Positions 1 to 64,000 of a stretch of 64,000 nucleotides of DNA are shown here, in pieces. The position numbers were made by a program, and so were the translations under genes. The DNA comes from Anaeromyxobacter diazotrophicus. GTDB lineage: Bacteria; Myxococcota; Myxococcia; Myxococcales; Anaeromyxobacteraceae. Numbering within the stretch: the first letter of the stretch is position 1; the number at the start of each line of letters is the position of its first letter. Under the pieces are notes generated by a model. The model was given only the letters and a program-made list of their open reading frames with translations, had not been told where the DNA came from and made no database searches. The stretch spans positions 434,001 through 498,000 of the forward strand of contig NZ_BJTG01000002.1 in the NCBI RefSeq assembly GCF_013340205.1. Reading direction: 5' to 3'.

Positions 1-1
1 T

Positions 2-511
2 CCACCGCCGCCTCCTCCGCCGCCCGTCGGTACGTACACGCCGGTGGCGTGGAGCGGCTGGGAGCGGAACGGGGTCCTGGTCGGCCCGGCGGTGGCGTTC
101 GCGGGGCGCACCGCGCAGGCCCTCACCGAGGCGAGCGGCGGCACCTACCACTACCTCGTGGGCAGCGACCCGACGCGCGCGACGGGGAGCTGGGAGCTGA
201 CGGCGGTCGCGCACGCGGACCAGGGGAGCCAGCTCTACCTGCAGCTCGACCCCGGAGGCGCGCCCTACCCGCAGGCGAGGTTCGACCTGGCGGGCGGGGC
301 GGTGCGCTCCTCCGCGGGCGGCGGGGCGACGGTGGCGGCCTCGATCGACGACCTGGGCGGCGGCTGGTACCGGTGCCACCTGCTGGTCTCGAGCCCGCTC
401 CAGGCGGTGGACGCCCTCGTGAGCCTGCTCGCCCCCACCTGGGCGACGAGCTACGCGGGGACCGCGGGGCGCGGCGTCTACGTCGCCGAGGTGACCCTCG
501 ACCGGCGGTGA
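2..511 (+). CDS. C-terminal part of a modular secreted or phage-like protein with a binding module (partial)
   Basis: The reading frame is open from the left edge, so this is the 3' end of a longer gene; the GTG at 44 is internal. The visible part begins with a run of eight prolines (a linker) followed by one module of about 150 residues ending at TGA. The module has the signature of the beta-sandwich carbohydrate/ligand-binding modules repeated in phage tail and environmental surface proteins, in particular the GGGWYRCHL segment near its middle and the preceding QARFDLAGGAV strand. Its ligand cannot be told from sequence. No neighbour shares its strand and function: the next feature is a tRNA on the minus strand. 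The family assignment rests on recalled motif resemblance only. Confidence 0.6.
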   Translation, partial: PPPPPPPPVGTYTPVAWSGWERNGVLVGPAVAFAGRTAQALTEASGGTYHYLVGSDPTRATGSWELTAVAHADQGSQLYLQLDPGGAPYPQARFDLAGGAVRSSAGGGATVAASIDDLGGGWYRCHLLVSSPLQAVDALVSLLAPTWATSYAGTAGRGVYVAEVTLDRR

Positions 512-569
512 GCCTCCGGCTTCCCCGTGCTCCCGGGTCGGCGGAAGCGCCGCGGGCGTAGGTGAAAAG

Positions 570-644
570 TGGTGGGGCGCGAGGGACTCGAACCCTCAGC
601 CTACGGCTTAAAAGGCCGCAGCTCTACCGTTGAGCTAGCGCCCC
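570..644 (-). tRNA. tRNA-Lys (anticodon UUU)
   Basis: Read on the minus strand, the sequence folds into a standard cloverleaf. The acceptor stem is GGGGCGC/GCGCCCC, the D-arm GCTC/GAGC, the anticodon stem GCGGC/GCCGT around the 7-base loop CTTTTAA, and the T-arm GAGGG-TTCGAGT-CCCTC. Loop positions 34-36 are TTT, which decodes AAA/AAG lysine codons. The discriminator base is A and the 3' CCA is encoded (positions 572-570). The gene stands alone, antisense to its neighbours. Confidence 0.96.
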
Positions 645-819
645 CTCTCGTGCGCCGACGACGTATAACCCATCCGCGGCGGCGCGCGAGTCTCCGCGCC
701 GGCCCCGCCGGGCGCCGCCCCGTCCCGAGCCGAGGCGCGCTCCCGCCGCGTGCACATGATGCCGTGGGCGCGCGCCGCCCGGGCGGACGCCCGGAGGGCG
801 GGCGGCGCCGGGGACCACG

Positions 820-1626
820 GTGACGCGCGTCGACTACCACTTCCACACCTCGTACTCGTACGACGGGCGGGCCACCCCGCCGGAGATCCTCGAGGCCGCC
901 CGGCGCGCCGGGTTGACCACCGTCTGCGTGACCGACCACGACACCATCGAGGGCGCGCTGGCGCTGCGGGCGCTGGCGGGCGGCGCGCTGGAGGTAGTGA
1001 TCGGGTGCGAGCTCACCTGCGACGACGGCTCGCACGTGATCGGGCTCGGGCTCCAGACGATGTTCGCGGAGCGCCGGCTCCTGGAGGTGATGGACGCCAT
1101 CCACGCCCAGGGCGGCCTCGTGCTCCTGCCGCACCTCTTCCGGCGCGGCAGCGGCGTCTTCCGGCACGAGCTGCGCCGGACCCCGGCGTTCGTGGAGGAG
1201 GTCCTCGCCCGGGCCGATCTGGTCGAGTGCTTCAACGGCCGGGACACCTTCGAGCACAACGCCGCGAGCCGCGCCTTCGCCGCCGAGCGCGGCCTGTCGA
1301 GCGTGGCGAGCAGCGACGCCCACCGCGCCAGCGAGGTGGGCTCGGTCTTCGTCGAGTACGACGCGGCCGCGCCGCTCCACGGGCGCTCGCCGCGGCGGAT
1401 CTGGTTCCCGCCGCAGCGCGAGCTGCACGAGCACCCGCTGAAGCGCGCCGCCCTCGAGCTCTACCATCGGCACGCGGGGGCGCTGCCCCCGTTCGTGCGG
1501 GAAGGCTACCGCGCGGCGCGCCGGCGGCTCCGGAAGGACGACGCGGGGCGGGGCCGGGGGCCCGCCGCGCCGCAGTATCAGCTCGGGACGGCAGGGGAGG
1601 GGGGCCAGCATGCCGGCGGACCGTGA
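820..1626 (+). CDS. PHP-domain metal-dependent phosphoesterase
   Basis: A 268-residue protein of the PHP (polymerase and histidinol phosphatase) superfamily. The metal-binding residues are in order: H7-x-H9 and D15 in HFHTSYSYDG, D39-H40-D41 in TDHDTIEG, E64 in GCELT, H105 in LPHLF and a late SSDAH motif. The domain resembles TrpH/YciV-type phosphoesterases, which hydrolyse nucleotide or other phosphate esters; the substrate here is unknown. The GTG at 820 is used because it directly precedes the first PHP strand. The stop overlaps the phosphoglycosyl transferase gene by 17 bp, so the two are probably co-transcribed. A PHP-type tyrosine phosphatase role (CpsB-like, opposing the Wzc kinase at 9.1 kb) is possible but not favoured by the N-terminal motif. 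Confidence 0.85.
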   Translation: MTRVDYHFHTSYSYDGRATPPEILEAARRAGLTTVCVTDHDTIEGALALRALAGGALEVVIGCELTCDDGSHVIGLGLQTMFAERRLLEVMDAIHAQGGLVLLPHLFRRGSGVFRHELRRTPAFVEEVLARADLVECFNGRDTFEHNAASRAFAAERGLSSVASSDAHRASEVGSVFVEYDAAAPLHGRSPRRIWFPPQRELHEHPLKRAALELYHRHAGALPPFVREGYRAARRRLRKDDAGRGRGPAAPQYQLGTAGEGGQHAGGP

Positions 1627-2275
1627 GCGCGGGCGCGGCGCGCAGCTCGCCGTGAAGCGGGCGCTCGACGTGGCGGGGTCGGCGCTCCTCCTGGCCGCGC
1701 TCTCGCCGGTGATGCTGCTCGTGGCGGCGGCGGTGAGGGCCGACTCCCGCGGCGGCGCGATCTTCCGCCAGCAGCGCGCCGGTCGCGGAGGGCGGCTCTT
1801 CACCATGTACAAGTTCCGGACCATGGTGGAGGGCGCGGAGCGGTCGCCGCTCGGCAGCTACTGCTACCGCGACGACCCCCGCATCACCCGCGCCGGGCGG
1901 CTCCTGCGCCGCACCAGCCTCGACGAGCTGCCGCAGCTCGTGAACGTCCTGAAGGGCGACATGAGCTTCGTCGGCCCCCGCCCCGACCTGCCCCACCACG
2001 CCGAGCGCTACGACGCGCGCCAGCGCGGGCGGCTCGACATGCGGCCCGGGATCACCGGCTGGGCGCAGGTCAACGGGCGCAACGGGATCTCCTGGCCGGC
2101 CCGGATCGAGCTCGACCTCGCCTACGTGCACGGCTGGTCCCTGTGGCGCGACCTGCAGGTCGTCGCGCGCACCGTGAAGGTGGTGCTGGCGCGCGAGGGG
2201 ACGGAGCTGCCGAGGAAGCTCGGCGAACCCACGGGAGAGCGGCCATGGCCGGAGCAGAAGCGCGACGCGAGCTGA
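1610..2275 (+). CDS. Undecaprenyl-phosphate sugar phosphotransferase (PglC-like, monotopic)
   Basis: A 221-residue small phosphoglycosyl transferase that transfers a sugar-1-phosphate from a UDP-sugar to undecaprenyl phosphate, the first membrane step of glycan assembly. A single re-entrant hydrophobic helix lies at residues about 20-43. The family motifs follow: [16 protein letters not shown], the catalytic Asp-Glu pair in SLDELPQL, the MSFVGPRP loop and [13 protein letters not shown]. It lacks the CoA-binding-like N-terminal domain of WbaP enzymes, so it corresponds to the PglC/WecP short form. The ATG at 1610 overlaps the PHP gene, and the next gene starts inside its end (31 bp). With the dehydratase and aminotransferase nearby, a diamino or amino sugar donor is likely. 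Confidence 0.92.
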
Positions 2276-3309
2276 CGGCGCTGGTGACCGGGGCGGGCGC
2301 GCCGCCCGGGGTGAGCATCTTCAAGGCCCTCCGCCAGTCGGCGCTGCGGCCGCGGGTGGTGGCGACCGACGCCGACCCGATCTCGGTGGGCCTGTTCCGC
2401 GCCGACGCGGGGTACGTGCTGCCGCGCGTGACCGCGGACGAGCCGGCCTACCTGTCGCGCCTCGAGGAGGTGTGCCGCCGCGAGCGGGTGGACCTCGTCT
2501 GCTTCGGGTCCGAGGTGGAGATGCGGCGGGTCGCGCCCTTCCGCGCCGAGCTCGAGCGGCGCACCGGGGCGCGGCTGGTCGTGAACGAGGCGGCGCTGCT
2601 CGAGCGCTTCATGGACAAGTGGGGCATGTTCGAGGCGCTGCACGACCGCGGGCTGCCGGTGCCGGAGACCGTCCTGGCCGGCGACCGGGCCGCCGCGGCG
2701 GCGCTGGTGGCCCGGCGCGGCTTCCCGCTCATCCTCAAGCCCCGCCACGGCTCCGGCTCGCGCGACCTCCACCTCGTGAAGAGCGCCGGCGAGCTCGCCT
2801 GGCTGACCGAGCACGTGCCGGAGCCGGTGCTGCAGGAGCACCTGCTGCCCGACGACGAGGAGTACACGGTGGGCGTCTACCGCAGCCCACGCTCGGGCTA
2901 CCTGGGGCAGATCACCTTCCGGCGCAGCCTGGCGGCCGGGCTCACCTACAAGGCCGAGGTGGTCTTCGACGAGGAGATCGCCGCGGCGTGCCGGCGGGTG
3001 GTGGAGGCCTTCGACCTCTGGGGGCCGGTGAACCTGCAGCTCCGGAAGACCCGCGAGGGCGTGCGCGTCTTCGAGATCAACCTGCGCTTCTCCAGCTCGG
3101 CGGTGATGCGCGCCCACTTCGGCTTCAACGAGGCCGAGCTGTGCCTGCGCGACCTCGTGCTGGGCGAGCCGCTCGCCATGCCTGCGGTCCGCCGCGGCTG
3201 GGCGCTGCGGTACTGGGACGAGGTCTACCTCGACGAGGAGGCGTGCGCCGCAGTCCGCCGCGACGGCCGGGTGGAGGGGCCGGCGGGGCGGAAGGAGGCC
3301 GACTTCTGA
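2245..3309 (+). CDS. ATP-grasp ligase (carbamoyl-phosphate-synthase-like)
   Basis: A 354-residue ATP-grasp enzyme. The N-terminal pre-ATP-grasp Rossmann-like part is residues about 1-110 (LVTGAGAPPG near the start). The ATP-grasp fold follows, with FPLILKPRHGSGSRD (nucleotide-binding strand and glycine loop), the VLQEHLLPDDEEYTV hinge and the metal-binding EINLRFSSS motif. Such enzymes activate a carboxylate as acyl-phosphate and join it to an amine. The ATG at 2245 is chosen over the longer open frame because the preceding codons lie inside the transferase gene; overlap is 31 bp. Its position beside PglC-, PglE- and PglF-like genes suggests it acylates a sugar amino group, but that is inference. 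The gene ends one base before a convergent gene. Confidence 0.87.
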   Translation: MAGAEARRELTALVTGAGAPPGVSIFKALRQSALRPRVVATDADPISVGLFRADAGYVLPRVTADEPAYLSRLEEVCRRERVDLVCFGSEVEMRRVAPFRAELERRTGARLVVNEAALLERFMDKWGMFEALHDRGLPVPETVLAGDRAAAAALVARRGFPLILKPRHGSGSRDLHLVKSAGELAWLTEHVPEPVLQEHLLPDDEEYTVGVYRSPRSGYLGQITFRRSLAAGLTYKAEVVFDEEIAAACRRVVEAFDLWGPVNLQLRKTREGVRVFEINLRFSSSAVMRAHFGFNEAELCLRDLVLGEPLAMPAVRRGWALRYWDEVYLDEEACAAVRRDGRVEGPAGRKEADF

Positions 3310-4512
3310 TCAGCCCGCCGGGGCGACCGCCGCGGCCGCCCCGGCGAAGGCCACCCCGGCCTCCGCCGGCGCGCGGGCCGGCGCCGCCGCCCGCCGCGCG
3401 GTGCGGCGGACCACCTCGATCACCCGGTGCTGGTCGGCGAGGGTGAGGCTGCTCGAGCTGGGCAGGCACAGCCCGCGCGCGAAGAGCCCCGCCGAGACCT
3501 CGCCGCCGTGGCGCGGCCAGTGCGCGTGCAGCGGCTGCAGGTGCATCGGCTTCCACAGCGGCCGCGCCTCGATGTCCTCGGCGGCGAGCGCGGCGAGCAC
3601 CTCGTCGCGGGTGGCGCCGGCGCGCGCCGGATCGAGCGTGAGGCAGGTGAGCCAGTGCGTGTGGAGGCCGTAGGCCGCCTCCGGCATGAACTCGACGCCC
3701 GGCAGGTCCGAGAGCGCGGCGCGGTAGCGCGCCTCGACGGCGCGCCGCTGCCGCACCCGCTCGTCCAGCACCTCGAGCTGGCCGCGCCCGATCGCGGCGA
3801 GCACGTTGGACATCCGGTAGTTGTAACCGACCTCGACGTGGTGGTACGCGGGGCCGGGCTCGCGCGCCTGCGTGGACCAGTAGCGCGCCTTGTCGATCCA
3901 GTCGGCGCGCGGCGACGCGAGCACCCCGCCGCCGGTGGTGGTGATGATCTTGTTCCCGTTGAACGAGAACGCGGCCAGGTCGCCGAACGAGCCCGCCGGC
4001 CGGCCGCGGTAGCTCGCGCCCAGCGCCTCGGCGGCGTCCTCCAGGAGCGGCACGCCGTGCGCGCGGCACAGCGCGGCGATGGGGTCGAGGTCGGCGCACT
4101 GGCCGTAGAGGTGGACCACCACCACCGCCCTGGGCGGCCTGCCCCGGCGCCCGCGCTCGGCGAGCGCCTCCTCGAGGAGCGCCGGGCTCATCATCCAGCT
4201 CCCGGGCTCGCTGTCCACGAAGACCGGCGTCGCGCCGAGGTACAGGATCGGGTTCACGCTCGCCACGAAGGTGAAGTCCGAGACGATCACCTCGTCCCCG
4301 GGCCCGACGCCCAGCAGGCGCAGCCCGAGGTGGATGGCGGCCGTCCCGCTCGCCAGCGCCACCGCCGGCCGCCCCAGCCGCTCGCCGAAGGCGCGCTCGA
4401 ACGCGTCGAGCTGGGGCCCCACGCTGGACAGCCAGTTCGACGCGAAGGCCTCGCGGACGTAGCCCTCCTCGCGGCCGCCCATGTGCGGCACCGACAGATG
4501 GACGCGACCCAT
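3310..4512 (-). CDS. DegT/DnrJ/EryC1/StrS-family sugar aminotransferase (PglE-like)
   Basis: A 400-residue fold-type I PLP aminotransferase that converts a UDP-4-keto-sugar to the 4-amino-sugar. Motifs include ALASGTAAIHLGL (phosphate binding), DFTFVASVNPILYLGATPVFVD, LLEDAAEALGA and SFNGNKIITTTGGG with the Schiff-base lysine at residue 188, then YNYRMSNVLAAIGRGQL. The C-terminal 35 residues are alanine- and proline-rich and probably unstructured. It lies 10 bp downstream of the glycosyltransferase gene that starts at 5728 on the same strand, and its stop abuts the ATP-grasp stop. Together with the 4,6-dehydratase at 7175-9133 it would form the usual two-step route to UDP-4-amino-4,6-dideoxy-GlcNAc. 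Confidence 0.92.
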   Translation of the reverse strand: MGRVHLSVPHMGGREEGYVREAFASNWLSSVGPQLDAFERAFGERLGRPAVALASGTAAIHLGLRLLGVGPGDEVIVSDFTFVASVNPILYLGATPVFVDSEPGSWMMSPALLEEALAERGRRGRPPRAVVVVHLYGQCADLDPIAALCRAHGVPLLEDAAEALGASYRGRPAGSFGDLAAFSFNGNKIITTTGGGVLASPRADWIDKARYWSTQAREPGPAYHHVEVGYNYRMSNVLAAIGRGQLEVLDERVRQRRAVEARYRAALSDLPGVEFMPEAAYGLHTHWLTCLTLDPARAGATRDEVLAALAAEDIEARPLWKPMHLQPLHAHWPRHGGEVSAGLFARGLCLPSSSSLTLADQHRVIEVVRRTARRAAAPARAPAEAGVAFAGAAAAVAPAG

Positions 4513-4522
4513 GCGCTGCCCC

Positions 4523-5728
4523 CTAGCCTTGCCCGCCGGCCGGCACGAGCGGCGCTCGCCCCGCCCGCGCCACCTGCTCCACGTACGCGTCGTGGAGCGC
4601 GCTCCAGAGCCGCTCCTGCGCGAAGTCCCGCAGCACGCGCGCGCGCGCCGCCTCGCCGTGCCGCCGCCGCAGCGCCGGATCGGCGAGGTAGGCCCGCAGC
4701 GCGCCGGTCAGCGCCGCCGCGTCGCGCGCCGGGACGAGCGTCCCGGTGACCCCGTCCACCACCGCGTCCACGCACCCGGGGACGCGCGTCGACACCACCG
4801 GCAGCCCCATCGCCGCCGCCTCCAGCGGCACGACCGGGAAGCCCTCGCGGTAGCTGGGGAGGGCGAGGACGTCCATGGCGCGGAAGTACCTCGGCGTGTC
4901 CCAGTCCTGGCCGGCGAGGAGGACGCGCGGATCGCCCGCGAGCGACGCCACCACCTCGGAGGGGATGGGGTCCTGCGGCTCGAGCGGCCCGACCAGCACG
5001 AGCCGCAGGTCCGGCAGCTCCTCGCGCAGCACGGTCCAGGCCCTCCAGAGCTCGACCACGCCCTTCTCGCGCACCAGGCGCCCGACGAAGCCCAGCACGC
5101 GCGCGCGCTCCGGCAGGCCCAGCGCGGCGCGCGCGGCGGCGGCCTGCTCGGGCGACGGCGCGCGGAAGCGGCCGGCCGCGTCGATGCCGTTGATGCTGCC
5201 GCCGAGGAGGACGGAGACCTTCTCGGGCGGCGCGACGCCCTCGGCCACCGCCAGCTCCGCCACCGAGCGCGAGACGCACAGGACGCGCGTCGCGAGCGCC
5301 GCGGCCAGGCGCTCGGTGGTGCGCAGCAGGCGGCGCGCGAGCCCCGTCGCCGTCAGGAAGCGCAGCCCGTGCACGTGGTAGACGCGGACCGGCACGCCGG
5401 CCAGCCACGCCGCCAGCATCCCGAGCAGCCCGCCCTTGGGCGTGTGCGCGTCGACGAGGTCGGGGCGGAGGCGCCGCATCAGGAGGACGAGGCGGACCAG
5501 CGCCACCAGGTCGCGCCCCGGCGTGATGGCGCGCGCCATCGGGACGCGGTGGACCACGACCCCCTCGGCGCGCTCGAAGCGCTCCAGGGCGGGGCCGGGC
5601 GAGGAGACCGCCGCCACCTCGAAGCCTCGCCCGCGGAGGTACCCGGGCTGGCCGGTGAGGAAGAGCAGGCTCTCGGGCACGGTCGTGACGTGCAGGAGCC
5701 GCAGCGGCCGGGCGATGACGGTCAGCAC
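4523..5728 (-). CDS. GT4-family glycosyltransferase (PglA/EpsD-like)
   Basis: A 401-residue GT-B glycosyltransferase. The N-terminal acceptor domain contains RLLHVTTVPESLLFLTGQPGYL and HTPKGGLLGMLAAWLAGVP. The C-terminal nucleotide-sugar domain has VLGFVGRLVREKGV, the EGFPVVPLEAAAMGLPVVST (EX7E-type) motif and VDAVVDGVTGTLVP. Enzymes with this N-terminal PKG(G/A)-type motif often add the second sugar to an undecaprenyl-diphosphate amino sugar, as PglA does in the bacillosamine pathway. The ATG at 5728 gives the normal family length. It is the first gene of a two-gene minus-strand unit with the aminotransferase. The sugar donor cannot be assigned. Confidence 0.88.
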   Translation of the reverse strand: MLTVIARPLRLLHVTTVPESLLFLTGQPGYLRGRGFEVAAVSSPGPALERFERAEGVVVHRVPMARAITPGRDLVALVRLVLLMRRLRPDLVDAHTPKGGLLGMLAAWLAGVPVRVYHVHGLRFLTATGLARRLLRTTERLAAALATRVLCVSRSVAELAVAEGVAPPEKVSVLLGGSINGIDAAGRFRAPSPEQAAAARAALGLPERARVLGFVGRLVREKGVVELWRAWTVLREELPDLRLVLVGPLEPQDPIPSEVVASLAGDPRVLLAGQDWDTPRYFRAMDVLALPSYREGFPVVPLEAAAMGLPVVSTRVPGCVDAVVDGVTGTLVPARDAAALTGALRAYLADPALRRRHGEAARARVLRDFAQERLWSALHDAYVEQVARAGRAPLVPAGGQG

Positions 5729-5911
5729 GCGAGCAAGGTGGCGTCTCCCGGACGGCCGCGGGAGGGATCACTTGGGTCAGGCCGGGCGCGGCGTGCGCGC
5801 GAGGGCCCGCTCGCCCGCCCGCCTTCCGCGCGGGGGACCTGCGGGCCCTCGGCAGGCGGGGTGCCCAACGAGGCGGGCGCCGCGCGCGCGCCGAGCGACC
5901 ATCGTGCGCTC

Positions 5912-6952
5912 ATGGACTTCCGCGTGCTCGACGCCGCCTCGCCCGAGGATCTCGCCCGGTGGCTCGCCCTGTGGCGGCGGTGGCCGCGGCGCGAGATCCA
6001 GGCGCACCCGGAGTACGCGCGCCTCTTTGCGCGTCCGTGCGACCGCGTGGTGTGCGCGGTGGGCGAGGACGCGGACGGCGGCATCCTCTTCCCGCTCCTG
6101 CTGCGCCCGCTCGCGGCCGAGCCGTGGGCCGCGCCGGGCGAGGCGCGGCTCGACGCCGTGACCCCGTACGGCTACGGCGGGCCGTTCGCCTGGGGGCGCC
6201 GCGACGAGGAGGCCTACTGGCGCGCGCACGAGCGCTGGTGCGAGCAGGAGCGGATCGTCAGCACCTTCGTGCGGCTCTCGCTCTTCCCGGAGCAGCTGGC
6301 GGAGCTCCCGGGCCACGTCGAGGTCCGCTCGCGCAACATCGTGGTGCCGCTGCAGGGCGGCCCCGAGGCGCTCTGGCGCGGGTACGAGGGGAAGGTGCGC
6401 AGGTGGGTGCAGGTGGCCGAGCGCGCCGGGCTGCAGGTGGAGCTGGATCGCGAGGGCGCGCGCCTCGACGACTTCGTCCGCGTCTACACGCACACCATGG
6501 AGCGGAACGGCGCCGACCCCTGGTACTTCTTCCCGCGCGCCTTCTTCGCGCAGCTGGTGGAGCGGCTCGCGGGCCACTTCGCCTTCTTCCACACGCTCTC
6601 GCAGGGCGCGGTGGTCTCCTCTGATCTGGTGCTCTGCTCCGAGGAGCACGTCTACTACTTCCTCGGCGGGACGCACGCCGACGCCTTCCCGCTCGGCCCG
6701 AACTACCTCCTGAAGCACCGCATCGCCAGCTGGGCCGCCGGGGAGGGGAAGCAGGGCTACGTGCTGGGCGGCGGCTACGCGCCGGGCGACGGGCTCTTCC
6801 GCTACAAGCGCGCCTACGCGCGGTCGGGCGAGGTGCCGTTCCGCGTCGGCTGCCTCGTGCACGACGAGCGCGCGTACGTCGGCCTCGTCGCCGCGCGCAC
6901 CGGAGCCGGCTGGTCGCCGCGCCCGGGGTTCTTCCCCGGGTACCGCGCCTGA
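5912..6952 (+). CDS. FemAB-like GNAT-fold acyl/aminoacyl transferase
   Basis: A 346-residue protein with the double-GNAT architecture of FemAB/peptidoglycan-bridge transferases. The last third carries the typical motif series: LGGTHADAF, PNYLLKHRIASWA, LGGGYAPGDGLFRYKRAYA and PFRVG. FemX-type members use aminoacyl-tRNA to add amino acids to cell-wall precursors, whereas relatives in polysaccharide loci are thought to acylate sugars. The ATG at 5912 follows a 183-bp gap with no other clear signal, and the upstream open frame lacks domain content. It lies between two glycan-biosynthesis units on opposite strands, so a role in modifying the glycan is the best guess. Confidence 0.8.
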   Translation: MDFRVLDAASPEDLARWLALWRRWPRREIQAHPEYARLFARPCDRVVCAVGEDADGGILFPLLLRPLAAEPWAAPGEARLDAVTPYGYGGPFAWGRRDEEAYWRAHERWCEQERIVSTFVRLSLFPEQLAELPGHVEVRSRNIVVPLQGGPEALWRGYEGKVRRWVQVAERAGLQVELDREGARLDDFVRVYTHTMERNGADPWYFFPRAFFAQLVERLAGHFAFFHTLSQGAVVSSDLVLCSEEHVYYFLGGTHADAFPLGPNYLLKHRIASWAAGEGKQGYVLGGGYAPGDGLFRYKRAYARSGEVPFRVGCLVHDERAYVGLVAARTGAGWSPRPGFFPGYRA

Positions 6953-7174
6953 ACTGGGCGAGCGGGCGGCGGCCGGCCCCGTGGACGGACGGGCGAGCGA
7001 GCCCTCCGGCGCTCGCGGCCGGGCGGGTAACACGCACCGTGAAGGTACGGTCGCACGCCCCTGCAGCGAGCCCTCTGGCGGGAGCGCGGACCCCGAGCGG
7101 AGGGATGCTTCTGCGGCGCAGGCTGCGAACTCATGTTGGCGGTGGGTGGGCGGCAGGTCGGCGGGGGGTCGGGC

Positions 7175-9133
7175 ATGCGTCGGAACCCTAGAGCGTGGCA
7201 CGCGGTTCGTCGCACGTTGATCCTGCTCGCGGACGGCGCGGTGGCCGTCCTCGCGCTGCGCCTGGCGCTGGAGGTGCGCTTCGAGGGCCGCGTCCCCGAC
7301 GCCTACCTGGCCTCGCTGCCGCGGGCGGCGCTGATCGTGGCGGGGTGCCGCGTGCTGTGCAGCCGCGCCGCCTCGCTCGACCGCTGGACCTTCCGGCTGG
7401 CGGGGATGTCGGACGCGCTCCGGGTGAGCTTCGCGGCGCTGGCCGGCACCGGGCTGTTCGCGGCGGCCGCGCCGCTCGTGCCGGGCGGCGTGCCGCGCTC
7501 GGTGATCGTGCTCGAGTTCTTCCTCACCACCTCCGCCTACGGCGCGCTGCGCTTCGGGCCGCGGGCGCTCCTGCGCTGGTCGAAGCGCCTGGCGCGCTCC
7601 GGGCCCGGCGCCGACCGGACCGTGATCATCGGCGACGGCAGCGCCGCCGAGCTCCTCGGGCGCGACCTCGAGCGGAGCACCACCGCGCTCCACCAGGTCG
7701 TGGGCGTGGTGTGCAGCGATCGCCTGCTGGTGGGCTCCCGGCTGGCGGGCCTGCCGGTGCTCGGGGTGATCGGGGAGCTGCCCGCGCTCATCGCCCGCCA
7801 CCGCGTCTCGACGGTCCTCCTGGCCGAGCGCTGCGGCTCGGGCGAGGACGTGCGCCGCATCATCGAGACCTGCGCCGCCTGCCGGGTCCGCTTCAAGATC
7901 GTGCCCGCCTCCTTCGACCAGTCCGTGCGGCTCTCGGCCTCGATGCTGGCCGACGTGTCCCCGGCCGACCTGCTCCCGCGCGACAGCGTGGCGTTCGACG
8001 AGGAGGCCATCCGGGCGCTGGTCGCGGACCGCCGCGCCCTCGTCACCGGCGCGGGCGGGACGATCGGCGGGGAGCTGTGCGCGCAGCTGGCGCGCTTCGG
8101 GGCGCGGCAGCTCGTCATGGTGGACATGAACGAGAACGAGCTGTACCTCGGCAGCCGGCGGCTCGCCGCCCGCCACCCCGAGCTGGAGATCCGGACCGAG
8201 GTGGCCGACGTCCGCGACGCCGACGCGCTGCTGCGGCTCGGCGAGCGGTACCGCCCGCAGGACGTCTTCCACGCCGCCGCCCACAAGCACGTGCCGCTCA
8301 TGGAGCTGGCGCCGGACGAGGCGGTCAAGAACAACGTGTTCGGCACGCTCAACGCGGCCCGCATGGCGGACGGCTGCGGGGCCGAGCGCTTCGTGCTCAT
8401 CTCGACCGACAAGGCGGTGAAGCCCACCTCGGTCATGGGCGCGACGAAGCGGGTGGCCGAGCTGGTGGTGAGGGACCTCGGCCGCAGCTCGCGCACCCGG
8501 GTCACGGCGGTGCGCTTCGGGAACGTCCTCGGCTCCGCCGGCAGCGTCGTGCCCATCTTCAAGGAGCAGATCGCCCGCGGCGGCCCGGTGACCGTGACCC
8601 ACGCCGAGTGCACGCGCTACTTCATGACCATCTCCGAGGCGGTCGGGCTCACGCTGCTGGCGGGGCTCGGCGGCTACGGCGACCTGTGCGTGCTCGACAT
8701 GGGCGAGCCCATCCGGATCGCCGACCTCGCCCGCTACATGATCACGCTGGCCGGCCGCGCCGGCGAGGTCGAGGTCACCTACACCGGCCTGCGGCCGGGC
8801 GAGAAGCTCCACGAGGAGCTGCTCACCGAGGACGAGGAGCGCTCGGAGCGCGTGCGCAACCGGATCCACGTGACCGAGAGCCCCGCGCCGCCGCCCGACC
8901 TCGCCCACTGGCTGGGCGAGCTGAAGCGGCTCGCCGAGGTCGGCGACCGGAACACGCTCCTGGCCGTGCTGCGCGCCCTGGTGCCGACCTACCGGCCCTC
9001 GCGCAACGTGGCAGAGCTCGAGCTGTTGACGACGCCGGCCGGGCGCGCGGCGGCGCGCCGGACCAGCGGCGTGCGCGGACCGGCCGTGGTGGTGGGCGGG
9101 GGCGCCGAGGCGCCTCGGGTGCTGACGGACTGA
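7175..9133 (+). CDS. Membrane-bound nucleoside-diphosphate-sugar 4,6-dehydratase (FlaA1/PglF/CapD family)
   Basis: About 652 residues. Hydrophobic helices occupy the first ~110 residues, followed by a Rossmann-type CoA-binding-like domain and then a short-chain dehydrogenase domain with TGAGGTIGGEL (NAD-binding, around residue 292), FHAAAHKHVPLME and ISTDKAVKPTSVMGATKR. The catalytic Thr-Asp-Lys and the Met that replaces the usual Tyr are characteristic of PglF/FlaA1 4,6-dehydratases acting on UDP-GlcNAc. The ATG at 7175 is preferred because a purine-rich GGGGGG run lies just upstream; the ATG at 7133 (14 codons earlier) is an alternative with a weaker ribosome-binding site. The tyrosine autokinase gene follows after 12 bp. 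Confidence 0.92.
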   Translation: MRRNPRAWHAVRRTLILLADGAVAVLALRLALEVRFEGRVPDAYLASLPRAALIVAGCRVLCSRAASLDRWTFRLAGMSDALRVSFAALAGTGLFAAAAPLVPGGVPRSVIVLEFFLTTSAYGALRFGPRALLRWSKRLARSGPGADRTVIIGDGSAAELLGRDLERSTTALHQVVGVVCSDRLLVGSRLAGLPVLGVIGELPALIARHRVSTVLLAERCGSGEDVRRIIETCAACRVRFKIVPASFDQSVRLSASMLADVSPADLLPRDSVAFDEEAIRALVADRRALVTGAGGTIGGELCAQLARFGARQLVMVDMNENELYLGSRRLAARHPELEIRTEVADVRDADALLRLGERYRPQDVFHAAAHKHVPLMELAPDEAVKNNVFGTLNAARMADGCGAERFVLISTDKAVKPTSVMGATKRVAELVVRDLGRSSRTRVTAVRFGNVLGSAGSVVPIFKEQIARGGPVTVTHAECTRYFMTISEAVGLTLLAGLGGYGDLCVLDMGEPIRIADLARYMITLAGRAGEVEVTYTGLRPGEKLHEELLTEDEERSERVRNRIHVTESPAPPPDLAHWLGELKRLAEVGDRNTLLAVLRALVPTYRPSRNVAELELLTTPAGRAAARRTSGVRGPAVVVGGGAEAPRVLTD

Positions 9134-9145
9134 CGGAGCGAGCAC

Positions 9146-11398
9146 ATGGCGAGCGAGAACGAGGCGGTGGGCGTGGTGCGGGGCGGGCGTGCGCTCGCGG
9201 CGCCGCGCGGGACCCGGCGCGAGGAGCCGAGCCTGGGCGAGCTCCTCCAGGCGCTGATCGACGGGAAGGGCTGGGTGCTGGGCGCGCTGGCGCTGGCGCT
9301 CGCCGCGGCCGGCGCGTACCTGTTCCTCGCGCCGCCGCTCTACCGCTCCTCCGCCCTGGTCCAGGTCGACGACGAGCCGGCGCCGCTGAGCGAGGCGGAC
9401 CGGGCCGATCACGTGGCGGCCCTGCTCCTCGAGCAGAAGCTCCCGATCGAGGGCGAGATGGAGATCATGCGCTCGCGCTCGCTCGCCGGCCCGGTCGTGG
9501 ACGCGCTCGGGCTGACGGTGGTGGCGGCGCCCCGGCGCGTGCCGCTGCTCGGCGACGCGCTGGCGCGGCGCCGCGCCGCGGAGCCCCCGGCGGCGCCGCC
9601 GCTCGCGGCGCTCGGCCGCTTCGGCTGGGGCGGGGAGCGGATCGCGGTCGCGCGGCTGGAGGTGTCCGACGACCTGCTCGACGAGCCCATCTGGCTGACG
9701 GCGCTCGGCGAGGGCCGCTACCGGCTCGCCGGCCGCGACGGCGCGCCGTGGGCGGTGGGCAGCGTGGGCGCGCCGGTGACCTCCACCGCCGCGGGTCACC
9801 GCGTCGAGCTGAGCGTCGCCGAGCTCGTCGCGCGCCCCGGCACCGAGTTCCGCCTGGAGCGGCGCCGGCGCGACACCGTGATCGACGAGCTGCAGCGCGA
9901 GCTCCGGATCGAGGAGAAGGTGAAGAAGAGCGGCGTGGTGGCGGTGGAGCTCGAGGGGCGCGACCCCGCGCGCGTCGCGGCCATCGTCGGCGCGCTCTCC
10001 TCGGCTTACGTGGCGCAGAACGTGGAGCGGAAGACGGCGGCCGCAGGCCGGACGCTCGCGTTCCTGGAGGCGCAGCTGCCGCTCGTGAAGGCGAGCCTCG
10101 ACGCGGCCGAGGGCGCGCTCTCGGCCTACCGCTCGCGCAAGGCCACCGTCGATCTGCCGATCGAGGCCAAGGCGACGGTGGACCGGTTCGCCGAGCTCGA
10201 CAAGCAGGTGGCGCAGCTCGCCGCCGAGCGGGAGCAGCTGGCGCAGAAGTACGGTCCGCAGCACCCGGACCTGGTGGCGCTCGATCGCAAGCTGGAGGCG
10301 GCCCGCCGGGAGCGCGCGTCCTTCGAGCCCCAGGTGCGCGCCGCGCCGGCCACGCAGATGGACGCCTCCCGGCTCACCCGCGAGGTGAACGCGAAGGCGG
10401 ACATCTACCTGTCGCTGCTCAACAAGGCGCAGGCGCTCCGGGTCCTCAAGTCGGGCAACCTCGGCAACGTGCGCCTGGTGGACGCGCCGGTGGTGGCGCA
10501 CAAGCCCTTCACGCCCAAGCCCGTCCCGGTGCTGGCGCTGGCGGCCCTGGTCGGGCTCGCGCTCGGCTGCGGCCTCGCCATCGCCGTGCGCGTGCTGCAC
10601 GAGGAGCTGGTGGACCCGCAGCTCATCGAGGGGGCCCTCGGGCTGCCGATCCTGGCGGCCGTGCCGCACAGCGAGGAGGAGGCGCGGCTCGAGCGCCGCG
10701 GGCGGCGCGGTCGCGCCGCGCTGGCGGCGGCGGCGCCGGACGATCTCGCCACCGAGAACCTGCGCGCCCTGCGCACCGCGCTCGGCTTCCTGCTCAACGC
10801 GCGCGGCAACGTGGTCGCCCTGAGCTCGCCCTCCCCGACGGTGGGCAAGAGCTTCGTGGCGGTGAACCTGGCCCACCTCTTCGCCGCCGCGGGGAAGCGC
10901 GTGCTGCTCGTGGACGCGGACCTCCGCCGCGGCGGGCTGCAGCGGTTCTTCTCGGCCGGCGCGCACGCCGGCCTGGCGGACGTCCTGGCCGGCCGCACGC
11001 TGGCGGCGGAGGCCATCCAGAGCACCGGCACCGCCAACCTGGACCTGCTGTCCGCGGGCCACCTGCCGGAGCACCCCGCCGAGCTGCTCGCCAGCCCGCG
11101 CCTGCACGAGGTCCTGCGGGCGGCCGCGACCCGCTACGACGTGGTGGTCGTGGACGCCCCGCCGATCCTGGCGGTCACCGACCCGGTGCTGGTCGCCCGC
11201 TGCGCCGACGTGAACCTGCTCGTGCTGCGGTCCGGCCGCGACCCGCTGAGCGAGATCGCGCTCGCCCTGGAGCGCTACGCCCAGAGCGGCGTGACCGTGC
11301 ACGGCGCGATCATGAACGCCGCGCGGCCGGCGCACGGCTATCGCGGCGCGTACGAGCACCGCTCCTACCGGCGGCCCAGGGTGAAGCTCGCCGGGTAG
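9146..11398 (+). CDS. Wzc-type polysaccharide co-polymerase with tyrosine autokinase domain
   Basis: A 750-residue inner-membrane protein of the BY-kinase class. It has an N-terminal Wzz domain with TM1 at about residues 45-65, a long periplasmic region with coiled coils (residues 290-420), a GNVR-like segment and TM2 at about 450-480, then a cytoplasmic kinase. The kinase has Walker A SPSPTVGKS (about residues 559-568), Walker A' LLVDADLRR and Walker B VVVVDAPP. The C-terminus has three tyrosines within 16 residues (GYRGAYEHRSY), the usual autophosphorylation cluster, here short. It controls chain length and export of the polymer. It closes the dehydratase-kinase pair; the next gene is convergent. 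Confidence 0.92.
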   Translation: MASENEAVGVVRGGRALAAPRGTRREEPSLGELLQALIDGKGWVLGALALALAAAGAYLFLAPPLYRSSALVQVDDEPAPLSEADRADHVAALLLEQKLPIEGEMEIMRSRSLAGPVVDALGLTVVAAPRRVPLLGDALARRRAAEPPAAPPLAALGRFGWGGERIAVARLEVSDDLLDEPIWLTALGEGRYRLAGRDGAPWAVGSVGAPVTSTAAGHRVELSVAELVARPGTEFRLERRRRDTVIDELQRELRIEEKVKKSGVVAVELEGRDPARVAAIVGALSSAYVAQNVERKTAAAGRTLAFLEAQLPLVKASLDAAEGALSAYRSRKATVDLPIEAKATVDRFAELDKQVAQLAAEREQLAQKYGPQHPDLVALDRKLEAARRERASFEPQVRAAPATQMDASRLTREVNAKADIYLSLLNKAQALRVLKSGNLGNVRLVDAPVVAHKPFTPKPVPVLALAALVGLALGCGLAIAVRVLHEELVDPQLIEGALGLPILAAVPHSEEEARLERRGRRGRAALAAAAPDDLATENLRALRTALGFLLNARGNVVALSSPSPTVGKSFVAVNLAHLFAAAGKRVLLVDADLRRGGLQRFFSAGAHAGLADVLAGRTLAAEAIQSTGTANLDLLSAGHLPEHPAELLASPRLHEVLRAAATRYDVVVVDAPPILAVTDPVLVARCADVNLLVLRSGRDPLSEIALALERYAQSGVTVHGAIMNAARPAHGYRGAYEHRSYRRPRVKLAG

Positions 11399-11440
11399 CC
11401 CGGCTGTGCGCGAGCCCGCGGGGGGCGGGCGACGCGGCGG

Positions 11441-11802
11441 CTCATGATTGGCCAGGAGTCGGCCGCGCCCCGTCCCAGCAGCAGGGAGGTGCGTGGCCCT
11501 CTTGTGGCCGCCGCCCCTCCGAGCCAGGGCGCCGCCCGGCGAGCGGCGCCGGCGAGGCGTCGCCCCGCGTCCGCGGCGCCGTCCGCGAGATCGGCTCACG
11601 ATCCGGTACCGCGCCGTCGCTGCGTCCGTGTCGAGCCAGCGGCCTCAGCGCCCTCGCCGCACGCCCCTGAAGTGCTTCCGCCAGCGAGAGCTGGAGCGCT
11701 CCGGTCCGCGTCCTTCCGGAACTGTTCCATGTGCTCCCTTCCGAAGACCTGCTCGGCGTGCAGCGAGTTGTGATTGCGGCAACACAGTCTCAGATTGTCG
11801 GC
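11441..11802. repeat. Diverged direct repeat, copy A (HNH 3' end plus downstream flank)
   Basis: By eye this segment aligns with 59272-59637 in the same orientation, with roughly three quarters of bases identical and several blocks of more than 15 identical bases. It covers the last ~70 codons of the HNH gene and about 155 bp of DNA beyond its stop. Both copies begin with CTCATGATTG. Confidence 0.85.
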
Positions 11803-12744
11803 GGTGCTGCGCCCGCCGAGCGCGACCGGGTCGATGTGGTCGAGCTCGAGCCGCTTCGTCGAGCCGCAGACGCTCCCGTCCGGCAGGCGGAAGCTGCAGC
11901 GGCCGCCGTCCCGCTTCCACACCTCCCGCGCGACCGCCGCCGGGACGTGGCGCGGGTCGGCGGAGGGCTTCTGAGGCGCCGGCCGCGGCCGCTTCACGAG
12001 GCCGCGCCGGCGGTCGGTCTTCTCGAGGAGGAGGTCGAGCGCGGCGGTGAGCACCGCCTCGGTGTCGCCGTCGGGGATGGCGTGGGAGAGCGCGTCCTTG
12101 GCGGCGTCGAGCTTGGCGAGGAACGCCTTCGAGACGGTGACGTGGTAGCGGCGGAGGTCAGCGTCGAGGGGCACCACCTCGTCGCGCGGCCGAGCTGGCG
12201 CGGAGAAGAGGTCGGGGCCCGGCTGTACCCTTTCGGACTTCGCCGGCGAAGTCCGTTCGGGTACAGGCGAGGCGGTCCGCGCCTCCGCGGGCGCGCTCGC
12301 GCGCAGTGGCGGCGCGGTGCGCGCGAGCGCCGTGACCACCTCGCGCCGCGGCGGATTCGCGACCGGCCTGAGCTCCGCGACGAGCGCCTCCGCCTCGCGC
12401 TTCGAGAGGCCGTAGAAGCGCGGCAGCACCTCGCCCGCGTTCTCAGGGGTGAGCGCCTTCGAGAGCTCGTACACCACCGACATGCACACGCGGCCGTCCC
12501 GGAGCGGCTCTACCACCGCGGGGAAGCGCTGGACGAGCGCAGCCGCGGTCATCCGACGAGCGGCGGCGCTGCTCGTGAGCCGGAGCTCGCGCTCGAGGTA
12601 CTGGAAGAGCGAGGCGTAGCCGAGCGTGCCCCACCCGCGCTGGCGGTCGAAGTCCGCCAGGGCGACGAGAAAGTCGGCGAGGCGGCTTCGCTCCTCGGCG
12701 AGGAGCGAGGCGATGCGTCGGGAGAGGGCGCGGGCGTCGGTCAT
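11596..12744 (-). CDS. HNH endonuclease-domain protein
   Basis: A 382-residue protein of the type that occurs in several copies in myxobacterial genomes. The N-terminal helical region (residues 1-145) carries YLERELRLTSSAAARRMTAA. A Pro/Ala-rich linker follows, then a helical segment beginning YHVTVSKAFLAKLDAAKD. The C-terminal HNH nuclease fold runs RCSFRLPDGSVCGS, LELDHIDPVALGG (first His about residue 303) and DNLRLCCRNHN. The HNH residues look intact, so a metal-dependent nuclease is expected; the biological target is unknown. It interrupts the glycan locus, which suggests it arrived by insertion. A truncated, frameshifted relative lies at 59458-59915. The last 35 codons, after the nuclease fold, are low-complexity. 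Confidence 0.88.
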   Translation of the reverse strand: MTDARALSRRIASLLAEERSRLADFLVALADFDRQRGWGTLGYASLFQYLERELRLTSSAAARRMTAAALVQRFPAVVEPLRDGRVCMSVVYELSKALTPENAGEVLPRFYGLSKREAEALVAELRPVANPPRREVVTALARTAPPLRASAPAEARTASPVPERTSPAKSERVQPGPDLFSAPARPRDEVVPLDADLRRYHVTVSKAFLAKLDAAKDALSHAIPDGDTEAVLTAALDLLLEKTDRRRGLVKRPRPAPQKPSADPRHVPAAVAREVWKRDGGRCSFRLPDGSVCGSTKRLELDHIDPVALGGRSTADNLRLCCRNHNSLHAEQVFGREHMEQFRKDADRSAPALAGGSTSGACGEGAEAAGSTRTQRRRGTGS

Positions 12745-13046
12745 ACGGAGAGTGTCTCATGCGTGTTCGAGGCCTCCCCGGACGCACGAGGTTCGCGCTG
12801 GACCGGCGCGAAAGGCACGCCCGGCGAGAACGGGTTCGGTCGGCCGTCGCTCCTCGGAGCGGCCCGGCGCGGCCGCGGGAGAGGCCTCCTCGCGCCTTCG
12901 CGTTCGCCGAAGCGCGATCCGCGCGGGAACGCGTCAAGCTCCCATGCGGGATGACCCAGGATAGTGACGCATCGTGAATGGCGGTCCGCCCAGCCATGCA
13001 TCGCCACCGGTCACGCGTGTTCACCCTCGCCGGGCCACGGGCCGCT
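12745..13046. other. Non-coding gap between the HNH gene and a glycosyltransferase gene
   Basis: About 300 bp with no open frame that has domain content or good coding character. It serves as the upstream region of the HNH gene (minus strand) and the downstream region of the glycosyltransferase gene. No repeat shared with the other HNH copy, no clear promoter hexamers and no terminator hairpin were seen. Confidence 0.6.
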
Positions 13047-14363
13047 CTACTCCGCCGCCCCCGACGACGCGGCCGGGCCGAGCTCCTGCGGAGCCCGCGC
13101 GGGCGCCTTCCGCGCCCGCGGCGGTGCCCCCATCGCCGCGAGCAGGTGATCGCGCAGCCGCGCGGCGTTCTCGCGCAGGTCGAAGCGCGCGAGCACGCGG
13201 GCGCGGCCCGCCTCCGCCAGGCGCCGGGCCAGCGGCGGGTCGCGGTGGAGGCGCTCCAGGGCGGCCGCGAGCGCGGGCGCGTCCTGCGGCGGCGCCAGGA
13301 GCCCGGTCCGCCCGTCCTCGACCAGCTCCGGGATGCCGGAGACGCGCGTCGAGACGACCGGGAGGCCCATGGCCATCGCCTCCATGAGCGCCACCGGGAT
13401 GCCGTCCATCATCCCGGCCGGCGTGACCACGCTCGGCAGGGCCATGGCGTCGGAGCCCTCCAGGAGCGCCCGGATCCGGTCCTGGGGCTGGTTCCCGACG
13501 AGCGCGACCCGGTCGCCCAGGCCCAGCGCGGCCACCTGGCGCTCGACCGCCGCCCGCTCCGGCCCGTCGCCGACGAGCACGCACCGGATCGGCACGCCGC
13601 GGTCGCGCAGGAGCGCGCAGGCCTCCACCAGCCAGCGGTGCCCCTTGTAGTCGCGCAGGCCCGCCACGCACGCCACGCGGAAGAGTCCGTCCGGGCTCCG
13701 GGGCGGGCGCCGCGGGAAGAGCCGCGGGTCGACGCCGCACGGGATGACCACCGTCCGCGCCGCCGCGGCCGGCCCGTAGAGCCGCTCCAGCAGCGCGCGG
13801 TTGTAGCGCGAGATCGTCACCACGAACCGGGCGGCCGCGAGCTTCTGCTCCAGCATGGCGCGGTCCAGGTAGAGGTCGTGCGCGTGCGCCGTGAAGCTGT
13901 AGCCGATGCCGGTCAGCCGCTCCACGACGTAGGCCGCCAGCGCCGGGTGCGTCGCCCAGTGGGCGTGCACGTGCGCCACCCCGCGCGCCTCCATCCGCCG
14001 CGCCACCACCGCGGCGCGCGGCACGACCACCAGCGCCTTGGCCAGGAACGCCGGCGAGCGGAGGTTCCCGGCGACCGCCCGCGCCCAGGCGCCGAGGTAC
14101 GCCCGCGGCCGCCGCGCCAGCCAGTGGAGCTGGGCCAGGACGAGCTCGGCCGAGAGGCCGCGGTGGTAGTGGACCCGCTCCGTCAGCGCCTCGGCCCCGG
14201 GCTGGCGCAGGCCGGTGGCGGCGCCGAAGAGCGGGAAGATCTCGAGGTCCACGCCCAGGCGCCGCAGCTCCAGCATCTCGTGCAGGATGAAGGTCTCGGT
14301 GACCGCCGGGTACCACGACATGAGGTAGCCGACGCGGGCGGAGGGCTCCGGGGAAGGCGTCAT
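13047..14363 (-). CDS. GT4-family glycosyltransferase
   Basis: A 438-residue GT-B enzyme. The N-terminal domain starts VGYLMSWYPAVTETFILHEM, typical of the colanic-acid WcaL/EpsE-like group, and has HVHAHWATHPALAAYV and SFTAHAHDLY. The C-terminal domain has CVAGLRDYKGHRWLVEA, VGNQPQDRIRALLEGSDA, and DGIPVALMEAMAMGLPVVST. The ATG at 14363 is chosen because the open frame continues upstream only as antisense of the next gene; a GTG three codons earlier is possible. It is the downstream member of a two-gene unit with the glycosyltransferase ending at 14369 (5-bp gap). The PAVTETF motif group often transfers to polymer repeat units during EPS assembly. Confidence 0.88.
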   Translation of the reverse strand: MTPSPEPSARVGYLMSWYPAVTETFILHEMLELRRLGVDLEIFPLFGAATGLRQPGAEALTERVHYHRGLSAELVLAQLHWLARRPRAYLGAWARAVAGNLRSPAFLAKALVVVPRAAVVARRMEARGVAHVHAHWATHPALAAYVVERLTGIGYSFTAHAHDLYLDRAMLEQKLAAARFVVTISRYNRALLERLYGPAAAARTVVIPCGVDPRLFPRRPPRSPDGLFRVACVAGLRDYKGHRWLVEACALLRDRGVPIRCVLVGDGPERAAVERQVAALGLGDRVALVGNQPQDRIRALLEGSDAMALPSVVTPAGMMDGIPVALMEAMAMGLPVVSTRVSGIPELVEDGRTGLLAPPQDAPALAAALERLHRDPPLARRLAEAGRARVLARFDLRENAARLRDHLLAAMGAPPRARKAPARAPQELGPAASSGAAE

Positions 14364-14368
14364 CGCGG

Positions 14369-15607
14369 TCACCGGGAGGAGCCGGCGCGCCGGCCGGCGA
14401 CGGACGCGTAGAGGTCGAGCGTGAGGTCCACGATCCGCTCCAGCCCGAAGCGGGCGAGCACGAGCGCCCGCGCCGCCTCCCCGCGCCGGGCGGCGCCGGG
14501 GCCGCCCTGGAGCGCCTCCGCCAGCGCCGCCGCCAGCGCCGGCGGATCCTCGGGCGGGACCAGGCGCCCGGCGCCGCCGTCGGCCAGCACCTCCGCCGAG
14601 CCGCCCACCCGCGTCGCGACCACCGGCAGCCCGCAGCTCATGGCTTCGAGGAGCGCCACCGGCAGGCCCTCCGTGCGCGACGGGAGCACCGCGGCGTCGG
14701 CGGCGCGCAGGTAGGGCGCCGCGTCCGGCACCGCCCCCACGAACGCGATCGACCCGCCCGCGCCGCGCGCCGACGCGAGCTGCTCGAGCCGCGCCTGCTC
14801 GGCCCCGGCGCCGACGAGGGCGAGGCGCGCGCCCGGCACCCGCGCCGCCACCTCCGGCCAGGCTTCGACGAGCACGTCCACTCCCTTCTCCGGCGCGAGG
14901 CGGCCCGTGTAGACGGCGAGCGGGCCGGCGGGGAGGCCGAGCGCCCGCCGCAGGGCGGCGCGCTCCGAGGCCCCGGCCGGCGCGTACCGCTCGGTGTCCA
15001 CGCCGTTGCCGATGCTCCACAGCTTCTCCGGCGGCGCGCCCGCCGCCAGGAGCTCGTCGCGGATGGCGCGGCTCACCGCCACGAAGGCGTCGGCCCGCGT
15101 CACCACCGCCCGCAGCCGGGCCCGCCCCACCGCGCTCCGGGAGAGCACGCCGACGTCCCCGATCTCTCCGCACGCGTGCGGGTTCACGATGAGCGGAAGC
15201 CCCGCCAGCGGTCCGGCGGCGAGCCCCACCGTCGAGGGCGAGAGCAGCTGGTGCGCGTGCAGCACGTCCACCTGGCGCGCCAGCCGCAGGACGGCGCGCA
15301 CCCCGCCGGCGACGAAGGCGAGGCTGCCCGCCGCGCCCTGCGCGCGCGCCAGCCCGACCCGGTGCACGCGGACCCCGCCCATCCGCTCGAACCGCGGGAG
15401 CCCCGGCTGGAGCCGCGTCACCACGTGGACCTCGGCGCCGCGGTCCGCGAGCTTCAGGCCGAGCCGCAGGGTGTGGCTCTGGATCCCGCCGATGGACGGT
15501 GGGAAGAGCGCCGTGAGGAGGCAGACCCGCGGGAGCCGCGCCGCCGCCGGTGCGCCCCCGCTCGCGCGCGACCCGTCGCCCCGCTCCGCCGCCGCCGCCA
15601 CGCCCAT
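14369..15607 (-). CDS. GT4-family glycosyltransferase
   Basis: A 412-residue GT-B enzyme. The acceptor domain has CLLTALFPPSIGGIQSHTLRLG and DVLHAHQLLSPSTVGLAAG. The donor domain has AVYTGRLAPEKGVDVLVEAW, FVGAVPDAAPYLRAADAAVLPSRTEGLPVALLEAMSC and VGGSAEVLADGGAGRLVPP, with the EX7E glutamates present. The ATG at 15607 begins an Ala/Gly-rich leader of about 25 residues before the first strand. It starts divergently from the next glycosyltransferase (132-bp shared upstream region) and is followed by the glycosyltransferase at 13047-14363. Confidence 0.88.
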   Translation of the reverse strand: MGVAAAAERGDGSRASGGAPAAARLPRVCLLTALFPPSIGGIQSHTLRLGLKLADRGAEVHVVTRLQPGLPRFERMGGVRVHRVGLARAQGAAGSLAFVAGGVRAVLRLARQVDVLHAHQLLSPSTVGLAAGPLAGLPLIVNPHACGEIGDVGVLSRSAVGRARLRAVVTRADAFVAVSRAIRDELLAAGAPPEKLWSIGNGVDTERYAPAGASERAALRRALGLPAGPLAVYTGRLAPEKGVDVLVEAWPEVAARVPGARLALVGAGAEQARLEQLASARGAGGSIAFVGAVPDAAPYLRAADAAVLPSRTEGLPVALLEAMSCGLPVVATRVGGSAEVLADGGAGRLVPPEDPPALAAALAEALQGGPGAARRGEAARALVLARFGLERIVDLTLDLYASVAGRRAGSSR

Positions 15608-15739
15608 CCAGCCTCCCCTCGCGTACAAGGGTGCACGCTCCTCGCCCGCACGGCCACCGCCCGCCCAGCGCCTCCCTCGGGGCCTGGGCGCCGCCTCCGC
15701 CCCGGCCCGCGGCGCCGGGCGTGCCCATATTCCAGGGAC

Positions 15740-16885
15740 ATGAGCCCACCCCGCCTCCGCGTCGTCGAGTTCACCAACTGCTTCCACGTGGGCGGCGGGG
15801 AGGTGCAGGTGCTGGAGCTCCTCCGGCGGCTCCCGGCCAGCTACCAGGTGTCGCTGCACGCGCTCGACCGGAGCGGGCCGCTCCTCGAGGAGACGCGGGC
15901 GCTCGGCTACGAGCCGATCGTCCACCCGCTCGGCGGCTCGTTCATGCGCCCCGCGGCGCTGGCCGAGACCATGAGGCTCGGGCAGTGGCTGCGCCGCGAG
16001 CGCATCGACCTCGTCCACGCGCACGACTTCTACGCGGCGCTCCTCGCGGTCCCGGCCGCGCGGATGGCCGGGGTGCCGGTGGCGGTGAGCCGGCTCGACC
16101 TCGTGCACTGGCACGGCCGGGCGCGGCACCTCGCCTTCGCGGCCGCCTCGCACGCCGCGGACGTGGTGGTGGCCAACTGCGAGGCGGTGCGCGACCTGGT
16201 CGTGCACGTGGAGCGGGTGGCGCCGGAGAAGGCGATCGTCATCCGGAACGGCCTCGACCTGCCGCGCTTCGACGCCCTGCGCGCCGCGCCGCTCCAGGGT
16301 CCGCTCCCCGACACCGGCGCGGCGCCGCTCGCGATCCTGGTGGCCAACATGCGGCACGAGGTGAAGCGGCACGAGGACTTCCTGGCCGCCTTCGCGCAGG
16401 TCCGGCGCGGGGTGCCGGAGGCGCAGGCGCTCCTCGTCGGCGAGGGGCGGCGCCAGGAGCAGCTGGCCGCGCACGCGCGCGAGCTCGGCCTCGAGGGCGC
16501 CGTCCACTTCCTGGGCGCCCGCAAGGACGTCCCGGCGCTGCTGGCGCGCGCCACCTTCGGCGTGCTCTGCTCGCGCCAGGAGGGGCTCTCGAACGCCGTC
16601 ATGGAGGGCATGGCGGCCGGGCTGCCCATGGTCGTGACCGACGCCGGCGGCAACGCCGAGCTGGTGAAGGACGGCGCCCGCGGGTTCGTCGTGCCTCCCG
16701 AGCGCCCGGACGCGCTCGCCCAGGCCATGCTGCGCATCCTGGCCGACCCCGCCCGCGCCCGGCGCATGGGCCAGGCGGCCCGCCGCTTCGTCGAGGAGGA
16801 GCTGGGCCTCGACCGGATGATCGCCGAGCACGATCGGCTGTACCGGCGGCTGGCGCGCCGGGCCGAGGCGGCCCGGGCCGCGTAG
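15740..16885 (+). CDS. GT4-family glycosyltransferase, paralogue of the one at 41777
   Basis: A 381-residue GT-B enzyme. Key segments are FTNCFHVGGGEVQVLELLR, LVHAHDFYAALLAVPAARMAG, VVANCEAVRDLV, VIRNGLDLPRFD, ANMRHEVKRHEDFL, RKDVPALLARATFGVLCSR and EGLSNAVMEGMAAGLPMV. Nearly every one of these has a close counterpart in the glycosyltransferase at 41777-42973, so the two are paralogues placed in the two glycan loci. The ATG at 15740 follows AGGGAC, a fair ribosome-binding site. The gene ends 3 bp before the stop of the convergent flippase gene. Confidence 0.88.
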   Translation: MSPPRLRVVEFTNCFHVGGGEVQVLELLRRLPASYQVSLHALDRSGPLLEETRALGYEPIVHPLGGSFMRPAALAETMRLGQWLRRERIDLVHAHDFYAALLAVPAARMAGVPVAVSRLDLVHWHGRARHLAFAAASHAADVVVANCEAVRDLVVHVERVAPEKAIVIRNGLDLPRFDALRAAPLQGPLPDTGAAPLAILVANMRHEVKRHEDFLAAFAQVRRGVPEAQALLVGEGRRQEQLAAHARELGLEGAVHFLGARKDVPALLARATFGVLCSRQEGLSNAVMEGMAAGLPMVVTDAGGNAELVKDGARGFVVPPERPDALAQAMLRILADPARARRMGQAARRFVEEELGLDRMIAEHDRLYRRLARRAEAARAA

Positions 16886-16888
16886 CCC

Positions 16889-18412
16889 CTACGGCGCCGC
16901 CGCCACCGCCCGCTTCGCGCGGCGGCGCTCCAGCAGGGCGCCGAGGGCGCCCGGCACCTGGGCCCCGGAGGCGAGCAGCTGCCACAGGTACCCGGCGCCG
17001 AACACGAGCGAGGCCACCCCCAGCGCGAAGACGCGGTGCAGGGAAGACCCCCGCGGCGCCACCTCGAAGCGCGCCGCGAGCTGGTAGGCGGCCGCGCCCA
17101 GGGCGGCGAGCCCCACCGCCACCGCGACCGTGCGCGCGAGCGCGCGCCCCGGGACGAGCTCGCCGAGCCGCACGGCGTGGCCGCGCGACGACAGCGCGCG
17201 CGGCACGCGCCAGGCGAGGAGCGCCCGGCCGAGGAACTCCGAGCCCACGTAGGCGGCGGCCGCGCCCGGGAGGCCGAAGCGCTCCACCGCCAGCCACACC
17301 ACCGGGATGCTGACCGCCGCCTTGAGGACGTAGGTGAGGAGGATGTGGCGCGTCTCGCCCCGCGCCCGCAGCGTCGCGTCGAGCGGCCAGATCCCGAGCG
17401 GCATGACCAGCAGGCAGACGCGGAAGAGCGGCGCCGCCCCGGCGAACCGAGGCCCGAACATGGTGGTGATGAAGGCGGGCGCCACCGCGAAGACGAAGGC
17501 GATGGGCGGCAGCAGCAGCGCCGCGAGCCGCGCCACCGCGTCCCGGAACGCCGCCGCGCCCTCGCTGCGGCGGCCGGCGCGGTCGAGCTCGCCGAGCTGG
17601 ACCATCAGCACCTCGCCGGTCGGCGTGTAGAAGAGGTCCACGAACGGGAGCTCGAAGCAGGCCACCGCGTACACCGCGAAGAGCGCCGGGCCGACCGCGT
17701 GCGCGACGATGAACTGGTGCGCGTACTGCTGCGGGATGGCGAAGACGATGGCCATCCCGAAGGGCAGGGCGTAGGCGAGCTGCTGGCGGAACAGCGCCCG
17801 GTCCCAGAGCCGCCCGCGCTGGGCGAGCAGCGTGATGGCCCAGGCGGTGCCGAGCCGCAGCGAGGCCCAGGCGACCATCGCGCGCATCATCCCGTGCAGG
17901 CCCAGCCCGATCAGCGCCGGGACGATCAGCGCCGCGGCGCGGAGGGCGTCGGAGCCGAGGTAGAACAGCGCCGCCAGCCTCGTCCGGCCCTGCGAGGTGA
18001 TCGACGGCTCGAGCGGGGCCGCCCCCACCGCCAGCGCCGTGAAGAGCGCCAGCTCCAGCCGGTGCTCCAGGATCCCCGGGGTGGAGAGAGCGCGCGCCAG
18101 GAGCGGCGCCGCCGCGAGGAGCGCCGCGCCGCCCAACCCGCCGGCGGCGAGCATGAAGGCGAGCGTCTGCCCGAAGTAGACCCGCGGCTCGCGCGCGCGG
18201 GGCACGAAGAAGTAGAGGCTCTGCGCCACCCCGAGGGGCAGCACCGCCGCCGCGGTCAGGGAGACGAGGAAGAGCAGCTTGTAGGTGCCGTACTCCGCCT
18301 GCGGCATCATCCGCGCCAGCACGAGCGGGATGAAGAGCGTGACGCAGGCCGAGGCGAGGCGCGCCGCGATGAGCGGGCCGGCGCGGCCGAGCAGGGAGGG
18401 TTGCGTGGGCAC
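16889..18412 (-). CDS. Wzx-type polysaccharide flippase (MATE/MOP superfamily)
   Basis: A 507-residue integral membrane protein with about 12-14 hydrophobic helices and the family-typical start GPLIAARLASACVTLFIPLVLARMM followed by EYGTYKLLFL. It would flip undecaprenyl-linked glycan units across the inner membrane. Loop features such as TGEVLMVQLGELDRAGR between helices and GETRHILLTYVLKA match oligosaccharide translocases. The GTG at 18412 is chosen because upstream codons encode low-complexity sequence without a helix. It is the only flippase in the window and sits downstream of the first glycan locus, convergent with a glycosyltransferase gene. Confidence 0.85.
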   Translation of the reverse strand: MPTQPSLLGRAGPLIAARLASACVTLFIPLVLARMMPQAEYGTYKLLFLVSLTAAAVLPLGVAQSLYFFVPRAREPRVYFGQTLAFMLAAGGLGGAALLAAAPLLARALSTPGILEHRLELALFTALAVGAAPLEPSITSQGRTRLAALFYLGSDALRAAALIVPALIGLGLHGMMRAMVAWASLRLGTAWAITLLAQRGRLWDRALFRQQLAYALPFGMAIVFAIPQQYAHQFIVAHAVGPALFAVYAVACFELPFVDLFYTPTGEVLMVQLGELDRAGRRSEGAAAFRDAVARLAALLLPPIAFVFAVAPAFITTMFGPRFAGAAPLFRVCLLVMPLGIWPLDATLRARGETRHILLTYVLKAAVSIPVVWLAVERFGLPGAAAAYVGSEFLGRALLAWRVPRALSSRGHAVRLGELVPGRALARTVAVAVGLAALGAAAYQLAARFEVAPRGSSLHRVFALGVASLVFGAGYLWQLLASGAQVPGALGALLERRRAKRAVAAAP

Positions 18413-18633
18413 GGGTCGAGGGCGGCCGCGCCGCCGCGCGGCGCTGCGGCAGAAAGCTGCCCACGCGCCGGCGGGCGCACAAGGCGGCGCTGGACCGCCT
18501 GGGGCCTCGGCGGCAGCGCTCGTCCCCTCCGGGAGGGCGGCCGCGGACCGCACCCGCGCCGGGTCGCCGGATGGTAACGTCGAGCCCCGCGCGAGCGCAG
18601 GTGGCGACGAGGAGCGGCGCGCGAGGAGGCCGC

Positions 18634-19323
18634 ATGATCGGATTCGCTCGGGCGGGCCGCGCCGCCGCCGCGCTGCTCGCACTCGCCGCGTGCGCCGCCG
18701 GCCGCACGCGCCCGCCTGCGGCCGCGGAGGCGGCGCCGCTGGAGGCCACCCGCGCCTTCTACCGGGCGCTGCACGCCGGGGACGCGTCGGGGGCGGCGCG
18801 GCTCGTGGACGGCCCCCGCGCCGGCGAGGCGACCGCCGCCTTCGTGCAGCTGGCGCGGGCCTACGAGGCGCTGGAGCAGGCGATCGCGGCGCGCTTCGGC
18901 CGCGAGGCCGCCCGCGCGGTCGGCTATGCCGAGCGAGTGGCGGCGGAGGAGGACGCGCTGCGCAGCGCCCGGGCGGAGGTGCAGGGCGACCGCGCCACCG
19001 TCCTCTCCGAGGAGCGCCCGCTGGCGACCCTGCGCCGCGTGGACGGGGCGTGGAAGGTGGTCCTGGAGGAGGCGCTCGCGGACGAGCACGGCCTGGCCGC
19101 GCTCGCGGGCGAGGCCGAGGCGAGCGCGGTCGCGGCAGAGAAGGTGGGGCCCGCGGTCCGCGGCGGCCTCTTCGACAGCGCCGCGGACGCCCTGGAGACG
19201 TTCCGCAACGAGGCGGACATCGCCCGCGGCGGGCTGGTGCCGGACGGCGAAGGGCCGGGAGAGCCGGCGTCGCCCGACGCGGAGCAGCCTGGGGAGCCGC
19301 TGGAGGGAGGCCCGGAGCTGTGA
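18634..19323 (+). CDS. Putative lipoprotein of unknown function
   Basis: A 229-residue protein with a lipoprotein signal peptide (hydrophobic stretch then ALAAC, lipidated Cys at residue 20). The mature part begins with an NTF2-like or DUF4878-like segment (ATRAFYRALHAGDASGAARLVDG ... VQGDRATVLSEERPLATLRRVDGAWKVV), a pattern common in small periplasmic ligand-binding domains. The tail is acidic and rich in Pro/Gly/Glu. The ATG at 18634 follows GAGGAGG, a strong ribosome-binding site. A zinc-ribbon gene converges on it 4 bp away. No specific function can be assigned. Confidence 0.78.
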   Translation: MIGFARAGRAAAALLALAACAAGRTRPPAAAEAAPLEATRAFYRALHAGDASGAARLVDGPRAGEATAAFVQLARAYEALEQAIAARFGREAARAVGYAERVAAEEDALRSARAEVQGDRATVLSEERPLATLRRVDGAWKVVLEEALADEHGLAALAGEAEASAVAAEKVGPAVRGGLFDSAADALETFRNEADIARGGLVPDGEGPGEPASPDAEQPGEPLEGGPEL

Positions 19324-19327
19324 AGCT

Positions 19328-19717
19328 TCAGCGGACGCGGCGGGCGGCGGCGGTCGCGAGGCGCGGCGCGGGGGCAGCCGCGCTCGGCGGACGGACGGCC
19401 GCCGGGAGCTGCTCCTGCTCCAGCCGCGCGAACCAGCGCGCCGCGCGCGCCTTGAGGCGCGCCCAGGCGATCTCGTCGGCGCTCGCCTGCGGCGGCCCCG
19501 CCGCGCCGGAGGGGGGGGCGGCCTCCACGCGGCGCGCCCCGGCCCCGGCCCGGAACACCTCGCTGTAGAGCGAGGAGTGGGTCCGGTTGCAGAATGGGCA
19601 CTGCCAGTAGCGCACCGGGCTGCCGGCGGCCGACCAGGTCGTCATGAGGACGCGGCAGTGGGTGCACTCGACATCGTGAGGCATGACATCGAGAGATATC
19701 TCCCCACCCGACCGCAT
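19328..19717 (-). CDS. Small zinc-ribbon protein
   Basis: About 129 residues. The N-terminal half has two CxxC pairs (ECTHC and WQCPFC) forming a probable zinc ribbon. The rest is Ala/Pro-rich with one amphipathic helix (ADEIAWARLKARAARWFARLEQEQ). The ATG at 19717 has AGGAAA seven bases upstream; a TTG two codons earlier and an ATG at 19684 are alternatives. It shares a 32-bp divergent gap with the class IV aminotransferase gene. Function unknown. Confidence 0.65.
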   Translation of the reverse strand: MRSGGEISLDVMPHDVECTHCRVLMTTWSAAGSPVRYWQCPFCNRTHSSLYSEVFRAGAGARRVEAAPPSGAAGPPQASADEIAWARLKARAARWFARLEQEQLPAAVRPPSAAAPAPRLATAAARRVR

Positions 19718-19749
19718 GGTCAATTTCCTGGCCCACTCCCGGAGGGGAC

Positions 19750-20664
19750 ATGGCGACGGTGGTGAACCTGGACGGGAAGCTCGTCCCGCCCGCGAAGGCG
19801 ACCATCTCGGTCTTCGATCGCGGGTTCCTCTACGGCGACAGCGTCTACGAGGTGGTGCGCACGTACCGGCGCCGCCCCTTCGAGCTCGACGCGCACCTCG
19901 CGCGGCTGGCGCGCTCGGCCGGGCGGCTCGGCCTGGAGCCGGCCTGGGACGCGCCGCGCACGCGGCGCGAGCTGCTCGCCACCCTGGCGGCGGTCCCGCC
20001 GGAGGCCGACCCCGACCCGGAGGCCGCGCCCTGGAACCAGGGCCAGCTCTCGCTGCGCGTCATCATGACGCGCGGCGCGGGCGAGCTCGGGCTCGACCCT
20101 GCGCTCGCGGTCGAGCCGCGCGCGCTCGTCATCGCGAGCCCGCTGCGCGCGCCGCCGCTGGCCGCCTACCGCGCCGGGGTCGGCTGCCGGATCGTGGGCG
20201 TGCGCCACGAGGCGCCCGGCGCGGTTGATCCGGGCGCGAAGACGGGGGCCCACCTCGCGAACGTGCTCGCCGTCCGCGAGGCGCGCGCCTCCGGCGCCCA
20301 CGAGGCGCTCCTGCTCGGAGCGGGCGGGCAGGTGACGGAGGGCGCCTCCTCCAACGTGTTCGCCGTGCGCGCCGGCGCGCTCGTGACCCCGCCGCTCGGG
20401 GCCGGCATCCTGGCCGGCGTGACGCGCGCCCTCGTGCTGGAGCTCGCGCGCGAGGCCGGGCTGCCGGCGCGCGAGGCGCCGCTCCTCCCCGCGGATCTGG
20501 CCGGGGCGGAGGAGCTCTTCCTCACCTCCACCGCGCGCGAGATCCTGCCGGTGACCTCGCTCGACGGCCGGCCCGCGGGCGGGGGGCGAGTGGGTCCGGT
20601 GACCACCCGGCTCGGGGCGCTGTTCCGCGCCAGGGCCGACCGCGCCGCCGGCGGGCCGGGATAG
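19750..20664 (+). CDS. Class IV (fold-type IV) PLP aminotransferase
   Basis: A 304-residue enzyme of the branched-chain/D-amino-acid aminotransferase and aminodeoxychorismate lyase family. Typical features are the N-terminal SVFDRGFLYGDSVYE, the PLP lysine at residue 164 in DPGAKTGAHLANVLA, GGQVTEGASSNVF and the C-terminal EELFLTSTAREILPV. The last motif and the RGFLYGDSV start fit a BCAT or D-alanine-type transaminase; the exact substrate is undecided. The ATG at 19750 follows GGAGGGGAC. It leads a run of same-strand genes through 23705. Confidence 0.9.
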   Translation: MATVVNLDGKLVPPAKATISVFDRGFLYGDSVYEVVRTYRRRPFELDAHLARLARSAGRLGLEPAWDAPRTRRELLATLAAVPPEADPDPEAAPWNQGQLSLRVIMTRGAGELGLDPALAVEPRALVIASPLRAPPLAAYRAGVGCRIVGVRHEAPGAVDPGAKTGAHLANVLAVREARASGAHEALLLGAGGQVTEGASSNVFAVRAGALVTPPLGAGILAGVTRALVLELAREAGLPAREAPLLPADLAGAEELFLTSTAREILPVTSLDGRPAGGGRVGPVTTRLGALFRARADRAAGGPG

Positions 20665-20675
20665 AGTCGCGGCGG

Positions 20676-21416
20676 ATGTCCAGGTTCCCCCTCCACGCCC
20701 TCCTGGCCGCCGCGGCGCTGGCGGCGACGCCCCCGGCCCGCGCCGGGGACGCGCAGGCGGCGCGGGCCCTGGCGGCGCTCCGGCAGGACCCCTCTCGCAA
20801 GGTGCGAGCCCGGGCGGCCGAGGTGCTGGCGGGGCGCGCCGGCCGCGGGGCGGTCCCGGCGCTGTGCCGGACCCTCACCGAGGACGAGGCGGCGGCCGTG
20901 CGCGTCGCGGCGGCCTCGGCGCTGCAGCGGCTGGGCGATCCGTCGGCCCGGTGGGCGCTCCGGGACGCCTCGGCCCGCGACCCCGACCCGAGCGTGCGCG
21001 AGGCGGCGAGCCGCGCGCTCGACGTGCTGCTGCGGGGCGCCCGGGCGGTGGTGCTGGAGGAGCCGCAGGGCGGCGGCGCCGCGGCGCGCGCGGCGCTCCA
21101 GCGCGCGCTGGCGGCCGAGCTGCCGCGGCGCGGCTTCGCGGTGGTGGACGGGCGCGCGGCGGCGGGGTACCACCTGAAGCCGGCCGTGCTCAGGGTGGAC
21201 CTCTCGCGCGCCGGCGGCGGTGCGCGGGTCGAGGTGAAGGCCTCGGTGGTCGCGGTGGACGGGAGCGGCCGGATCGCGGCGATGGTGGAGGGAGGCGCCC
21301 GCGCTCGCACCGCCGCGGCGGGCGCGCCGGTGGAGGAGCTCGAGGCGCAGGCCTTCGCCGCCGCCGCCGGCAGCCTGTGCGAGGACCTGGCGCGGCGCCT
21401 TCTCGAGGCGCCGTGA
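20676..21416 (+). CDS. Secreted HEAT-repeat protein
   Basis: A 246-residue protein with a signal peptide (residues 1-23, cleavage after ARA). It has three HEAT-like helical repeats: SRKVRARAAEVLAGRAGRGAVPALC, AAVRVAAASALQRLGDPSARWAL and PSVREAASRALDVLL. A C-terminal alpha/beta domain (residues 125-246) follows, with AVVDGRAAAGYHLKPAV and a beta-rich segment, of a kind found in other myxobacterial periplasmic proteins. HEAT repeats are protein-binding scaffolds; partner unknown. It lies 11 bp after the aminotransferase and 34 bp before the HAMP-like protein. Confidence 0.8.
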   Translation: MSRFPLHALLAAAALAATPPARAGDAQAARALAALRQDPSRKVRARAAEVLAGRAGRGAVPALCRTLTEDEAAAVRVAAASALQRLGDPSARWALRDASARDPDPSVREAASRALDVLLRGARAVVLEEPQGGGAAARAALQRALAAELPRRGFAVVDGRAAAGYHLKPAVLRVDLSRAGGGARVEVKASVVAVDGSGRIAAMVEGGARARTAAAGAPVEELEAQAFAAAAGSLCEDLARRLLEAP

Positions 21417-21450
21417 GCCGGAGACGCCCCGCGATGGGAGGAGCCCCGCC

Positions 21451-22026
21451 ATGAAGACCGCGCCGCGCCGCGCCAGCCCCCGCCGCCGCTGGAAGAGCCT
21501 CGTGCTCGACCCCGCCCTGCAGCTCCGCCTGGGCGCCTCGCTGGCGGCGGTGGCGAGCGCGCTGTCGCTCGCGCTCGGCTGGCAGGTGTGGCGCGCCTAC
21601 CGCGAGGCTTCGCGGCTCGTGGCGCTGACCGATCCCCGGGCCGACGAGGTCGTGGCGGCGCTCCTCCGCGCCGAGGACCGGCGCCGCATCGCGCTGCTGG
21701 CGGCGGTGCTGGCGGTGGTGATCGTGGCGCTCGGCGTCGCCGCGGTGGTGGGGGCCCACCGCATCGCCGGGCCGGCCTTCGCGCTGGGGCGCAGCTGCCG
21801 GGCGGTGGCGGCCGGGGTGCTCCCGCGGCCGCGGCCGCTCCGGCGCGGCGACCTCCTGGGCGGCCTCGGCGCGGACGTCGCGGCCATGCTGGAGGCGCTC
21901 CGCGCGCGCGAGGAGGAGGAGCGGGCGCTCCTCGCCGAGGCGGCGGCCGCGCCGCCGGAGCGCGCGCGGGAGATCGCGGCCGGGCTCGCCGCGCGCAAGG
22001 CGCGGCGGCTGGAGGAGGGCGGGTGA
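21451..22026 (+). CDS. Two-helix membrane protein with HAMP-like linker
   Basis: A 191-residue protein. TM1 (about residues 28-48) and TM2 (about 76-100) flank a short periplasmic loop. A HAMP-like segment follows (GPAFALGRSCRAVAAGVLPRPRPLRRGDLLGGLGADVAAMLEALR), then a coiled coil rich in Glu and Ala. No output domain (kinase, MCP, cyclase) follows, so it may signal by interaction with a partner. GAGGAG precedes the ATG at 21451. The stop overlaps the SpoIID gene by 4 bp. Confidence 0.72.
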   Translation: MKTAPRRASPRRRWKSLVLDPALQLRLGASLAAVASALSLALGWQVWRAYREASRLVALTDPRADEVVAALLRAEDRRRIALLAAVLAVVIVALGVAAVVGAHRIAGPAFALGRSCRAVAAGVLPRPRPLRRGDLLGGLGADVAAMLEALRAREEEERALLAEAAAAPPERAREIAAGLAARKARRLEEGG

Positions 22027-23705
22027 CGCGCCTCCTGGCCGCGCTCTGGCTCGCCGCGAGCGATCTCGCGCCCCCGGCCCCCCACCCGCTGCCGCCGCCG
22101 CTGCCGGCCCCGGAGGCCGTGCAGCAGCCCGCCCGGCGCGAGCCGGACGACGCGCTCGACCTCCTCTGGAGCCACCGGCTCAACTTCGCCGCCGGCGGCG
22201 CGCCGCTCGTGACGGTGCGGCTCATGGAGGGCCAGGCCGAGGTCGCCTTCCGCCCGCGGGCCCGCGCCCGGCTGCGCGCGCGCGGCGGGGCCGTGCTCGA
22301 GGTCCCGGCCGGCGAGGCGCTCCGGGTGCGGGCGGTGGGGGCCCTCCCGGCGGCGCTCGCGCACCACCCGCTGCTCGGGGAGGCGGTGTTCGCCGACCGC
22401 GCGCGGCTGGCCGCCCTCCGCCGGCTGTGGGAGGAGCGCGGGGTGGCGGTGGAGCAGCGCCTCACCGGCGGGATCTACGGCATCGCCGGGCGGGTGGTGG
22501 ACAGCCGCCGCGTCGTGCTCCTCGCGAGCGGCGACGGCAGCGAGGGGTTCGCCCACGAGTTCGCGGAGGAGGCGCTGGCGCAGTACGGCAGCCGCACCGG
22601 CACCTTCAGCGAGGTGGTGCGCCGCCCGACCGGGCAGCTCGAGGTGCTGGACGCGGCGGGGCGGCGGCTCGCGGCCGCGGACGCGCTCCTCACGCTGGAG
22701 GTGGACGGCGACGCCGGGGTGGTGGTGAGCGCGGTCGAGCACGACGTCGGCTACGCGGCGCACGGCCGGGAGGACCGCGCCTACCGCGGGCGGCTCCACG
22801 TCACGCTCGACGCCTCCGGCCGGCTGGCGGCGGTGCTGGCGGTGCCGCTCGAGGAGCTCCTGCGCGGGCTCGTCCCGAGCGAGATCCCCGCCGGCGCGGC
22901 GCGCGAGGCGCTCAAGGCCCAGGCGGTGACCGCGCGCTCCAACGTCCTGGCGCAGATCGGGACGCGCCACCTGACCGACCCGTGGGTGCTCTGCAGCGAG
23001 GTGCACTGCCAGGCCTACCGCGGCGAGGCGGCCCAGACCGCCGCCACCGACGCCGCCGTGCGCGAGACCGCCGGCGAGGCGCTCTTCGGCCGCGCCGACC
23101 GGGCGCTGGTGGACGCGGTCTACTCCGCCCTGTGCGGCGGGCACGGCGAGGACAACGACGCGGTGTGGCCGGTCCCACCCGACGCGAGCCTGCGCGGTCA
23201 CCCCGATCTGCCCCCGGGCGCCGCCCAGGCCTGGGCGGGCGGGCTGCGCGACGAGGCGCGGCTGCGCGCCTTCCTCGCCGCGCCCCCCCAGGCGTGGTGT
23301 GCCCGCGCCCGCGGCGCGCCCCGGGAGCGGTGGCGCTGGGAGCGCCGGCTCTCGCCGGCCGAGCTCGACGCGCTCGCCGCACCCCTGGGGGTCGGGCACG
23401 TGGTGCAGCTCGAGGTGACCTCGCGCGGGGTGTCGGGCCGCGCGCGCTCGCTCACCGTCACCGGCGAGACCGGGACCGGGGTGGTGGAGGGCGAGCTGCG
23501 CATCCGCCGCTTCCTGGGAAACCTGCCGAGCGCGATGATCGCGCTCGACCGCGAGGGGCCGGCGCTCGTCGTCCGGGGAGGCGGCTGGGGCCACGGCGCG
23601 GGCATGTGCCAGTGGGGCGCGGTCGGCCGCGCCGAGGCGGGCCAGGACTACCGGGAGATCCTCCGCGCCTACTATTCGGGGGCGGAGGTGGGCCGCATCT
23701 ACTGA
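22023..23705 (+). CDS. SpoIID/LytB-domain protein
   Basis: A 560-residue secreted protein with a weak N-terminal signal segment and a Pro-rich linker. The SpoIID domain core is EELLRGLVPSEIPAGAAREALKAQAVTARSNVLA, with DPWVLCSEVHCQAYRGE and, near the end, VVRGGGWGHGAGMCQWGAVGRAE followed by YREILRAYYSGA. SpoIID-family proteins are lytic transglycosylases or amidase enhancers that act on denuded glycan strands; in Gram-negative bacteria they are probably involved in envelope remodelling. The GTG at 22023 is chosen because of the 4-bp overlap with the previous stop. Cysteines in the CSEVHC and CGGHGED segments may form disulphides. It overlaps a convergent small gene by 7 bp. Confidence 0.9.
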   Translation: MTRLLAALWLAASDLAPPAPHPLPPPLPAPEAVQQPARREPDDALDLLWSHRLNFAAGGAPLVTVRLMEGQAEVAFRPRARARLRARGGAVLEVPAGEALRVRAVGALPAALAHHPLLGEAVFADRARLAALRRLWEERGVAVEQRLTGGIYGIAGRVVDSRRVVLLASGDGSEGFAHEFAEEALAQYGSRTGTFSEVVRRPTGQLEVLDAAGRRLAAADALLTLEVDGDAGVVVSAVEHDVGYAAHGREDRAYRGRLHVTLDASGRLAAVLAVPLEELLRGLVPSEIPAGAAREALKAQAVTARSNVLAQIGTRHLTDPWVLCSEVHCQAYRGEAAQTAATDAAVRETAGEALFGRADRALVDAVYSALCGGHGEDNDAVWPVPPDASLRGHPDLPPGAAQAWAGGLRDEARLRAFLAAPPQAWCARARGAPRERWRWERRLSPAELDALAAPLGVGHVVQLEVTSRGVSGRARSLTVTGETGTGVVEGELRIRRFLGNLPSAMIALDREGPALVVRGGGWGHGAGMCQWGAVGRAEAGQDYREILRAYYSGAEVGRIY

Positions 23706-23983
23706 GGGCGCGGTCCGCCGCCGCGCGCGCCCGGCAGGTCGTCGAGCCGCAGCGACTTCTGCCGGCGCCGCGGCCTGAGCGCCAGCGCGGCGGCGGCGGC
23801 GGTGAGGAGCGCGAGCGCGCCGACCAGCGCCCAGACGAGGGCCATGCGCGAGGCGAGCGCCGCCTCGCCCCCCTCGAGCGCGCGGGCGGCCCGACGCGCC
23901 TCCGCGGCGCGCCACAGCATGAAGCCGCCTCCGGCGGCGAGCAGCGCGGCGCGCAGGGCGACGCGAGAGCGGGAGAGGCGCAC
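23699..23983 (-). CDS. Small two-helix membrane protein
   Basis: A 94-residue protein with TM1 at about residues 8-24 ([17 protein letters not shown]) and TM2 at about 45-70, then a basic Arg-rich tail ([13 protein letters not shown]). The GTG at 23983 is the only plausible start that retains both helices. It overlaps the end of the SpoIID gene by 7 bp tail to tail. Function unknown. Confidence 0.55.
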
Positions 23984-24262
23984 GCGGTCTCTATCGCACG
24001 GCCGCGGCCGGGAGGGGAGGGGGACCCGCGCCCGGGCCCGGGCCCGCGCTCGCCGCCGCGCGACGCGGCCGCGGCTCCCCCGGCGGCGGGGTGACGGGCA
24101 GGCGCCAGCCGGATCGCCGGGCGCCGCGATCGGGCAGGTGCGGGAATCGACCGCGGAACGCAGCTTCCTCGCAGCGGCAAATGCTGGGCGTCCCAGGGCA
24201 GGAGAGCGGCCCAACAGGGCGGCCGCCGCCACGGAGACGACGCCGGACGGAGGTGCCCCGCG

Positions 24263-25711
<1,449 letters not shown>

Positions 25712-25737
25712 AGGGGTGGCCTCGCGGGCCGGCGGCC

Positions 25738-25753
25738 GCGCGCCCGGGCGCGC
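25738..25753. terminator. Possible stem-loop terminator (perfect palindrome, no T-run)
   Basis: GCGCGCCCGGGCGCGC is a perfect 16-bp palindrome between the convergent ends of the response-regulator gene and the small membrane-protein gene. It could stop both transcripts, but it lacks the T-tract of a classical intrinsic terminator, and GC-rich palindromes arise by chance at this base composition. Confidence 0.3.
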
Positions 25754-25786
25754 TCGCCCGCGCGGCGGCGACCGGCAACCGCTCGC

Positions 25787-25993
25787 TCAGGGCCGCGCCA
25801 CGCGCGGCGCGACGTCGTCCGCGGCCGGCGGCGCGCTCTCGGCGCGCGGCGCGGGCGAGCGCCCGCTCACGAAGAACAAGGTCGCGCCCAGCGCGAGGAG
25901 CACGAGCGGCTCCACGATCGGGCCGGGGAACAGGTGGCAGATGCCCCCGCCCAGCGAGAACAGCCCCACCGTCCACGCCGCCGCCCTGAGCAT
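25787..25993 (-). CDS. Small membrane protein
   Basis: A 68-residue protein with two hydrophobic stretches ([19 protein letters not shown] and [17 protein letters not shown]) and a polar Pro/Ala-rich tail. The ATG at 25993 is favoured over the longer frame because GGGAGAGGACGAGG stands just upstream and the extension has no domain content. It is antisense to the EPS operon leader region. Function unknown. Confidence 0.55.
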
Positions 25994-26310
25994 GCCTCGT
26001 CCTCTCCCGGGAACCGTCCCCACCGTCACCTGAGACAAGGTCATGTCGCGCCCGTCGCGGGGCAACGCCGCGGGAGCGCCGCGGTCGAGGAAGCGCCGGG
26101 GCCCGAGAGCGGAAACGTTTTCACCGTCGGCCGCCCGGACGCCGAGCGCCCTCGCAGCGGGCGCCGCGCTTTTCGCCGGCGGAGAGGCGCGCGCGGCCGG
26201 CCCCATCCCCCGTCAGGCCGTGGCACGCGGCGTGCGTAGGGTGCTGCGCAGCCGGGCGGCGGACCGTCCATGGACCGGTCCGCGGAGCGCCCCAGGAGAA
26301 CGACACCGCC
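25994..26310. other. Regulatory region upstream of the EPS operon
   Basis: A 317-bp stretch between the small minus-strand gene and the OPX gene. It contains the candidate sigma-54 promoter at 26221-26236 and, about 100 bp upstream of it, the short palindrome AAACGTTT (within 26111-26122), which stands out in GC-rich DNA and could be part of an activator site. No open frame with domain content was found. Confidence 0.55.
26221..26236 (+). promoter_or_regulatory. Candidate sigma-54 promoter (-24/-12) of the EPS operon
   Basis: TGGCACGCGGCGTGCG matches the -24/-12 consensus TGGCACrN4TTGCw at 12 of 14 defined positions. The invariant GG (26222-26223) and GC (26234-26235) are separated by exactly 10 bases. 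The predicted start is near 26247, about 64 bp before the ATG of the OPX gene. An NtrC-family activator is encoded just upstream on the same strand. Confidence 0.6.
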
Positions 26311-26877
26311 ATGCGCCGAATGACCCTGCTGCTGTCCCTTGCCGCAGCCGCCTGCGCCAGCACCACGAAGGGTGAGCGCGTCGCGACGCAGCCGCCCTCC
26401 GAGTACCGGATCGGGCGCGAGGACGTGCTCGAGATCGTGGTGTGGCACGAGCCGGAGCTCACCCGGGTGATGCCGGTGCGGCCCGACGGGTTCATCGCGC
26501 TGCCGCTGGCCGGCGAGGTCCAGGCGGCGGGGAAGACCCCGGCGGAGCTGCGCACCGCGCTGACGACCGCCCTCACGCCCTACGTCAAGGACGCCGCGGT
26601 GGCGGTGCTCGTCCGCGAGATCAACGGCCCCCGCTTCTCGGTCATGGGCGAGGTGACGCACGCGGGCACCTTCCCGCTGCGGGGCGCCATCTCGGTGACC
26701 CAGGCGCTCGCCACCGCCGGCGGCACCAACGAGTTCGCCGGGGACGAGGTGGTGTGGCTGCGCCAGAAGCCCGACGGGAAGCAGGAGAAGGTGCGGCTCT
26801 CGCTCAAGGAGCTGGTCCACGGCGACGTCGAGGGCGCGCTCTGGCTCTCGCCGGGCGACGTGCTCTACGTTCCGTGA
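26311..26877 (+). CDS. Polysaccharide export (OPX/Wza-family) outer-membrane lipoprotein, short form
   Basis: A 188-residue lipoprotein (lipobox LAAAAC, Cys15). It has a poly-export (PES) domain beginning YRIGREDVLEIVVWHEPELT and containing RPDGFIALPLAGEVQAAGKTPAEL. One SLBB domain follows (PRFSVMGEVTHAGTFPL ... ALATAGGTNEFA) and the protein ends VLYVP. It lacks the C-terminal amphipathic helix and extra SLBB repeats that let E. coli Wza form its own outer-membrane pore, so it belongs to the minimal OPX class, which is known in Myxococcus to work with a separate outer-membrane barrel. The following gene encodes such a barrel. Confidence 0.92.
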   Translation: MRRMTLLLSLAAAACASTTKGERVATQPPSEYRIGREDVLEIVVWHEPELTRVMPVRPDGFIALPLAGEVQAAGKTPAELRTALTTALTPYVKDAAVAVLVREINGPRFSVMGEVTHAGTFPLRGAISVTQALATAGGTNEFAGDEVVWLRQKPDGKQEKVRLSLKELVHGDVEGALWLSPGDVLYVP

Positions 26878-26929
26878 ACCGGTTGCCCGCCGGCGCGGCG
26901 TGGGCCGGGGGCCGAGGAGGAGACGGGCG

Positions 26930-28060
26930 ATGGGGACGCGACGGCTCGGCCAGGCGGTCTTGCTGGCCGCGGGGCTGTGCTCCGGAGCGCGGGCGGCGGC
27001 GAGCGTGCAGGTGGATCCCCTCGCCCGTCTCTCACTCGAGGGCGGCTACGACTCCAACGTGATGTACGACGGCCGCGGGGCCGGGGTGGGGATCCTCGCG
27101 CCCGACCTCGGGCTGCAGCTCCGCGACCACACCTGGAGCTTCGCCGCCGTGGCGGGCGGAGATCTCCTCGCGTACCCGTCGGCCGCGGTGGCCCGGAGCG
27201 CCCAGACGGTGTGGAACCAGCGCGGCAAGCTCGTGCTGCACCTCACCCCGAGCGCGCGCTTCAAGTTCGACGGCGACGCCACCGCGACCTACGCCTCCGA
27301 CCCGGTCGGCCTGGCGCGGCTCGGCATCTTCGGGGCGGGCTCGACCACCGGCCTCGTCGCGCGCGCCGGGCTGCGCGGTGCCTGGCGCCTCGACCACGAC
27401 TGGACGGTGGCGGGCACCCTCGCCGAGTACGTGGTGCGCTTCGGGGATGGGACCGGCTCCGCCTCGCACACGCCGGGCGTCGAGCTGGCGCGGAGGCTCG
27501 GGCACCGCCTCGACATGGGCGCCATCTACCGCTTCGACTACTTCCAGGCCTTGACGCCGGGTGCGGGTCACGCCACCGCGCACGAGCTGCAGTGGCTGCT
27601 GCGCTACCGCTGGACGCGGCACCTCACCCTCGAGCTGCAGGCGGGCCCCGCCTTCTGGAACCCCGCCGCGGGCGGGACGCAGGTCCTGCCGCAGGCGCTG
27701 GCCCAGCTCCTCGGCGCGAGCCGCGCCGGCGACGTGCGGCTCACCCTGAAGCACGGCGTCGGCCTCGGCATCTTCGGAACGCCCGGGCTCTTCGACTCCG
27801 CGGAGGGCGCCTTCACCTGGAAGATCACCCGGAAGGTCCACCTGCACGCCGACGGGGGCCTGTGGCGCAGCGGCGACATCCCCTGGGGGGCGAACGGCGC
27901 GACGGGGTACGGCCTGGAAGGAGAGCTTGCGTATTTCTTTTTGCGCAACGTGAAGGTGGCGCTCGCTGGGTCCCGGTTCGCGCGGCTGGACGCAGGCACT
28001 AGCTTGTACGACCGGAACATCGTCGGGCTCCGGGTCGGCTGGGAGCTGGAGCATCGTTAG
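26930..28060 (+). CDS. Outer-membrane beta-barrel protein of the EPS secretion system (Wzp-like)
   Basis: A 376-residue protein with a signal peptide (about residues 1-23, ending ARA). It is a long series of alternating beta strands (LARLSLEGGYDSNVMYDG, LGLQLRDHTWSFAAVAGGDLLAY, YRWTRHLTLELQAGPAFW and others) and ends in a strand GLRVGWELEHR. Strand number is compatible with a 16-18-stranded barrel. Its place right after the short OPX gene fits the barrel partners (WzpX/WzpS/WzpB) of Myxococcus polysaccharide pathways. The ATG at 26930 follows GAGGAGGAGA. It is 9 bp upstream of the Wzz gene. Confidence 0.82.
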   Translation: MGTRRLGQAVLLAAGLCSGARAAASVQVDPLARLSLEGGYDSNVMYDGRGAGVGILAPDLGLQLRDHTWSFAAVAGGDLLAYPSAAVARSAQTVWNQRGKLVLHLTPSARFKFDGDATATYASDPVGLARLGIFGAGSTTGLVARAGLRGAWRLDHDWTVAGTLAEYVVRFGDGTGSASHTPGVELARRLGHRLDMGAIYRFDYFQALTPGAGHATAHELQWLLRYRWTRHLTLELQAGPAFWNPAAGGTQVLPQALAQLLGASRAGDVRLTLKHGVGLGIFGTPGLFDSAEGAFTWKITRKVHLHADGGLWRSGDIPWGANGATGYGLEGELAYFFLRNVKVALAGSRFARLDAGTSLYDRNIVGLRVGWELEHR

Positions 28061-28069
28061 GGGGGCGGG

Positions 28070-29443
28070 ATGGAGAGGACCTACACGCTGCGCGAGATGG
28101 TCGAGGCCGTGCGGCGCCGCCGGTGGCTGGCGCTCGGGGTGGCCGCGGTCGTGCTGATCATCGGAGCCGTCGCCATCGTGGGGACTCCGGACGAGTACCG
28201 GGCCGACTCGGTGATGCAGATCGAGCCGCACCAGGTGCCGCACGACTTCTTCCCGACCTCCGTGACCTCGTTCGACGAGCGCATGCGCACCCTCAAGCAC
28301 GGCGTGCTCGCCCGCCCGGTGCTGGAGCGGGTGCTGGCCGAGACCGACTTCGTCCCCGGCTGGAAGGCGCACCCGGACGACGCCATCGAGAAGCTCCGCC
28401 GCGCGGTCGAGGTGCGCCTGGAGGGCGAGGTGGCGGGCGGGCCGCCGTCGCTGCTCTTCGTGGTGGAGGTGCGCGGGGCGGATCGGGCCAAGGTGGCCAA
28501 GGCCGCCGACCTCATCCCCCGCTACTACGCCGAGCTGACGCGCCAGGTGATGCAGGACCAGGCGAAGAACCTGGCCGGCGCGCTGCAGGCGCAGCTGGAC
28601 GAGGTCTCGCAGCGCCTGGCCGGCGAGGAGCGCAAGCTCGTCGCGTTCAAGGCCGAGCACGCGCTGGAGGTGCCGGAGGCGAGCGAGGCCAACCAGCGCG
28701 CGGCCGCCACGCTCATGGCGCAGATCGACCTGCGCCTCGGCACGCTGGCGGACGCGAGGCGCCGCCGCACCGCCGCCTTCGCGGCCATCCCGGAGGCGTT
28801 CAGCACCGCCGGGCTCGCCGGCGGCAACGCCGAGGACGTGCTGCGGCGGCTCGAGACGGCGCGCGCCATGTACGGCGCCGAGCACCCCGAGGTGAAGCGG
28901 CTTGAGCGCCAGTACCAGGTGGTGACGGCGCGCAGCGGCGACTCGCAGAAGACGTTCGTGAAGGAGCGCGTCGACGCGCAGGTGGCCCGCATCGACGACG
29001 AGATCCGGACCAACGAGGCGGAGGTGGCGCGCCTGCAGAAGGAGCTCGGGGCCGTGCAGCGGCGGCTGGACGCGGCGCCGCAGCTCGGCGAGCAGTACCG
29101 GATCCTCGCGCGCGACTACGAGACCCTGCGCGGGAAGTACGCGAGCACGCTCTCGCGGGCGGCCGACGCGCGCGCCGCCGAGGCGCTCCTGGCGGCCGAC
29201 GCCTCCGGGCTGTTCCGGGTGGTGCAGGCCGCGGTCGCGCCGAGCCGCCCGGCCGGGCCGAACCGGGTCAACCTGGCGCTGGTGGCTCTGGCGGCGGCGC
29301 TCGGCGCCGCGCTGCTGGCGGTCGCGGCCGGCGAGTACTTCGACACCACCCTGCGCGGGCCGCAGGACGCGAGCGCCTTCGGCGTGCCGGTGCTGGCCGC
29401 CATCCCCCGCATCGGGCCGCGCCGCGCCGGCGAGCACGCCTGA
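28070..29443 (+). CDS. Wzz-family chain-length determinant (polysaccharide co-polymerase without kinase domain)
   Basis: A 457-residue inner-membrane protein. The N-terminal Wzz segment YTLREMVEAVRRRRWLA precedes TM1 (about residues 18-38). The periplasmic region has long coiled coils (about 155-380) and a conserved YRILARDYETLRGKYASTLSRA (GNVR-like) element, followed by a PxxP motif region (APSRPAGPNRVN) and TM2 at about 405-430. It ends soon after TM2, so the kinase is the separate next gene. It would set polymer length together with the Wzy-like protein at 40473. Confidence 0.9.
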   Translation: MERTYTLREMVEAVRRRRWLALGVAAVVLIIGAVAIVGTPDEYRADSVMQIEPHQVPHDFFPTSVTSFDERMRTLKHGVLARPVLERVLAETDFVPGWKAHPDDAIEKLRRAVEVRLEGEVAGGPPSLLFVVEVRGADRAKVAKAADLIPRYYAELTRQVMQDQAKNLAGALQAQLDEVSQRLAGEERKLVAFKAEHALEVPEASEANQRAAATLMAQIDLRLGTLADARRRRTAAFAAIPEAFSTAGLAGGNAEDVLRRLETARAMYGAEHPEVKRLERQYQVVTARSGDSQKTFVKERVDAQVARIDDEIRTNEAEVARLQKELGAVQRRLDAAPQLGEQYRILARDYETLRGKYASTLSRAADARAAEALLAADASGLFRVVQAAVAPSRPAGPNRVNLALVALAAALGAALLAVAAGEYFDTTLRGPQDASAFGVPVLAAIPRIGPRRAGEHA

Positions 29444-29469
29444 GACTGGGAGAAGGAGAGGAGAACCCC

Positions 29470-30171
29470 ATGCCCGTCCCCGCCGAGAACCGCCTCACCG
29501 CGCCCCCGCCGCCGCAGGAGGACGGCCGCCTGCTGGCGCTGGCGCGCCCCGACTCCATGGCGGCCGAGCAGTACCGGGTGCTGCTGGCCCGGCTCGACCG
29601 GATGAAGGCCGCCCGGCCCATGCGCGTGGTCGCGGTCACCTCCTGCGCCCGGGGCGAGGGCCGCAGCATGACCGCCGCCAACCTCGCGCTCACCGCCGCC
29701 CGCGAGGGCCGCGAGGTGGCGCTCGTCGAGTGCGACCTGCGCCGGCCCAGCCTGGCCGCGCTGTTCGAGCTCGAGCCGCACGGCGGGCTGGCCGGGGTGG
29801 TGCAGGGCGAGGTCGAGCTGCAGCAGGCGCTGGCGCGCGTCGACGGGGTGATGGTGCTGTGCGCGGGCGAGGCGCGCGACCCGGCGGCGCTCCTCCGCCA
29901 CCCGCGCCTCGCCATGACGCTCGACACGCTGCGGGCCTCCTTCCCGCTGGTGGTGCTCGACGCCCCGCCGGCGCTGGCGCTCTCCGACGCGGCGCGCCTG
30001 GAGGGCACCGTCGACGGCATGCTGCTGGTGGTGAAGGCGGGCGAGACGCCGCGCGAGCTGGTGCGGCTGGCGGTGGAGGCGCTCGGGGATCGGCTGCTCG
30101 GGATCGTCCTCAACGGCGTGGAGGAGCCAGGGTACGCGCGCTACCTCCGCCACGAGGCTTCGGCCCCGTAG
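29470..30171 (+). CDS. BY-kinase-like cytoplasmic ATPase with degenerate Walker A
   Basis: A 233-residue CpsD/Wze-like protein: LARPDSMAAEQYRVL (interaction helix), then a P-loop region, then LVECDLRRPSLAALF (Walker A') and LVVLDAPP (Walker B). The P-loop reads SCARGEGRS, with Arg65 where active kinases have the ATP-binding lysine, and Walker A' has Glu for the usual first Asp. Only two tyrosines (GYARY) are near the end, not a cluster. It may be a poor or inactive kinase acting as a regulatory subunit of the Wzz protein encoded 26 bp upstream. GGAGAAGGAGAGGAG precedes the ATG. Confidence 0.88.
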   Translation: MPVPAENRLTAPPPPQEDGRLLALARPDSMAAEQYRVLLARLDRMKAARPMRVVAVTSCARGEGRSMTAANLALTAAREGREVALVECDLRRPSLAALFELEPHGGLAGVVQGEVELQQALARVDGVMVLCAGEARDPAALLRHPRLAMTLDTLRASFPLVVLDAPPALALSDAARLEGTVDGMLLVVKAGETPRELVRLAVEALGDRLLGIVLNGVEEPGYARYLRHEASAP

Positions 30172-30179
30172 GCGGCGAC

Positions 30180-31568
30180 GTGGTCCGGGTCTTCAACCAC
30201 TGGTTCTCGGGCCGCAAGGCGGCCTTCTTCATCGCCGAGGAGAGCGCGCTCGTGCTGGCGCTGCTGGCGGGGATGTCGCTCGGGCCGGTGGCGCACCCGC
30301 TCGTCACCCGCGAGCACGGGCTCGGGGCCGCCTTCCTGCGCGCGGCCATCGCCGCGCTCGCCTTCGCGGGGGCGCTCTACTTCGGCGACCTCTACGATCT
30401 CCGCTCGGCCGCCCGCGACCGGTTCGACGGCCGGCGGCTGCTGCGGGCGCTCGGGGTGGCGGTGGTGGTGCTGGCCCTGGCGTACCTCGCCCTGCCGGTG
30501 GTGGTGCCCATGGGGTGGATCCCGCGCCGCTCGCTGGTGCTGGCGGCGGCGGGCGGGGCGCTGGCGGTGATCGCCGTCCGGGCCGCCATGCCGGCGGTGG
30601 TCGGCGCCCCGACCCGCGTGCTCGTGCTCGGCACCGGCGCCCGGGCGCGGAAGCTCGCGCGCGACGTCGAGACCGAGGCCGACGGGCTGTTCGAGGTGGT
30701 GGGGTTCGCGGACTCGAACGGCGGCTCGCGCTCGGCCGACCCCGCGCTGCCCTTCGCCGGCGCCGTCGACCAGCTGGCGCGGCGGCTCCGGGCCGAGGTG
30801 GTGGTGGTGGCGGTGGAGGACCGGCGCGCCGGCCTGCCGGTGGACGCGCTCCTCGCCTGCCGCACCCACGGCGTGCAGGTCATGAGCGACGTGGCGTTCG
30901 CGGAGGCGACGCTGAAGCGCATCCCGCTCGACCTCCTCCGGCCGAGCGCGCTCATCTTCGACGAGGGGTTCCGGGCGGGCCCGGTCCGGCGGGCGGTGAA
31001 GCGCGCGGTGGACCTCGGCCTGGCGGTGGGCATGCTGCTCGCCGCCGGCCCGGTCATGCTGCTCACCGCCGCCGCGGTCGCGGCCGCCGACGGGCGCCCC
31101 ATCCTCTACTCGCAGGAGCGCACCGGGGGCGGCGGCCGCCCGTACCGCATCTGGAAGTTCCGCACCATGCGCCGCGACGCCGAGGCGACCGGCGCGGTCT
31201 GGGCCACCGAGGCGGATCCCCGCGTGCTGCCGGTCGGCCGGCTGCTGCGCCGGACGCGGCTCGACGAGCTGCCGCAGCTCTGGAACGTGCTGCGCGGCGA
31301 GATGAGCTTCGTCGGCCCGCGCCCGGAGCGGCCCGTCTTCCTCGACGAGCTCAAGCGGCGCTGGCCGCTCTTCACGCTGCGCGAGCTCGTGAAGCCGGGG
31401 CTCACCGGCTGGGCGCAGCTCAAGTACCGCTACGGCTCCACCATGGAGGAGCAGGCCCGCAAGCTCGAGTACGACCTCTACTACGTGAAGAACACGTCGC
31501 TGTTCCTCGACCTCGTCTGCCTCTTCCACACCGCGAAGATCGTGCTGACGGGGCGGGGGGCGAAGTGA
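30180..31568 (+). CDS. Polyprenyl-phosphate sugar phosphotransferase (WbaP/EpsB-type)
   Basis: A 462-residue polytopic initiating transferase. Four N-terminal TM helices (about residues 15-140) precede a CoA-binding-like Rossmann segment (RVLVLGTGARARKLARDVE), and the catalytic C-terminal third begins at the re-entrant helix RAVKRAVDLGLAVGMLLAAGPV. The catalytic third has YSQERTGGGGRPYRIWKFRTM, the Asp-Glu pair in [24 protein letters not shown] and PGLTGWAQLKYRYG. It loads the first sugar-phosphate onto undecaprenyl phosphate for this EPS. The sequence pattern recalls the EPS-associated (TIGR03013-like) group. The GTG at 30180 is 8 bp after the kinase stop. Confidence 0.92.
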   Translation: MVRVFNHWFSGRKAAFFIAEESALVLALLAGMSLGPVAHPLVTREHGLGAAFLRAAIAALAFAGALYFGDLYDLRSAARDRFDGRRLLRALGVAVVVLALAYLALPVVVPMGWIPRRSLVLAAAGGALAVIAVRAAMPAVVGAPTRVLVLGTGARARKLARDVETEADGLFEVVGFADSNGGSRSADPALPFAGAVDQLARRLRAEVVVVAVEDRRAGLPVDALLACRTHGVQVMSDVAFAEATLKRIPLDLLRPSALIFDEGFRAGPVRRAVKRAVDLGLAVGMLLAAGPVMLLTAAAVAAADGRPILYSQERTGGGGRPYRIWKFRTMRRDAEATGAVWATEADPRVLPVGRLLRRTRLDELPQLWNVLRGEMSFVGPRPERPVFLDELKRRWPLFTLRELVKPGLTGWAQLKYRYGSTMEEQARKLEYDLYYVKNTSLFLDLVCLFHTAKIVLTGRGAK

Positions 31569-31616
31569 TACCCGCCGCCGGCGCGGGAACCTTGACCGGG
31601 CGGAGAGGAGCGCGTC

Positions 31617-33467
31617 ATGTGCGGCATCGTCGGCTACATCGGCGGGCGTGAGGCGGCGCCCTTCCTGGTCGAGGGCCTGCGGCGCCTCGAGTACCGGGGC
31701 TACGACAGCGCCGGGGCGGCCTTCCTGGTGGGCGGGCGGGTCGTCATCAACAAGGCCACCGGCCGCGTCTCGGCCCTGGCGGGCGCGCTGCTCGGCGCCG
31801 GGCACGGCGCGCGCACCGGCATCGGCCACACCCGCTGGGCGACGCACGGCAGGCCGAGCGACCGGAACGCCCACCCCCACCCCGACTGCCAGGGGCGGAT
31901 CGCGGTGGTGCACAACGGCATCGTCGAGAACTACCGCGAGCTGAAGGAGGAGCTCGCGGCGGCCGGGCACCGCTTCGCCTCGGAGACGGACACCGAGGTG
32001 CTGGCCCACCTGGTCGAGTCGCAGCGGAACGGCGACGGGCTGGCGCAGGCGGTCCGGCGCGCGCTGCGGCGGGTCGAGGGCACCTTCGCGCTGGCGGTCC
32101 TCTCCGCCGACGACCCGGAGGTCCTGATCGCGGCGCGGCACGGCTCCCCGCTCATCGTCGGCGAGGGCGAGGGGGAGCGGCTGCTCGCCTCGGACATCCC
32201 GGCGCTCCTGCCCTTCACCCGCGATCAGCTCGTGCTCGACGACGGCGAGGTGGCGATCCTCACCCGCGACGGCGTCGAGGTCTCGCGGCTCCTCGACGGC
32301 GCGCGCACGGTCCGCCACGCCGCCCGGGTGGAGTGGGATCTCGCGACCGCCGAGAAGGGCGGGGAGCCCCACTTCATGCGGAAGGAGATCCTGGAGCAGC
32401 CGCGGGCCCTGCGCGACACGCTCTGCGGCCGCGTCGGGCTCGACGGGCTGCCGCGGCTCGAGGAGCTCGCGCTGGGGGCCGGCGAGGCCCGGGCGCTCGA
32501 GCACGTCGAGCTCATCGCCTGCGGCACGAGCTGGCACGCGGGCCTGGTCGCGACGCGCCACCTCGCCGAGCTGGCGCGGCTGCGCGCCTCGGCCGAGGTC
32601 GCGAGCGAGTACCGCTACCGCCCGGCGCTGCCGCTCGGCGCGGAGGGCGGCGGCAAGGCGCTGGTGGTGGCGGTGAGCCAGTCGGGCGAGACGGCGGACA
32701 CCCTGGCGGCGATGCGCGCCGCGGCGGCCGGCGGCGCCCGCCCGGTGGCGGTGGTGAACGTGGTGGGGAGCTCGATCGCCCGCGAGGCCGAGGGCGTCCT
32801 CTACACGCGGGCCGGGCCCGAGATCTCGGTGGCGTCCACCAAGGCGTTCTCGACCCAGGTGGCGACCCTGTTCCTCCTCGCGGCGCACCTCGGCCGGCTG
32901 CGGGGCACGCTCTCGGAGTCGGGCGCGCGCGAGCTCCTGGCCGCCCTGGGCCGCGTGCCCGACCAGCTCGAGGCGATGCTGCCCGAGGTGGCCGCGCAGG
33001 CCCGGGCGCTCGCGCCGCGTCTGCTCGACAAGCGCGGCGCCCTCTACCTCGGGCGCGGCTACGGGTTCCCGCTGGCGCTGGAGGGGGCGCTGAAGCTGAA
33101 GGAGATCACCTACCTCCACGCGGACGGCTACCCCGCCGGCGAGATGAAGCACGGGCCCATCGCGCTGGTCGGCCCGCAGACGCTGGTGGTGGTGGTCGCG
33201 CCGCAGGACCGGCTCCACGCCAAGACGCTCTCCAACCTCGAGGAGGTGAAGGCGCGGGACGGGTTCGTGGTGGCGATCGGAACCGAGGGCGACCGCGAGC
33301 TGGCGCGCCTCGCCGACGCGGTGTTCTGGCTGCCGCCGGCGCCGGAGCCGCTCAACCCGCTGCTCGCCGCCGCCCCCCTGCAGCTCCTCGCCTACGAGCT
33401 CTCGGTCGCGCTCGGGCGCGACGTGGACCAGCCGCGCAACCTCGCCAAGTCCGTGACGGTCGAATGA
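31617..33467 (+). CDS. glmS: Glutamine-fructose-6-phosphate aminotransferase (isomerizing)
   Basis: A 616-residue GlmS making glucosamine-6-phosphate, the committed precursor of UDP-GlcNAc. The glutaminase N-terminus MCGIVGYIGGREAAPFL has the catalytic Cys2; RWATHGRPSDRNAHPH follows. Two SIS isomerase domains follow (ACGTSWHAGLVATRHLAE; SQSGETADTL; EISVASTKAFSTQ; LEGALKLKEITYLHADGYPAGEMKHGPIAL), ending DQPRNLAKSVTVE as in all GlmS. Its position inside an EPS operon suggests dedicated amino-sugar supply. No glmS ribozyme-like leader fits in the 48-bp gap upstream. The stop overlaps the next start by 4 bp. Confidence 0.97.
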   Translation: MCGIVGYIGGREAAPFLVEGLRRLEYRGYDSAGAAFLVGGRVVINKATGRVSALAGALLGAGHGARTGIGHTRWATHGRPSDRNAHPHPDCQGRIAVVHNGIVENYRELKEELAAAGHRFASETDTEVLAHLVESQRNGDGLAQAVRRALRRVEGTFALAVLSADDPEVLIAARHGSPLIVGEGEGERLLASDIPALLPFTRDQLVLDDGEVAILTRDGVEVSRLLDGARTVRHAARVEWDLATAEKGGEPHFMRKEILEQPRALRDTLCGRVGLDGLPRLEELALGAGEARALEHVELIACGTSWHAGLVATRHLAELARLRASAEVASEYRYRPALPLGAEGGGKALVVAVSQSGETADTLAAMRAAAAGGARPVAVVNVVGSSIAREAEGVLYTRAGPEISVASTKAFSTQVATLFLLAAHLGRLRGTLSESGARELLAALGRVPDQLEAMLPEVAAQARALAPRLLDKRGALYLGRGYGFPLALEGALKLKEITYLHADGYPAGEMKHGPIALVGPQTLVVVVAPQDRLHAKTLSNLEEVKARDGFVVAIGTEGDRELARLADAVFWLPPAPEPLNPLLAAAPLQLLAYELSVALGRDVDQPRNLAKSVTVE

Positions 33468-34618
33468 TCTCGCCGGAGGTCCAGGGCGCGCCGGCGCGGG
33501 CCGGCGGACCGGCGCCCGGCGCCGCGCCCGGCGGTTACCGGGTAGAGGAGGTCGCCGGCGCCAGCGGCTTCGCCGCGCTGCGGGGGGCGTGGGACGCGCT
33601 CCTGGCCTCGGGGCCGGTGGACGCGCCGTACCACCGGCACGCGTGGCACGCCGCCTGGCTGGAGGCGTTCGCGCCCGGCGCCGAGCTGACCGTGCTGGTG
33701 GCGCGCGACCGCGCCGGGCGCGCCGCCGGCCTGGCGCCGCTCATCGCCTCGCGCCGCCGCGGGCTGACCGTGCTCTCCGCCCCCGCCAACGACCACACGC
33801 CGCGCGTGGAGTGGGTGCTGGGCGCCGACCCGGCCGGCGCCGTCGAGGCGCTGTGGGCGCACCTGCGCGACCGCGTGCGCTGGGACGTGCTGGTGCTCCG
33901 CGACCTGCCGCGGGCCGGCCCCACCTCGCTTCACCTGGAGGCGGCCGCCCGCGCCGACCGGCACCTCACCGGCCGCTGGGAGTCGCTCCGGTCGCCCTTC
34001 CTCGCCCTGGGGGGGGCGCCCCGCGAGGCGCGGCTCCCCGCCAAGTTCACGGCCAACCTCCGGCGGCGCCTGCGGAAGCTCTCCGAGGCGGGCGCGGTCG
34101 CCTGCCGCCGGGTGGACGGCGGCGAAGAGGTGGAGGACTACCTGGAGCGCTTCATGGCCCTGGAGGCGGCGGGCTGGAAGGGGGCGCGCGGCAGCGCCAT
34201 CGCCCGCGACCCGCGCGCGGTCGCCTTCTACCGGGCGCTGGCCCGCGCCGGGGCGCGCGAGGGGTGGCTCGCGCTGCGCGCGCTCGAGCTCGACGGCCGT
34301 CCCGTGGCGATGCACTTCGGCCTCCGTTACCGGGGCGTGTACGCGCTCCCGAAGCCGGCCTACGACGAGGCGCTGGGCGCCTGCTCGCCCGGGCAGCTCC
34401 TCCTGCGCGAGGTGCTCGCCGAATGCGAGGCGGCGGGCCTGGCCGAGCTCGACTTCCTGGGGCCGGACATGCCGTGGAAGCGCGACTGGGCCCCCGATCA
34501 CCGGCCGCACGACTGGCTGTACGTCTACCGCCCCGGGGTGGCCGGGGCGGCGCTGCACGCGGTGAAGCACCGGCTGAAGCCGCTGGCGAGGGAGGTGGTG
34601 GAATGGTGGCGACGCTGA
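33464..34618 (+). CDS. GNAT-fold acyltransferase (CelD/BcsL/FemAB-like)
   Basis: A 384-residue protein with the two-lobed FemAB/CelD arrangement: YHRHAWHAAWLEAFAPGAELTVLVARD at the N-terminus, then KFTANLRRRLRKLSEAG, LEAAGWKGARGSAIARD and LELDGRPVAMHFGLRYRGVYALPKPAYDEAL ... SPGQLLLREVLAECEAAG. Proteins of this family occur in cellulose and EPS loci and are thought to acylate sugars or amino sugars. It starts in the glmS stop (ATGA) and overlaps the PLP enzyme gene by 16 bp, so translation of the three is probably coupled. Confidence 0.8.
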   Translation: MISPEVQGAPARAGGPAPGAAPGGYRVEEVAGASGFAALRGAWDALLASGPVDAPYHRHAWHAAWLEAFAPGAELTVLVARDRAGRAAGLAPLIASRRRGLTVLSAPANDHTPRVEWVLGADPAGAVEALWAHLRDRVRWDVLVLRDLPRAGPTSLHLEAAARADRHLTGRWESLRSPFLALGGAPREARLPAKFTANLRRRLRKLSEAGAVACRRVDGGEEVEDYLERFMALEAAGWKGARGSAIARDPRAVAFYRALARAGAREGWLALRALELDGRPVAMHFGLRYRGVYALPKPAYDEALGACSPGQLLLREVLAECEAAGLAELDFLGPDMPWKRDWAPDHRPHDWLYVYRPGVAGAALHAVKHRLKPLAREVVEWWRR

Positions 34619-35790
34619 CCGAGACCGCGCGCAGCCCCGGGCTGCTCGCCGCGCGGCCGCCCGGCCGGCGGGTGCTGACCGCCCTGCCGACGCTCTCGCC
34701 GCGGCTGCTCGTCCCGCGGCTCCGGGCCGGACCCGCGCCGTTCCCGCTCGGCGGCGCCGAGGTGCGGCGCTACTACTTCGCCCGCAACGCGGTGTGGGAG
34801 GCGGCGCGCCTGCTGGGGCTCGCCGGTCACGAGGTCCTCGTCCCCGCCTACCACCACGGCGTGGAGGTCGAGGCGCTGGTCGCGGCCGGGGCCGTCCCGC
34901 GGTTCGTCCGCGTGGACGCGCGGATGCGCCTCGATCTCGAGCACCTCGAGCAGAGCGTCGGGCCGCGCACCCGGGCGCTCTACGTCATCCACTACCTCGG
35001 CTTCCCGCAGCCCATGGACGCGCTGCTCGCGCTCGCCCGGCGGCGCGGGCTGGCGGTGCTCGAAGACTGCGCGCTGGCGCTGCTCTCCCGGGACGGCGCG
35101 GAGCCGCTGGGGGCGCGCGGAGACGTGGGCATCTTCTGCCTCTACAAGTCGCTGCCGGTGCCGAACGGCGGGATCCTCGCCCTGAACCGCCCGCTCGACG
35201 CGGCGGGTCCGGCCCGGGCGGCGCCGCTCGCGAGCACGCTCTCGCACGCCACCGGCAGCCTGCTCGCGCACCTCGCGCGCCGCGGCGGGCCCGCCGGCGA
35301 GGCGGTGCGGGAGGGGCTGCGGCGGTCGCAGCGCGCGGTCCGGGCGGCCCTCCACGTCGGGCCGCTCGCCACCGGCACGATGCACTTCGACCCCGCCGCG
35401 GCCGACGTCGGCATGAGCGCGCTCACCCGCGTCATCCTCGAGAACGTGGACTTCGAGGAAGCGGTCCAGGCGCGCCGGCGCAACTGGTTCCTGCTCTTCG
35501 CCCGGCTGCGCGAGCTGGCCCCGCCGGTGCAGCTCGAGCTCCCGCCCGGCGTCTGCCCGCTGTTCTACCCGCTCCTGGTCGAGGACAAGGCCGGCGTGGC
35601 GGAGCGGCTCGCCGCGCGCGGGATCGAGACGGTCGAGTTCTGGAACACCGGCCACCCCGCCTGCGACGAGGCCGGCTTCCCCGAGGTGGCGGCCCTGCGC
35701 CGGCGCGTGCTGGAGCTGCCGCTGCACCAGGATCTCGACCCGGACGACATGGCCTACCTGGCCGCGGCGGTCGAGGAGGCGCTCCCGTGA
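34603..35790 (+). CDS. DegT/DnrJ-like PLP-dependent aminotransferase
   Basis: A 395-residue fold-type I PLP enzyme: FARNAVWEAARLLGL, VLVPAYHHGVEVEALVAAGAVPRFVRVD, ALYVIHYLGFPQPMDAL, LEDCALAL and FCLYKSLPVPNGGIL with the probable Schiff-base Lys at residue 182. It differs from classical sugar aminotransferases in having no Gly-rich TTGGGG element after the lysine, and resembles the DegT-like proteins found beside GNAT genes in polysaccharide loci. It is sandwiched between two GNAT/FemAB genes with overlapping stops and starts. A role in making an amino sugar or the amino donor used by the neighbours is inferred. Confidence 0.82.
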   Translation: MVATLTETARSPGLLAARPPGRRVLTALPTLSPRLLVPRLRAGPAPFPLGGAEVRRYYFARNAVWEAARLLGLAGHEVLVPAYHHGVEVEALVAAGAVPRFVRVDARMRLDLEHLEQSVGPRTRALYVIHYLGFPQPMDALLALARRRGLAVLEDCALALLSRDGAEPLGARGDVGIFCLYKSLPVPNGGILALNRPLDAAGPARAAPLASTLSHATGSLLAHLARRGGPAGEAVREGLRRSQRAVRAALHVGPLATGTMHFDPAAADVGMSALTRVILENVDFEEAVQARRRNWFLLFARLRELAPPVQLELPPGVCPLFYPLLVEDKAGVAERLAARGIETVEFWNTGHPACDEAGFPEVAALRRRVLELPLHQDLDPDDMAYLAAAVEEALP

Positions 35791-37028
35791 ACCCCGCGCG
35801 CAACCAGGTCCTGCCGCCGGTGCGGGTGGTGGAGAGCGACGACCCGGCGCGGCTGGCCGCGCTCCGGCCGGAGTGGGACGAGCTGTTCCTCGCGCGCGCC
35901 GGCGGGAACCCGTTCCTCTCCTGGGAGTGGCAGTTCACGTTCTGGCGCACCTTCGCGCAGCGCCGCCCGCTCTGGATCCTGGAGGCGCGCGATCGCGGCG
36001 AGCGGCTGGCCGGGCTGCTGGTCCTCTCGGCGCGCCCGGCGCTGGGGGTCGCCCGGCGCTGGGGGCTCCTCACGAACGGGCTCACCGGGACCGACGCGCT
36101 GGACGTCCTGGCGCGCCCGGGCTTCGACGCGCCGGTGCGCGAGGCCTTCGCCCGGGCGCTGGGGGCCGCCCTGCCGCGCTGGGACTTCCTCGATCTCGAG
36201 GACCTGCCCTGCGGCAGCGCGACCGTGGCGGCGTTCCGCGCCGCGCTGCGCCCGCGCGGGGTGAAGGCGACGGTCGAGCCGCGCTTCGTCTGTCCGGGGT
36301 TCGCCCTCCGCGGCACCTTCGCCGCGCACCTGGCGGGCTTCCGGCGGCGCGACACCTTCCTGCGCCGCCGGCGCTGGCTCGAGCGGCAGCCCGGCTACCG
36401 GATCGCGGTGGCGTCCTCGCCCGAGGAGGCCGGGCCGGCCATGGAGGACTTCCTGCGCCTGCACCACCTGCGCTGGGACCCGGAGGGCGGCTCGGACGGG
36501 ATCCCGCGCGGCCTGGTGGAGGAGTTCCACCGCGAGCTGGCCCCGCTGCTGGCGGCGCGCGGGTGGCTGCGGCTCTACCGGCTGGAGGTGGAGGGGCGGT
36601 CCATCGCCGCCGTGTACGGGATCGAGCTCATGCGGCGCTTCTCGTACTACCAGTCCGGCATGGACCCGGCCTGGGCGGCGCGCAGCCCGGGGCTCGTCCT
36701 GCTCGGCCGCACCGTCGAGGACGCGTACGCGCGCGGCCTCTCCGACTACGACTTCCTGCGCGGGACCGAGCCGCACAAGCTCGACTGGGCCGCCGACCGG
36801 CGCGAGACCTGCGCGCTCAGGCTGCGCGCGCCCGGGCTCCGGCCGGAGGCGGAGGCCGCGGCCGAGGAGGTCTTCCGCCGGGCGCGCGGCGCCGCCCGGG
36901 CGCTCGCGCCGGCGGGGGTGTGGACGGCGCTGCGGCGGGTGCGGCGGGAGCTGGCGGCGAACGGCCTCGCCGGCGCGGCAGGGCGGGCGGGCGGTGGCGA
37001 GGCCGAGGCGCGGGAGGACGCGACATGA
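35787..37028 (+). CDS. GNAT-fold acyltransferase (CelD/BcsL-like)
   Basis: A 413-residue protein related in architecture to the one at 33464: NPFLSWEWQFTFWRTFA, ILEARDRGERLAGLLVL, RRDTFLRRRRWLERQPGYRI, FLRLHHLRWDPEGGSDGIP, LEVEGRSIAAVYGIELMRRFSYYQSGMDPAWAARSPG and SDYDFLRGTEPHKLDWA. The last motif is typical of the CelD/BcsL acetyltransferase family. GTG start with 4-bp overlap to the previous gene; ATGA overlap to the deacetylase gene. Acyl donor and acceptor are unknown; the deacetylase next door suggests that N-acyl groups on the polymer are exchanged. Confidence 0.82.
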   Translation: MNPARNQVLPPVRVVESDDPARLAALRPEWDELFLARAGGNPFLSWEWQFTFWRTFAQRRPLWILEARDRGERLAGLLVLSARPALGVARRWGLLTNGLTGTDALDVLARPGFDAPVREAFARALGAALPRWDFLDLEDLPCGSATVAAFRAALRPRGVKATVEPRFVCPGFALRGTFAAHLAGFRRRDTFLRRRRWLERQPGYRIAVASSPEEAGPAMEDFLRLHHLRWDPEGGSDGIPRGLVEEFHRELAPLLAARGWLRLYRLEVEGRSIAAVYGIELMRRFSYYQSGMDPAWAARSPGLVLLGRTVEDAYARGLSDYDFLRGTEPHKLDWAADRRETCALRLRAPGLRPEAEAAAEEVFRRARGAARALAPAGVWTALRRVRRELAANGLAGAAGRAGGGEAEAREDAT

Positions 37029-38206
37029 CCGGCGAGCGGGCGGACAACAGCGCGACCTGGGTGGTGCGGCGCGCGGCCAAGGCGGCGGTGGCGGGGGCGC
37101 TCTGCGCGGCCGGGGCGCGCTGGCTGGTCCGCTCGGTGGCGCGGCGCGCCGCCGGCGGGCCGCGCGTGCTCATCCTGTCCTATCACCTGCCCACCCTCGA
37201 GCTGGCGGAGCCGTCCCGGCGGGTGCTCCCGTCGCTGCTCGTCTCGCGGCAGACGCTGCGCCGCCAGCTGCAGCAGCTGGCCCGCGAGCGCGAGATCGTG
37301 ACCCTCGACCAGGCGCGCGCGGTGCTGGCCGAGCCGGCGGCGGGCGCGGCGGCGCGCGGGCCGGACGTGGCGGTGGTCACCTTCGACGACGGCTACGCCG
37401 GCGTGCACGAGGTGGCGCTCCCGGTGCTGCGCGAGCTGCGCCTCCCGGCCGCGGTCTACGTCCCCACCGGCTACGTCGGGACCGCGCGGCGGCTGCTGCA
37501 CGATCGGCTGTTCGCCTCGCTCACCGAGCTCCAGCGGCGCAGGCTGCTGCCGGAGGCGGCGGGCCTCGCCCCCGAGCTGCAGGCGCTGCTCGACGCCTGC
37601 GCCGGCGGGGTGCCGGGCGCCACGCTCGATCGCCTCATCGCGCGCCTCCCCCACGACCGGCTGCGGGCCATCGCCGAGGCGCTGGAGCGGCGGCTCGGGA
37701 TGCGCGAGCAGGATCTGCCGCCCGAGACGCGGATCATGGGCTGGGACGAGCTCCGCGCGCTGGAGGCGGGCGGGGTGGAGGTGGGCGGTCACTCGGTCGA
37801 GCACGTCGCGCTGGTGAACGTGCCGCTCGCCCAGGCGCGGGCCGAGATCCGCGGCTGCCGCGAGCACCTCGCGGAGCGCCTGGGGGAGCGCGCGCGGCAC
37901 TTCGCCTACCCGAACGGCTACCACAGCCCCAAGATCCGCGCGGCCGTGGCCGAGGCGGGGTTCGCCACCGCCGCGACCACCGAGGACGTCGAGAACCGCC
38001 GCGGGGGCGACCTCTTCGCGCTGAAGCGGAAGACGATCTGGGAGAACAGCACGCTCGGCGCGACGCGCTACAGCGCCGCGGTGGCCGCCTGCAACCTCGA
38101 CGGCGTTTTCGAGGCGCTGGGGTGGCAGCGCCCGGTGACCGGCGAGCGTCCTGACCGGCCGGAGGAGGGGCCGGTCGCGCGCGCGGCGGAGCGGGCGGCG
38201 GGGTGA
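37025..38206 (+). CDS. Polysaccharide deacetylase (NodB/CE4 family)
   Basis: A 393-residue protein with a hydrophobic N-terminal helix (about residues 15-32; membrane anchor or uncleaved signal). The CE4 motifs are TFDDGY (Asp121, Asp122), GGHSVEH (His256 and His260, the metal ligands) and RHFAYPNGYHSP. Between the first two motifs there is an insertion of about 90 residues (LFASLTELQRRRLL...), as in the EPS-associated deacetylases. It removes N-acetyl groups from GlcNAc-type residues. It follows the GNAT gene with a 4-bp overlap and precedes a glycosyltransferase gene with another 4-bp overlap. Confidence 0.92.
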   Translation: MTGERADNSATWVVRRAAKAAVAGALCAAGARWLVRSVARRAAGGPRVLILSYHLPTLELAEPSRRVLPSLLVSRQTLRRQLQQLAREREIVTLDQARAVLAEPAAGAAARGPDVAVVTFDDGYAGVHEVALPVLRELRLPAAVYVPTGYVGTARRLLHDRLFASLTELQRRRLLPEAAGLAPELQALLDACAGGVPGATLDRLIARLPHDRLRAIAEALERRLGMREQDLPPETRIMGWDELRALEAGGVEVGGHSVEHVALVNVPLAQARAEIRGCREHLAERLGERARHFAYPNGYHSPKIRAAVAEAGFATAATTEDVENRRGGDLFALKRKTIWENSTLGATRYSAAVAACNLDGVFEALGWQRPVTGERPDRPEEGPVARAAERAAG

Positions 38207-39300
38207 GCGCGCCGCGCATCGCCCTGGTCGGCGACTACCCGCCCCCGCACGGCGGGGTGGCCGTGCACGTCGCGGCGCTGGCCCGGGCGCTCCGCGCCGC
38301 CGGCCTGGACGTGCGGGTGCTCGACATCGGGCGGGGCGACCACCGCGCCCAGGGGGTGGTGCCCGCGCGCGGCGCGCTGCGGTTCGCCGCCGCGCTGGCC
38401 GCGGCCGCGGCCGAGCGGCGGCTCGTCCACGTCCACACCGGCGGCGCGAACCCGAGGAGCTGGACGGTCGCCGCGGCCGCGGCCCGGGCCCGGCTGCCCG
38501 GGTCGCCGCCGGCGGTCCTCACGCTCCACTCCGGCCTCTGCCCCGCCTACCTGGCGCGGAGCGCCGCCGCGCGGCGGACGGCGCGGGGCGCCTGCGCCGC
38601 GTTCGGCCAGGTGCTGGCGGTGAGCGCGCCCATCGCCGAGGCGCTCCACGGCTGCGGGGTCCCCGCCCACCGGGTGAAGGTGCTGCCCGCCTTCGTGGCC
38701 GCCGCGCTCGTCCCCGGCGCTCCGCCGCGCGGCTTCGCCGGCCTGCGGGCGGCGCGGGCGCCCGTCTTCGCGGCCGCGCTGGCGCCGGGACCGACCTACG
38801 GCGAGGACCTCCTGCTCCCCGCCTTCGCGGCGCTGCGGGCACGGCAGCCGCGGGCGGCGCTGGCGGTCTTCGGGCCGGGCACCGAGCGCGGGGCGCTGGC
38901 GTCGGCGGGGCTCGGCGGGGGGGTGCTGGCGCTCGGCGAGCTCGACCACCGCGGCGCGCTGGCGGTCATCGCCGGGGCGGACGTGTTCGTGCGGCCCACC
39001 CGCGCGGACGGTGACGCGCTGTCGGTGCGCGAGGCGCTCGCGCTGGGCCGGCGGGTGGTGGCGAGCGCGGTCGGGCATCGGCCCGCCGGGTGCCTGCTCT
39101 TCCCGGCCGGCGACGCCGCCGCGCTGGCGGCGCGCCTGGCCGAGGCCGCCGCGCTCCCCGCGCCGCCTCCGCCGGGCGGCGTCGCGCCCGCGCGCGATCC
39201 GTTCCTGGACCTCCTCGAGCTGTACCGGGCGCTCGCCCGCCCGCCGTCCCTGCCGAGGGATTCCGCCGCTCCGGCGGAGGCCCCACCTTCGTGGCCGTGA
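38203..39300 (+). CDS. GT4-family glycosyltransferase
   Basis: A 365-residue GT-B protein. The N-terminus IALVGDYPPPHGGVAVHVAALARAL is typical of GT4 enzymes, with VHVHTGGANPRSW and LTLHSGLCPAYL following. The C-terminal half has FAAALAPGPTYGEDLLLPAFAAL, ALGELDHRGALAVIAGADVFVRPTRADGDALSVREALALG and VVASAVGHRPAGCLLFPAGDAAAL. The EX7E-like motif is relaxed (DALSVREALALG). GTG start overlapping the deacetylase stop; the next gene starts within its last codons. Confidence 0.84.
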   Translation: MSAPRIALVGDYPPPHGGVAVHVAALARALRAAGLDVRVLDIGRGDHRAQGVVPARGALRFAAALAAAAAERRLVHVHTGGANPRSWTVAAAAARARLPGSPPAVLTLHSGLCPAYLARSAAARRTARGACAAFGQVLAVSAPIAEALHGCGVPAHRVKVLPAFVAAALVPGAPPRGFAGLRAARAPVFAAALAPGPTYGEDLLLPAFAALRARQPRAALAVFGPGTERGALASAGLGGGVLALGELDHRGALAVIAGADVFVRPTRADGDALSVREALALGRRVVASAVGHRPAGCLLFPAGDAAALAARLAEAAALPAPPPPGGVAPARDPFLDLLELYRALARPPSLPRDSAAPAEAPPSWP

Positions 39301-40463
39301 CCCCCGTGCGCGCGCTCTCCGGCACCGACATCGTCTGCTTCTCGAACGACTGGGCCGGCGACCCGCTCTCGAAGACGCACCTCATGCGGATCCTCGCGCG
39401 CGAGAACCGCGTCCTGTGGGTGGACTCGCTGGGGCACCGCGCGCCGCGCGCCGACGCGCGCGACCTGCGGCGCGCGCTCGGGAAGCTCCGCTCGGCGGCG
39501 GGCGGGCTGCGCGAGGTGGCGCCCGGGCTGCACGTGCTCACCCCCCTCTACGTGCCCGGCTACGCGAGCGCGGCGGTGCGGCGGGCGAGCCAGGCGCTGG
39601 TGCGGCTCCAGGTGCTCCGCGCGATGCGCCGCCTCGGGCTGGCGCACCCGGTGAGCTGGTCGTTCCTGCCCAGCGCGGCGGGGGTGGCCGGGACGCTGGG
39701 CGAGGCGCTCGTCGTCTACCACGTGGTGGACGAGTTCTCCGCCTTCAGCGACGCCGACGCCCGGGTCCCCGAGCTGGAGCGCGAGCTGCTCGCGCGGGCG
39801 GACCTGGTCCTCGCCAGCTCGGAGCCGCTCCTCGCGGCCAAGTCCGCCCTGCACCCGCGCGTGCGCCTGGTGCGGCACGGGGTCGACCACCGCCACTTCG
39901 CCCGCGCGCTCGACCCCGCCACGCGCGTCCCGGACGACCTGGCGCGGCTGCCGCGGCCGGTGATCGGCTTCTTCGGGCTCCTGGCGGACTGGATCGACCT
40001 CGGGCTCGTGCGCGCGGTGGCCGACGCCTGGCCGGCGGCCTCGGTGGTCCTGATCGGCCGGACCGCGGCGCCGCTCGACGCGCTGCGCGGGGCGCCCAAC
40101 GTCCACCTCCTGGGCCACCGCCCCTACGCGGACCTCCCCGGCTACTGCCGCGGCTTCGACGTCGCGCTGACGCCCTTCCGGCTGAACGCGCTGGCCCGCG
40201 CCGCGAACCCGCTCAAGGCGCGCGAGTACGTGGCGGCGGGGCTGCCCAACGTCTGCACCGACCTCCCGGAGCTGCGGGCGGCGCCGGGCTGCACGGTGGC
40301 GCGCAGCCGCGGCGAGTTCCTGGCGGCGGTGGGACGCGCGCTCGCCGAGGGCGGGCCGCGCCGCGAGCGCTCGGAGCTGGTGCGGGGCGAGTCGTGGGAG
40401 GTGCGGGTCGAGGAGATCCGCGCCCACGTGGGGGAGCTGCTCGACGGCCGGCGGGCGGCGTGA
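39291..40463 (+). CDS. Glycosyltransferase (GT-B fold, family 1/4 type)
   Basis: A 390-residue protein: TDIVCFSNDWAGDPLSKTHLMRILARENRVLWVDSLG at the start, VVYHVVDEFSAFSD, LVLASSEPLLAAKSALHPRVRLVRHGVDHRHFARAL, PVIGFFGLLADWIDLGLVRAVAD and DVALTPFRLNALARAANPLKAREYVAAGLP. This pattern is shared by family-1 glycosyltransferases found in EPS-exosortase-type loci. The GTG at 39291 has GGCGGAGG about 12 bp upstream; a GTG at 39297 with a 4-bp overlap is also possible. The O-antigen-ligase-type gene follows after 9 bp. Confidence 0.83.
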   Translation: MAVTPVRALSGTDIVCFSNDWAGDPLSKTHLMRILARENRVLWVDSLGHRAPRADARDLRRALGKLRSAAGGLREVAPGLHVLTPLYVPGYASAAVRRASQALVRLQVLRAMRRLGLAHPVSWSFLPSAAGVAGTLGEALVVYHVVDEFSAFSDADARVPELERELLARADLVLASSEPLLAAKSALHPRVRLVRHGVDHRHFARALDPATRVPDDLARLPRPVIGFFGLLADWIDLGLVRAVADAWPAASVVLIGRTAAPLDALRGAPNVHLLGHRPYADLPGYCRGFDVALTPFRLNALARAANPLKAREYVAAGLPNVCTDLPELRAAPGCTVARSRGEFLAAVGRALAEGGPRRERSELVRGESWEVRVEEIRAHVGELLDGRRAA

Positions 40464-40472
40464 GGGGGCCTC

Positions 40473-41780
40473 ATGCGCGGTGAGCTCGAGCTGGAGGCGT
40501 TCCTCCCCGCGGGCGACCGGCGCGCGGCCGGCCTCGCGCGCGCGAGCGAGCGGTGGGGCCGGCTCGCCTACGGCGCGGCCCTGGCGTTCCTGGTGAACCT
40601 GTACGCCAGCCCGGCGTTCTACTGGCCGGAGCTCTTCGAGCGCATGCGCCTCGGGGTGGTGACCTCGGCCGTGTGCGCGCTGGCGGTGCTCATGCGCCGG
40701 GTGACCTCCGGCGAGCGGCTCCGGCTGGGCGGTCCGGCGGCGGGGTTCCTCCTCGCCTACGCGGCGATGATCCCCCTGTCCCTCGCCTGGACCATCGCCC
40801 CGGAGCGCACCTGGGACGCCATCTTCGACATCGGCAAGCTGCTCGTGGTCTACGCGGCGCTGATCAACGCGCTCGACACGCCGGGCCGGGTCCGCGGGGC
40901 GCTCCTCGCCGGCGCGCTCGCCACCCTGGCGCCGTCGCTCGGCGGCATCCAGCGCTGGCTCGCCGGCGACGCGCTCATCGAGGGCTACCGCACCGCGTGG
41001 CGCGGCAACTACGCCGACCCGAACCGCCTGGCGATGGGCCTCGTGCTGTTCCTGCCCGCGGCGATCCTCCTCGCCGGCCAGGTGCGACGCCCCTGGCTCA
41101 AGGGGCTGCTCCTCTTCGCCGCCGCCGCGAACGTGGCCGCCATCGTCCTCACCTACTCGCGCTCCGGGACGGTGGCGCTGGTGGCCGCGCTCCTGCTCAC
41201 GTTCCTGCGCGGCCACGCCAAGGGGAAGGGGCTGGTGCTGGCGGGGCTGGCGCTGGTGGCGGTGGTGGCGCTCGCGCCGGAGAGCTTCTGGATGCGGCAG
41301 AGCACCATCGCCGAGTACGAGGACGACGCGTCGTTCCAGGGCCGCGAGCGTGCCTACACCATGCTGCAGGTGATCTTCCACGAGCGGCCCCTGAGCGGCG
41401 TCGGCGCCGGCGCGTTCCTGGAGGCGTGGACGCGGTACGCGCCGCTCAAGGCGCTCGGGCAGCGGCTCATCGCCCACAACCTCTTCATGGAGGTCCTGGG
41501 CGAGCTCGGGATCATCGCGCTGGCGCTCTTCGCGACGTACTGCGCGTGGCTGCTCTGGCGCCTGTGGAGCGTGGGGGGCGAGCGGGGTGGGGAGGGGGCC
41601 CGCGCGCTCTTCGCCGGCCTCGCCGGCTACCTCGTGTGCGAGCTCGTGAACGGCTACAGCCGCTCCTTCAACCTCTACGCCGCCTTCGGCCTGGCGGTGG
41701 CGGTGGTGGTCCAGGCGCGGCTGCGCCGCCGCCTCGCGGCCGGGGACGCGGGGCCGGCGCGGGCGGCGCGCGCGGCATGA
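40473..41780 (+). CDS. O-antigen ligase/polymerase (Wzy_C family)
   Basis: A 435-residue polytopic inner-membrane protein with about 10-11 TM helices. The family signatures are YADPNRLAMGLVLFLPAAI, VLTYSRSGTVAL, and the periplasmic loop with FQGRERAYTMLQVIFHERPLSGVGAGAF followed by AHNLFMEVLGELG. Such proteins either polymerise undecaprenyl-linked repeat units (Wzy) or ligate polymers to an acceptor (WaaL). With Wzz and OPX in the same operon, polymerase is the better choice. It is the only polymerase candidate in the window. ATG at 40473; ATGA overlap with the next gene. Confidence 0.87.
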   Translation: MRGELELEAFLPAGDRRAAGLARASERWGRLAYGAALAFLVNLYASPAFYWPELFERMRLGVVTSAVCALAVLMRRVTSGERLRLGGPAAGFLLAYAAMIPLSLAWTIAPERTWDAIFDIGKLLVVYAALINALDTPGRVRGALLAGALATLAPSLGGIQRWLAGDALIEGYRTAWRGNYADPNRLAMGLVLFLPAAILLAGQVRRPWLKGLLLFAAAANVAAIVLTYSRSGTVALVAALLLTFLRGHAKGKGLVLAGLALVAVVALAPESFWMRQSTIAEYEDDASFQGRERAYTMLQVIFHERPLSGVGAGAFLEAWTRYAPLKALGQRLIAHNLFMEVLGELGIIALALFATYCAWLLWRLWSVGGERGGEGARALFAGLAGYLVCELVNGYSRSFNLYAAFGLAVAVVVQARLRRRLAAGDAGPARAARAA

Positions 41781-42973
41781 CGGGCCCGGTCAAGGTCCTC
41801 CTGTTCCAGAACCGCTTCATGGTCGGTGGGCAGGAGCGGCAGGCGCTGCTCCACCTCGCGACGCTCGATCGCGCCCGCTGGGAGCCGGTGGTCCGCTGCC
41901 TCAAGCTGGAGGGGCCGCACCTCGCGGACCTGGCGCAGCTCGGGATCGCGCCGCGCTCGCTGGAGGTGCGCAAGACGCTCAGGCCGGGCACGCTCGCGAA
42001 GGTGGCGCGGCTCGCCGCCGAGCTCCGGGCCGAGCGCGTCGCACTGGTGCACGCGCAGGACTTCTACACCGACCTGCTCGGCAGCCTCGCCGCGCGCCTC
42101 GCCGGCGTGCCGGTCGTGGTGACCCGCGTCGATCTCATGCACCACCTCGACGCCGGCCGGCGCGTCGCGCTGCGGCTCGCCTCCCGCCTCGCCGACCGGG
42201 TGCTGGTGAACGCGCTCGCCATCCGCGACCTGTGCCTCGCCGAGGGTGTCGCCCCGGAGCGGATCGCGCTGGTGCGCAACGGCCTGGATCTGGCGGAGTT
42301 CGATCGCGCCGCGCGCGGGCCGGGGCCACGGGCCGGGCCGCCCGCGCCGGAGGTGATCCAGGTCGCGAACATGCACCATCCGGTGAAGGGGCAGGAGGAC
42401 CTCCTGCGGGCGTTCCGCGAGGTGGCGCGGGAGGTGCCGGCGGCGCGCCTCGTCCTGGTCGGCGACGGGGCGCGGCGGCCGCTGCTCGAGGCGCTGGCGC
42501 GCGACCTCGGCCTGGCCGGGCGGGTCGAGTTCGCCGGCCAGCGCCGGGACGTGCCGGCGCTGCTCGCGCGCGCCGCGGTGGCCGTGTCGGCGAGCCACGC
42601 CGAGGGGCTCTCCAACGCGATCCTCGAGGCGCTGGCCGCGCGCCGCCCGCTGGTCGCCACCGCGGTGGGGGGCACCCCCGAGGTCATCCGCGACGGCGAG
42701 TCCGGGCTGCTGGTGCCCCCCCGCGCGCCCGCGGCGCTCGCGGAGCGCGTCGTGAGGCTGCTGCGCGACCCCGCGCTGGCGCGCCGCCTGGGGGAGGCGG
42801 GGCGCGCGGTGGTGGAGCGCGAGCACGCCGTCGACGTCATGCGCCGGAGCTACGACGCGCTCTACCGCGGGCTCCTGGGCGAGGGGCGCTCCCCGCGGCG
42901 CGGGCGCGCCGGCCGTGGTAGGACACCGGCATGCTCTTCGCGCTCCTCTGCGACGTCCCGGACGACTACCTGA
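41777..42973 (+). CDS. GT4-family glycosyltransferase, paralogue of the one at 15740
   Basis: A 398-residue GT-B enzyme: KVLLFQNRFMVGGQERQALLHL, LVHAQDFYTDLLGSLAARLAGVP, VLVNALAIRDLCLAEGVAPERIALVRNGLDLAEFD, NMHHPVKGQEDLLRAFREV, RRDVPALLARAAVAVSASHAEGLSNAILEALA and VGGTPEVIRDGESGLLVPP. It matches the 15740 enzyme block by block. The last ~15 residues run into the next gene (43-bp overlap) and are low-complexity, so the functional protein may end near residue 385. It closes the EPS operon. Confidence 0.88.
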   Translation: MTGPVKVLLFQNRFMVGGQERQALLHLATLDRARWEPVVRCLKLEGPHLADLAQLGIAPRSLEVRKTLRPGTLAKVARLAAELRAERVALVHAQDFYTDLLGSLAARLAGVPVVVTRVDLMHHLDAGRRVALRLASRLADRVLVNALAIRDLCLAEGVAPERIALVRNGLDLAEFDRAARGPGPRAGPPAPEVIQVANMHHPVKGQEDLLRAFREVAREVPAARLVLVGDGARRPLLEALARDLGLAGRVEFAGQRRDVPALLARAAVAVSASHAEGLSNAILEALAARRPLVATAVGGTPEVIRDGESGLLVPPRAPAALAERVVRLLRDPALARRLGEAGRAVVEREHAVDVMRRSYDALYRGLLGEGRSPRRGRAGRGRTPACSSRSSATSRTTT

Positions 42974-43227
42974 CGCGGCGGCAGCCGCACCGCGCCGCCC
43001 ACCTCGCGCTCGCCGAGCGGTGGCGCGCCGAGGGGAAGCTCCTGGCGGGCGGCGCGTTCGACCCGCCCGACGGGACGCTGCTCGTGTTCCGCGCCGGCTC
43101 GGCCGCCGAGGTGGAGGCGTTCGTGCGGGAGGACCCGTACGTCGCGAACGGCGTCGTCACCCGCTGGCGGATCCGCGAGTGGAAGGTCGTCGTGGGCGAC
43201 CTGGCGGGCGCGGCCCCGGCGCGCTGA
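42931..43227 (+). CDS. YciI-like (YCII-related domain) protein
   Basis: A 98-residue protein matching the YciI fold: MLFALLCDVPDDYLTRRQPHRAAHLALAERWRAEGKLLAGGAFDPPDGTLLVF, with the His-Asp pair of the family (RAAHL and DPPDG), then EAFVREDPYVANGVVTRWRIREWKVV. Small YciI proteins are ferredoxin-like dimers, some with dehydrochlorinase or peroxide-related activity; the function here is unknown. The ATG at 42931 lies inside the end of the preceding glycosyltransferase gene. Confidence 0.87.
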   Translation: MLFALLCDVPDDYLTRRQPHRAAHLALAERWRAEGKLLAGGAFDPPDGTLLVFRAGSAAEVEAFVREDPYVANGVVTRWRIREWKVVVGDLAGAAPAR

Positions 43228-43316
43228 GGCCGCCCCGGCGGGCGGCCGCGCGCGGCGTCGCCCCCGCGTCCGAAAACGGCCAGACAGGGCCAGGCGGGCG
43301 CGGTAGAGACGAGCGC

Positions 43317-44780
43317 GTGGAGCTCGACGACGACACCTGCTTCCGCGCGCTGGCCGCCCGCGACCGCCGCTTCGACGGCCGCTTCTTCGTGGCGGTCCGG
43401 ACCACCGGCATCTACTGCCGGCCCATCTGCCCCGCGCGCACGCCGCGGCGCGACCGCGTCGCCTTCTTCGCCCGCGCCGCCGAGGCGGAGCGCGAGGGCT
43501 ACCGCGCCTGCTTCCGCTGCCGGCCGGAGCTGGCGCCCGGGGCCGGGCCGGTGGACGCGGTGCCGCGCCTGGTCGCGGCCGCCGCGGCCCGCATCGAAGC
43601 CGGCTTCCTCAACGAGGGCTCGGTGGAGGAGCTCTCGGCCGCCCTCGGCGTGACCCCCCGGCACCTGCGCCGTACGGTGCAGGCGGAGCTGGGCGCCTCG
43701 CCCGTCGAGCTGGCGCAGTCGCGGCGGCTGGCGCTCGCGAAGCAGCTGCTCCACGACACCGCCCTGCCCATGGCCGAGGTGGCGCTCGCGGCCGGGTTCG
43801 GGAGCCTGCGGCGGTTCAACGCCATCTTCCGCGATCGCTTCGGGCGTCCCCCCTCCTCGATCCGGCGCGACCACGGCCAGGGGGCCGCCGGGGCACCGCT
43901 CGTGCTGCGCCTCGAGCACCGCCCTCCGTTCGACTGGGAGACGCAGCTCGGGTTCCTGGCCGGGCGCTGCACGGCCGGCGTCGAGCAGGTCGAGGACGGC
44001 ACCTACCGGCGGACGGTCCACCTCGGCGCGCACCAGGGCTGGGTCGCCGTCACGGCCGACCCGGCGCGCCCGGCGCTGCGGGTCGAGGTGGCGCCCTCGC
44101 TCATCGGCGCGCTCATGCCGCTCGTGGCGCGGCTCCGCGCGCTCTTCGACCTCGACGCGCGCCCCGACGCCATCGCGGCGCGGCTCGGGGACGACCCGCT
44201 GCTCGCCCGGTCGCTGCGCCGCCACCCCGGGCTGCGCGTCGCGGGCGCGTTCGACGGCTTCGAGGCGGCGGCGCGGGTGGTGCTCGGGCAGCAGGTGAGC
44301 GTGTCCGCCGCCACCACCGTCGCCGGCCGCCTGGCCGCGGCGCTGGGCGGCCCCGTCGCGACCCCGTTCCCCGGGCTCGATCGGCTCTCCGCCTCCGCCG
44401 AGCAGGTCGCGGCGGCGGGCGAGGACCGGATCGCGCGGCTCGGCATGCCCGGCGCCCGCGCCCGCACGCTGCTCGGGATCGCCCGCGCCTGCGCCGAGGG
44501 GCGGCTCCAGCTCCACCGGGGCGGCGACGTCGAGGCTACCCGCGCGGTCCTGCGCGGGGTGCCGGGCGTCGGCCCGTGGACCGCCGAGCTCGTCGCCATG
44601 CGCGCGCTCGGCGCCCCCGACGCGTTCCCCGGCGGCGATCTCGGGGTCCTGCGCGCGCTCGGGGTCGCGTCGGCGCGGGCGGCGGAGGCGCGGGCCGAGC
44701 GCTGGCGGCCGTGGCGCGCCTACGCGGTGATGCACTTGTGGAGCGGCGCGGCGAAAGGAGGCGGCGATGGCGGTGCGTGA
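43317..44780 (+). CDS. Ada-AlkA fusion: DNA-3-methyladenine glycosylase with regulatory Ada N-terminus
   Basis: A 487-residue fusion for alkylation repair. The Ada zinc-binding domain (residues 1-80) has Cys34, Cys38, Cys65 and Cys68 ([24 protein letters not shown]), which accept methyl groups from phosphotriesters. An AraC-type helix-turn-helix pair (about 85-185) ends in [23 protein letters not shown]. The AlkA N-domain and HhH-GPD glycosylase follow, with [18 protein letters not shown] and [30 protein letters not shown], including the catalytic Asp region. The Ada O6-methyltransferase domain is missing and is supplied by the next gene. GTG at 43317; 14-bp overlap with the ogt-like gene. 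Confidence 0.93.
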
Positions 44781-45336
44781 GCGGTGGATGGAGAGCCCGA
44801 TCGGCGAGCTGCGGCTCGTGGCGGAGGACGGTGCGCTGGTCGCCGTGTTCATGGGATCGCCCGCGCCGGCCCGGGAGGCCGCGGCGCCGGGCGCCGGGGA
44901 AGGGGAGGGGGAGGGGGAGGGGGAGGAGCGGGTGCTGCAGGAGGCGGCGCGCCAGCTCGCGGCCTGGTTCGCCGGCGAGCGGACCGCCTTCGACCTGCCG
45001 CTCGCGCCGCGCGGGACGCCGTTCCAGCGCCGCGTCTGGGAGGCGCTGCGGGAGATCCCGTACGGTGAGACCCGCAGCTACGGCCAGATCGCCGCTCGCC
45101 TCGGGGCGCCGGCGGCGGTCCGCGCGGTCGGCGCCGCCAACGGGCGCAACCCGCTTTCGATCGTCGTCCCCTGCCACCGGGTGATCGGCGCGAGCGGCGC
45201 GCTCACCGGCTACGCTGGGGGGCTCGAGCGCAAGAAGTGGCTGCTCGGGCACGAGCGCGAGGTGCTGGCGCGGCGCGGCCCGTTCGCCGGGGGAGACCAG
45301 GGCTCCCTCGCGCTCGCGTCCCGGAGCCGGCCGTGA
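44767..45336 (+). CDS. ogt: Methylated-DNA-[protein]-cysteine S-methyltransferase
   Basis: A 189-residue suicide alkyltransferase that removes O6-methylguanine lesions. The active site is PCHRV with Cys136, preceded by [16 protein letters not shown]; the helix-turn-helix part has [29 protein letters not shown]. The N-domain contains a five-unit GGGGAG-type hexamer array (44896-44925) encoding a Gly-Glu spacer, absent from typical Ogt. The last ~20 residues are an extra tail. Overlaps with both neighbours (14 and 4 bp) indicate one operon with the Ada-AlkA gene. Confidence 0.94.
44896..44925. repeat. Hexanucleotide array GGGGAR x5 inside the ogt-like gene
   Basis: Units are GGGGAA once and GGGGAG four times in a row. 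In the coding frame they give a repeated Gly-Glu dipeptide, so unit gain or loss would change linker length by two residues without a frameshift. Confidence 0.85.
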
Positions 45337-46250
45337 GCCCGCGTGACGCGGCGGAGCTGCTCCTCCTGGCGGCGCTGTGGGGCGGCTCTTTCCTGTTCAT
45401 GCGGGTGGCCGCGCCCGAGCTCGGCCCGGTGCCCCTCATCGCGCTGCGGGTCGGCATCGCCGCGCTCCTGCTCCTCCCGGTGCTGGCCTGGCGGGGAGGG
45501 CTCTCCCAGCTCCGGGGCCGGGCCTGGCCCGTGATCGTGGTCGGCGCGCTCAACTCGGCGCTCCCGTTCTGCCTGCTCGCCTACGCCACACTGTCGGTGA
45601 CGGCCGGGCTCGCCTCGATCCTGAACGCCACCTCGCCGCTCTGGGGCGGCCTCGTCGCGCACGTGTGGCTGAAGGACCGCCTCACCCGCGGCCGCGCCCT
45701 CGGGCTCGTCGTCGGCTTCGCGGGGGTGGCGGTGCTCATGTGGGGCCGGGCGTCCTTCAAGCCCGGCGGGGCGGGGCTGGCCGTGGTCGCGGCGCTCGCG
45801 GCGACGCTCTCCTACGGCGTCGCCGCGAGCTACACCAAGCGCCGGCTGACGGGCGTGAACCCGCTCGCGGTGGCCGCCGGGAGCCAGCTCGCCGCCGTGC
45901 TGCTGCTCCTCCCCGGCGCGGCCGTCCTCTGGCCCCAGCACGCCGTCTCGCCGCGCGCCTGGCAGGCGGTGGTGGCCCTCGGCGTCCTCTGCACCGCCGT
46001 CGCCTACGTGCTGTACTTCAGGCTCATCGCACACGTCGGCCCCGCGAAGGCGATCGCGGTCACCTTCCTCATCCCGCCCTTCGCGATGGCCTGGGGAGGG
46101 CTGTTCCTGGCCGAGGCGCTCACCGCGCGGATGGTGGCCGGGGCCGCGGTGGTGCTGGTCGGGACCGCGCTCGCCACCGGGCTGGTGAAGCTGCCGGCGC
46201 GGGCGCGGGCGAGCGCGGCGGAGGGTGTGGAGGGCGCGCGGGGGGCGTGA
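45333..46250 (+). CDS. EamA-family (drug/metabolite superfamily) permease
   Basis: A 305-residue inner-membrane protein with about ten TM helices in two EamA halves. The first begins [31 protein letters not shown] and includes [25 protein letters not shown]. The second contains [17 protein letters not shown] and ends [38 protein letters not shown]. Substrate unknown; relatives export amino acids or metabolites. The GTG at 45333 overlaps the ogt-like stop (GTGA). The end of the gene is followed by a 440-bp repeat-rich gap. Confidence 0.9.
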
Positions 46251-46289
46251 CGCGCGCAGGGGGGCACGCGCGCGCTGCCCCTGCACCCG

Positions 46290-46412
46290 GGCCGCACAGC
46301 GCCCGCGCGCGCACGAGGCGCCATTGCGGAGCGCCGCCCCAGGTGACGCGATCGCCGGAACGCGCCGAGAGGAACTCCTTGCGGCGAGGACTGACCGAAG
46401 CACCGCGGCGCG
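46290..46412 (+). repeat. Intergenic repeat element, copy A
   Basis: About 125 bp that align with the reverse complement of 60161-60287 with few differences. Shared landmarks include GAGGCGCCATTGCGGAGCG, TCGCCGGAACGCGCC and GCGAGGACTGACCGAAGCAC, with the variable part in between. Both copies lie outside genes. Confidence 0.85.
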
Positions 46413-46427
46413 GAGGCGCCGCGGTGC
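46400..46427. terminator. Perfect 12-bp stem-loop, likely bidirectional terminator
   Basis: GCACCGCGGCGC and its exact reverse complement flank the 4-base loop GGAG. It stands between the convergent ends of the permease and sdh operons. There is no T-run, so it is a candidate attenuating hairpin, not a textbook intrinsic terminator. It begins at the end of the intergenic repeat, and copy B of the repeat lacks it. Confidence 0.5.
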
Positions 46428-46552
46428 AAGATTCCGCAGCGCGACCCGTGGGCCGCGGTGCGCGTTCCGGCCGATGGGACCTCCGGCGCGGCGCGGAGCA
46501 CGGGCGCCGACGCGCGCGCGGGCGCGGGGCGGGGCGAGGGGAGAGGGATGAA

Positions 46553-46594
46553 CCTCGACCACGACCTCGACCACGACCTGGACCGCGACCTGGA
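46553..46594. repeat. Hexanucleotide array (CCTSGA/CCRCGA), seven units
   Basis: Alternating units CCTCGA, CCACGA, CCTGGA and CCGCGA, arranged as a twice-repeated 12-mer followed by a variant. On the other strand this is a GGTCNN-type hexamer, resembling the GSGGTC array at 59185. Confidence 0.8.
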
Positions 46595-46692
46595 CCGGCC
46601 GCGACCTCGGCCGGCGAACCCGACCGCACCAAAAAAGAGCGCCACCGCGGCCGGGGCCGGGGTGGCGCGGGTGAGGCGTGAGGCGCGAGGAG

Positions 46693-47489
46693 CTAGGCGC
46701 CGCCGGCGGCGGCCTTCTGGTCGCGCTTCTTCAGCATGGCCTGGAAGTAATCCTTGTTCATCTGCGGGATCACCTCGAGCGGCACGTGGGCTGGGCAGAC
46801 CGCCGCGCACTCGCCCATGAGCGTGCAGTGGCCGAAGCCCTCCACCGTGTTCTGCTGCACCATCCCGATGGCGCGCTCCTGGCGCTCCGGCGCGCCCTGG
46901 GGCAGGGAGCCCAGGTGCGTGATCTTGGCGCCCGTGAAGAGCGCCGCCGCCGCGTTCGGGCAGGCCGCCACGCAGGCGCCGCAGCCGATGCAGGCCGCCG
47001 CCTCCATGGCGCGGTCGGCGTTCGGCTTCGGGACCAGGATCGCGTTCGCCTCCGGCGCGCTGCCGGTGCGGGTGGAGACGAAGCCGCCCGCCTGGATGAT
47101 GCGGTCGAACGCGCTGCGGTTCACCACCAGGTCCTTGATGACCGGGAAGGCCTTGGCGCGCCAGGGCTCCAGCGTCAGCGCGTCACCGTCCTTGAAGTGG
47201 CGCATGTGCAGCTGGCAGACGGTGCCGCCGTGCACCGGCCCGTGCGGCGAGCCGTTGATGAGGAAGCCGCACATGCCGCAGATACCCTCGCGGCAGTCGT
47301 TGTCGAACGCCACCGGCTCCTCGCCCTTCACGATGAGATCCTGGTTCAGGACGTCCAGCATCTCGAGGAAGGACATGTGCTCGTTGGCGGTGACCTGGTA
47401 CCGGACGAAGCGCCCGGCGTCCTGGGCGTTCTTCTGGCGCCACACGTCGAGGGTCAGCTTCATGTCGCCGTTGCCGTGTCCGTTCGCGC

Positions 47490-47493
<4 letters not shown>
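46693..47493 (-). CDS. sdhB: Succinate dehydrogenase/fumarate reductase iron-sulfur subunit
   Basis: A 266-residue electron-transfer subunit. The [2Fe-2S] ligands are Cys67, Cys72, Cys75 (CREGICGMC) and Cys93. The [4Fe-4S] cluster is in [13 protein letters not shown] (Cys168, 171, 174, with Cys178) and the remaining cluster in [18 protein letters not shown] (Cys223, 229, 233). It passes electrons between the flavoprotein and the haem-b/quinone subunit. Last gene of the sdhCAB unit; 4-bp overlap with sdhA. The gene order C-A-B and sequence fit the b558-type (Bacillus/epsilon-delta) enzymes, which can work in either direction. Confidence 0.96.
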
Positions 47494-49412
<1,919 letters not shown>

Positions 49413-49424
49413 GGGGTGTCCTCT

Positions 49425-50165
49425 CTACTGGCCGGGAGCGCGCTCGACCTGCTCCTGCGCCGGGGGGGCGGGGCGGAAGCCGGTGAGCACGGCGACGGGG
49501 AACGCGATGTTGGCGAGGGCGATGAGCGTGGCGACCACCGCGGCCGCCTTCTTCACCTTCTCGGTGTAGAGGGGGTGCGTGAGGCCGAGCGACCCGAACA
49601 TCGAGTAGACGCCGTGCCAGAGGTGGAAGCCCAGCGCGGTCATGGCGACGATGTAGAGCGCCGCCGAGACCGGGTTCGAGAAGCTGGCCGGCACGTTGTG
49701 GCCCGGGGAGAGCTCCACGTAGTTCGCGCCGAGGAACACGCCCATCGTGAGGTCGAGCACGTGGTAGACGACGAAGAGCGCGATGAGGACGCCGGTGATG
49801 ATCATCGTGCGCGACGCGGCGCTCGCCTGGATGTTCTCCCTCGAGCGGTAGGCGATGGGGCGCGCCTCGCGCTTGCGGAACCAGAGCTGGATGCCGGCGA
49901 TCGCGTGCACGCCGACCGCGGCGAGCAGGACGACGCGCGCGGTCCAGAGCAGCCCCTCGTTGGAGTGGAGGAGGTGCGCGTACCGGTCGATGACGGCGCT
50001 GCCCATGTAGATCTGCAGGTTCCCCAGCAGATGGGCGATGACGTAGAGGAAGAGAATGATCCCGGAGAGCGCCATCAGCACCTTCTTGCCGACGTTGCTC
50101 AACCAGAACAGGGAGAGGCGGGACGGGCCGGGGCCGATGACCACGTCCTTCGTGGTGACGCTCAT
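49425..50165 (-). CDS. sdhC: Succinate dehydrogenase cytochrome b558 subunit
   Basis: A 246-residue membrane anchor with five TM helices and histidines in helix positions expected for two haems: FLYVIAHLLGNLQ, LLHSNEGLLWTA, GVHAIAGIQLWF, VVYHVLDLTMGVFLG and GFHLWHGVYSMFGSLG. It exchanges electrons with menaquinone. The ATG at 50165 follows GCAGGAGCTC, a good ribosome-binding site; a longer frame upstream encodes low-complexity Arg-rich sequence and is rejected. First gene of the operon; its promoter must lie in the 179-bp region shared with the divergent LOG gene. Confidence 0.95.
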   Translation of the reverse strand: MSVTTKDVVIGPGPSRLSLFWLSNVGKKVLMALSGIILFLYVIAHLLGNLQIYMGSAVIDRYAHLLHSNEGLLWTARVVLLAAVGVHAIAGIQLWFRKREARPIAYRSRENIQASAASRTMIITGVLIALFVVYHVLDLTMGVFLGANYVELSPGHNVPASFSNPVSAALYIVAMTALGFHLWHGVYSMFGSLGLTHPLYTEKVKKAAAVVATLIALANIAFPVAVLTGFRPAPPAQEQVERAPGQ

Positions 50166-50287
50166 GCGCTTGAGCTCCTGCCTGCGGCGGGTTGGATCGT
50201 CTCGAGGGGCTTCACGCCGCGGGACGCACAAAACACCACAGATCAGCCCAAACGGGAATGATCCCTGTCAGTCCCCCGATGGGTATT

Positions 50288-50316
50288 TTGACAAATAAAT
50301 TGCCGCGACGCGTCAA
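50288..50316. promoter_or_regulatory. AT-rich dyad in the sdhC/LOG divergent region
   Basis: TTGAC at 50288-50292 and GTCAA at 50312-50316 form an inverted repeat with 19 bases between, inside the most AT-rich patch of the region (ATTTTGACAAATAAATTG). TTGACA and TTGACG at the two ends are good -35 hexamers, one per strand, but no convincing -10 boxes stand at the right distance. It could be an operator or a pair of overlapping promoters. Confidence 0.35.
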
Positions 50317-50344
50317 CCCGCGAGCGCCGGAGCCAGGAGAAAAG

Positions 50345-50926
50345 ATGAAGCGGATCTGCGTGTTTTGCGGCTCTTCGCCGGGCGCCAGGCCGGCCTATCT
50401 CGCCACCGCGCGCGCGCTCGGGCGCGAGCTGGCCTCGCGCGGGCTCGGCCTCGTCTACGGCGGCTCGAGCGTCGGCCTCATGGGGGCGGTAGCGGACGGC
50501 GCGCTCGCGGCGGGCGGCGAGGTGGTGGGCATCATCCCCGGCGCACTCGAGGCGAAGGAGCTCGCGCACCACGGCCTCACCCGCCTGGAGGTCGTCGCCT
50601 CGATGCACGAGCGCAAGGCGCGGATGGCCGAGCTGGCGGACGGCTTCGTGGCGCTCCCGGGCGGGATGGGGACGCTCGAGGAGCTGTCCGAGATCCTGAC
50701 CTGGGCGCAGCTCGGCCTCCACCGCAAGGCGTGCGCGCTGCTCGACGTGGCGGGGTACTGGCAGCCGCTCATCGCCTTCTTCGACCATGCGGTGAAGGAG
50801 CGGTTCCTGCGGCCCGAGCACCGCGCGCTGCTCCTCGTCGGCGCCGAGCCGGGGCCGCTCCTCGACGCGCTCGCGCGCCACGCGCCGGCCTATCTGGAGA
50901 AGTGGATCGACCGGGGCCAGACCTGA
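50345..50926 (+). CDS. LOG-family protein (probable nucleotide 5'-monophosphate phosphoribohydrolase)
   Basis: A 193-residue protein of the Lonely-Guy family: [98 protein letters not shown]. The PGGMGTLEE motif carries the catalytic Glu. Family members cleave the N-glycosidic bond of nucleoside monophosphates, including cytokinin precursors; in bacteria the physiological substrate is often AMP-like. Divergent from sdhC and upstream of the V-ATPase operon, with a 120-bp gap to it. Confidence 0.93.
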
Positions 50927-51046
50927 GCCCCCGCGGTTGCGGCACCTCGCCGCGCCCTCCTGGGCCGTATCGACGCTGAGTGATAGGCGTACGATCCTGC
51001 CAGGGCTCGCCGGCACGGGCGCGGCGGCCGGCTGCGGGAGGGGTCG

Positions 51047-51403
51047 ATGCTGCGCGCGGAGCGGCGTCCAGGCGAGCCGGGCGACGAGCTGGCGTCGCTG
51101 GCGCGGCTCCGCGACGACGAGGCGGCCCTCGATCGGCAGCTCGAGGAGGCGCGCGGGGAGGCGGCCCGCGCGCTGGCGGCGGCCCGGGCCGAGGCGGCGC
51201 GGCTCCTCGAGGACGGGCGCCGCGCGCTGGCGGCGGAGCTGGCCGCGCGCGAGGCGGCGCTCTCCGGGGCCTGCGCGGCCGCGGCGGAGGAGGCGCGGGC
51301 CGAGGCCGCCGCGCGGCTCGCCGCGCTCGCGCGCCGCGCGGCCGAGGCGCACGACGACGCGCTCCGTCTGCTCGTCCGGACCGCCTCCGGCGAGGCGCCA
51401 TGA
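51047..51403 (+). CDS. V-type ATP synthase peripheral-stalk subunit (G/H-like)
   Basis: A 118-residue, almost wholly alpha-helical protein rich in Ala, Glu and Arg with heptad character (LRDDEAALDRQLEEARGEAARALAAARAEAARLLEDG). This is typical of the G/H stalk subunit that pairs with subunit E. Sequence conservation in this family is low, so the call rests on composition and on being first in the ATPase operon, overlapping subunit I by 4 bp. The ATG at 51047 has GGGAGGGG just upstream. Confidence 0.78.
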   Translation: MLRAERRPGEPGDELASLARLRDDEAALDRQLEEARGEAARALAAARAEAARLLEDGRRALAAELAAREAALSGACAAAAEEARAEAAARLAALARRAAEAHDDALRLLVRTASGEAP

Positions 51404-53262
51404 TCGTCCCCATGGCCAAGCTCGAGGTGCTCGGCCCGCGCCGGCTCCTGCCCGAGGCGCTCCGCTTCCTGCAGGGGCAGGGGGTGGTGGCGCTGCGCGA
51501 GCCGCCGTCCGCCGGGGCGCCGGGCCTCCGCAGCGTGCCGGTCTCGCCGGGCGACTCCGCGCTCGGCGAGGCGCTCCGCGCGGCGCTGGCGCGCCTCGCG
51601 CCGCTGCGGGCCCGGCTGCCGCCGCCGGCCGGGCGGGCGCAGGCGCTCCCGGACCCGGGCACGCCCGCGTTCCAGGCCGCGCTCGACGAGCTCGAGGCGC
51701 AGCTGCGGGAGCTCGAGGAGCGGCGCGCCGCGCTCCTCGCCGAGCGGCAGTCGGTGCGGCGGCTGGCGCGGCTCCTGCGCGCGCTGGTGCCGCTCAGCGC
51801 CGAGACGCCCACGCCGCCGCGCGCCCGTGCCTTCGGCCTGGCGCTGCGCCGCGAGCGCGGGGACGCGCTGGCGCTCCTCGCGTCCGAGGTGGCGCGCCTC
51901 ACCGCCGGCGGCGGGCTGGTGCGCGCCACCGACGCGGGCGAGGGCGAGCTGGCGGTGCTGCTCATCGTCCCGTCCTCGCGGGCGCGCGAGGTGCGGGCGC
52001 TCCTGTTCGAGCAGGGCGTGGAGGAGCTGCAGCTCCCCGGCGCGCTCGACGCGCTCGCCCCCGCCCGGGCGCTCGTCGCGCTGGCCGAGCGCGAGCGGGC
52101 GCTGCCGGGCGCCATCGCCGCCGCCGAGCGCGCGCGCGACGAGCTCCTGGCCCGGCTCGCGCCGTCGGTCGCGGCCGCCGAGCGCGCGGCGCGCGCCGCG
52201 CTGGCGCGGCTGGAGGCGGCGGCCTGCTGCGGCGAGACCGGCCACGCCTTCGTGGTGTGGGGCTGGGCGCCGCGCGCCCAGGTGGCGCCGCTCTCCGCCG
52301 CCGCGGCGGCCGCCTTCGCGGGCGCGGTGAGCGTCTCCGAGTTCCCGCTCGCCCCGGGCGAGGAGCGCGAGGTCCCGGTGGTGCTCTCGAACCCGCGCTG
52401 GCTGGCGCCGTTCGAGCTCTTGCTCGCGCTCGTCCCGCTCCCGCGCTACGGGTCGGTCGACCCGACCGCCTGGATGGCGCTGTTCTACCCGCTCTTCTTC
52501 GGCCTCATGCTGGGCGACCTGGGCTTCGGGGCGCTGGCGATGGGGCTGGCGCTCGCCGCGCGCTGGCGCGGCTGGGGCGGGCCGCTCGGCCGGCGCGCCG
52601 CGGTCGTCGTCCTCGCCTGCGGCGCCTGGGCGGCCCTCTTCGGCCTCCTCTTCGGCGAGGCGTTCGGCGCCCTCGGCGAGGCGCTCGGGCTGCACCCGCT
52701 GCTCCTCGACCGGCGCACCGCGCTCCTCGCGCTGCTCGGGCTCGCGCTCGCGTTCGGGCTCGGGCACCTGGCGGTGGGGCTCGCGCTCGGGGCCTGGCAG
52801 GCGCTCCGCGACCGGCACCGGCGCGAGGCGCTCGCGCGCGCGGCGCGCCTCCTCCTGCTCGGCGCGGCCGCGGTCGCCGCCGCCGCCGCGCTGGGGCTCC
52901 TGCCGCGCCGGCTGGCGGCGCCGGCCGCGGGCTGCGCGGCCCTCTGCGCCGCGGCCGCGGCGGCGGCCGAGGGGCCGATGGCGCTCCTCGAGGCGGTGCT
53001 CTCGCTCGGCAACGTCCTCTCCTACGCCCGCCTCATGGCGCTCGGCGTCGCCTCGGCCATGCTGGCCGAGGTGGCGAACGGCATGCCGGCGGCGCTGCCC
53101 GGGGCGGGCGGGGTGGCGCTGGCGCTGGCGCTGCACGCCGTCAACTTCACCATGGGCGCGATCTCGCCCGCCATCGCCGCGCTGCGCCTCCAGCTGGTCG
53201 AGTTCCTGGACAAGTTCTACTGCGAGGGGGGCCGGCCCTACCGGCCGCTCGCGCTGGGCTGA
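51400..53262 (+). CDS. atpI: V-type ATP synthase subunit I (a subunit)
   Basis: A 620-residue two-part protein. The N-terminal cytoplasmic half (about residues 1-330) is coiled-coil rich. The C-terminal half has 7-8 TM helices including PTAWMALFYPLFFGLMLGDLGFG, LFGLLFGEAFGAL and VLSLGNVLSYARLMALGVASAMLAEVAN, the last carrying the essential arginine that faces the rotor glutamate. It ends LVEFLDKFYCEGGRPYRPL as in other bacterial NtpI/AtpI subunits. It forms the ion half-channels of the Vo part. Confidence 0.95.
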   Translation: MIVPMAKLEVLGPRRLLPEALRFLQGQGVVALREPPSAGAPGLRSVPVSPGDSALGEALRAALARLAPLRARLPPPAGRAQALPDPGTPAFQAALDELEAQLRELEERRAALLAERQSVRRLARLLRALVPLSAETPTPPRARAFGLALRRERGDALALLASEVARLTAGGGLVRATDAGEGELAVLLIVPSSRAREVRALLFEQGVEELQLPGALDALAPARALVALAERERALPGAIAAAERARDELLARLAPSVAAAERAARAALARLEAAACCGETGHAFVVWGWAPRAQVAPLSAAAAAAFAGAVSVSEFPLAPGEEREVPVVLSNPRWLAPFELLLALVPLPRYGSVDPTAWMALFYPLFFGLMLGDLGFGALAMGLALAARWRGWGGPLGRRAAVVVLACGAWAALFGLLFGEAFGALGEALGLHPLLLDRRTALLALLGLALAFGLGHLAVGLALGAWQALRDRHRREALARAARLLLLGAAAVAAAAALGLLPRRLAAPAAGCAALCAAAAAAAEGPMALLEAVLSLGNVLSYARLMALGVASAMLAEVANGMPAALPGAGGVALALALHAVNFTMGAISPAIAALRLQLVEFLDKFYCEGGRPYRPLALG

Positions 53263-53272
53263 CGTGAGGGTC

Positions 53273-53294
53273 GCGGGGGACGGCTCTCCCCCGC
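53273..53294 (+). promoter_or_regulatory. mRNA stem-loop between the subunit I and subunit K genes
   Basis: GCGGGGGA pairs exactly with TCCCCCGC around a 6-base loop, in the only sizeable gap (75 bp) of the ATPase operon. It sits before the ribosome-binding site (GGGAGGGAAC) of the proteolipid gene. It could block 3' decay or partly terminate, helping the proteolipid to be made in excess. Function is inferred from position. Confidence 0.45.
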
Positions 53295-53337
53295 GCCCTC
53301 CGGAGAGGCGGGGCGCGTCCCCGCCGGGAGGGAACAG

Positions 53338-53556
53338 ATGGAACGCGTCCTCATCGCCGTCGCCGCCGCGCTCGCCATCGGCATCTCGGCGCTGGCCACC
53401 GCCTGGGTCCAGTCGCGCATCGGCGCGGCGGGGTCGGGCGCGCTGGCCGAGAAGCCGGAGCTGCGGGGGGCCATCATCGTGATGCTCGCCATCCCGGAGA
53501 CGCTGGTCATCCTGGGGTTCGTGGTGGCGGTGCTGATCCTGCTCGGGAAGGCGTGA
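53338..53556 (+). CDS. atpK: V-type ATP synthase subunit K (proteolipid, c-ring)
   Basis: A 72-residue hairpin of two TM helices (about residues 3-25 and 45-69) joined by a short polar loop. The ion-binding carboxylate is Glu54 in MLAIPETLVILGF. A single hairpin of ~7.5 kDa is half the size of the duplicated 16-kDa proteolipids of many V-ATPases. Gln25 lies at the loop end of helix 1, but coupling ion (proton or sodium) cannot be settled by eye. Followed at once by subunit E. Confidence 0.93.
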   Translation: MERVLIAVAAALAIGISALATAWVQSRIGAAGSGALAEKPELRGAIIVMLAIPETLVILGFVVAVLILLGKA

Positions 53557-53557
53557 C

Positions 53558-54148
53558 GTGGCCTACGGCGACCTCCTGCGCGCGCTGTCGGAGGAGGTGG
53601 CGCGCGACGCGACCGCCGCCCGCGAGGCGGGCGCGCGCGAGGCGGAGCGCCTCGTCGCCGCGGCGCGCGCCGAAGCGGCGGCCGAGCGCGCCCGCGCGCT
53701 GACGGCAGCGGCGGCGGCAGAGCAGGCGCAGCTGGCGCGGGCGCGCGGGGCGGCGGCCCGCGAGGCGGAGGCGCTCGCGCTGCGCGAGGCGCGCCGGCTG
53801 CTGGAGGCGCTCCGCGCGGAGGCCCTGGCGGCGCTCCGCGACCGCGGCGCGAGCCTCGTCCCGCGCCTGGTGGACGAGCTGTGCGCCCGGCTCGGCGAGG
53901 GGCCGGCGGTCCTCGTGGCCGACCCCGGCGAGGAGGCGCTGGTGCGGGCGCACCTCGCGCGGGCCCACCCCGCGCTGGCCGGGCGGATCGAGGTGCGGCC
54001 GGCGGCGGCGCCGCGCGGCGGCCTCGAGCTCGCGCAGGCCGGCCTCGTGCTCGACGACACGCTGCCGGCGCGGCTGGAGCGGGCGTGGGAGGCGCTCGAG
54101 CCGGAGCTGGCGCGGCGCTACCTGGGGGCGGCGCATGGCGGAGACTGA
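53558..54148 (+). CDS. atpE: V-type ATP synthase subunit E
   Basis: A 196-residue peripheral-stalk subunit: long N-terminal helix rich in Ala/Glu/Arg (residues 1-100), then the alpha/beta C-terminal domain with LVPRLVDELCARL, VLVADPGEEALVRAHLARAHPALAGRIEVRPAA, GGLELAQAGLVLDDTLPARLERAWEALEPELARRYLG. The GGLELAQAGLVLDDTL element is the subunit E signature. GTG start immediately after the proteolipid stop; 14-bp overlap with subunit C. (Named by V-type convention; not the F-type c subunit.). Confidence 0.9.
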   Translation: MAYGDLLRALSEEVARDATAAREAGAREAERLVAAARAEAAAERARALTAAAAAEQAQLARARGAAAREAEALALREARRLLEALRAEALAALRDRGASLVPRLVDELCARLGEGPAVLVADPGEEALVRAHLARAHPALAGRIEVRPAAAPRGGLELAQAGLVLDDTLPARLERAWEALEPELARRYLGAAHGGD

Positions 54149-55073
54149 CTACGCCAACGCGCGGGTGGCGGCGCGGCGCGCCAGGCTGCTCGGGGATCGC
54201 GGGCTGCGCGAGCTGCTCCTGCGCGGCGCCGCGCCCGAGGGGCCGGGGTCCTCGCCGGCGGAGCTGGCGCGGGAGGCCGCGCGGGTGCTCGGGTTCCTCT
54301 CCGGCGCGGCGCGCCGCCGGGTGGCGGCGCTGCTCCGGCTGGAGGACGCGCCCACCCTGGAGGCGCTGCTCCGGGGGCTCCTCTTGCGGCTCCCCCCGGA
54401 GCGGATCCTCCGGGGCGCGCCCCCCTCGCCCGGCCTCGGCCCGGAGGCGCTCGCCGCGCTGGCGTCGCTGCCCGGCCCGGAGCGCGCGCCGGAGGCGCTG
54501 GCGACGCGCGCCAGCCCGCTCGCCGGCGCCGCGGCGGCGGCGGTGAAGGCCTCCGCGCGCGAGCCCCGGCTGCTCAGGCTGGGCGTGGCGCTCGAGCGCG
54601 CCCTGGTCGAGGGCGCCCTCCGCGAGCTGCGCGGGCGCGGGGAGGACGCGCGGCTCGCGGCGCGGGCGCTCGCGCTGCACGTCGACGCGGTGAACGCGGC
54701 CACGCTCCTCGCCGTCGAGGCGCCGGCGCGCCCGGACGAGCTCTTCGTCGCGGGCGGCGCGCTCGACGCCCCCGCCTTCGCGCGCCTGTTCGAGCAGGCG
54801 CCGGCGAGCCGCCGCGAGGCGCTCGCGCGGTGGCTCGGCGCCGACCCGGCGGCCCTCGCCGAGCCCGCCCGCGCCGCCGAGCTCCTCGCCCGACGCCGCG
54901 AGCGGTGGCTCCTGCGCGAGGCGCGGGCGCGCCCGTTCTCCATCGCGCCGCCGCTCGCCTACCTGGCGGCCCGCGCCGGCGAGGCGCGCCGCCTCCGCGT
55001 CGTCCGGCTCGGGCAGGAGCACGGCCTCCCGGGCGAGGCGCTCCTCGACCTGGTGGAGGGCCCGGCGCGATGA
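54135..55073 (+). CDS. atpC: V-type ATP synthase subunit C (central rotor, d-like)
   Basis: A 312-residue helical protein. Near the start, DYANARVAARRARLLGDRGLRELLL; later SAREPRLLRLGVALERALVEGALREL, RALALHVDAVNAATLLAVEA and PLAYLAARAGEARRLRVVRLGQEHGLP, the last two being the diagnostic blocks (the membrane-proximal funnel that couples the shaft to the c-ring). Conservation in the first third is low. ATG at 54135 overlaps subunit E; ATGA overlap with subunit F. Confidence 0.9.
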   Translation: MAETDYANARVAARRARLLGDRGLRELLLRGAAPEGPGSSPAELAREAARVLGFLSGAARRRVAALLRLEDAPTLEALLRGLLLRLPPERILRGAPPSPGLGPEALAALASLPGPERAPEALATRASPLAGAAAAAVKASAREPRLLRLGVALERALVEGALRELRGRGEDARLAARALALHVDAVNAATLLAVEAPARPDELFVAGGALDAPAFARLFEQAPASRREALARWLGADPAALAEPARAAELLARRRERWLLREARARPFSIAPPLAYLAARAGEARRLRVVRLGQEHGLPGEALLDLVEGPAR

Positions 55074-55438
55074 CCTCCCCGCGGCCGGCGCACCCCGATC
55101 TCGGGCTGGCGGTGGCGGTCCGCCCGGGCGACGGGCTCGGCTTCCGGCTCGCCGGGGCCCCGGTCGAGGAGATCGCGCCGGGCGAGGAGCCGCGCGCGCT
55201 CGCGGCGCTGCTCGGCCGGCCCGGGCTGGCGGTGGTGGCGGTCGAGGCGGGGCTGCTCCCCCAGGCCGAGGAGGCGCTGCGGGCGCGCCGGCGCGGCCAG
55301 GAGCTGCCCGTGCTCATCCCCTTCTCGCTGCCGCGCCGGCACGCGGAGCCCGGGCGCGGGCGCGAGCTCGTCGCGGCCATCGTGCGGCGGGCGGTGGGCT
55401 ACCACGTGAAGCTCGGGGAGGGGCCCCATGCCGGGTGA
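55070..55438 (+). CDS. atpF: V-type ATP synthase subunit F
   Basis: A 122-residue Rossmann-like central-shaft subunit: [55 protein letters not shown] and a C-terminal helix [20 protein letters not shown]. This is the expected order of NtpG/AtpF. The start overlaps subunit C by 4 bp and the end overlaps subunit A by 11 bp. Confidence 0.9.
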
Positions 55439-57152
55439 GCTGGTGAGGGTGGCCGGGCCGATGGCGGTCGCGCGCGGGCTCGGCGCGGTGGGCCTGAACG
55501 AGGTGGTGCTGGTCGGCGCCGAGCGCCTCACCGCCGAGGTGATCCGCGTGCGCGGCGAGCTCGCCACGCTGCAGGTGTACGAGGACACCGCCGGGCTCGG
55601 GCTCCTCGAGCCGGCGACCCCCACCGGCGCGCCGCTCGAGGTCGAGCTCGGGCCCGGGCTCCTCGGCCGCATCTTCGACGGGCTGCAGCGGCCGCTCGAC
55701 GTCCTCGCCCGGAGCGGCGACTTCCTCGGGCGCGGCGAGCGCGCGCCGGCGCTCGACCGCGCGCGGCGGCTCGCCTTCACGCCGCAGGTGCGCCGCGGCG
55801 ACCCCGTGCGGGGCGGGCAGCGCCTCGGGGTGGTCCGTGCCGCGGGCGGTGAGGAGGACGAGCCGGTCCTCGCGCCGCCCGACGCGGACGGGGTGGCGGC
55901 GGAGGTGCGCGCCGGCGAGGTCCGGGTGGACGAGCCGGTGGTGATCCTCGAGGGCGGCCGCGCGCTCGCGCCCATGCACCGCTGGCCGGTGCGCCGGCCG
56001 CGGCCGGTCCTGCGCCGGCTCGCGCCGGAGGTGCCGTTCCTCACCGGGCAGCGCATCCTGGACGTGCTCTTCCCGGTGGCGGAGGGGGGCACGGCCATCG
56101 TCCCGGGCGGCTTCGGCACCGGCAAGACCGTGCTGGAGCAGGCCCTCGCCAAGTTCGGCGCCGCCGACGTCATCGTCTACGTCGGCTGCGGCGAGCGCGG
56201 CAACGAGATGGCGGAGGTGCTGGAGGAGTTCCCGCGGCTGGAGGACCCGCGCACCGGTCGCCCGCTCATGAGCCGCACGGTGATGGTGGTGAACACCTCC
56301 AACATGCCGGTCGCGGGCCGGGAGGCGTCCATCTCGACCGGCTTCACGCTGGCCGAGTACTTCCGCGACCTCGGGCTGCGCGTCGCGCTCATGATCGACT
56401 CCACCTCGCGCTGGGCCGAGGCGCTGCGCGAGATCTCGGCGCGGCTGGAGGAGCTCCCCGGCGAGGAGGGGTACCCCACCTCGCTCGGCAGCCGGGTGGC
56501 GCAGCTCTACGAGCGCGCCGGGCGCGCCGTGCCGCTCTCCGGCGCGGGCGAGGGCTCGATCACGGTGGTGGGCGCGGTCTCGCCCCCGGGCGGCGACTTC
56601 TCCGAGCCGGTGACGCAGGCCTTCCTGCGCGCCACCGGCGCGGTGTGGGCCCTCTCGGCCGACCTGGCGCACCGGCGCCACTTCCCGGCGGTGGACTGGA
56701 CCCGGAGCTGGTCGCTCGACGCGCCGGGGGTGGCGGGCTGGTTCGAGCGCGAGGCGGGGGAGGGGTTCGGGCGGCTGCGGGCCGAGGCGCTGCGGCTCCT
56801 CTCGCGCGAGCGCGAGCTGCTCGAGATCGCGCAGCTCGTCGGGATGGACGCCTTGCAGGACGAGGAGCGGCTCCTGCTCGCCGCGGCGCGGCTGGTGCGC
56901 GAGGGGTTCCTGCGGCAGAACGCCTACCACCCGGTCGACCGCTCCACCCCGCCGGCCCGCGCCCGCGCCATGCTCTCGGCGCTGCTGGGGTTCCACGCCG
57001 CGGCGGCGGCCGCGCTGGGGCAGGGCGCGCCGCTCGAGGCGGTGCTGCGCGCCGCCGACGGCTCGGGGCTGGCCCGGCTGGGCGAGCTGTCCGAGGCGGA
57101 GATCGCGGCGGCGGCCGCGGAAGCGGTGAGAGGCGCGCCATGGACCTCGTGA
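55428..57152 (+). CDS. atpA: V-type ATP synthase catalytic subunit A
   Basis: A 574-residue catalytic subunit. The P-loop is GGFGTGKT with Lys233; the nearby EAEGG-type [92 protein letters not shown] and [17 protein letters not shown] all match A subunits. The non-homologous region characteristic of A (versus F-type beta) is present between residues about 110-200. It hydrolyses or makes ATP in the A3B3 head. Overlaps subunit B by 13 bp. Confidence 0.97.
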
Positions 57153-58552
57153 CCCCCCGACTCCGGACCGCCACCGCGCTCGAGGGGCCGCTCCTGTTCG
57201 TGGAGCGGCCGCGCGGGGCGCGGCTCGGCGAGATGGTGCGCCTGCGCGTGGAGGGCGCCCCGGAGCGGCACGGTCAGGTGATCGACCTGGCCGAGGAGCG
57301 GGCGGTGGTGCAGGTGCTCGAGGAGACGCGCGGGCTGGCGCCCTCGCGGGCCGAGGTCGTGCTGACGGGCAGGGTGGCCTCGCTGGGCGTCGCCCGCGCC
57401 ATGCTCGGCCGCGCCTTCGACGGCCTGGGCCGGCCCGTGGACGGGTTGCCCCCGCCCATCCCCGAGCTGCGGCTCCCCCTCGCCGGCAGCCCCATGAACG
57501 CGGTGCGGCGCGGGAAGCCGGAGGAGCCGATCGAGACCGGCATCTCGGCCATCGACGGGCTCAACACCCTCGTGCGCGGGCAGAAGCTGCCAGTGTTCTC
57601 CTGCGCCGGCCTCCCCGCCGCCCGGCTGGCGGCGCAGATCGTGGCCCAGGCGCGGGTGCGGCGGCCGGGCGCCGCGGCCGGGGAGGGCGAGCCGTTCGCG
57701 GTGGTCTTCGCCGCCGTCGGCGCCTCCTGGCGCGAGCGCGAGGCGTTCCTCGCCTCCTTCGCGGCGTCGGGGGCCCAGGGGCGCACGGTGGCCTTCGTGA
57801 ACGGGGCGGAGGATCCGCCCATCGAGCGGCTGCTGGCGCCGCGCTGCGCGCTCACCGTCGCCGAGCACCTCGCCTTCGCCCACGGCCTCCACGTGCTGGT
57901 GGTGATGACCGACATGAGCGCCTACTGCGACGCCTTGCGGGAGGTGGCGCTGGCGCGCGAGGAGCTGCCCGGCCGGCGCGGCTACCCCGGCTACATGTAC
58001 ACGGACCTCGCGAGCCTCTACGAGCGCGCCGGTCGGCTCCTCGGCCGCCCGGGCTCGGTGACGCAGCTCCCCATCCTCACCATGCCGGACGACGACCTCA
58101 CCCACCCCATCCCCGACCTCACCGGCTACATCACCGAGGGGCAGCTCGTGCTCTCGCGCGAGCTCGACCAGAAGGGCGTCTACCCGCCCATCGACGTCCT
58201 CCCCTCCCTGGCGCGCCTCATGAACCAGGGCATCGGCGAGGGGAAGACGCGCGCCGACCACCGCGGCCTGGCCGACCAGCTGTACGCCTGCCACGCCCGC
58301 GGCTGCGACGTGCGCCGGATGGCGGCCATCGTGGGGCAGGCGGGCCTCTCGGACGAGGAGCGGCGGTTCGTCGCCTTCTCGGATCGCTTCGAGCAGGAGC
58401 TGGTGGGCCAGGGCGAGGTCTTCCGCAGCTTCGAGGAGACGCTCGACCTGGGCTGGAGGCTCCTCGCGGCGTTCCCGGCCAGCTCGCTCTCGCGCGTGCG
58501 GCGCGAGGACCTGGCGGCGCGCCACCACCCCGAGGCGCAGCGCGATGCCTGA
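57140..58552 (+). CDS. atpB: V-type ATP synthase regulatory subunit B
   Basis: A 470-residue non-catalytic head subunit: [153 protein letters not shown]. No P-loop is present ([12 protein letters not shown] replaces it), as expected for B. ATG at 57140; the longer open frame upstream is antisense-type sequence inside subunit A. Confidence 0.96.
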
Positions 58553-59165
58553 GGCCACCACCCGCATGGCGCTGCTCGCGCTGCGCGCCCGGCTCGGGCT
58601 GGCGCGGCAGGGGGCGCGGCTGCTCCGCGGCAAGCGGGAGGTGCTGGCGGCCGAGATGTTCAAGCTCCTCCGCGAGGCGGTGGCGGGGCGCGACCGGCTC
58701 GACGCCTCGCTGCGCGAGGCGCAGCGGGCGCTGGTCCTCGCCCGCGCCCTCGAGGGCGACGCCGCGCTCGCCTCCCTGGGCGACGGCGCGGCCCGGGAGA
58801 TCCCGGTCAGCGTCGAGGAGCGGCGGGTGTGGGGCGTGCCGGTGCACCGCGTGAGCGCGCCGCGCCTGCGGCGGGCCGCCGACGCCCGCGGCGCGCCGCC
58901 CGCGCGCTGGGGCCTCGCGGCGGCCGAGGCCGCCACCCGCCACGAGGAGGTGCTGGAGGTGCTGCTCGAGATCGCCTCGCGCGAGCTCTACCTCGAGCGG
59001 CTGGGCGAGGAGCTCCAGCAGACGACGCGCCGGGTGAACGCGCTCGAGCAGCTCGTCGCCCCGCGCCTCGCCGCCGAGGCGCGCCGGGTCTCGCTGGCGC
59101 TGGAGGAGCGCGCCCGCGAGGAGGCGGTGCGCCTGAAGCGCTTCAAGGGGCGGGCGGGCGCGTGA
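58545..59165 (+). CDS. atpD: V-type ATP synthase subunit D (rotor shaft)
   Basis: A 206-residue coiled-coil shaft subunit. The N-terminal helix has ALLALRARLGLARQGARLLRGKREVLAAEMFKLL, the typical LK-x2-G-x4-LKxKRD-like block, and the C-terminal helix LEEIASRELYLERL-type segment has ELQQTTRRVNALEQLVAPRLAAEARRVSLALEERAREEAVRLKRFK. The TTRRVNALE motif is the subunit D signature. Last gene of the operon; 8-bp overlap with subunit B; followed by a hexamer array. Confidence 0.95.
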   Translation: MPEATTRMALLALRARLGLARQGARLLRGKREVLAAEMFKLLREAVAGRDRLDASLREAQRALVLARALEGDAALASLGDGAAREIPVSVEERRVWGVPVHRVSAPRLRRAADARGAPPARWGLAAAEAATRHEEVLEVLLEIASRELYLERLGEELQQTTRRVNALEQLVAPRLAAEARRVSLALEERAREEAVRLKRFKGRAGA

Positions 59166-59184
59166 GGTCGCGCGGTTCACGATC

Positions 59185-59238
59185 GGGGTCGCGGTCGCGG
59201 TCGCGGTCGCGGTCGGGGTCGGGGTCGGGGTCGGGGTC
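59185..59238. repeat. Hexanucleotide array GSGGTC, nine units
   Basis: One GGGGTC, four GCGGTC and four GGGGTC units in tandem, 20 bp after the V-ATPase operon. Fully periodic with two unit types in blocks, so it probably grew by slippage. On the opposite strand it would encode an Asp-Pro/Asp-Arg repeat, not considered a gene. Confidence 0.9.
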
Positions 59239-59271
59239 GGTCGCGAGTCCTGCTCCCCTCGCCCCGCGAAG

Positions 59272-59637
59272 CTCATGATTGCCCACAAGTCTCTGCCGGC
59301 CCGTCAAAGCCAGCAGAGAGGTGCGTGCCCGTCTCGCGGCCGCCGCCCCATCGAGGCAGGGCACCGTCCGGCGAGCTTCGCCAGCGAGGCGTCACTCCCC
59401 GGCCGCGGCGCCGGCCGCAAGATCGGCTCACGATCCGGTGCTGCGCTGTCCGAGCGTTCACGCCGAGCCAACCGTCTCAGCGCCCGTGCCGCACGCCCCA
59501 GAAGTGCTTCCGCTGGCGATAGTTGGTGGAGCGCTACGGTCCGCGCCCTTCCGAAACTGGTCCATGTGCTCCCTCCCGAAGACGTGCTCGGCGTGCAGCG
59601 AATTGTGACTGCGGCAACACAGCCTCAGGTTGTCGGC
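59272..59637. repeat. Diverged direct repeat, copy B (HNH 3' end plus downstream flank)
   Basis: Partner of 11441-11802 (same orientation). Similarity runs through the HNH C-terminal codons and continues about 185 bp past the stop codon, up to the shared CTCATGATTG at the far end. It stops abruptly at about 59640, where the internal deletion of the pseudogene begins. Confidence 0.85.
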
Positions 59638-59915
59638 CCCTCCCGCGGCGCCGGCCGCGGCTGCAGCGACCCGACGAGCTGCTCCGTCTCCACCTTGGTC
59701 TTGTACGCGGCGCGCCCGACGAGCTCCTCCCAGTTTCCCTCCGTGAGCACGGGCCCGAGCGCTGCGGCGGTGGACAGGGAGAGGCGCCCGTCGCGCAGGG
59801 GCTCTGCGAGCCCCGGGCACCGCCGCAGCACGCGCATGGCGGCGATGCGCCGCCCCGCCGCCCCCTCGCTGAGGTGGAGGGCGCGGACGCACCACTCCCA
59901 CAGGGAGGGGGAGCC
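59458..59915 (-). pseudogene. Degenerate HNH endonuclease-domain gene
   Basis: Two separated pieces of the gene found intact at 11596-12744. The 5' piece (about 59915-59650) encodes SLWEWCVRALHLSEG, IAAMRVLRRCPGLAEPLRDGR and a segment ending QLVGSLQPRPAPREG. The 3' piece (59645-59458) encodes ADNLRLCCRSHNSLHAEHVFGREHMDQFRKGADR in a different frame. About 170 codons between them, including the first half of the HNH fold, are missing. An in-frame stop stands at 59927-59925, just upstream of the 5' piece, and no start is preserved. No active nuclease can be made. Confidence 0.85.
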
Positions 59916-59925
59916 GGCCTCGGCT

Positions 59926-60354
59926 CAGGCCCGTCCCAGGCCGGGCCGCCAGCGCGGGCCCGGCCGCCCATCCTGCCGCGCCCCTCTCTGCCCGCAGTCC
60001 GCCGGCCCGCCAAGCCCACCGACGGCCGCTGAGACGGATGCCCTCCTCGAGATGTGATGAATGATGACCCGCGAAGCGGGGGGGCGCGGGAGAGGGGGCC
60101 TCCCAAGAGCGCCCGCACCGAGGCGCGAAGCGTGTAACCCCGCCGCCACTCGCTCGCGCGCGCGCCGCGGTGCTTCGGTCAGTCCTCGCCGCGGGCGAGG
60201 TCCCGGTGGGCGCGTTCCGGCGAGCGCGGCGCCTGGGTGCGGCGCTCCGCAATGGCGCCTCGTGCGCGCGCGGGCGCTGCGCGGCACGGATCCTCCTTGG
60301 GTCCCACCGAGTCGCATCCAGCGAGCTCCCGCGTCCTCCCGCCAGGAGGATGCC
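59926..60354. other. Non-coding gap with intergenic repeat, upstream of the small membrane protein gene
   Basis: About 430 bp without a credible gene. It contains copy B of the intergenic repeat (60161-60287). The rest is GC-rich with short inverted repeats and one patch (GATGTGATGAATGATGAC near 60052) of lower GC. No promoter hexamers were convincing. Confidence 0.6.
60161..60287 (-). repeat. Intergenic repeat element, copy B
   Basis: Reverse complement of the element at 46290-46412. The two copies match almost base for base at both ends and differ mainly in about 20 central bases (GAGAGGAACTCCTT versus CACCGGGACCTCGCCC). Copy B lies between the HNH pseudogene and a short ORF. Confidence 0.85.
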
Positions 60355-60543
60355 ATGGCCAACGCGGTTCGGGAGGTGCTGCCGTTCGACGTCGCGGGCG
60401 AGGGGGGCTCGAGCGAGGGGCGGGGCTGGCTGGTCGCGATCGCGGTGATGATCGCGCTCGCGCTCGGGGTCGCGGTCTCGAACCTCGCCGCGCCCGACGA
60501 GGGGCCGGACGCGGTCGACGCCCCGGTGGCGTGGGGCCTCTGA
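60355..60543 (+). CDS. Small single-pass membrane protein
   Basis: A 62-residue protein with one TM helix (about residues 25-43, GWLVAIAVMIALALGVAVS), a polar N-terminus and an acidic C-terminus ending VDAPVAWGL. AGGAGG stands 5 bp before the ATG, an unusually good ribosome-binding site for a short frame. Its stop abuts the stop of the convergent copper ATPase gene. It does not resemble CcoS or CcoQ. Function unknown. Confidence 0.6.
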   Translation: MANAVREVLPFDVAGEGGSSEGRGWLVAIAVMIALALGVAVSNLAAPDEGPDAVDAPVAWGL

Positions 60544-63069
60544 TCAGCCGAGCCGCGCCCGCTTGAGCCGCAGCGCGTTGGCGATGACCGTCACCGACGA
60601 GAAGCTCATCGCGGCCGAGGCGATCATGGGCGAGAGCAGGATCCCGGAGAACGGGTAGAGCGCGCCGGCCGCCACCGGCACCCCGACCATGTTGTAGGCG
60701 AAGGCCCAGAACAGGTTCTGCCGGATGTTGCGGAGGGTGGCGCGCGACAGGCGCCGCGCCCGGACGATGCCGGCGAGGTCGCCGTGCAGGAGCGTCAGCC
60801 CCGCGCTCTCGATGGCCACGTCGGCGCCGGTGCCCATGGCGATGCCGACGTCCGCGGCCGCCAGCGCCGGGGCGTCGTTGACCCCGTCGCCCGCCATCGC
60901 GACGCGCTGGCCCGCCCCCTGGTGGCGTGCCACCACCGCCGCCTTGTCGCCGGGCAGCACCTCCGCCTCGACCTCGTCGATGCCGAGCTCCTTCGCCACC
61001 GCGAGCGCCGTGGCCCGCCGATCGCCGGTCACCATGACCACGCGGACGCCGCCGGCCTGGAGCGCCTTCACCGCCGCGGGGGCGCCGGGCTTCACGGGGT
61101 CCGCCACCGCCAGCAGCCCGGCCGCCGCGCCGTCGACCGCGGCCAGCACCACCGTCGCGCCGCCGGCCGCCAGCGCGTCGGCGCGCGCCGCGAGGTCGCC
61201 GGCCGGGATCCCCAGCTCGGCGAGGAGCGCCGCGTTGCCGAGGGCGACCGCACGCCCGTCGACCTCGCCCGCGACCCCCTTGCCCGGCACCGAACGGAAG
61301 GCGCGCGCCTCCGCGGGCGGGAGGCCCCGCTCCCGGGAGGCCGCCAGCACCGCCGCCGCGAGCGGGTGCTCGCTGGCGCGCTCCAGCGCGGCGGCGAGCC
61401 GGAGCAGCTCGGCCTCGGGGACCGCGCCGGTCGCCTCGACGCGGGCGAGGCGCGGCTTGCCGAGCGTGAGCGTCCCGGTCTTGTCGACGAGGAGGGTGTC
61501 GACGCGCGCCAGCCGCTCCAGCGCCTCGGCGTTCTTCACCAGCACGCCGGCCTGCGCGCCGCGGGTGGTGCCGACCATGATCGCCATGGGCGTCGCGAGC
61601 CCCAGCGCGCAGGGGCAGGCGATGATGAGCACCGCCACCGCGTTCATGAGGGCGTGGGCGAGGCGCGGCTCGGGGCCCAGGAGCGCCCAGGCGGCGAAGG
61701 TGAGCGCGGCGCTCGCCACCACCGCCGGCACGAACCAGGCCGCCACGGTGTCGGCGAGCCGCTGGATGGGTGCGCGGCTGCGCTGCGCCTCGGCCACCAT
61801 GCGGACGATCTGCGCCAGCAGGGTGTCCTTCCCGACGCGCTCGGCGCGGAACACGAAGCTGCCGGTCCCGTTGATCGTCGCGCCGGTGACGCGGTCGCCC
61901 GGGCCCTTCTCCACCGGGACGCTCTCGCCGGTGACCATCGACTCGTCGACGGCCGAGCCGCCCGAGACCACGGTGCCGTCCACCGGCACCTTCTCGCCGG
62001 GCCGGACCCGGAGGAGGTCGCCGGGCGTCACCTCCTCGATGGCGACGTCCGCCTCGCCGCCGCCCGGCGCGACGCGCCGCGCGGTCTTCGGGGCGAGCCC
62101 GAGGAGCGCCTGGAGCGCGCCGGAGACGCGGCCGCGCGCGCGCAGCTCGAGCACCTGGCCGAGCAGCACCAGCTCCACGATCACCGCCGCCGACTCGAAG
62201 TAGATGGGCACCGCGCCGTGCGCCCCGCGGAACGCCTCCGGGAACGCGCTGGCGGGGAGGAGCGTGGCGAGCGCGCTCTCGCCGAAGGCGGCCGCCGTCC
62301 CGAGCCCGATCAGGGTGAACATGTTGAAGTGCCGCGTGCGCAGGGACAGCCAGGCCCGCTCGAAGAAGGGCCACCCGCCCCAGAGGACCACCGGGGCGGA
62401 GAGGGCGAGCTGCAGCCACGCGTTCACGCGCGGGCCGAGCAGGTGGTCGGCCGACCAGCCCGCCGGGAGCCAGTGGCTCATCGCGAGGGCGAGGACCAGC
62501 GCGGCCGGGGCGAGGCCGAGCCAGAAGCGCCGGCTCATCCGCTCGAGCTCCGGGTTCTTCTCGCCCAGCGAGGGCATCCCGCCGACCACCAGCGGCTCGA
62601 GCGCCATGCCGCAGATCGGGCACGGCACCGGCTCCGGCTCGCGCACCTCCGGATCCATCGGGCAGACCCACACCACCTGGCCGCCGGGGGGCGGCGCCGG
62701 AGGCGGCGCGTCCTTCGGCATCCCGCCCGGCCCGTGCAGGAGATAGCGCTCGGGCTCGGCCTGGAACTTGGCGAGGCACTTCATGCTGCAGAAGTGGAAG
62801 GTCCGGCCGCCGTGCTCGAGGGAGCCGCCCTTGGGCGCCTTCGGGTTCACCTCCATCCCGCAGACCGGGTCGAGCGCGAACCAGCGCTCCGGCTCCGCCT
62901 CGAACGCCTGGCGGCAGCGGGCGCTGCAGAAGTGGTACCGGTACCGGCCGCGCTCGACGGTGCCGCCCTGCGGGTGCTCGGGGTCGACCAGCATGCCGCA
63001 CACGGGGTCGCGGGGCGGCACGGGCTGGCCGGCGGCGGGGGCGGCGGGCTGCGGGCTGGGGTCGGTCAT
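60544..63069 (-). CDS. Copper-type P1B ATPase with two YHS domains and a heavy-metal-binding domain
   Basis: An 841-residue metal pump. The N-terminus has two YHS domains (DPVCGM at residues 21-26 and 67-72, each followed by a HFCS-x-C pair) and then a heavy-metal-binding domain (CPMDP at 136-140, CPICGM at 150-155) in place of the usual CxxC ferredoxin-like domains. The P1B core has six to eight TM helices, the TGES loop ([11 protein letters not shown]), the ion motif CPC at 485-487, DKTGTLT with phospho-Asp529, SEHPLA, TGDR and [10 protein letters not shown]. It should export Cu(I) or Ag(I). The ATG at 63069 is chosen over an upstream frame because DPSPQ begins the linker. Confidence 0.94.
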
Positions 63070-63140
63070 GGAGGGGCGAGGATCTAGCGGACCAGGGCCG
63101 CCGTCCACCACCCATCAGAGCCGCCGCCGGGCGGCGCGGT

Positions 63141-63524
63141 TCAGGGCGCGTGCGCGGTGCCGCCCGGCGGCGCCGCGAAGCGATCGACCATTCGCACCAC
63201 GTCGTCGAGGTCGAACGGCTTCTCCAGCCAGGCGTCCGCGCCGATCTCCTGGGCGCGGGCGCGCGCGTCCTCGGCGGCGGTCACCACCACGATGGGCGCC
63301 GGGTGGCCGTAGCGGGCGCGGTACTCGCGCGCGAACTCCCAGCCGTTCATGACCGGCATCCGCATGTCGAGCAGGATGACCGCCGGCATGCGCTCCTCGA
63401 CGCGGGCCAGCGCCTGGAGCCCGTCGCTCGCCACCGCCACCTCGTGCCCGGCGTCGCGGAGGATCATCTCGACCAGGGAGAGGAGGTCGGGGTCGTCCTC
63501 CACCACCAGCACGCCGCCGCTCAT
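63141..63524 (-). CDS. Stand-alone response regulator receiver protein
   Basis: A 127-residue single receiver domain: VVEDDPDLLSLVEMIL with the acidic pair, phospho-acceptor Asp53 in LLDMRMPVMNG, VVVTAAED and the LEKPFD lysine. There is no output domain. It overlaps the upstream histidine kinase gene by 4 bp, so it should be that kinase's partner. The ATPase gene lies 71 bp downstream on the same strand. Confidence 0.94.
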   Translation of the reverse strand: MSGGVLVVEDDPDLLSLVEMILRDAGHEVAVASDGLQALARVEERMPAVILLDMRMPVMNGWEFAREYRARYGHPAPIVVVTAAEDARARAQEIGADAWLEKPFDLDDVVRMVDRFAAPPGGTAHAP

Positions 63525-64000
63525 GCCGCCTCCTCCGGCGCGAGCGGCAGGCTGAAGGAGAAGGTGGAGCCCTGCCCGGGGGAGCTCTCGAACCAGATCC
63601 GGCCGCCGTGGCGGGCGACGATCTCGCGGCTGGCGTCGAGCCCGATGCCGAGCCCGCCGTAGTCGTGGTCGGTGCCGGCGTGCGCCCGGTAGAAGCGCTC
63701 GAACACCCGCGCCTGGCGCTCGCGGGGGATGCCGAGGCCGTGGTCGCGCACCGAGACCACCGCCTCCGCGTCGAGGCGCTTGATCTCCGCCTCGACGTCC
63801 CCGCCCTGCGGCGAGAAGCGCACCGCGTTCTCGAGCAGGCTCGCCACCACCTGCCCGATGCGATCGCGGTCGGCCAGGACGTGGGTGGGCGGGGCGGGCG
63901 CGACCAGGATCCGGCGGCCCTCCACCTCGGTCCGGACGGTGATCGCCACCTCCGCCACCAGCCGCGGCAGGTCGAACCGCTCGCGCGACAGCTCGGCCGC
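63521..64000 (-). CDS. Sensor histidine kinase, C-terminal part (partial)
   Basis: The gene runs off the right edge; 159 residues of the ATP-binding (HATPase_c) end are visible. Before it, LSRERFDLPRLVAEV marks the linker after the DHp domain. Motifs are the N box (VASLLENAVRFSPQGG), G1 (VRDHGLGI), F box (RVFERFYRA) and G2 (GGLGIGLDASREIV), ending GSTFSFSLPL. The sensor and phospho-acceptor domains lie outside the window. Partner of the receiver protein encoded immediately downstream. Confidence 0.93.
   Translation of the reverse strand, partial: AAELSRERFDLPRLVAEVAITVRTEVEGRRILVAPAPPTHVLADRDRIGQVVASLLENAVRFSPQGGDVEAEIKRLDAEAVVSVRDHGLGIPRERQARVFERFYRAHAGTDHDYGGLGIGLDASREIVARHGGRIWFESSPGQGSTFSFSLPLAPEEAA

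Follow-up and report, generated by a model that had tools for sequence, protein, structure and literature searches.

The question raised by this locus is what four tightly packed genes lying directly downstream of glmS, in the 64-kb stretch of Anaeromyxobacter diazotrophicus DNA analyzed here (the window), may do together to a polysaccharide. All four are on the plus strand, as are the genes between 24263 and 42973 described below. G (33464..34618; ATG start, 384 amino acids; PF13480, 119 bits) and I (35787..37028; GTG start, 413 amino acids; PF13480, 119 bits) encode tandem-GNAT proteins, H (34603..35790; ATG, 395 amino acids; PF01041, 89 bits) a DegT-fold PLP enzyme, and D (37025..38206; ATG, 393 amino acids; PF01522, 75 bits) a CE4 N-deacetylase, with all Pfam scores well over cut-off. 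The names ExoF, ExoG, ExoH, ExoI, ExoL, ExoO and ExoP used below are those of the M. xanthus spore-coat pathway. We propose that the four genes form the sugar-modifying module (ExoG, ExoH, ExoI, ExoL) of an exo/MASC-type Wzx/Wzy cluster and operate by aminoacylation, a reading that we judge to have an even chance of being correct; the module belongs to a known type of cluster, and the mechanism is the new, testable part of the proposal.

The open reading frame coordinates (33464-38206) bear out the initial annotation in its description of four genes overlapping by 16 (G/H), 4 (H/I) and 4 bp (I/D) and in its placement of the cassette directly after glmS, the preceding gene being a bona fide glmS (TIGR01135, 749 bits; cut-off 418). 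Overlaps of 4 bp also join glmS to G (33464-33467) and D to the next glycosyltransferase gene (38203-38206), and purine-rich, Shine-Dalgarno-like stretches can be read from the sequence 5' of the H, I and D starts, within the preceding gene. In the locus comparison, however, the match-to-match spacing of the module genes differs among relatives, with some 150-165 bp between the H and I matches in most loci of Myxococcaceae. Since the overlaps are not kept in relatives, the coupling is a local feature and the gene order the real signal, and overlap lengths were rejected as evidence.

D has the sequence hallmarks of an intact CE4 deacetylase, with PF01522, TFDDG and the HxxxH metal motif, and its catalytic set (D121, D122, H256, H260) is complete in 19 of 19 cases; by gene context, it is the predicted equivalent of ExoL. 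The structure model of G comes nearest to FemX, FemA and Sbb17 (Z 19.5-21.1, FemX at 21.1), ahead of MprF (Z 16.4-17.8) and of CoA-type tandem GNATs (Z <=16.1), with Foldseek TM-scores that are modest among the matches listed; the link to FemX comes from the model, and the fold lists leave room for other families. I is a paralogue of G (hhalign 100%, E 5.9e-54) to which the FemX-type fold is assigned by homology, only G having been modelled. A point against the aminoacyl reading is that Pfam FemAB (PF02388) did not match G or I of the window at E values up to 10; the G of Manganitrophus matched it below cut-off (E 0.0076). A sequence search of solved structures retrieved no FemX for either protein, yielding weak RimI-type matches only for G and none for I. 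The acetyl-CoA loop motif [RQ]xxGx[GA] was found at the aligned site in 0 of 40 G and 0 of 37 I sequences. A lysine is invariant in both families (K339 in 40/40 G; K331 in 37/37 I) and is part of an aromatic-lysine pair, W-K in 39 of 40 G and Y-K in 35 of 37 I, for which F328-K329 of DhpH-C and K305 of FemX are reported comparators (PMC12945691); the equivalence of the G and I lysines to the catalytic K305 is inferred from the ends of the fold alignments, without superposition. G and I most resemble enzymes whose amino acid donor is a transfer RNA. The fold that the model of G shares with FemX does not establish the donor, and aminoacyl-tRNA is put forward here as a proposal. Weighing against it, no linked tRNA gene was found in the cluster, the sole tRNA of the window being a tRNA-Lys at 570-644, and no clear one, with two doubtful calls, in 71 loci.

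A further gene, at 5912, had been suggested to fit the same theme as a FemAB-like member. Its product belongs to PF13480 and matches PF02388 marginally (24.3 bits; cut-off 24). The gene was dismissed as a member of the module because it lies more than 20 kb upstream in a separate polysaccharide cluster of its own, with a LegC-type aminotransferase, a PF02719 dehydratase and a fused Wzc.

The model of H aligns best with GDP-perosamine synthase 3bn1 (Z 33.0 over 313 residues, 24% identity), and its best 50 fold matches (Z 29.8-33.0) are sugar aminotransferases of the DegT family, with a small number of related dehydratases. The Schiff-base lysine (K182) and D155 are present in 46 of 46 sequences. 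Most DegT sugar aminotransferases have His or Gln at the position equivalent to L158, three residues after the PLP aspartate, whereas H has Leu there in 45 of 46 sequences and Gln in one; in an alignment read by eye, H also has two residues fewer before the lysine. H is proposed as a candidate amine-installing aminotransferase with a putative substrate. A search of the flanks of 71 loci (phmmer and a crude motif scan) gave no candidate for a linked NDP-sugar dehydratase, so that the proposed keto-sugar of H would be without a linked source.

These same enzymes could follow a classical amino-sugar route, in which H would be the transaminase of an NDP-keto-sugar, and G and I would be CoA-dependent N-acyltransferases that add acetyl or longer acyl groups to the new and the D-freed amines without any tRNA. 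The DegT-family matches of H and its PF01041 domain speak for such a route, Pfam names G and I GNAT acetyltransferases, and the tandem-GNAT glucosamine N-acetyltransferase 5kga still reaches Z 15.7 against G. That the FemX and FemA folds stand 4-5 Z units over the CoA-type tandem GNATs, that the CoA loop motif is missing from the aligned site of G and I, and that the dehydratase expected of this route was not found in the flanks of the 71 loci all argue against it, and we regard it as quite possible while leaning the other way.

The genes around the module place it in its cluster. Just upstream lies an NtrC-type sigma-54 activator, a candidate regulator (24263..25711; PF00158, 239 bits; PF00072; PF02954) with response regulator, AAA+ and Fis HTH domains by Pfam, followed by a sigma-54-type -24/-12 site, TGGCACGCGGCGTGC (26221..26235, plus strand), upstream of the OPX gene; in 34 of 36 loci, a site of this type is found no more than 450 bp ahead of the OPX match, for a background of 0.06 per 450 bp. 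The genes that follow encode a short, ExoA/WzaS-like OPX export protein (26311..26877; PF02563, 84.6 bits; SLBB); a 386-amino acid product (26900..28060) that by position is a candidate for the 18-strand outer-membrane beta-barrel porin (ExoB/Wzp), without Pfam match and with weak homologues adjoining OPX in relatives; an ExoC-like Wzc-type co-polymerase without kinase domain (28070..29443; PF02706; TIGR03007, 152.6 bits); an ExoD-like stand-alone BY-kinase (29470..30171; TIGR01007/TIGR03018, 108 bits); and an ExoE-like polyisoprenyl-phosphate hexose-1-phosphate transferase (PHPT; 30168..31568, start codon uncertain; PF02397, 207 bits; TIGR03025 above cut-off). OPX, kinase-less Wzc, separate BY-kinase and PHPT are thus present in exo/MASC order. 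Beyond the module come a GT4 glycosyltransferase by Pfam in the ExoO position (38203..39300), 50% identical to the glycosyltransferase adjoining D in a Myxococcaceae locus (L125), a glycosyltransferase in the ExoP position (39150..40463, start uncertain) with 57% identity to an L125 gene, a Wzy/O-antigen-ligase-type polymerase (40473..41780; PF04932, 67 bits) and another GT4 glycosyltransferase (41777..42973; PF13692, 137 bits). No Wzx flippase was found among the genes of 26311-42973. We note that a PF13440 gene lies on the minus strand of the neighboring cluster (16889-18682). The exo/MASC identity of the locus, the status of its GlmS as a dedicated paralogue and a possible role for the PLP enzyme had been missed in the initial annotation.

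This context also bears on a reading in which the module sets the acetylation or charge of an adhesive exopolysaccharide, like HfsH and HfsK in the Caulobacter holdfast, and is unrelated to spore coats. HfsK is likewise described as FemX-like and as a proposed acylator of HfsH-exposed amines (PMC5362036), cassettes are found in Wenzhouxiangella and Candidatus Manganitrophus, and sporulation is reported as not seen in A. dehalogenans (PMC2330069), so that the polymer of the window need not be a spore coat. The window nonetheless retains the exo/MASC order and the sigma-54 site common to Myxococcus loci, and this reading, which we consider unlikely, differs from the aminoacylation proposal more in biological role than in chemistry.

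Lack of conservation of the gene order in relatives had been named as evidence against the cassette; the order proved to be kept, G-H-I standing together in 61 of 72 loci (the window and 60 others) and recurring across Myxococcota and in a few other phyla. The order OPX-barrel-Wzc-BYK-PHPT-[YvcK/GlmS]-G-H-I is seen in named loci, including M. xanthus and other Myxococcus, the M. xanthus locus L039 being a short contig with G-H-I only. Against the proposal, D does not directly follow I in 35 of 72 loci that extend far enough to show it. Across 60 related genomes, 41 have both H and D, one H only, two D only and 16 neither (Fisher 1.7e-11, kinship ignored); D, G, H and I occur in other orders at L080, L083, L084 and L095, the order being reshuffled and the set kept, and in G050 D precedes Wzx, a hexapeptide acyltransferase and the same two glycosyltransferases as in the window. 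A chance or loose packing of four unrelated glycan-modification genes with no joint pathway is therefore very improbable: overlaps are frequent in dense high-GC operons and their lengths vary among relatives, but G-H-I is kept, D co-occurs genome-wide and the set survives reshuffling.

The glmS gene of the cluster (31617..33467), one of two copies in the genome, is, judging from its sequence, a dedicated paralogue: its product groups with other exo-slot or YvcK-linked GlmS proteins (clade support 100/99). It occupies the slot taken in most relatives by YvcK (ExoF), which holds it in 33 of the 47 loci with a readable slot; YvcK is absent from this genome, GlmS lying between PHPT and G instead. 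A strong ExoH accompanies YvcK in all 24 genomes that carry it, YvcK is missing from each of the 18 ExoH-less genomes, and across loci YvcK and GlmS occupy the same slot or adjoining ones. B. subtilis GlmR has been proposed to stimulate GlmS (PMC7525490). A dedicated GlmS lineage with a YvcK partner suggests that the cluster may carry its own control of hexosamine supply.

In the aminoacylation mechanism that we infer, GlmS would feed hexosamine synthesis, D would strip the N-acetyl group off a hexosamine in the lipid-linked repeat at the cytosolic face, and G and I would place an aminoacyl group, with glycine as the best guess, on the free amines, using aminoacyl-tRNA as FemX does. H would use PLP to aminate a keto-sugar precursor, and this second amine would leave the two transferases with two acceptor sites. 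The repeat would then be flipped, polymerized and exported through OPX and the putative barrel, and the chain glycine could later bridge the coat. N-acetyl removal from glucosamine units followed by their acylation or aminoacylation had been proposed before; deacetylation followed by re-acylation or aminoacylation fits the CE4 site of D, the co-occurrence of H and D and the fold of G, whereas the choice of glucosamine goes beyond the evidence, the M. xanthus spore coat being reported as mainly GalNAc (PMC2875238). Sporulation is reported to bring strong induction of the nine-gene locus MXAN_3225-3233 (PMC2875238), and glycine is reported in the coat (PMC9603273, PMC12288465); the literature searched held no answer to how glycine enters it, nor to the roles of ExoG, ExoH and ExoI. 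The most specific version, which we offer as a doubtful but attractive guess, is that ExoG and ExoI are a glycyl-tRNA-dependent FemX-like pair adding glycine or a short glycine chain to ExoL-freed amines of a hexosamine exopolysaccharide, with ExoH providing a second amine and a dedicated ExoF (GlmR)/GlmS pair the hexosamine supply. Were G and I to use aminoacyl-tRNA, cell-wall-style cross-link chemistry would act on an outer-surface polysaccharide, which could account for the glycine long known in myxobacterial spore coats; with glycyl-tRNA as donor, peptidoglycan-style bridge chemistry would have moved onto an outer coat polymer.

Among known systems, the closest is M. xanthus exoA-I plus exoL-P (MASC), which shares the order OPX-barrel-Wzc-BYK-PHPT-x-G-H-I with the window, where the barrel is a candidate by position; D and the two following glycosyltransferases match the Wzx-carrying block in Myxococcaceae. 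Unlike M. xanthus exo, the cluster is contiguous, as reported for MASC of Anaeromyxobacter Fw109-5 (PMC7310880), has GlmS rather than YvcK in the ExoF slot, and is without Wzx and hexapeptide acyltransferase. The non-ribosomal peptidyltransferases FemX and FemA share two GNAT domains, the nearest solved fold and a putatively equivalent aromatic-lysine pair with G, at 11-12% identity, below the PF02388 cut-off and in a polysaccharide context here. Caulobacter HfsH and HfsK likewise pair a deacetylase with a FemX-like GNAT on an adhesin glycan, with no PLP enzyme mentioned in the available portion of that report (PMC5362036). DegT nucleotide-sugar aminotransferases such as 3bn1 have the fold and Schiff-base lysine in common with H, which is set apart by 24% identity, L158, the shorter pre-lysine stretch and the failure to find a linked dehydratase in the flanks of the 71 loci. 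Finally, the YvcK/GlmS pairing of exo loci, with its putative interaction, resembles the GlmR (YvcK)-GlmS pair of Bacillus subtilis and is here tied to an export-polysaccharide cluster.

The overlapping four-gene run described in the initial annotation matches its claimed coordinates and overlaps exactly, and is a real part of a known cluster type. All on the plus strand, it comprises the tandem-GNAT gene G (ExoG-like; 33464-34618; PF13480), the DegT-fold PLP enzyme gene H (ExoH-like; 34603-35790; PF01041), a second tandem-GNAT gene, I (ExoI-like; 35787-37028; PF13480), and the CE4 N-deacetylase gene D (37025-38206; PF01522), with overlaps of 16 bp (G/H), 4 bp (H/I) and 4 bp (I/D). Its reported position directly after glmS also held, and the overlapping run extends both ways (glmS/G and D/next glycosyltransferase, 4 bp each). 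In this 4.83 Mb genome (window, G000:C2:434001-498000), the 5' part of the cluster encodes the export protein OPX, a protein of 386 aa at the place of the barrel, a kinase-less Wzc, a BY-kinase, the hexose-1-phosphate transferase PHPT and GlmS; G-H-I-D is followed by two glycosyltransferase genes, then one for a Wzy-type polymerase and a further glycosyltransferase gene. An NtrC-type activator gene (24263-25711) lies just 5' of the cluster, and a sigma-54-type promoter site (26221-26235) precedes the OPX gene, with the same placement in 34 of 36 loci. A separate polysaccharide cluster (1610-18682) carries a LegC-type DegT gene (3310-4512), a third GNAT/FemAB-like gene (5912-6952), a PF02719 dehydratase (7133-9133), a fused Wzc-kinase (9146-11398), glycosyltransferases and, on the minus strand, a Wzx-like gene (16889-18682).

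A search of the named genomes for the H family yielded 127 candidate stretches and from these 71 loci, or 72 with the window; H is present in all because it was the query, and many are from Myxococcaceae, close kin. Conservation of gene order, proposed earlier as a check, was found, G-H-I recurring in 61/72 loci. Some loci lie outside the Myxococcota kin (Wenzhouxiangella, Desulfuromonas, Candidatus Manganitrophus, an Acidobacteriota MAG). Of the 11 loci outside the 61, four run off the contig on one side and two have G without I; four loci have neither neighbour in place and one has the order H-G. D directly follows I in 22/72 loci, a contig end is reached first in 15, and D is missing after I in 35. 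Four loci have it elsewhere, 5' of G (L080, L084, L095) or as G-I-D-H (L083); these loci, from Archangium and others, have the same gene set in a second, rearranged form (D-G-H-I, D-G-H or G-I-D-H), and their deacetylase is more distant. Two loci from Myxococcaceae MAGs (L092, L099) lack G and I but have the Wzc-to-PHPT stretch together with YvcK and a homologue of H, which is broken up in L092. Proteins whose starts (MCGI...) resemble those of glutamine-dependent asparagine synthases were seen by eye 3' of the cassette in L066 and L087.

Across 60 related genomes, strong H (>240 bits, or split over two contigs in G053) and strong D (>180 bits) occurred together in 41, H alone in one, D alone in two, both incomplete, and neither in 16 (Fisher test, 1.7e-11, kinship ignored). 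D, which we take to be ExoL, lies apart from H in Myxococcaceae; in genome G050 it is ~31 kb downstream. After it come genes for a PF13440 flippase, a hexapeptide acyltransferase and a pair of glycosyltransferases that share 50% and 57% identity with the two 3' of D in the window. This block looks like that of ExoM, reported as the flippase MXAN_3260. The OPX-to-I genes of Myxococcus loci are nine, the same in number and kind as MXAN_3225-3233, a nine-gene locus described as strongly upregulated during sporulation, with exo (MXAN_3227) required for the process (PMC2875238). The OPX and barrel of the spore-coat (MASC) pathway are given as MXAN_3225 and MXAN_3226 (PMC9603273), and in Anaeromyxobacter Fw109-5 the MASC genes were reported by Islam et al. 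to form one contiguous cluster (PMC7310880). Sporulation has reportedly not been seen in A. dehalogenans (PMC2330069); the window organism may not sporulate, and the same chemistry may therefore serve another coat or matrix.

The slot occupied by glmS holds YvcK (GlmR, the ExoF-slot protein) in most relatives (L038: TIGR01826, 324 bits vs a cut-off of 196). Among 47 loci with readable slots, 33 have YvcK, two GlmS (window, Manganitrophus) and 12 neither. YvcK occurs in 24/60 relatives, within ~4.1 kb of H in 23 of these 24; the exception, in G035, adjoins a glmS. Genomes G028 and G034 carry OPX...PHPT-YvcK-GlmS-G-H-I-D, complete except for a recognised barrel. Besides the cluster copy, the window genome has one more glmS above the cut-off, at C1:601452. 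In a tree of 22 GlmS the cluster copy forms a group with its G028, G034 and G035 counterparts (100/99), separate from the housekeeping copies; the Manganitrophus GlmS joins this group at 82/84 on a long branch. A dedicated GlmS lineage accompanies YvcK, either inside exo clusters or close to them (window 31617-33467; L122, L123, L124). Given these distributions, the tree, and the proposal that GlmR stimulates GlmS in B. subtilis (PMC7525490), the slot looks like a dedicated hexosamine supply.

In profile comparisons D matches structures of the PgaB and PdaA types, and it retains D121, D122, H256 and H260 in 19/19 relatives. The H model (pLDDT 89) resembles sugar aminotransferases of the DegT family in fold (3bn1, Z 33.0). 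Invariant in 46/46 are K182, D155 and two adjacent histidines at 84-85, an unusual pair; position D+3 is Leu in 45/46. No dehydratase candidate was found in the flanks of the 71 loci. Hydropathy gave no clear membrane span in G, H, I or D, which would fit work at the cytosolic face.

G and I are paralogous over almost their full length. The nearest folds to the G model (pLDDT 91.7) are FemX (Z 21.1, 303 residues, rmsd 3.9) and S. aureus FemX (21.1), followed by FemA (20.3), the aminoacyl-tRNA-dependent synthases Sbb17/Sba18 (19.5-19.6) and MprF-type aminoacyl-lipid synthases (16.4-17.8), vs <=16.1 for CoA-type tandem GNATs. The acetyl-CoA loop pattern was absent from the aligned place in all 40 G and all 37 I proteins; a loose version occurs elsewhere in the C-terminal half of 15/40 and 10/37, respectively. 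In both families the second domain has, close to its C-terminal end, an invariant Lys preceded by Trp in 39/40 G and Tyr in 35/37 I proteins. FemX reportedly relies on K305 and DhpH-C on F328-K329; Orf11, which is FemX-like, transfers glycine from Gly-tRNA to streptothrisamine (PMC12945691). Both G and I fail PF02388, and we therefore describe them as working like FemX rather than as FemABX members.

We propose that PHPT would load a HexNAc, glycosyltransferases extend the chain, D free an amine, G and I aminoacylate, H provide another amine, and OPX and the barrel mediate export; the substrate of H is where any model is weakest. No paper on the function of ExoG, ExoH or ExoI was found in the literature searched, coverage of which is incomplete. 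Among published systems, the deacetylase-GNAT pairing is closest to the Caulobacter holdfast proteins HfsH and HfsK; the authors of that study proposed that HfsK acylates amines exposed by HfsH, and noted FemX as the nearest structure to HfsK (PMC5362036).
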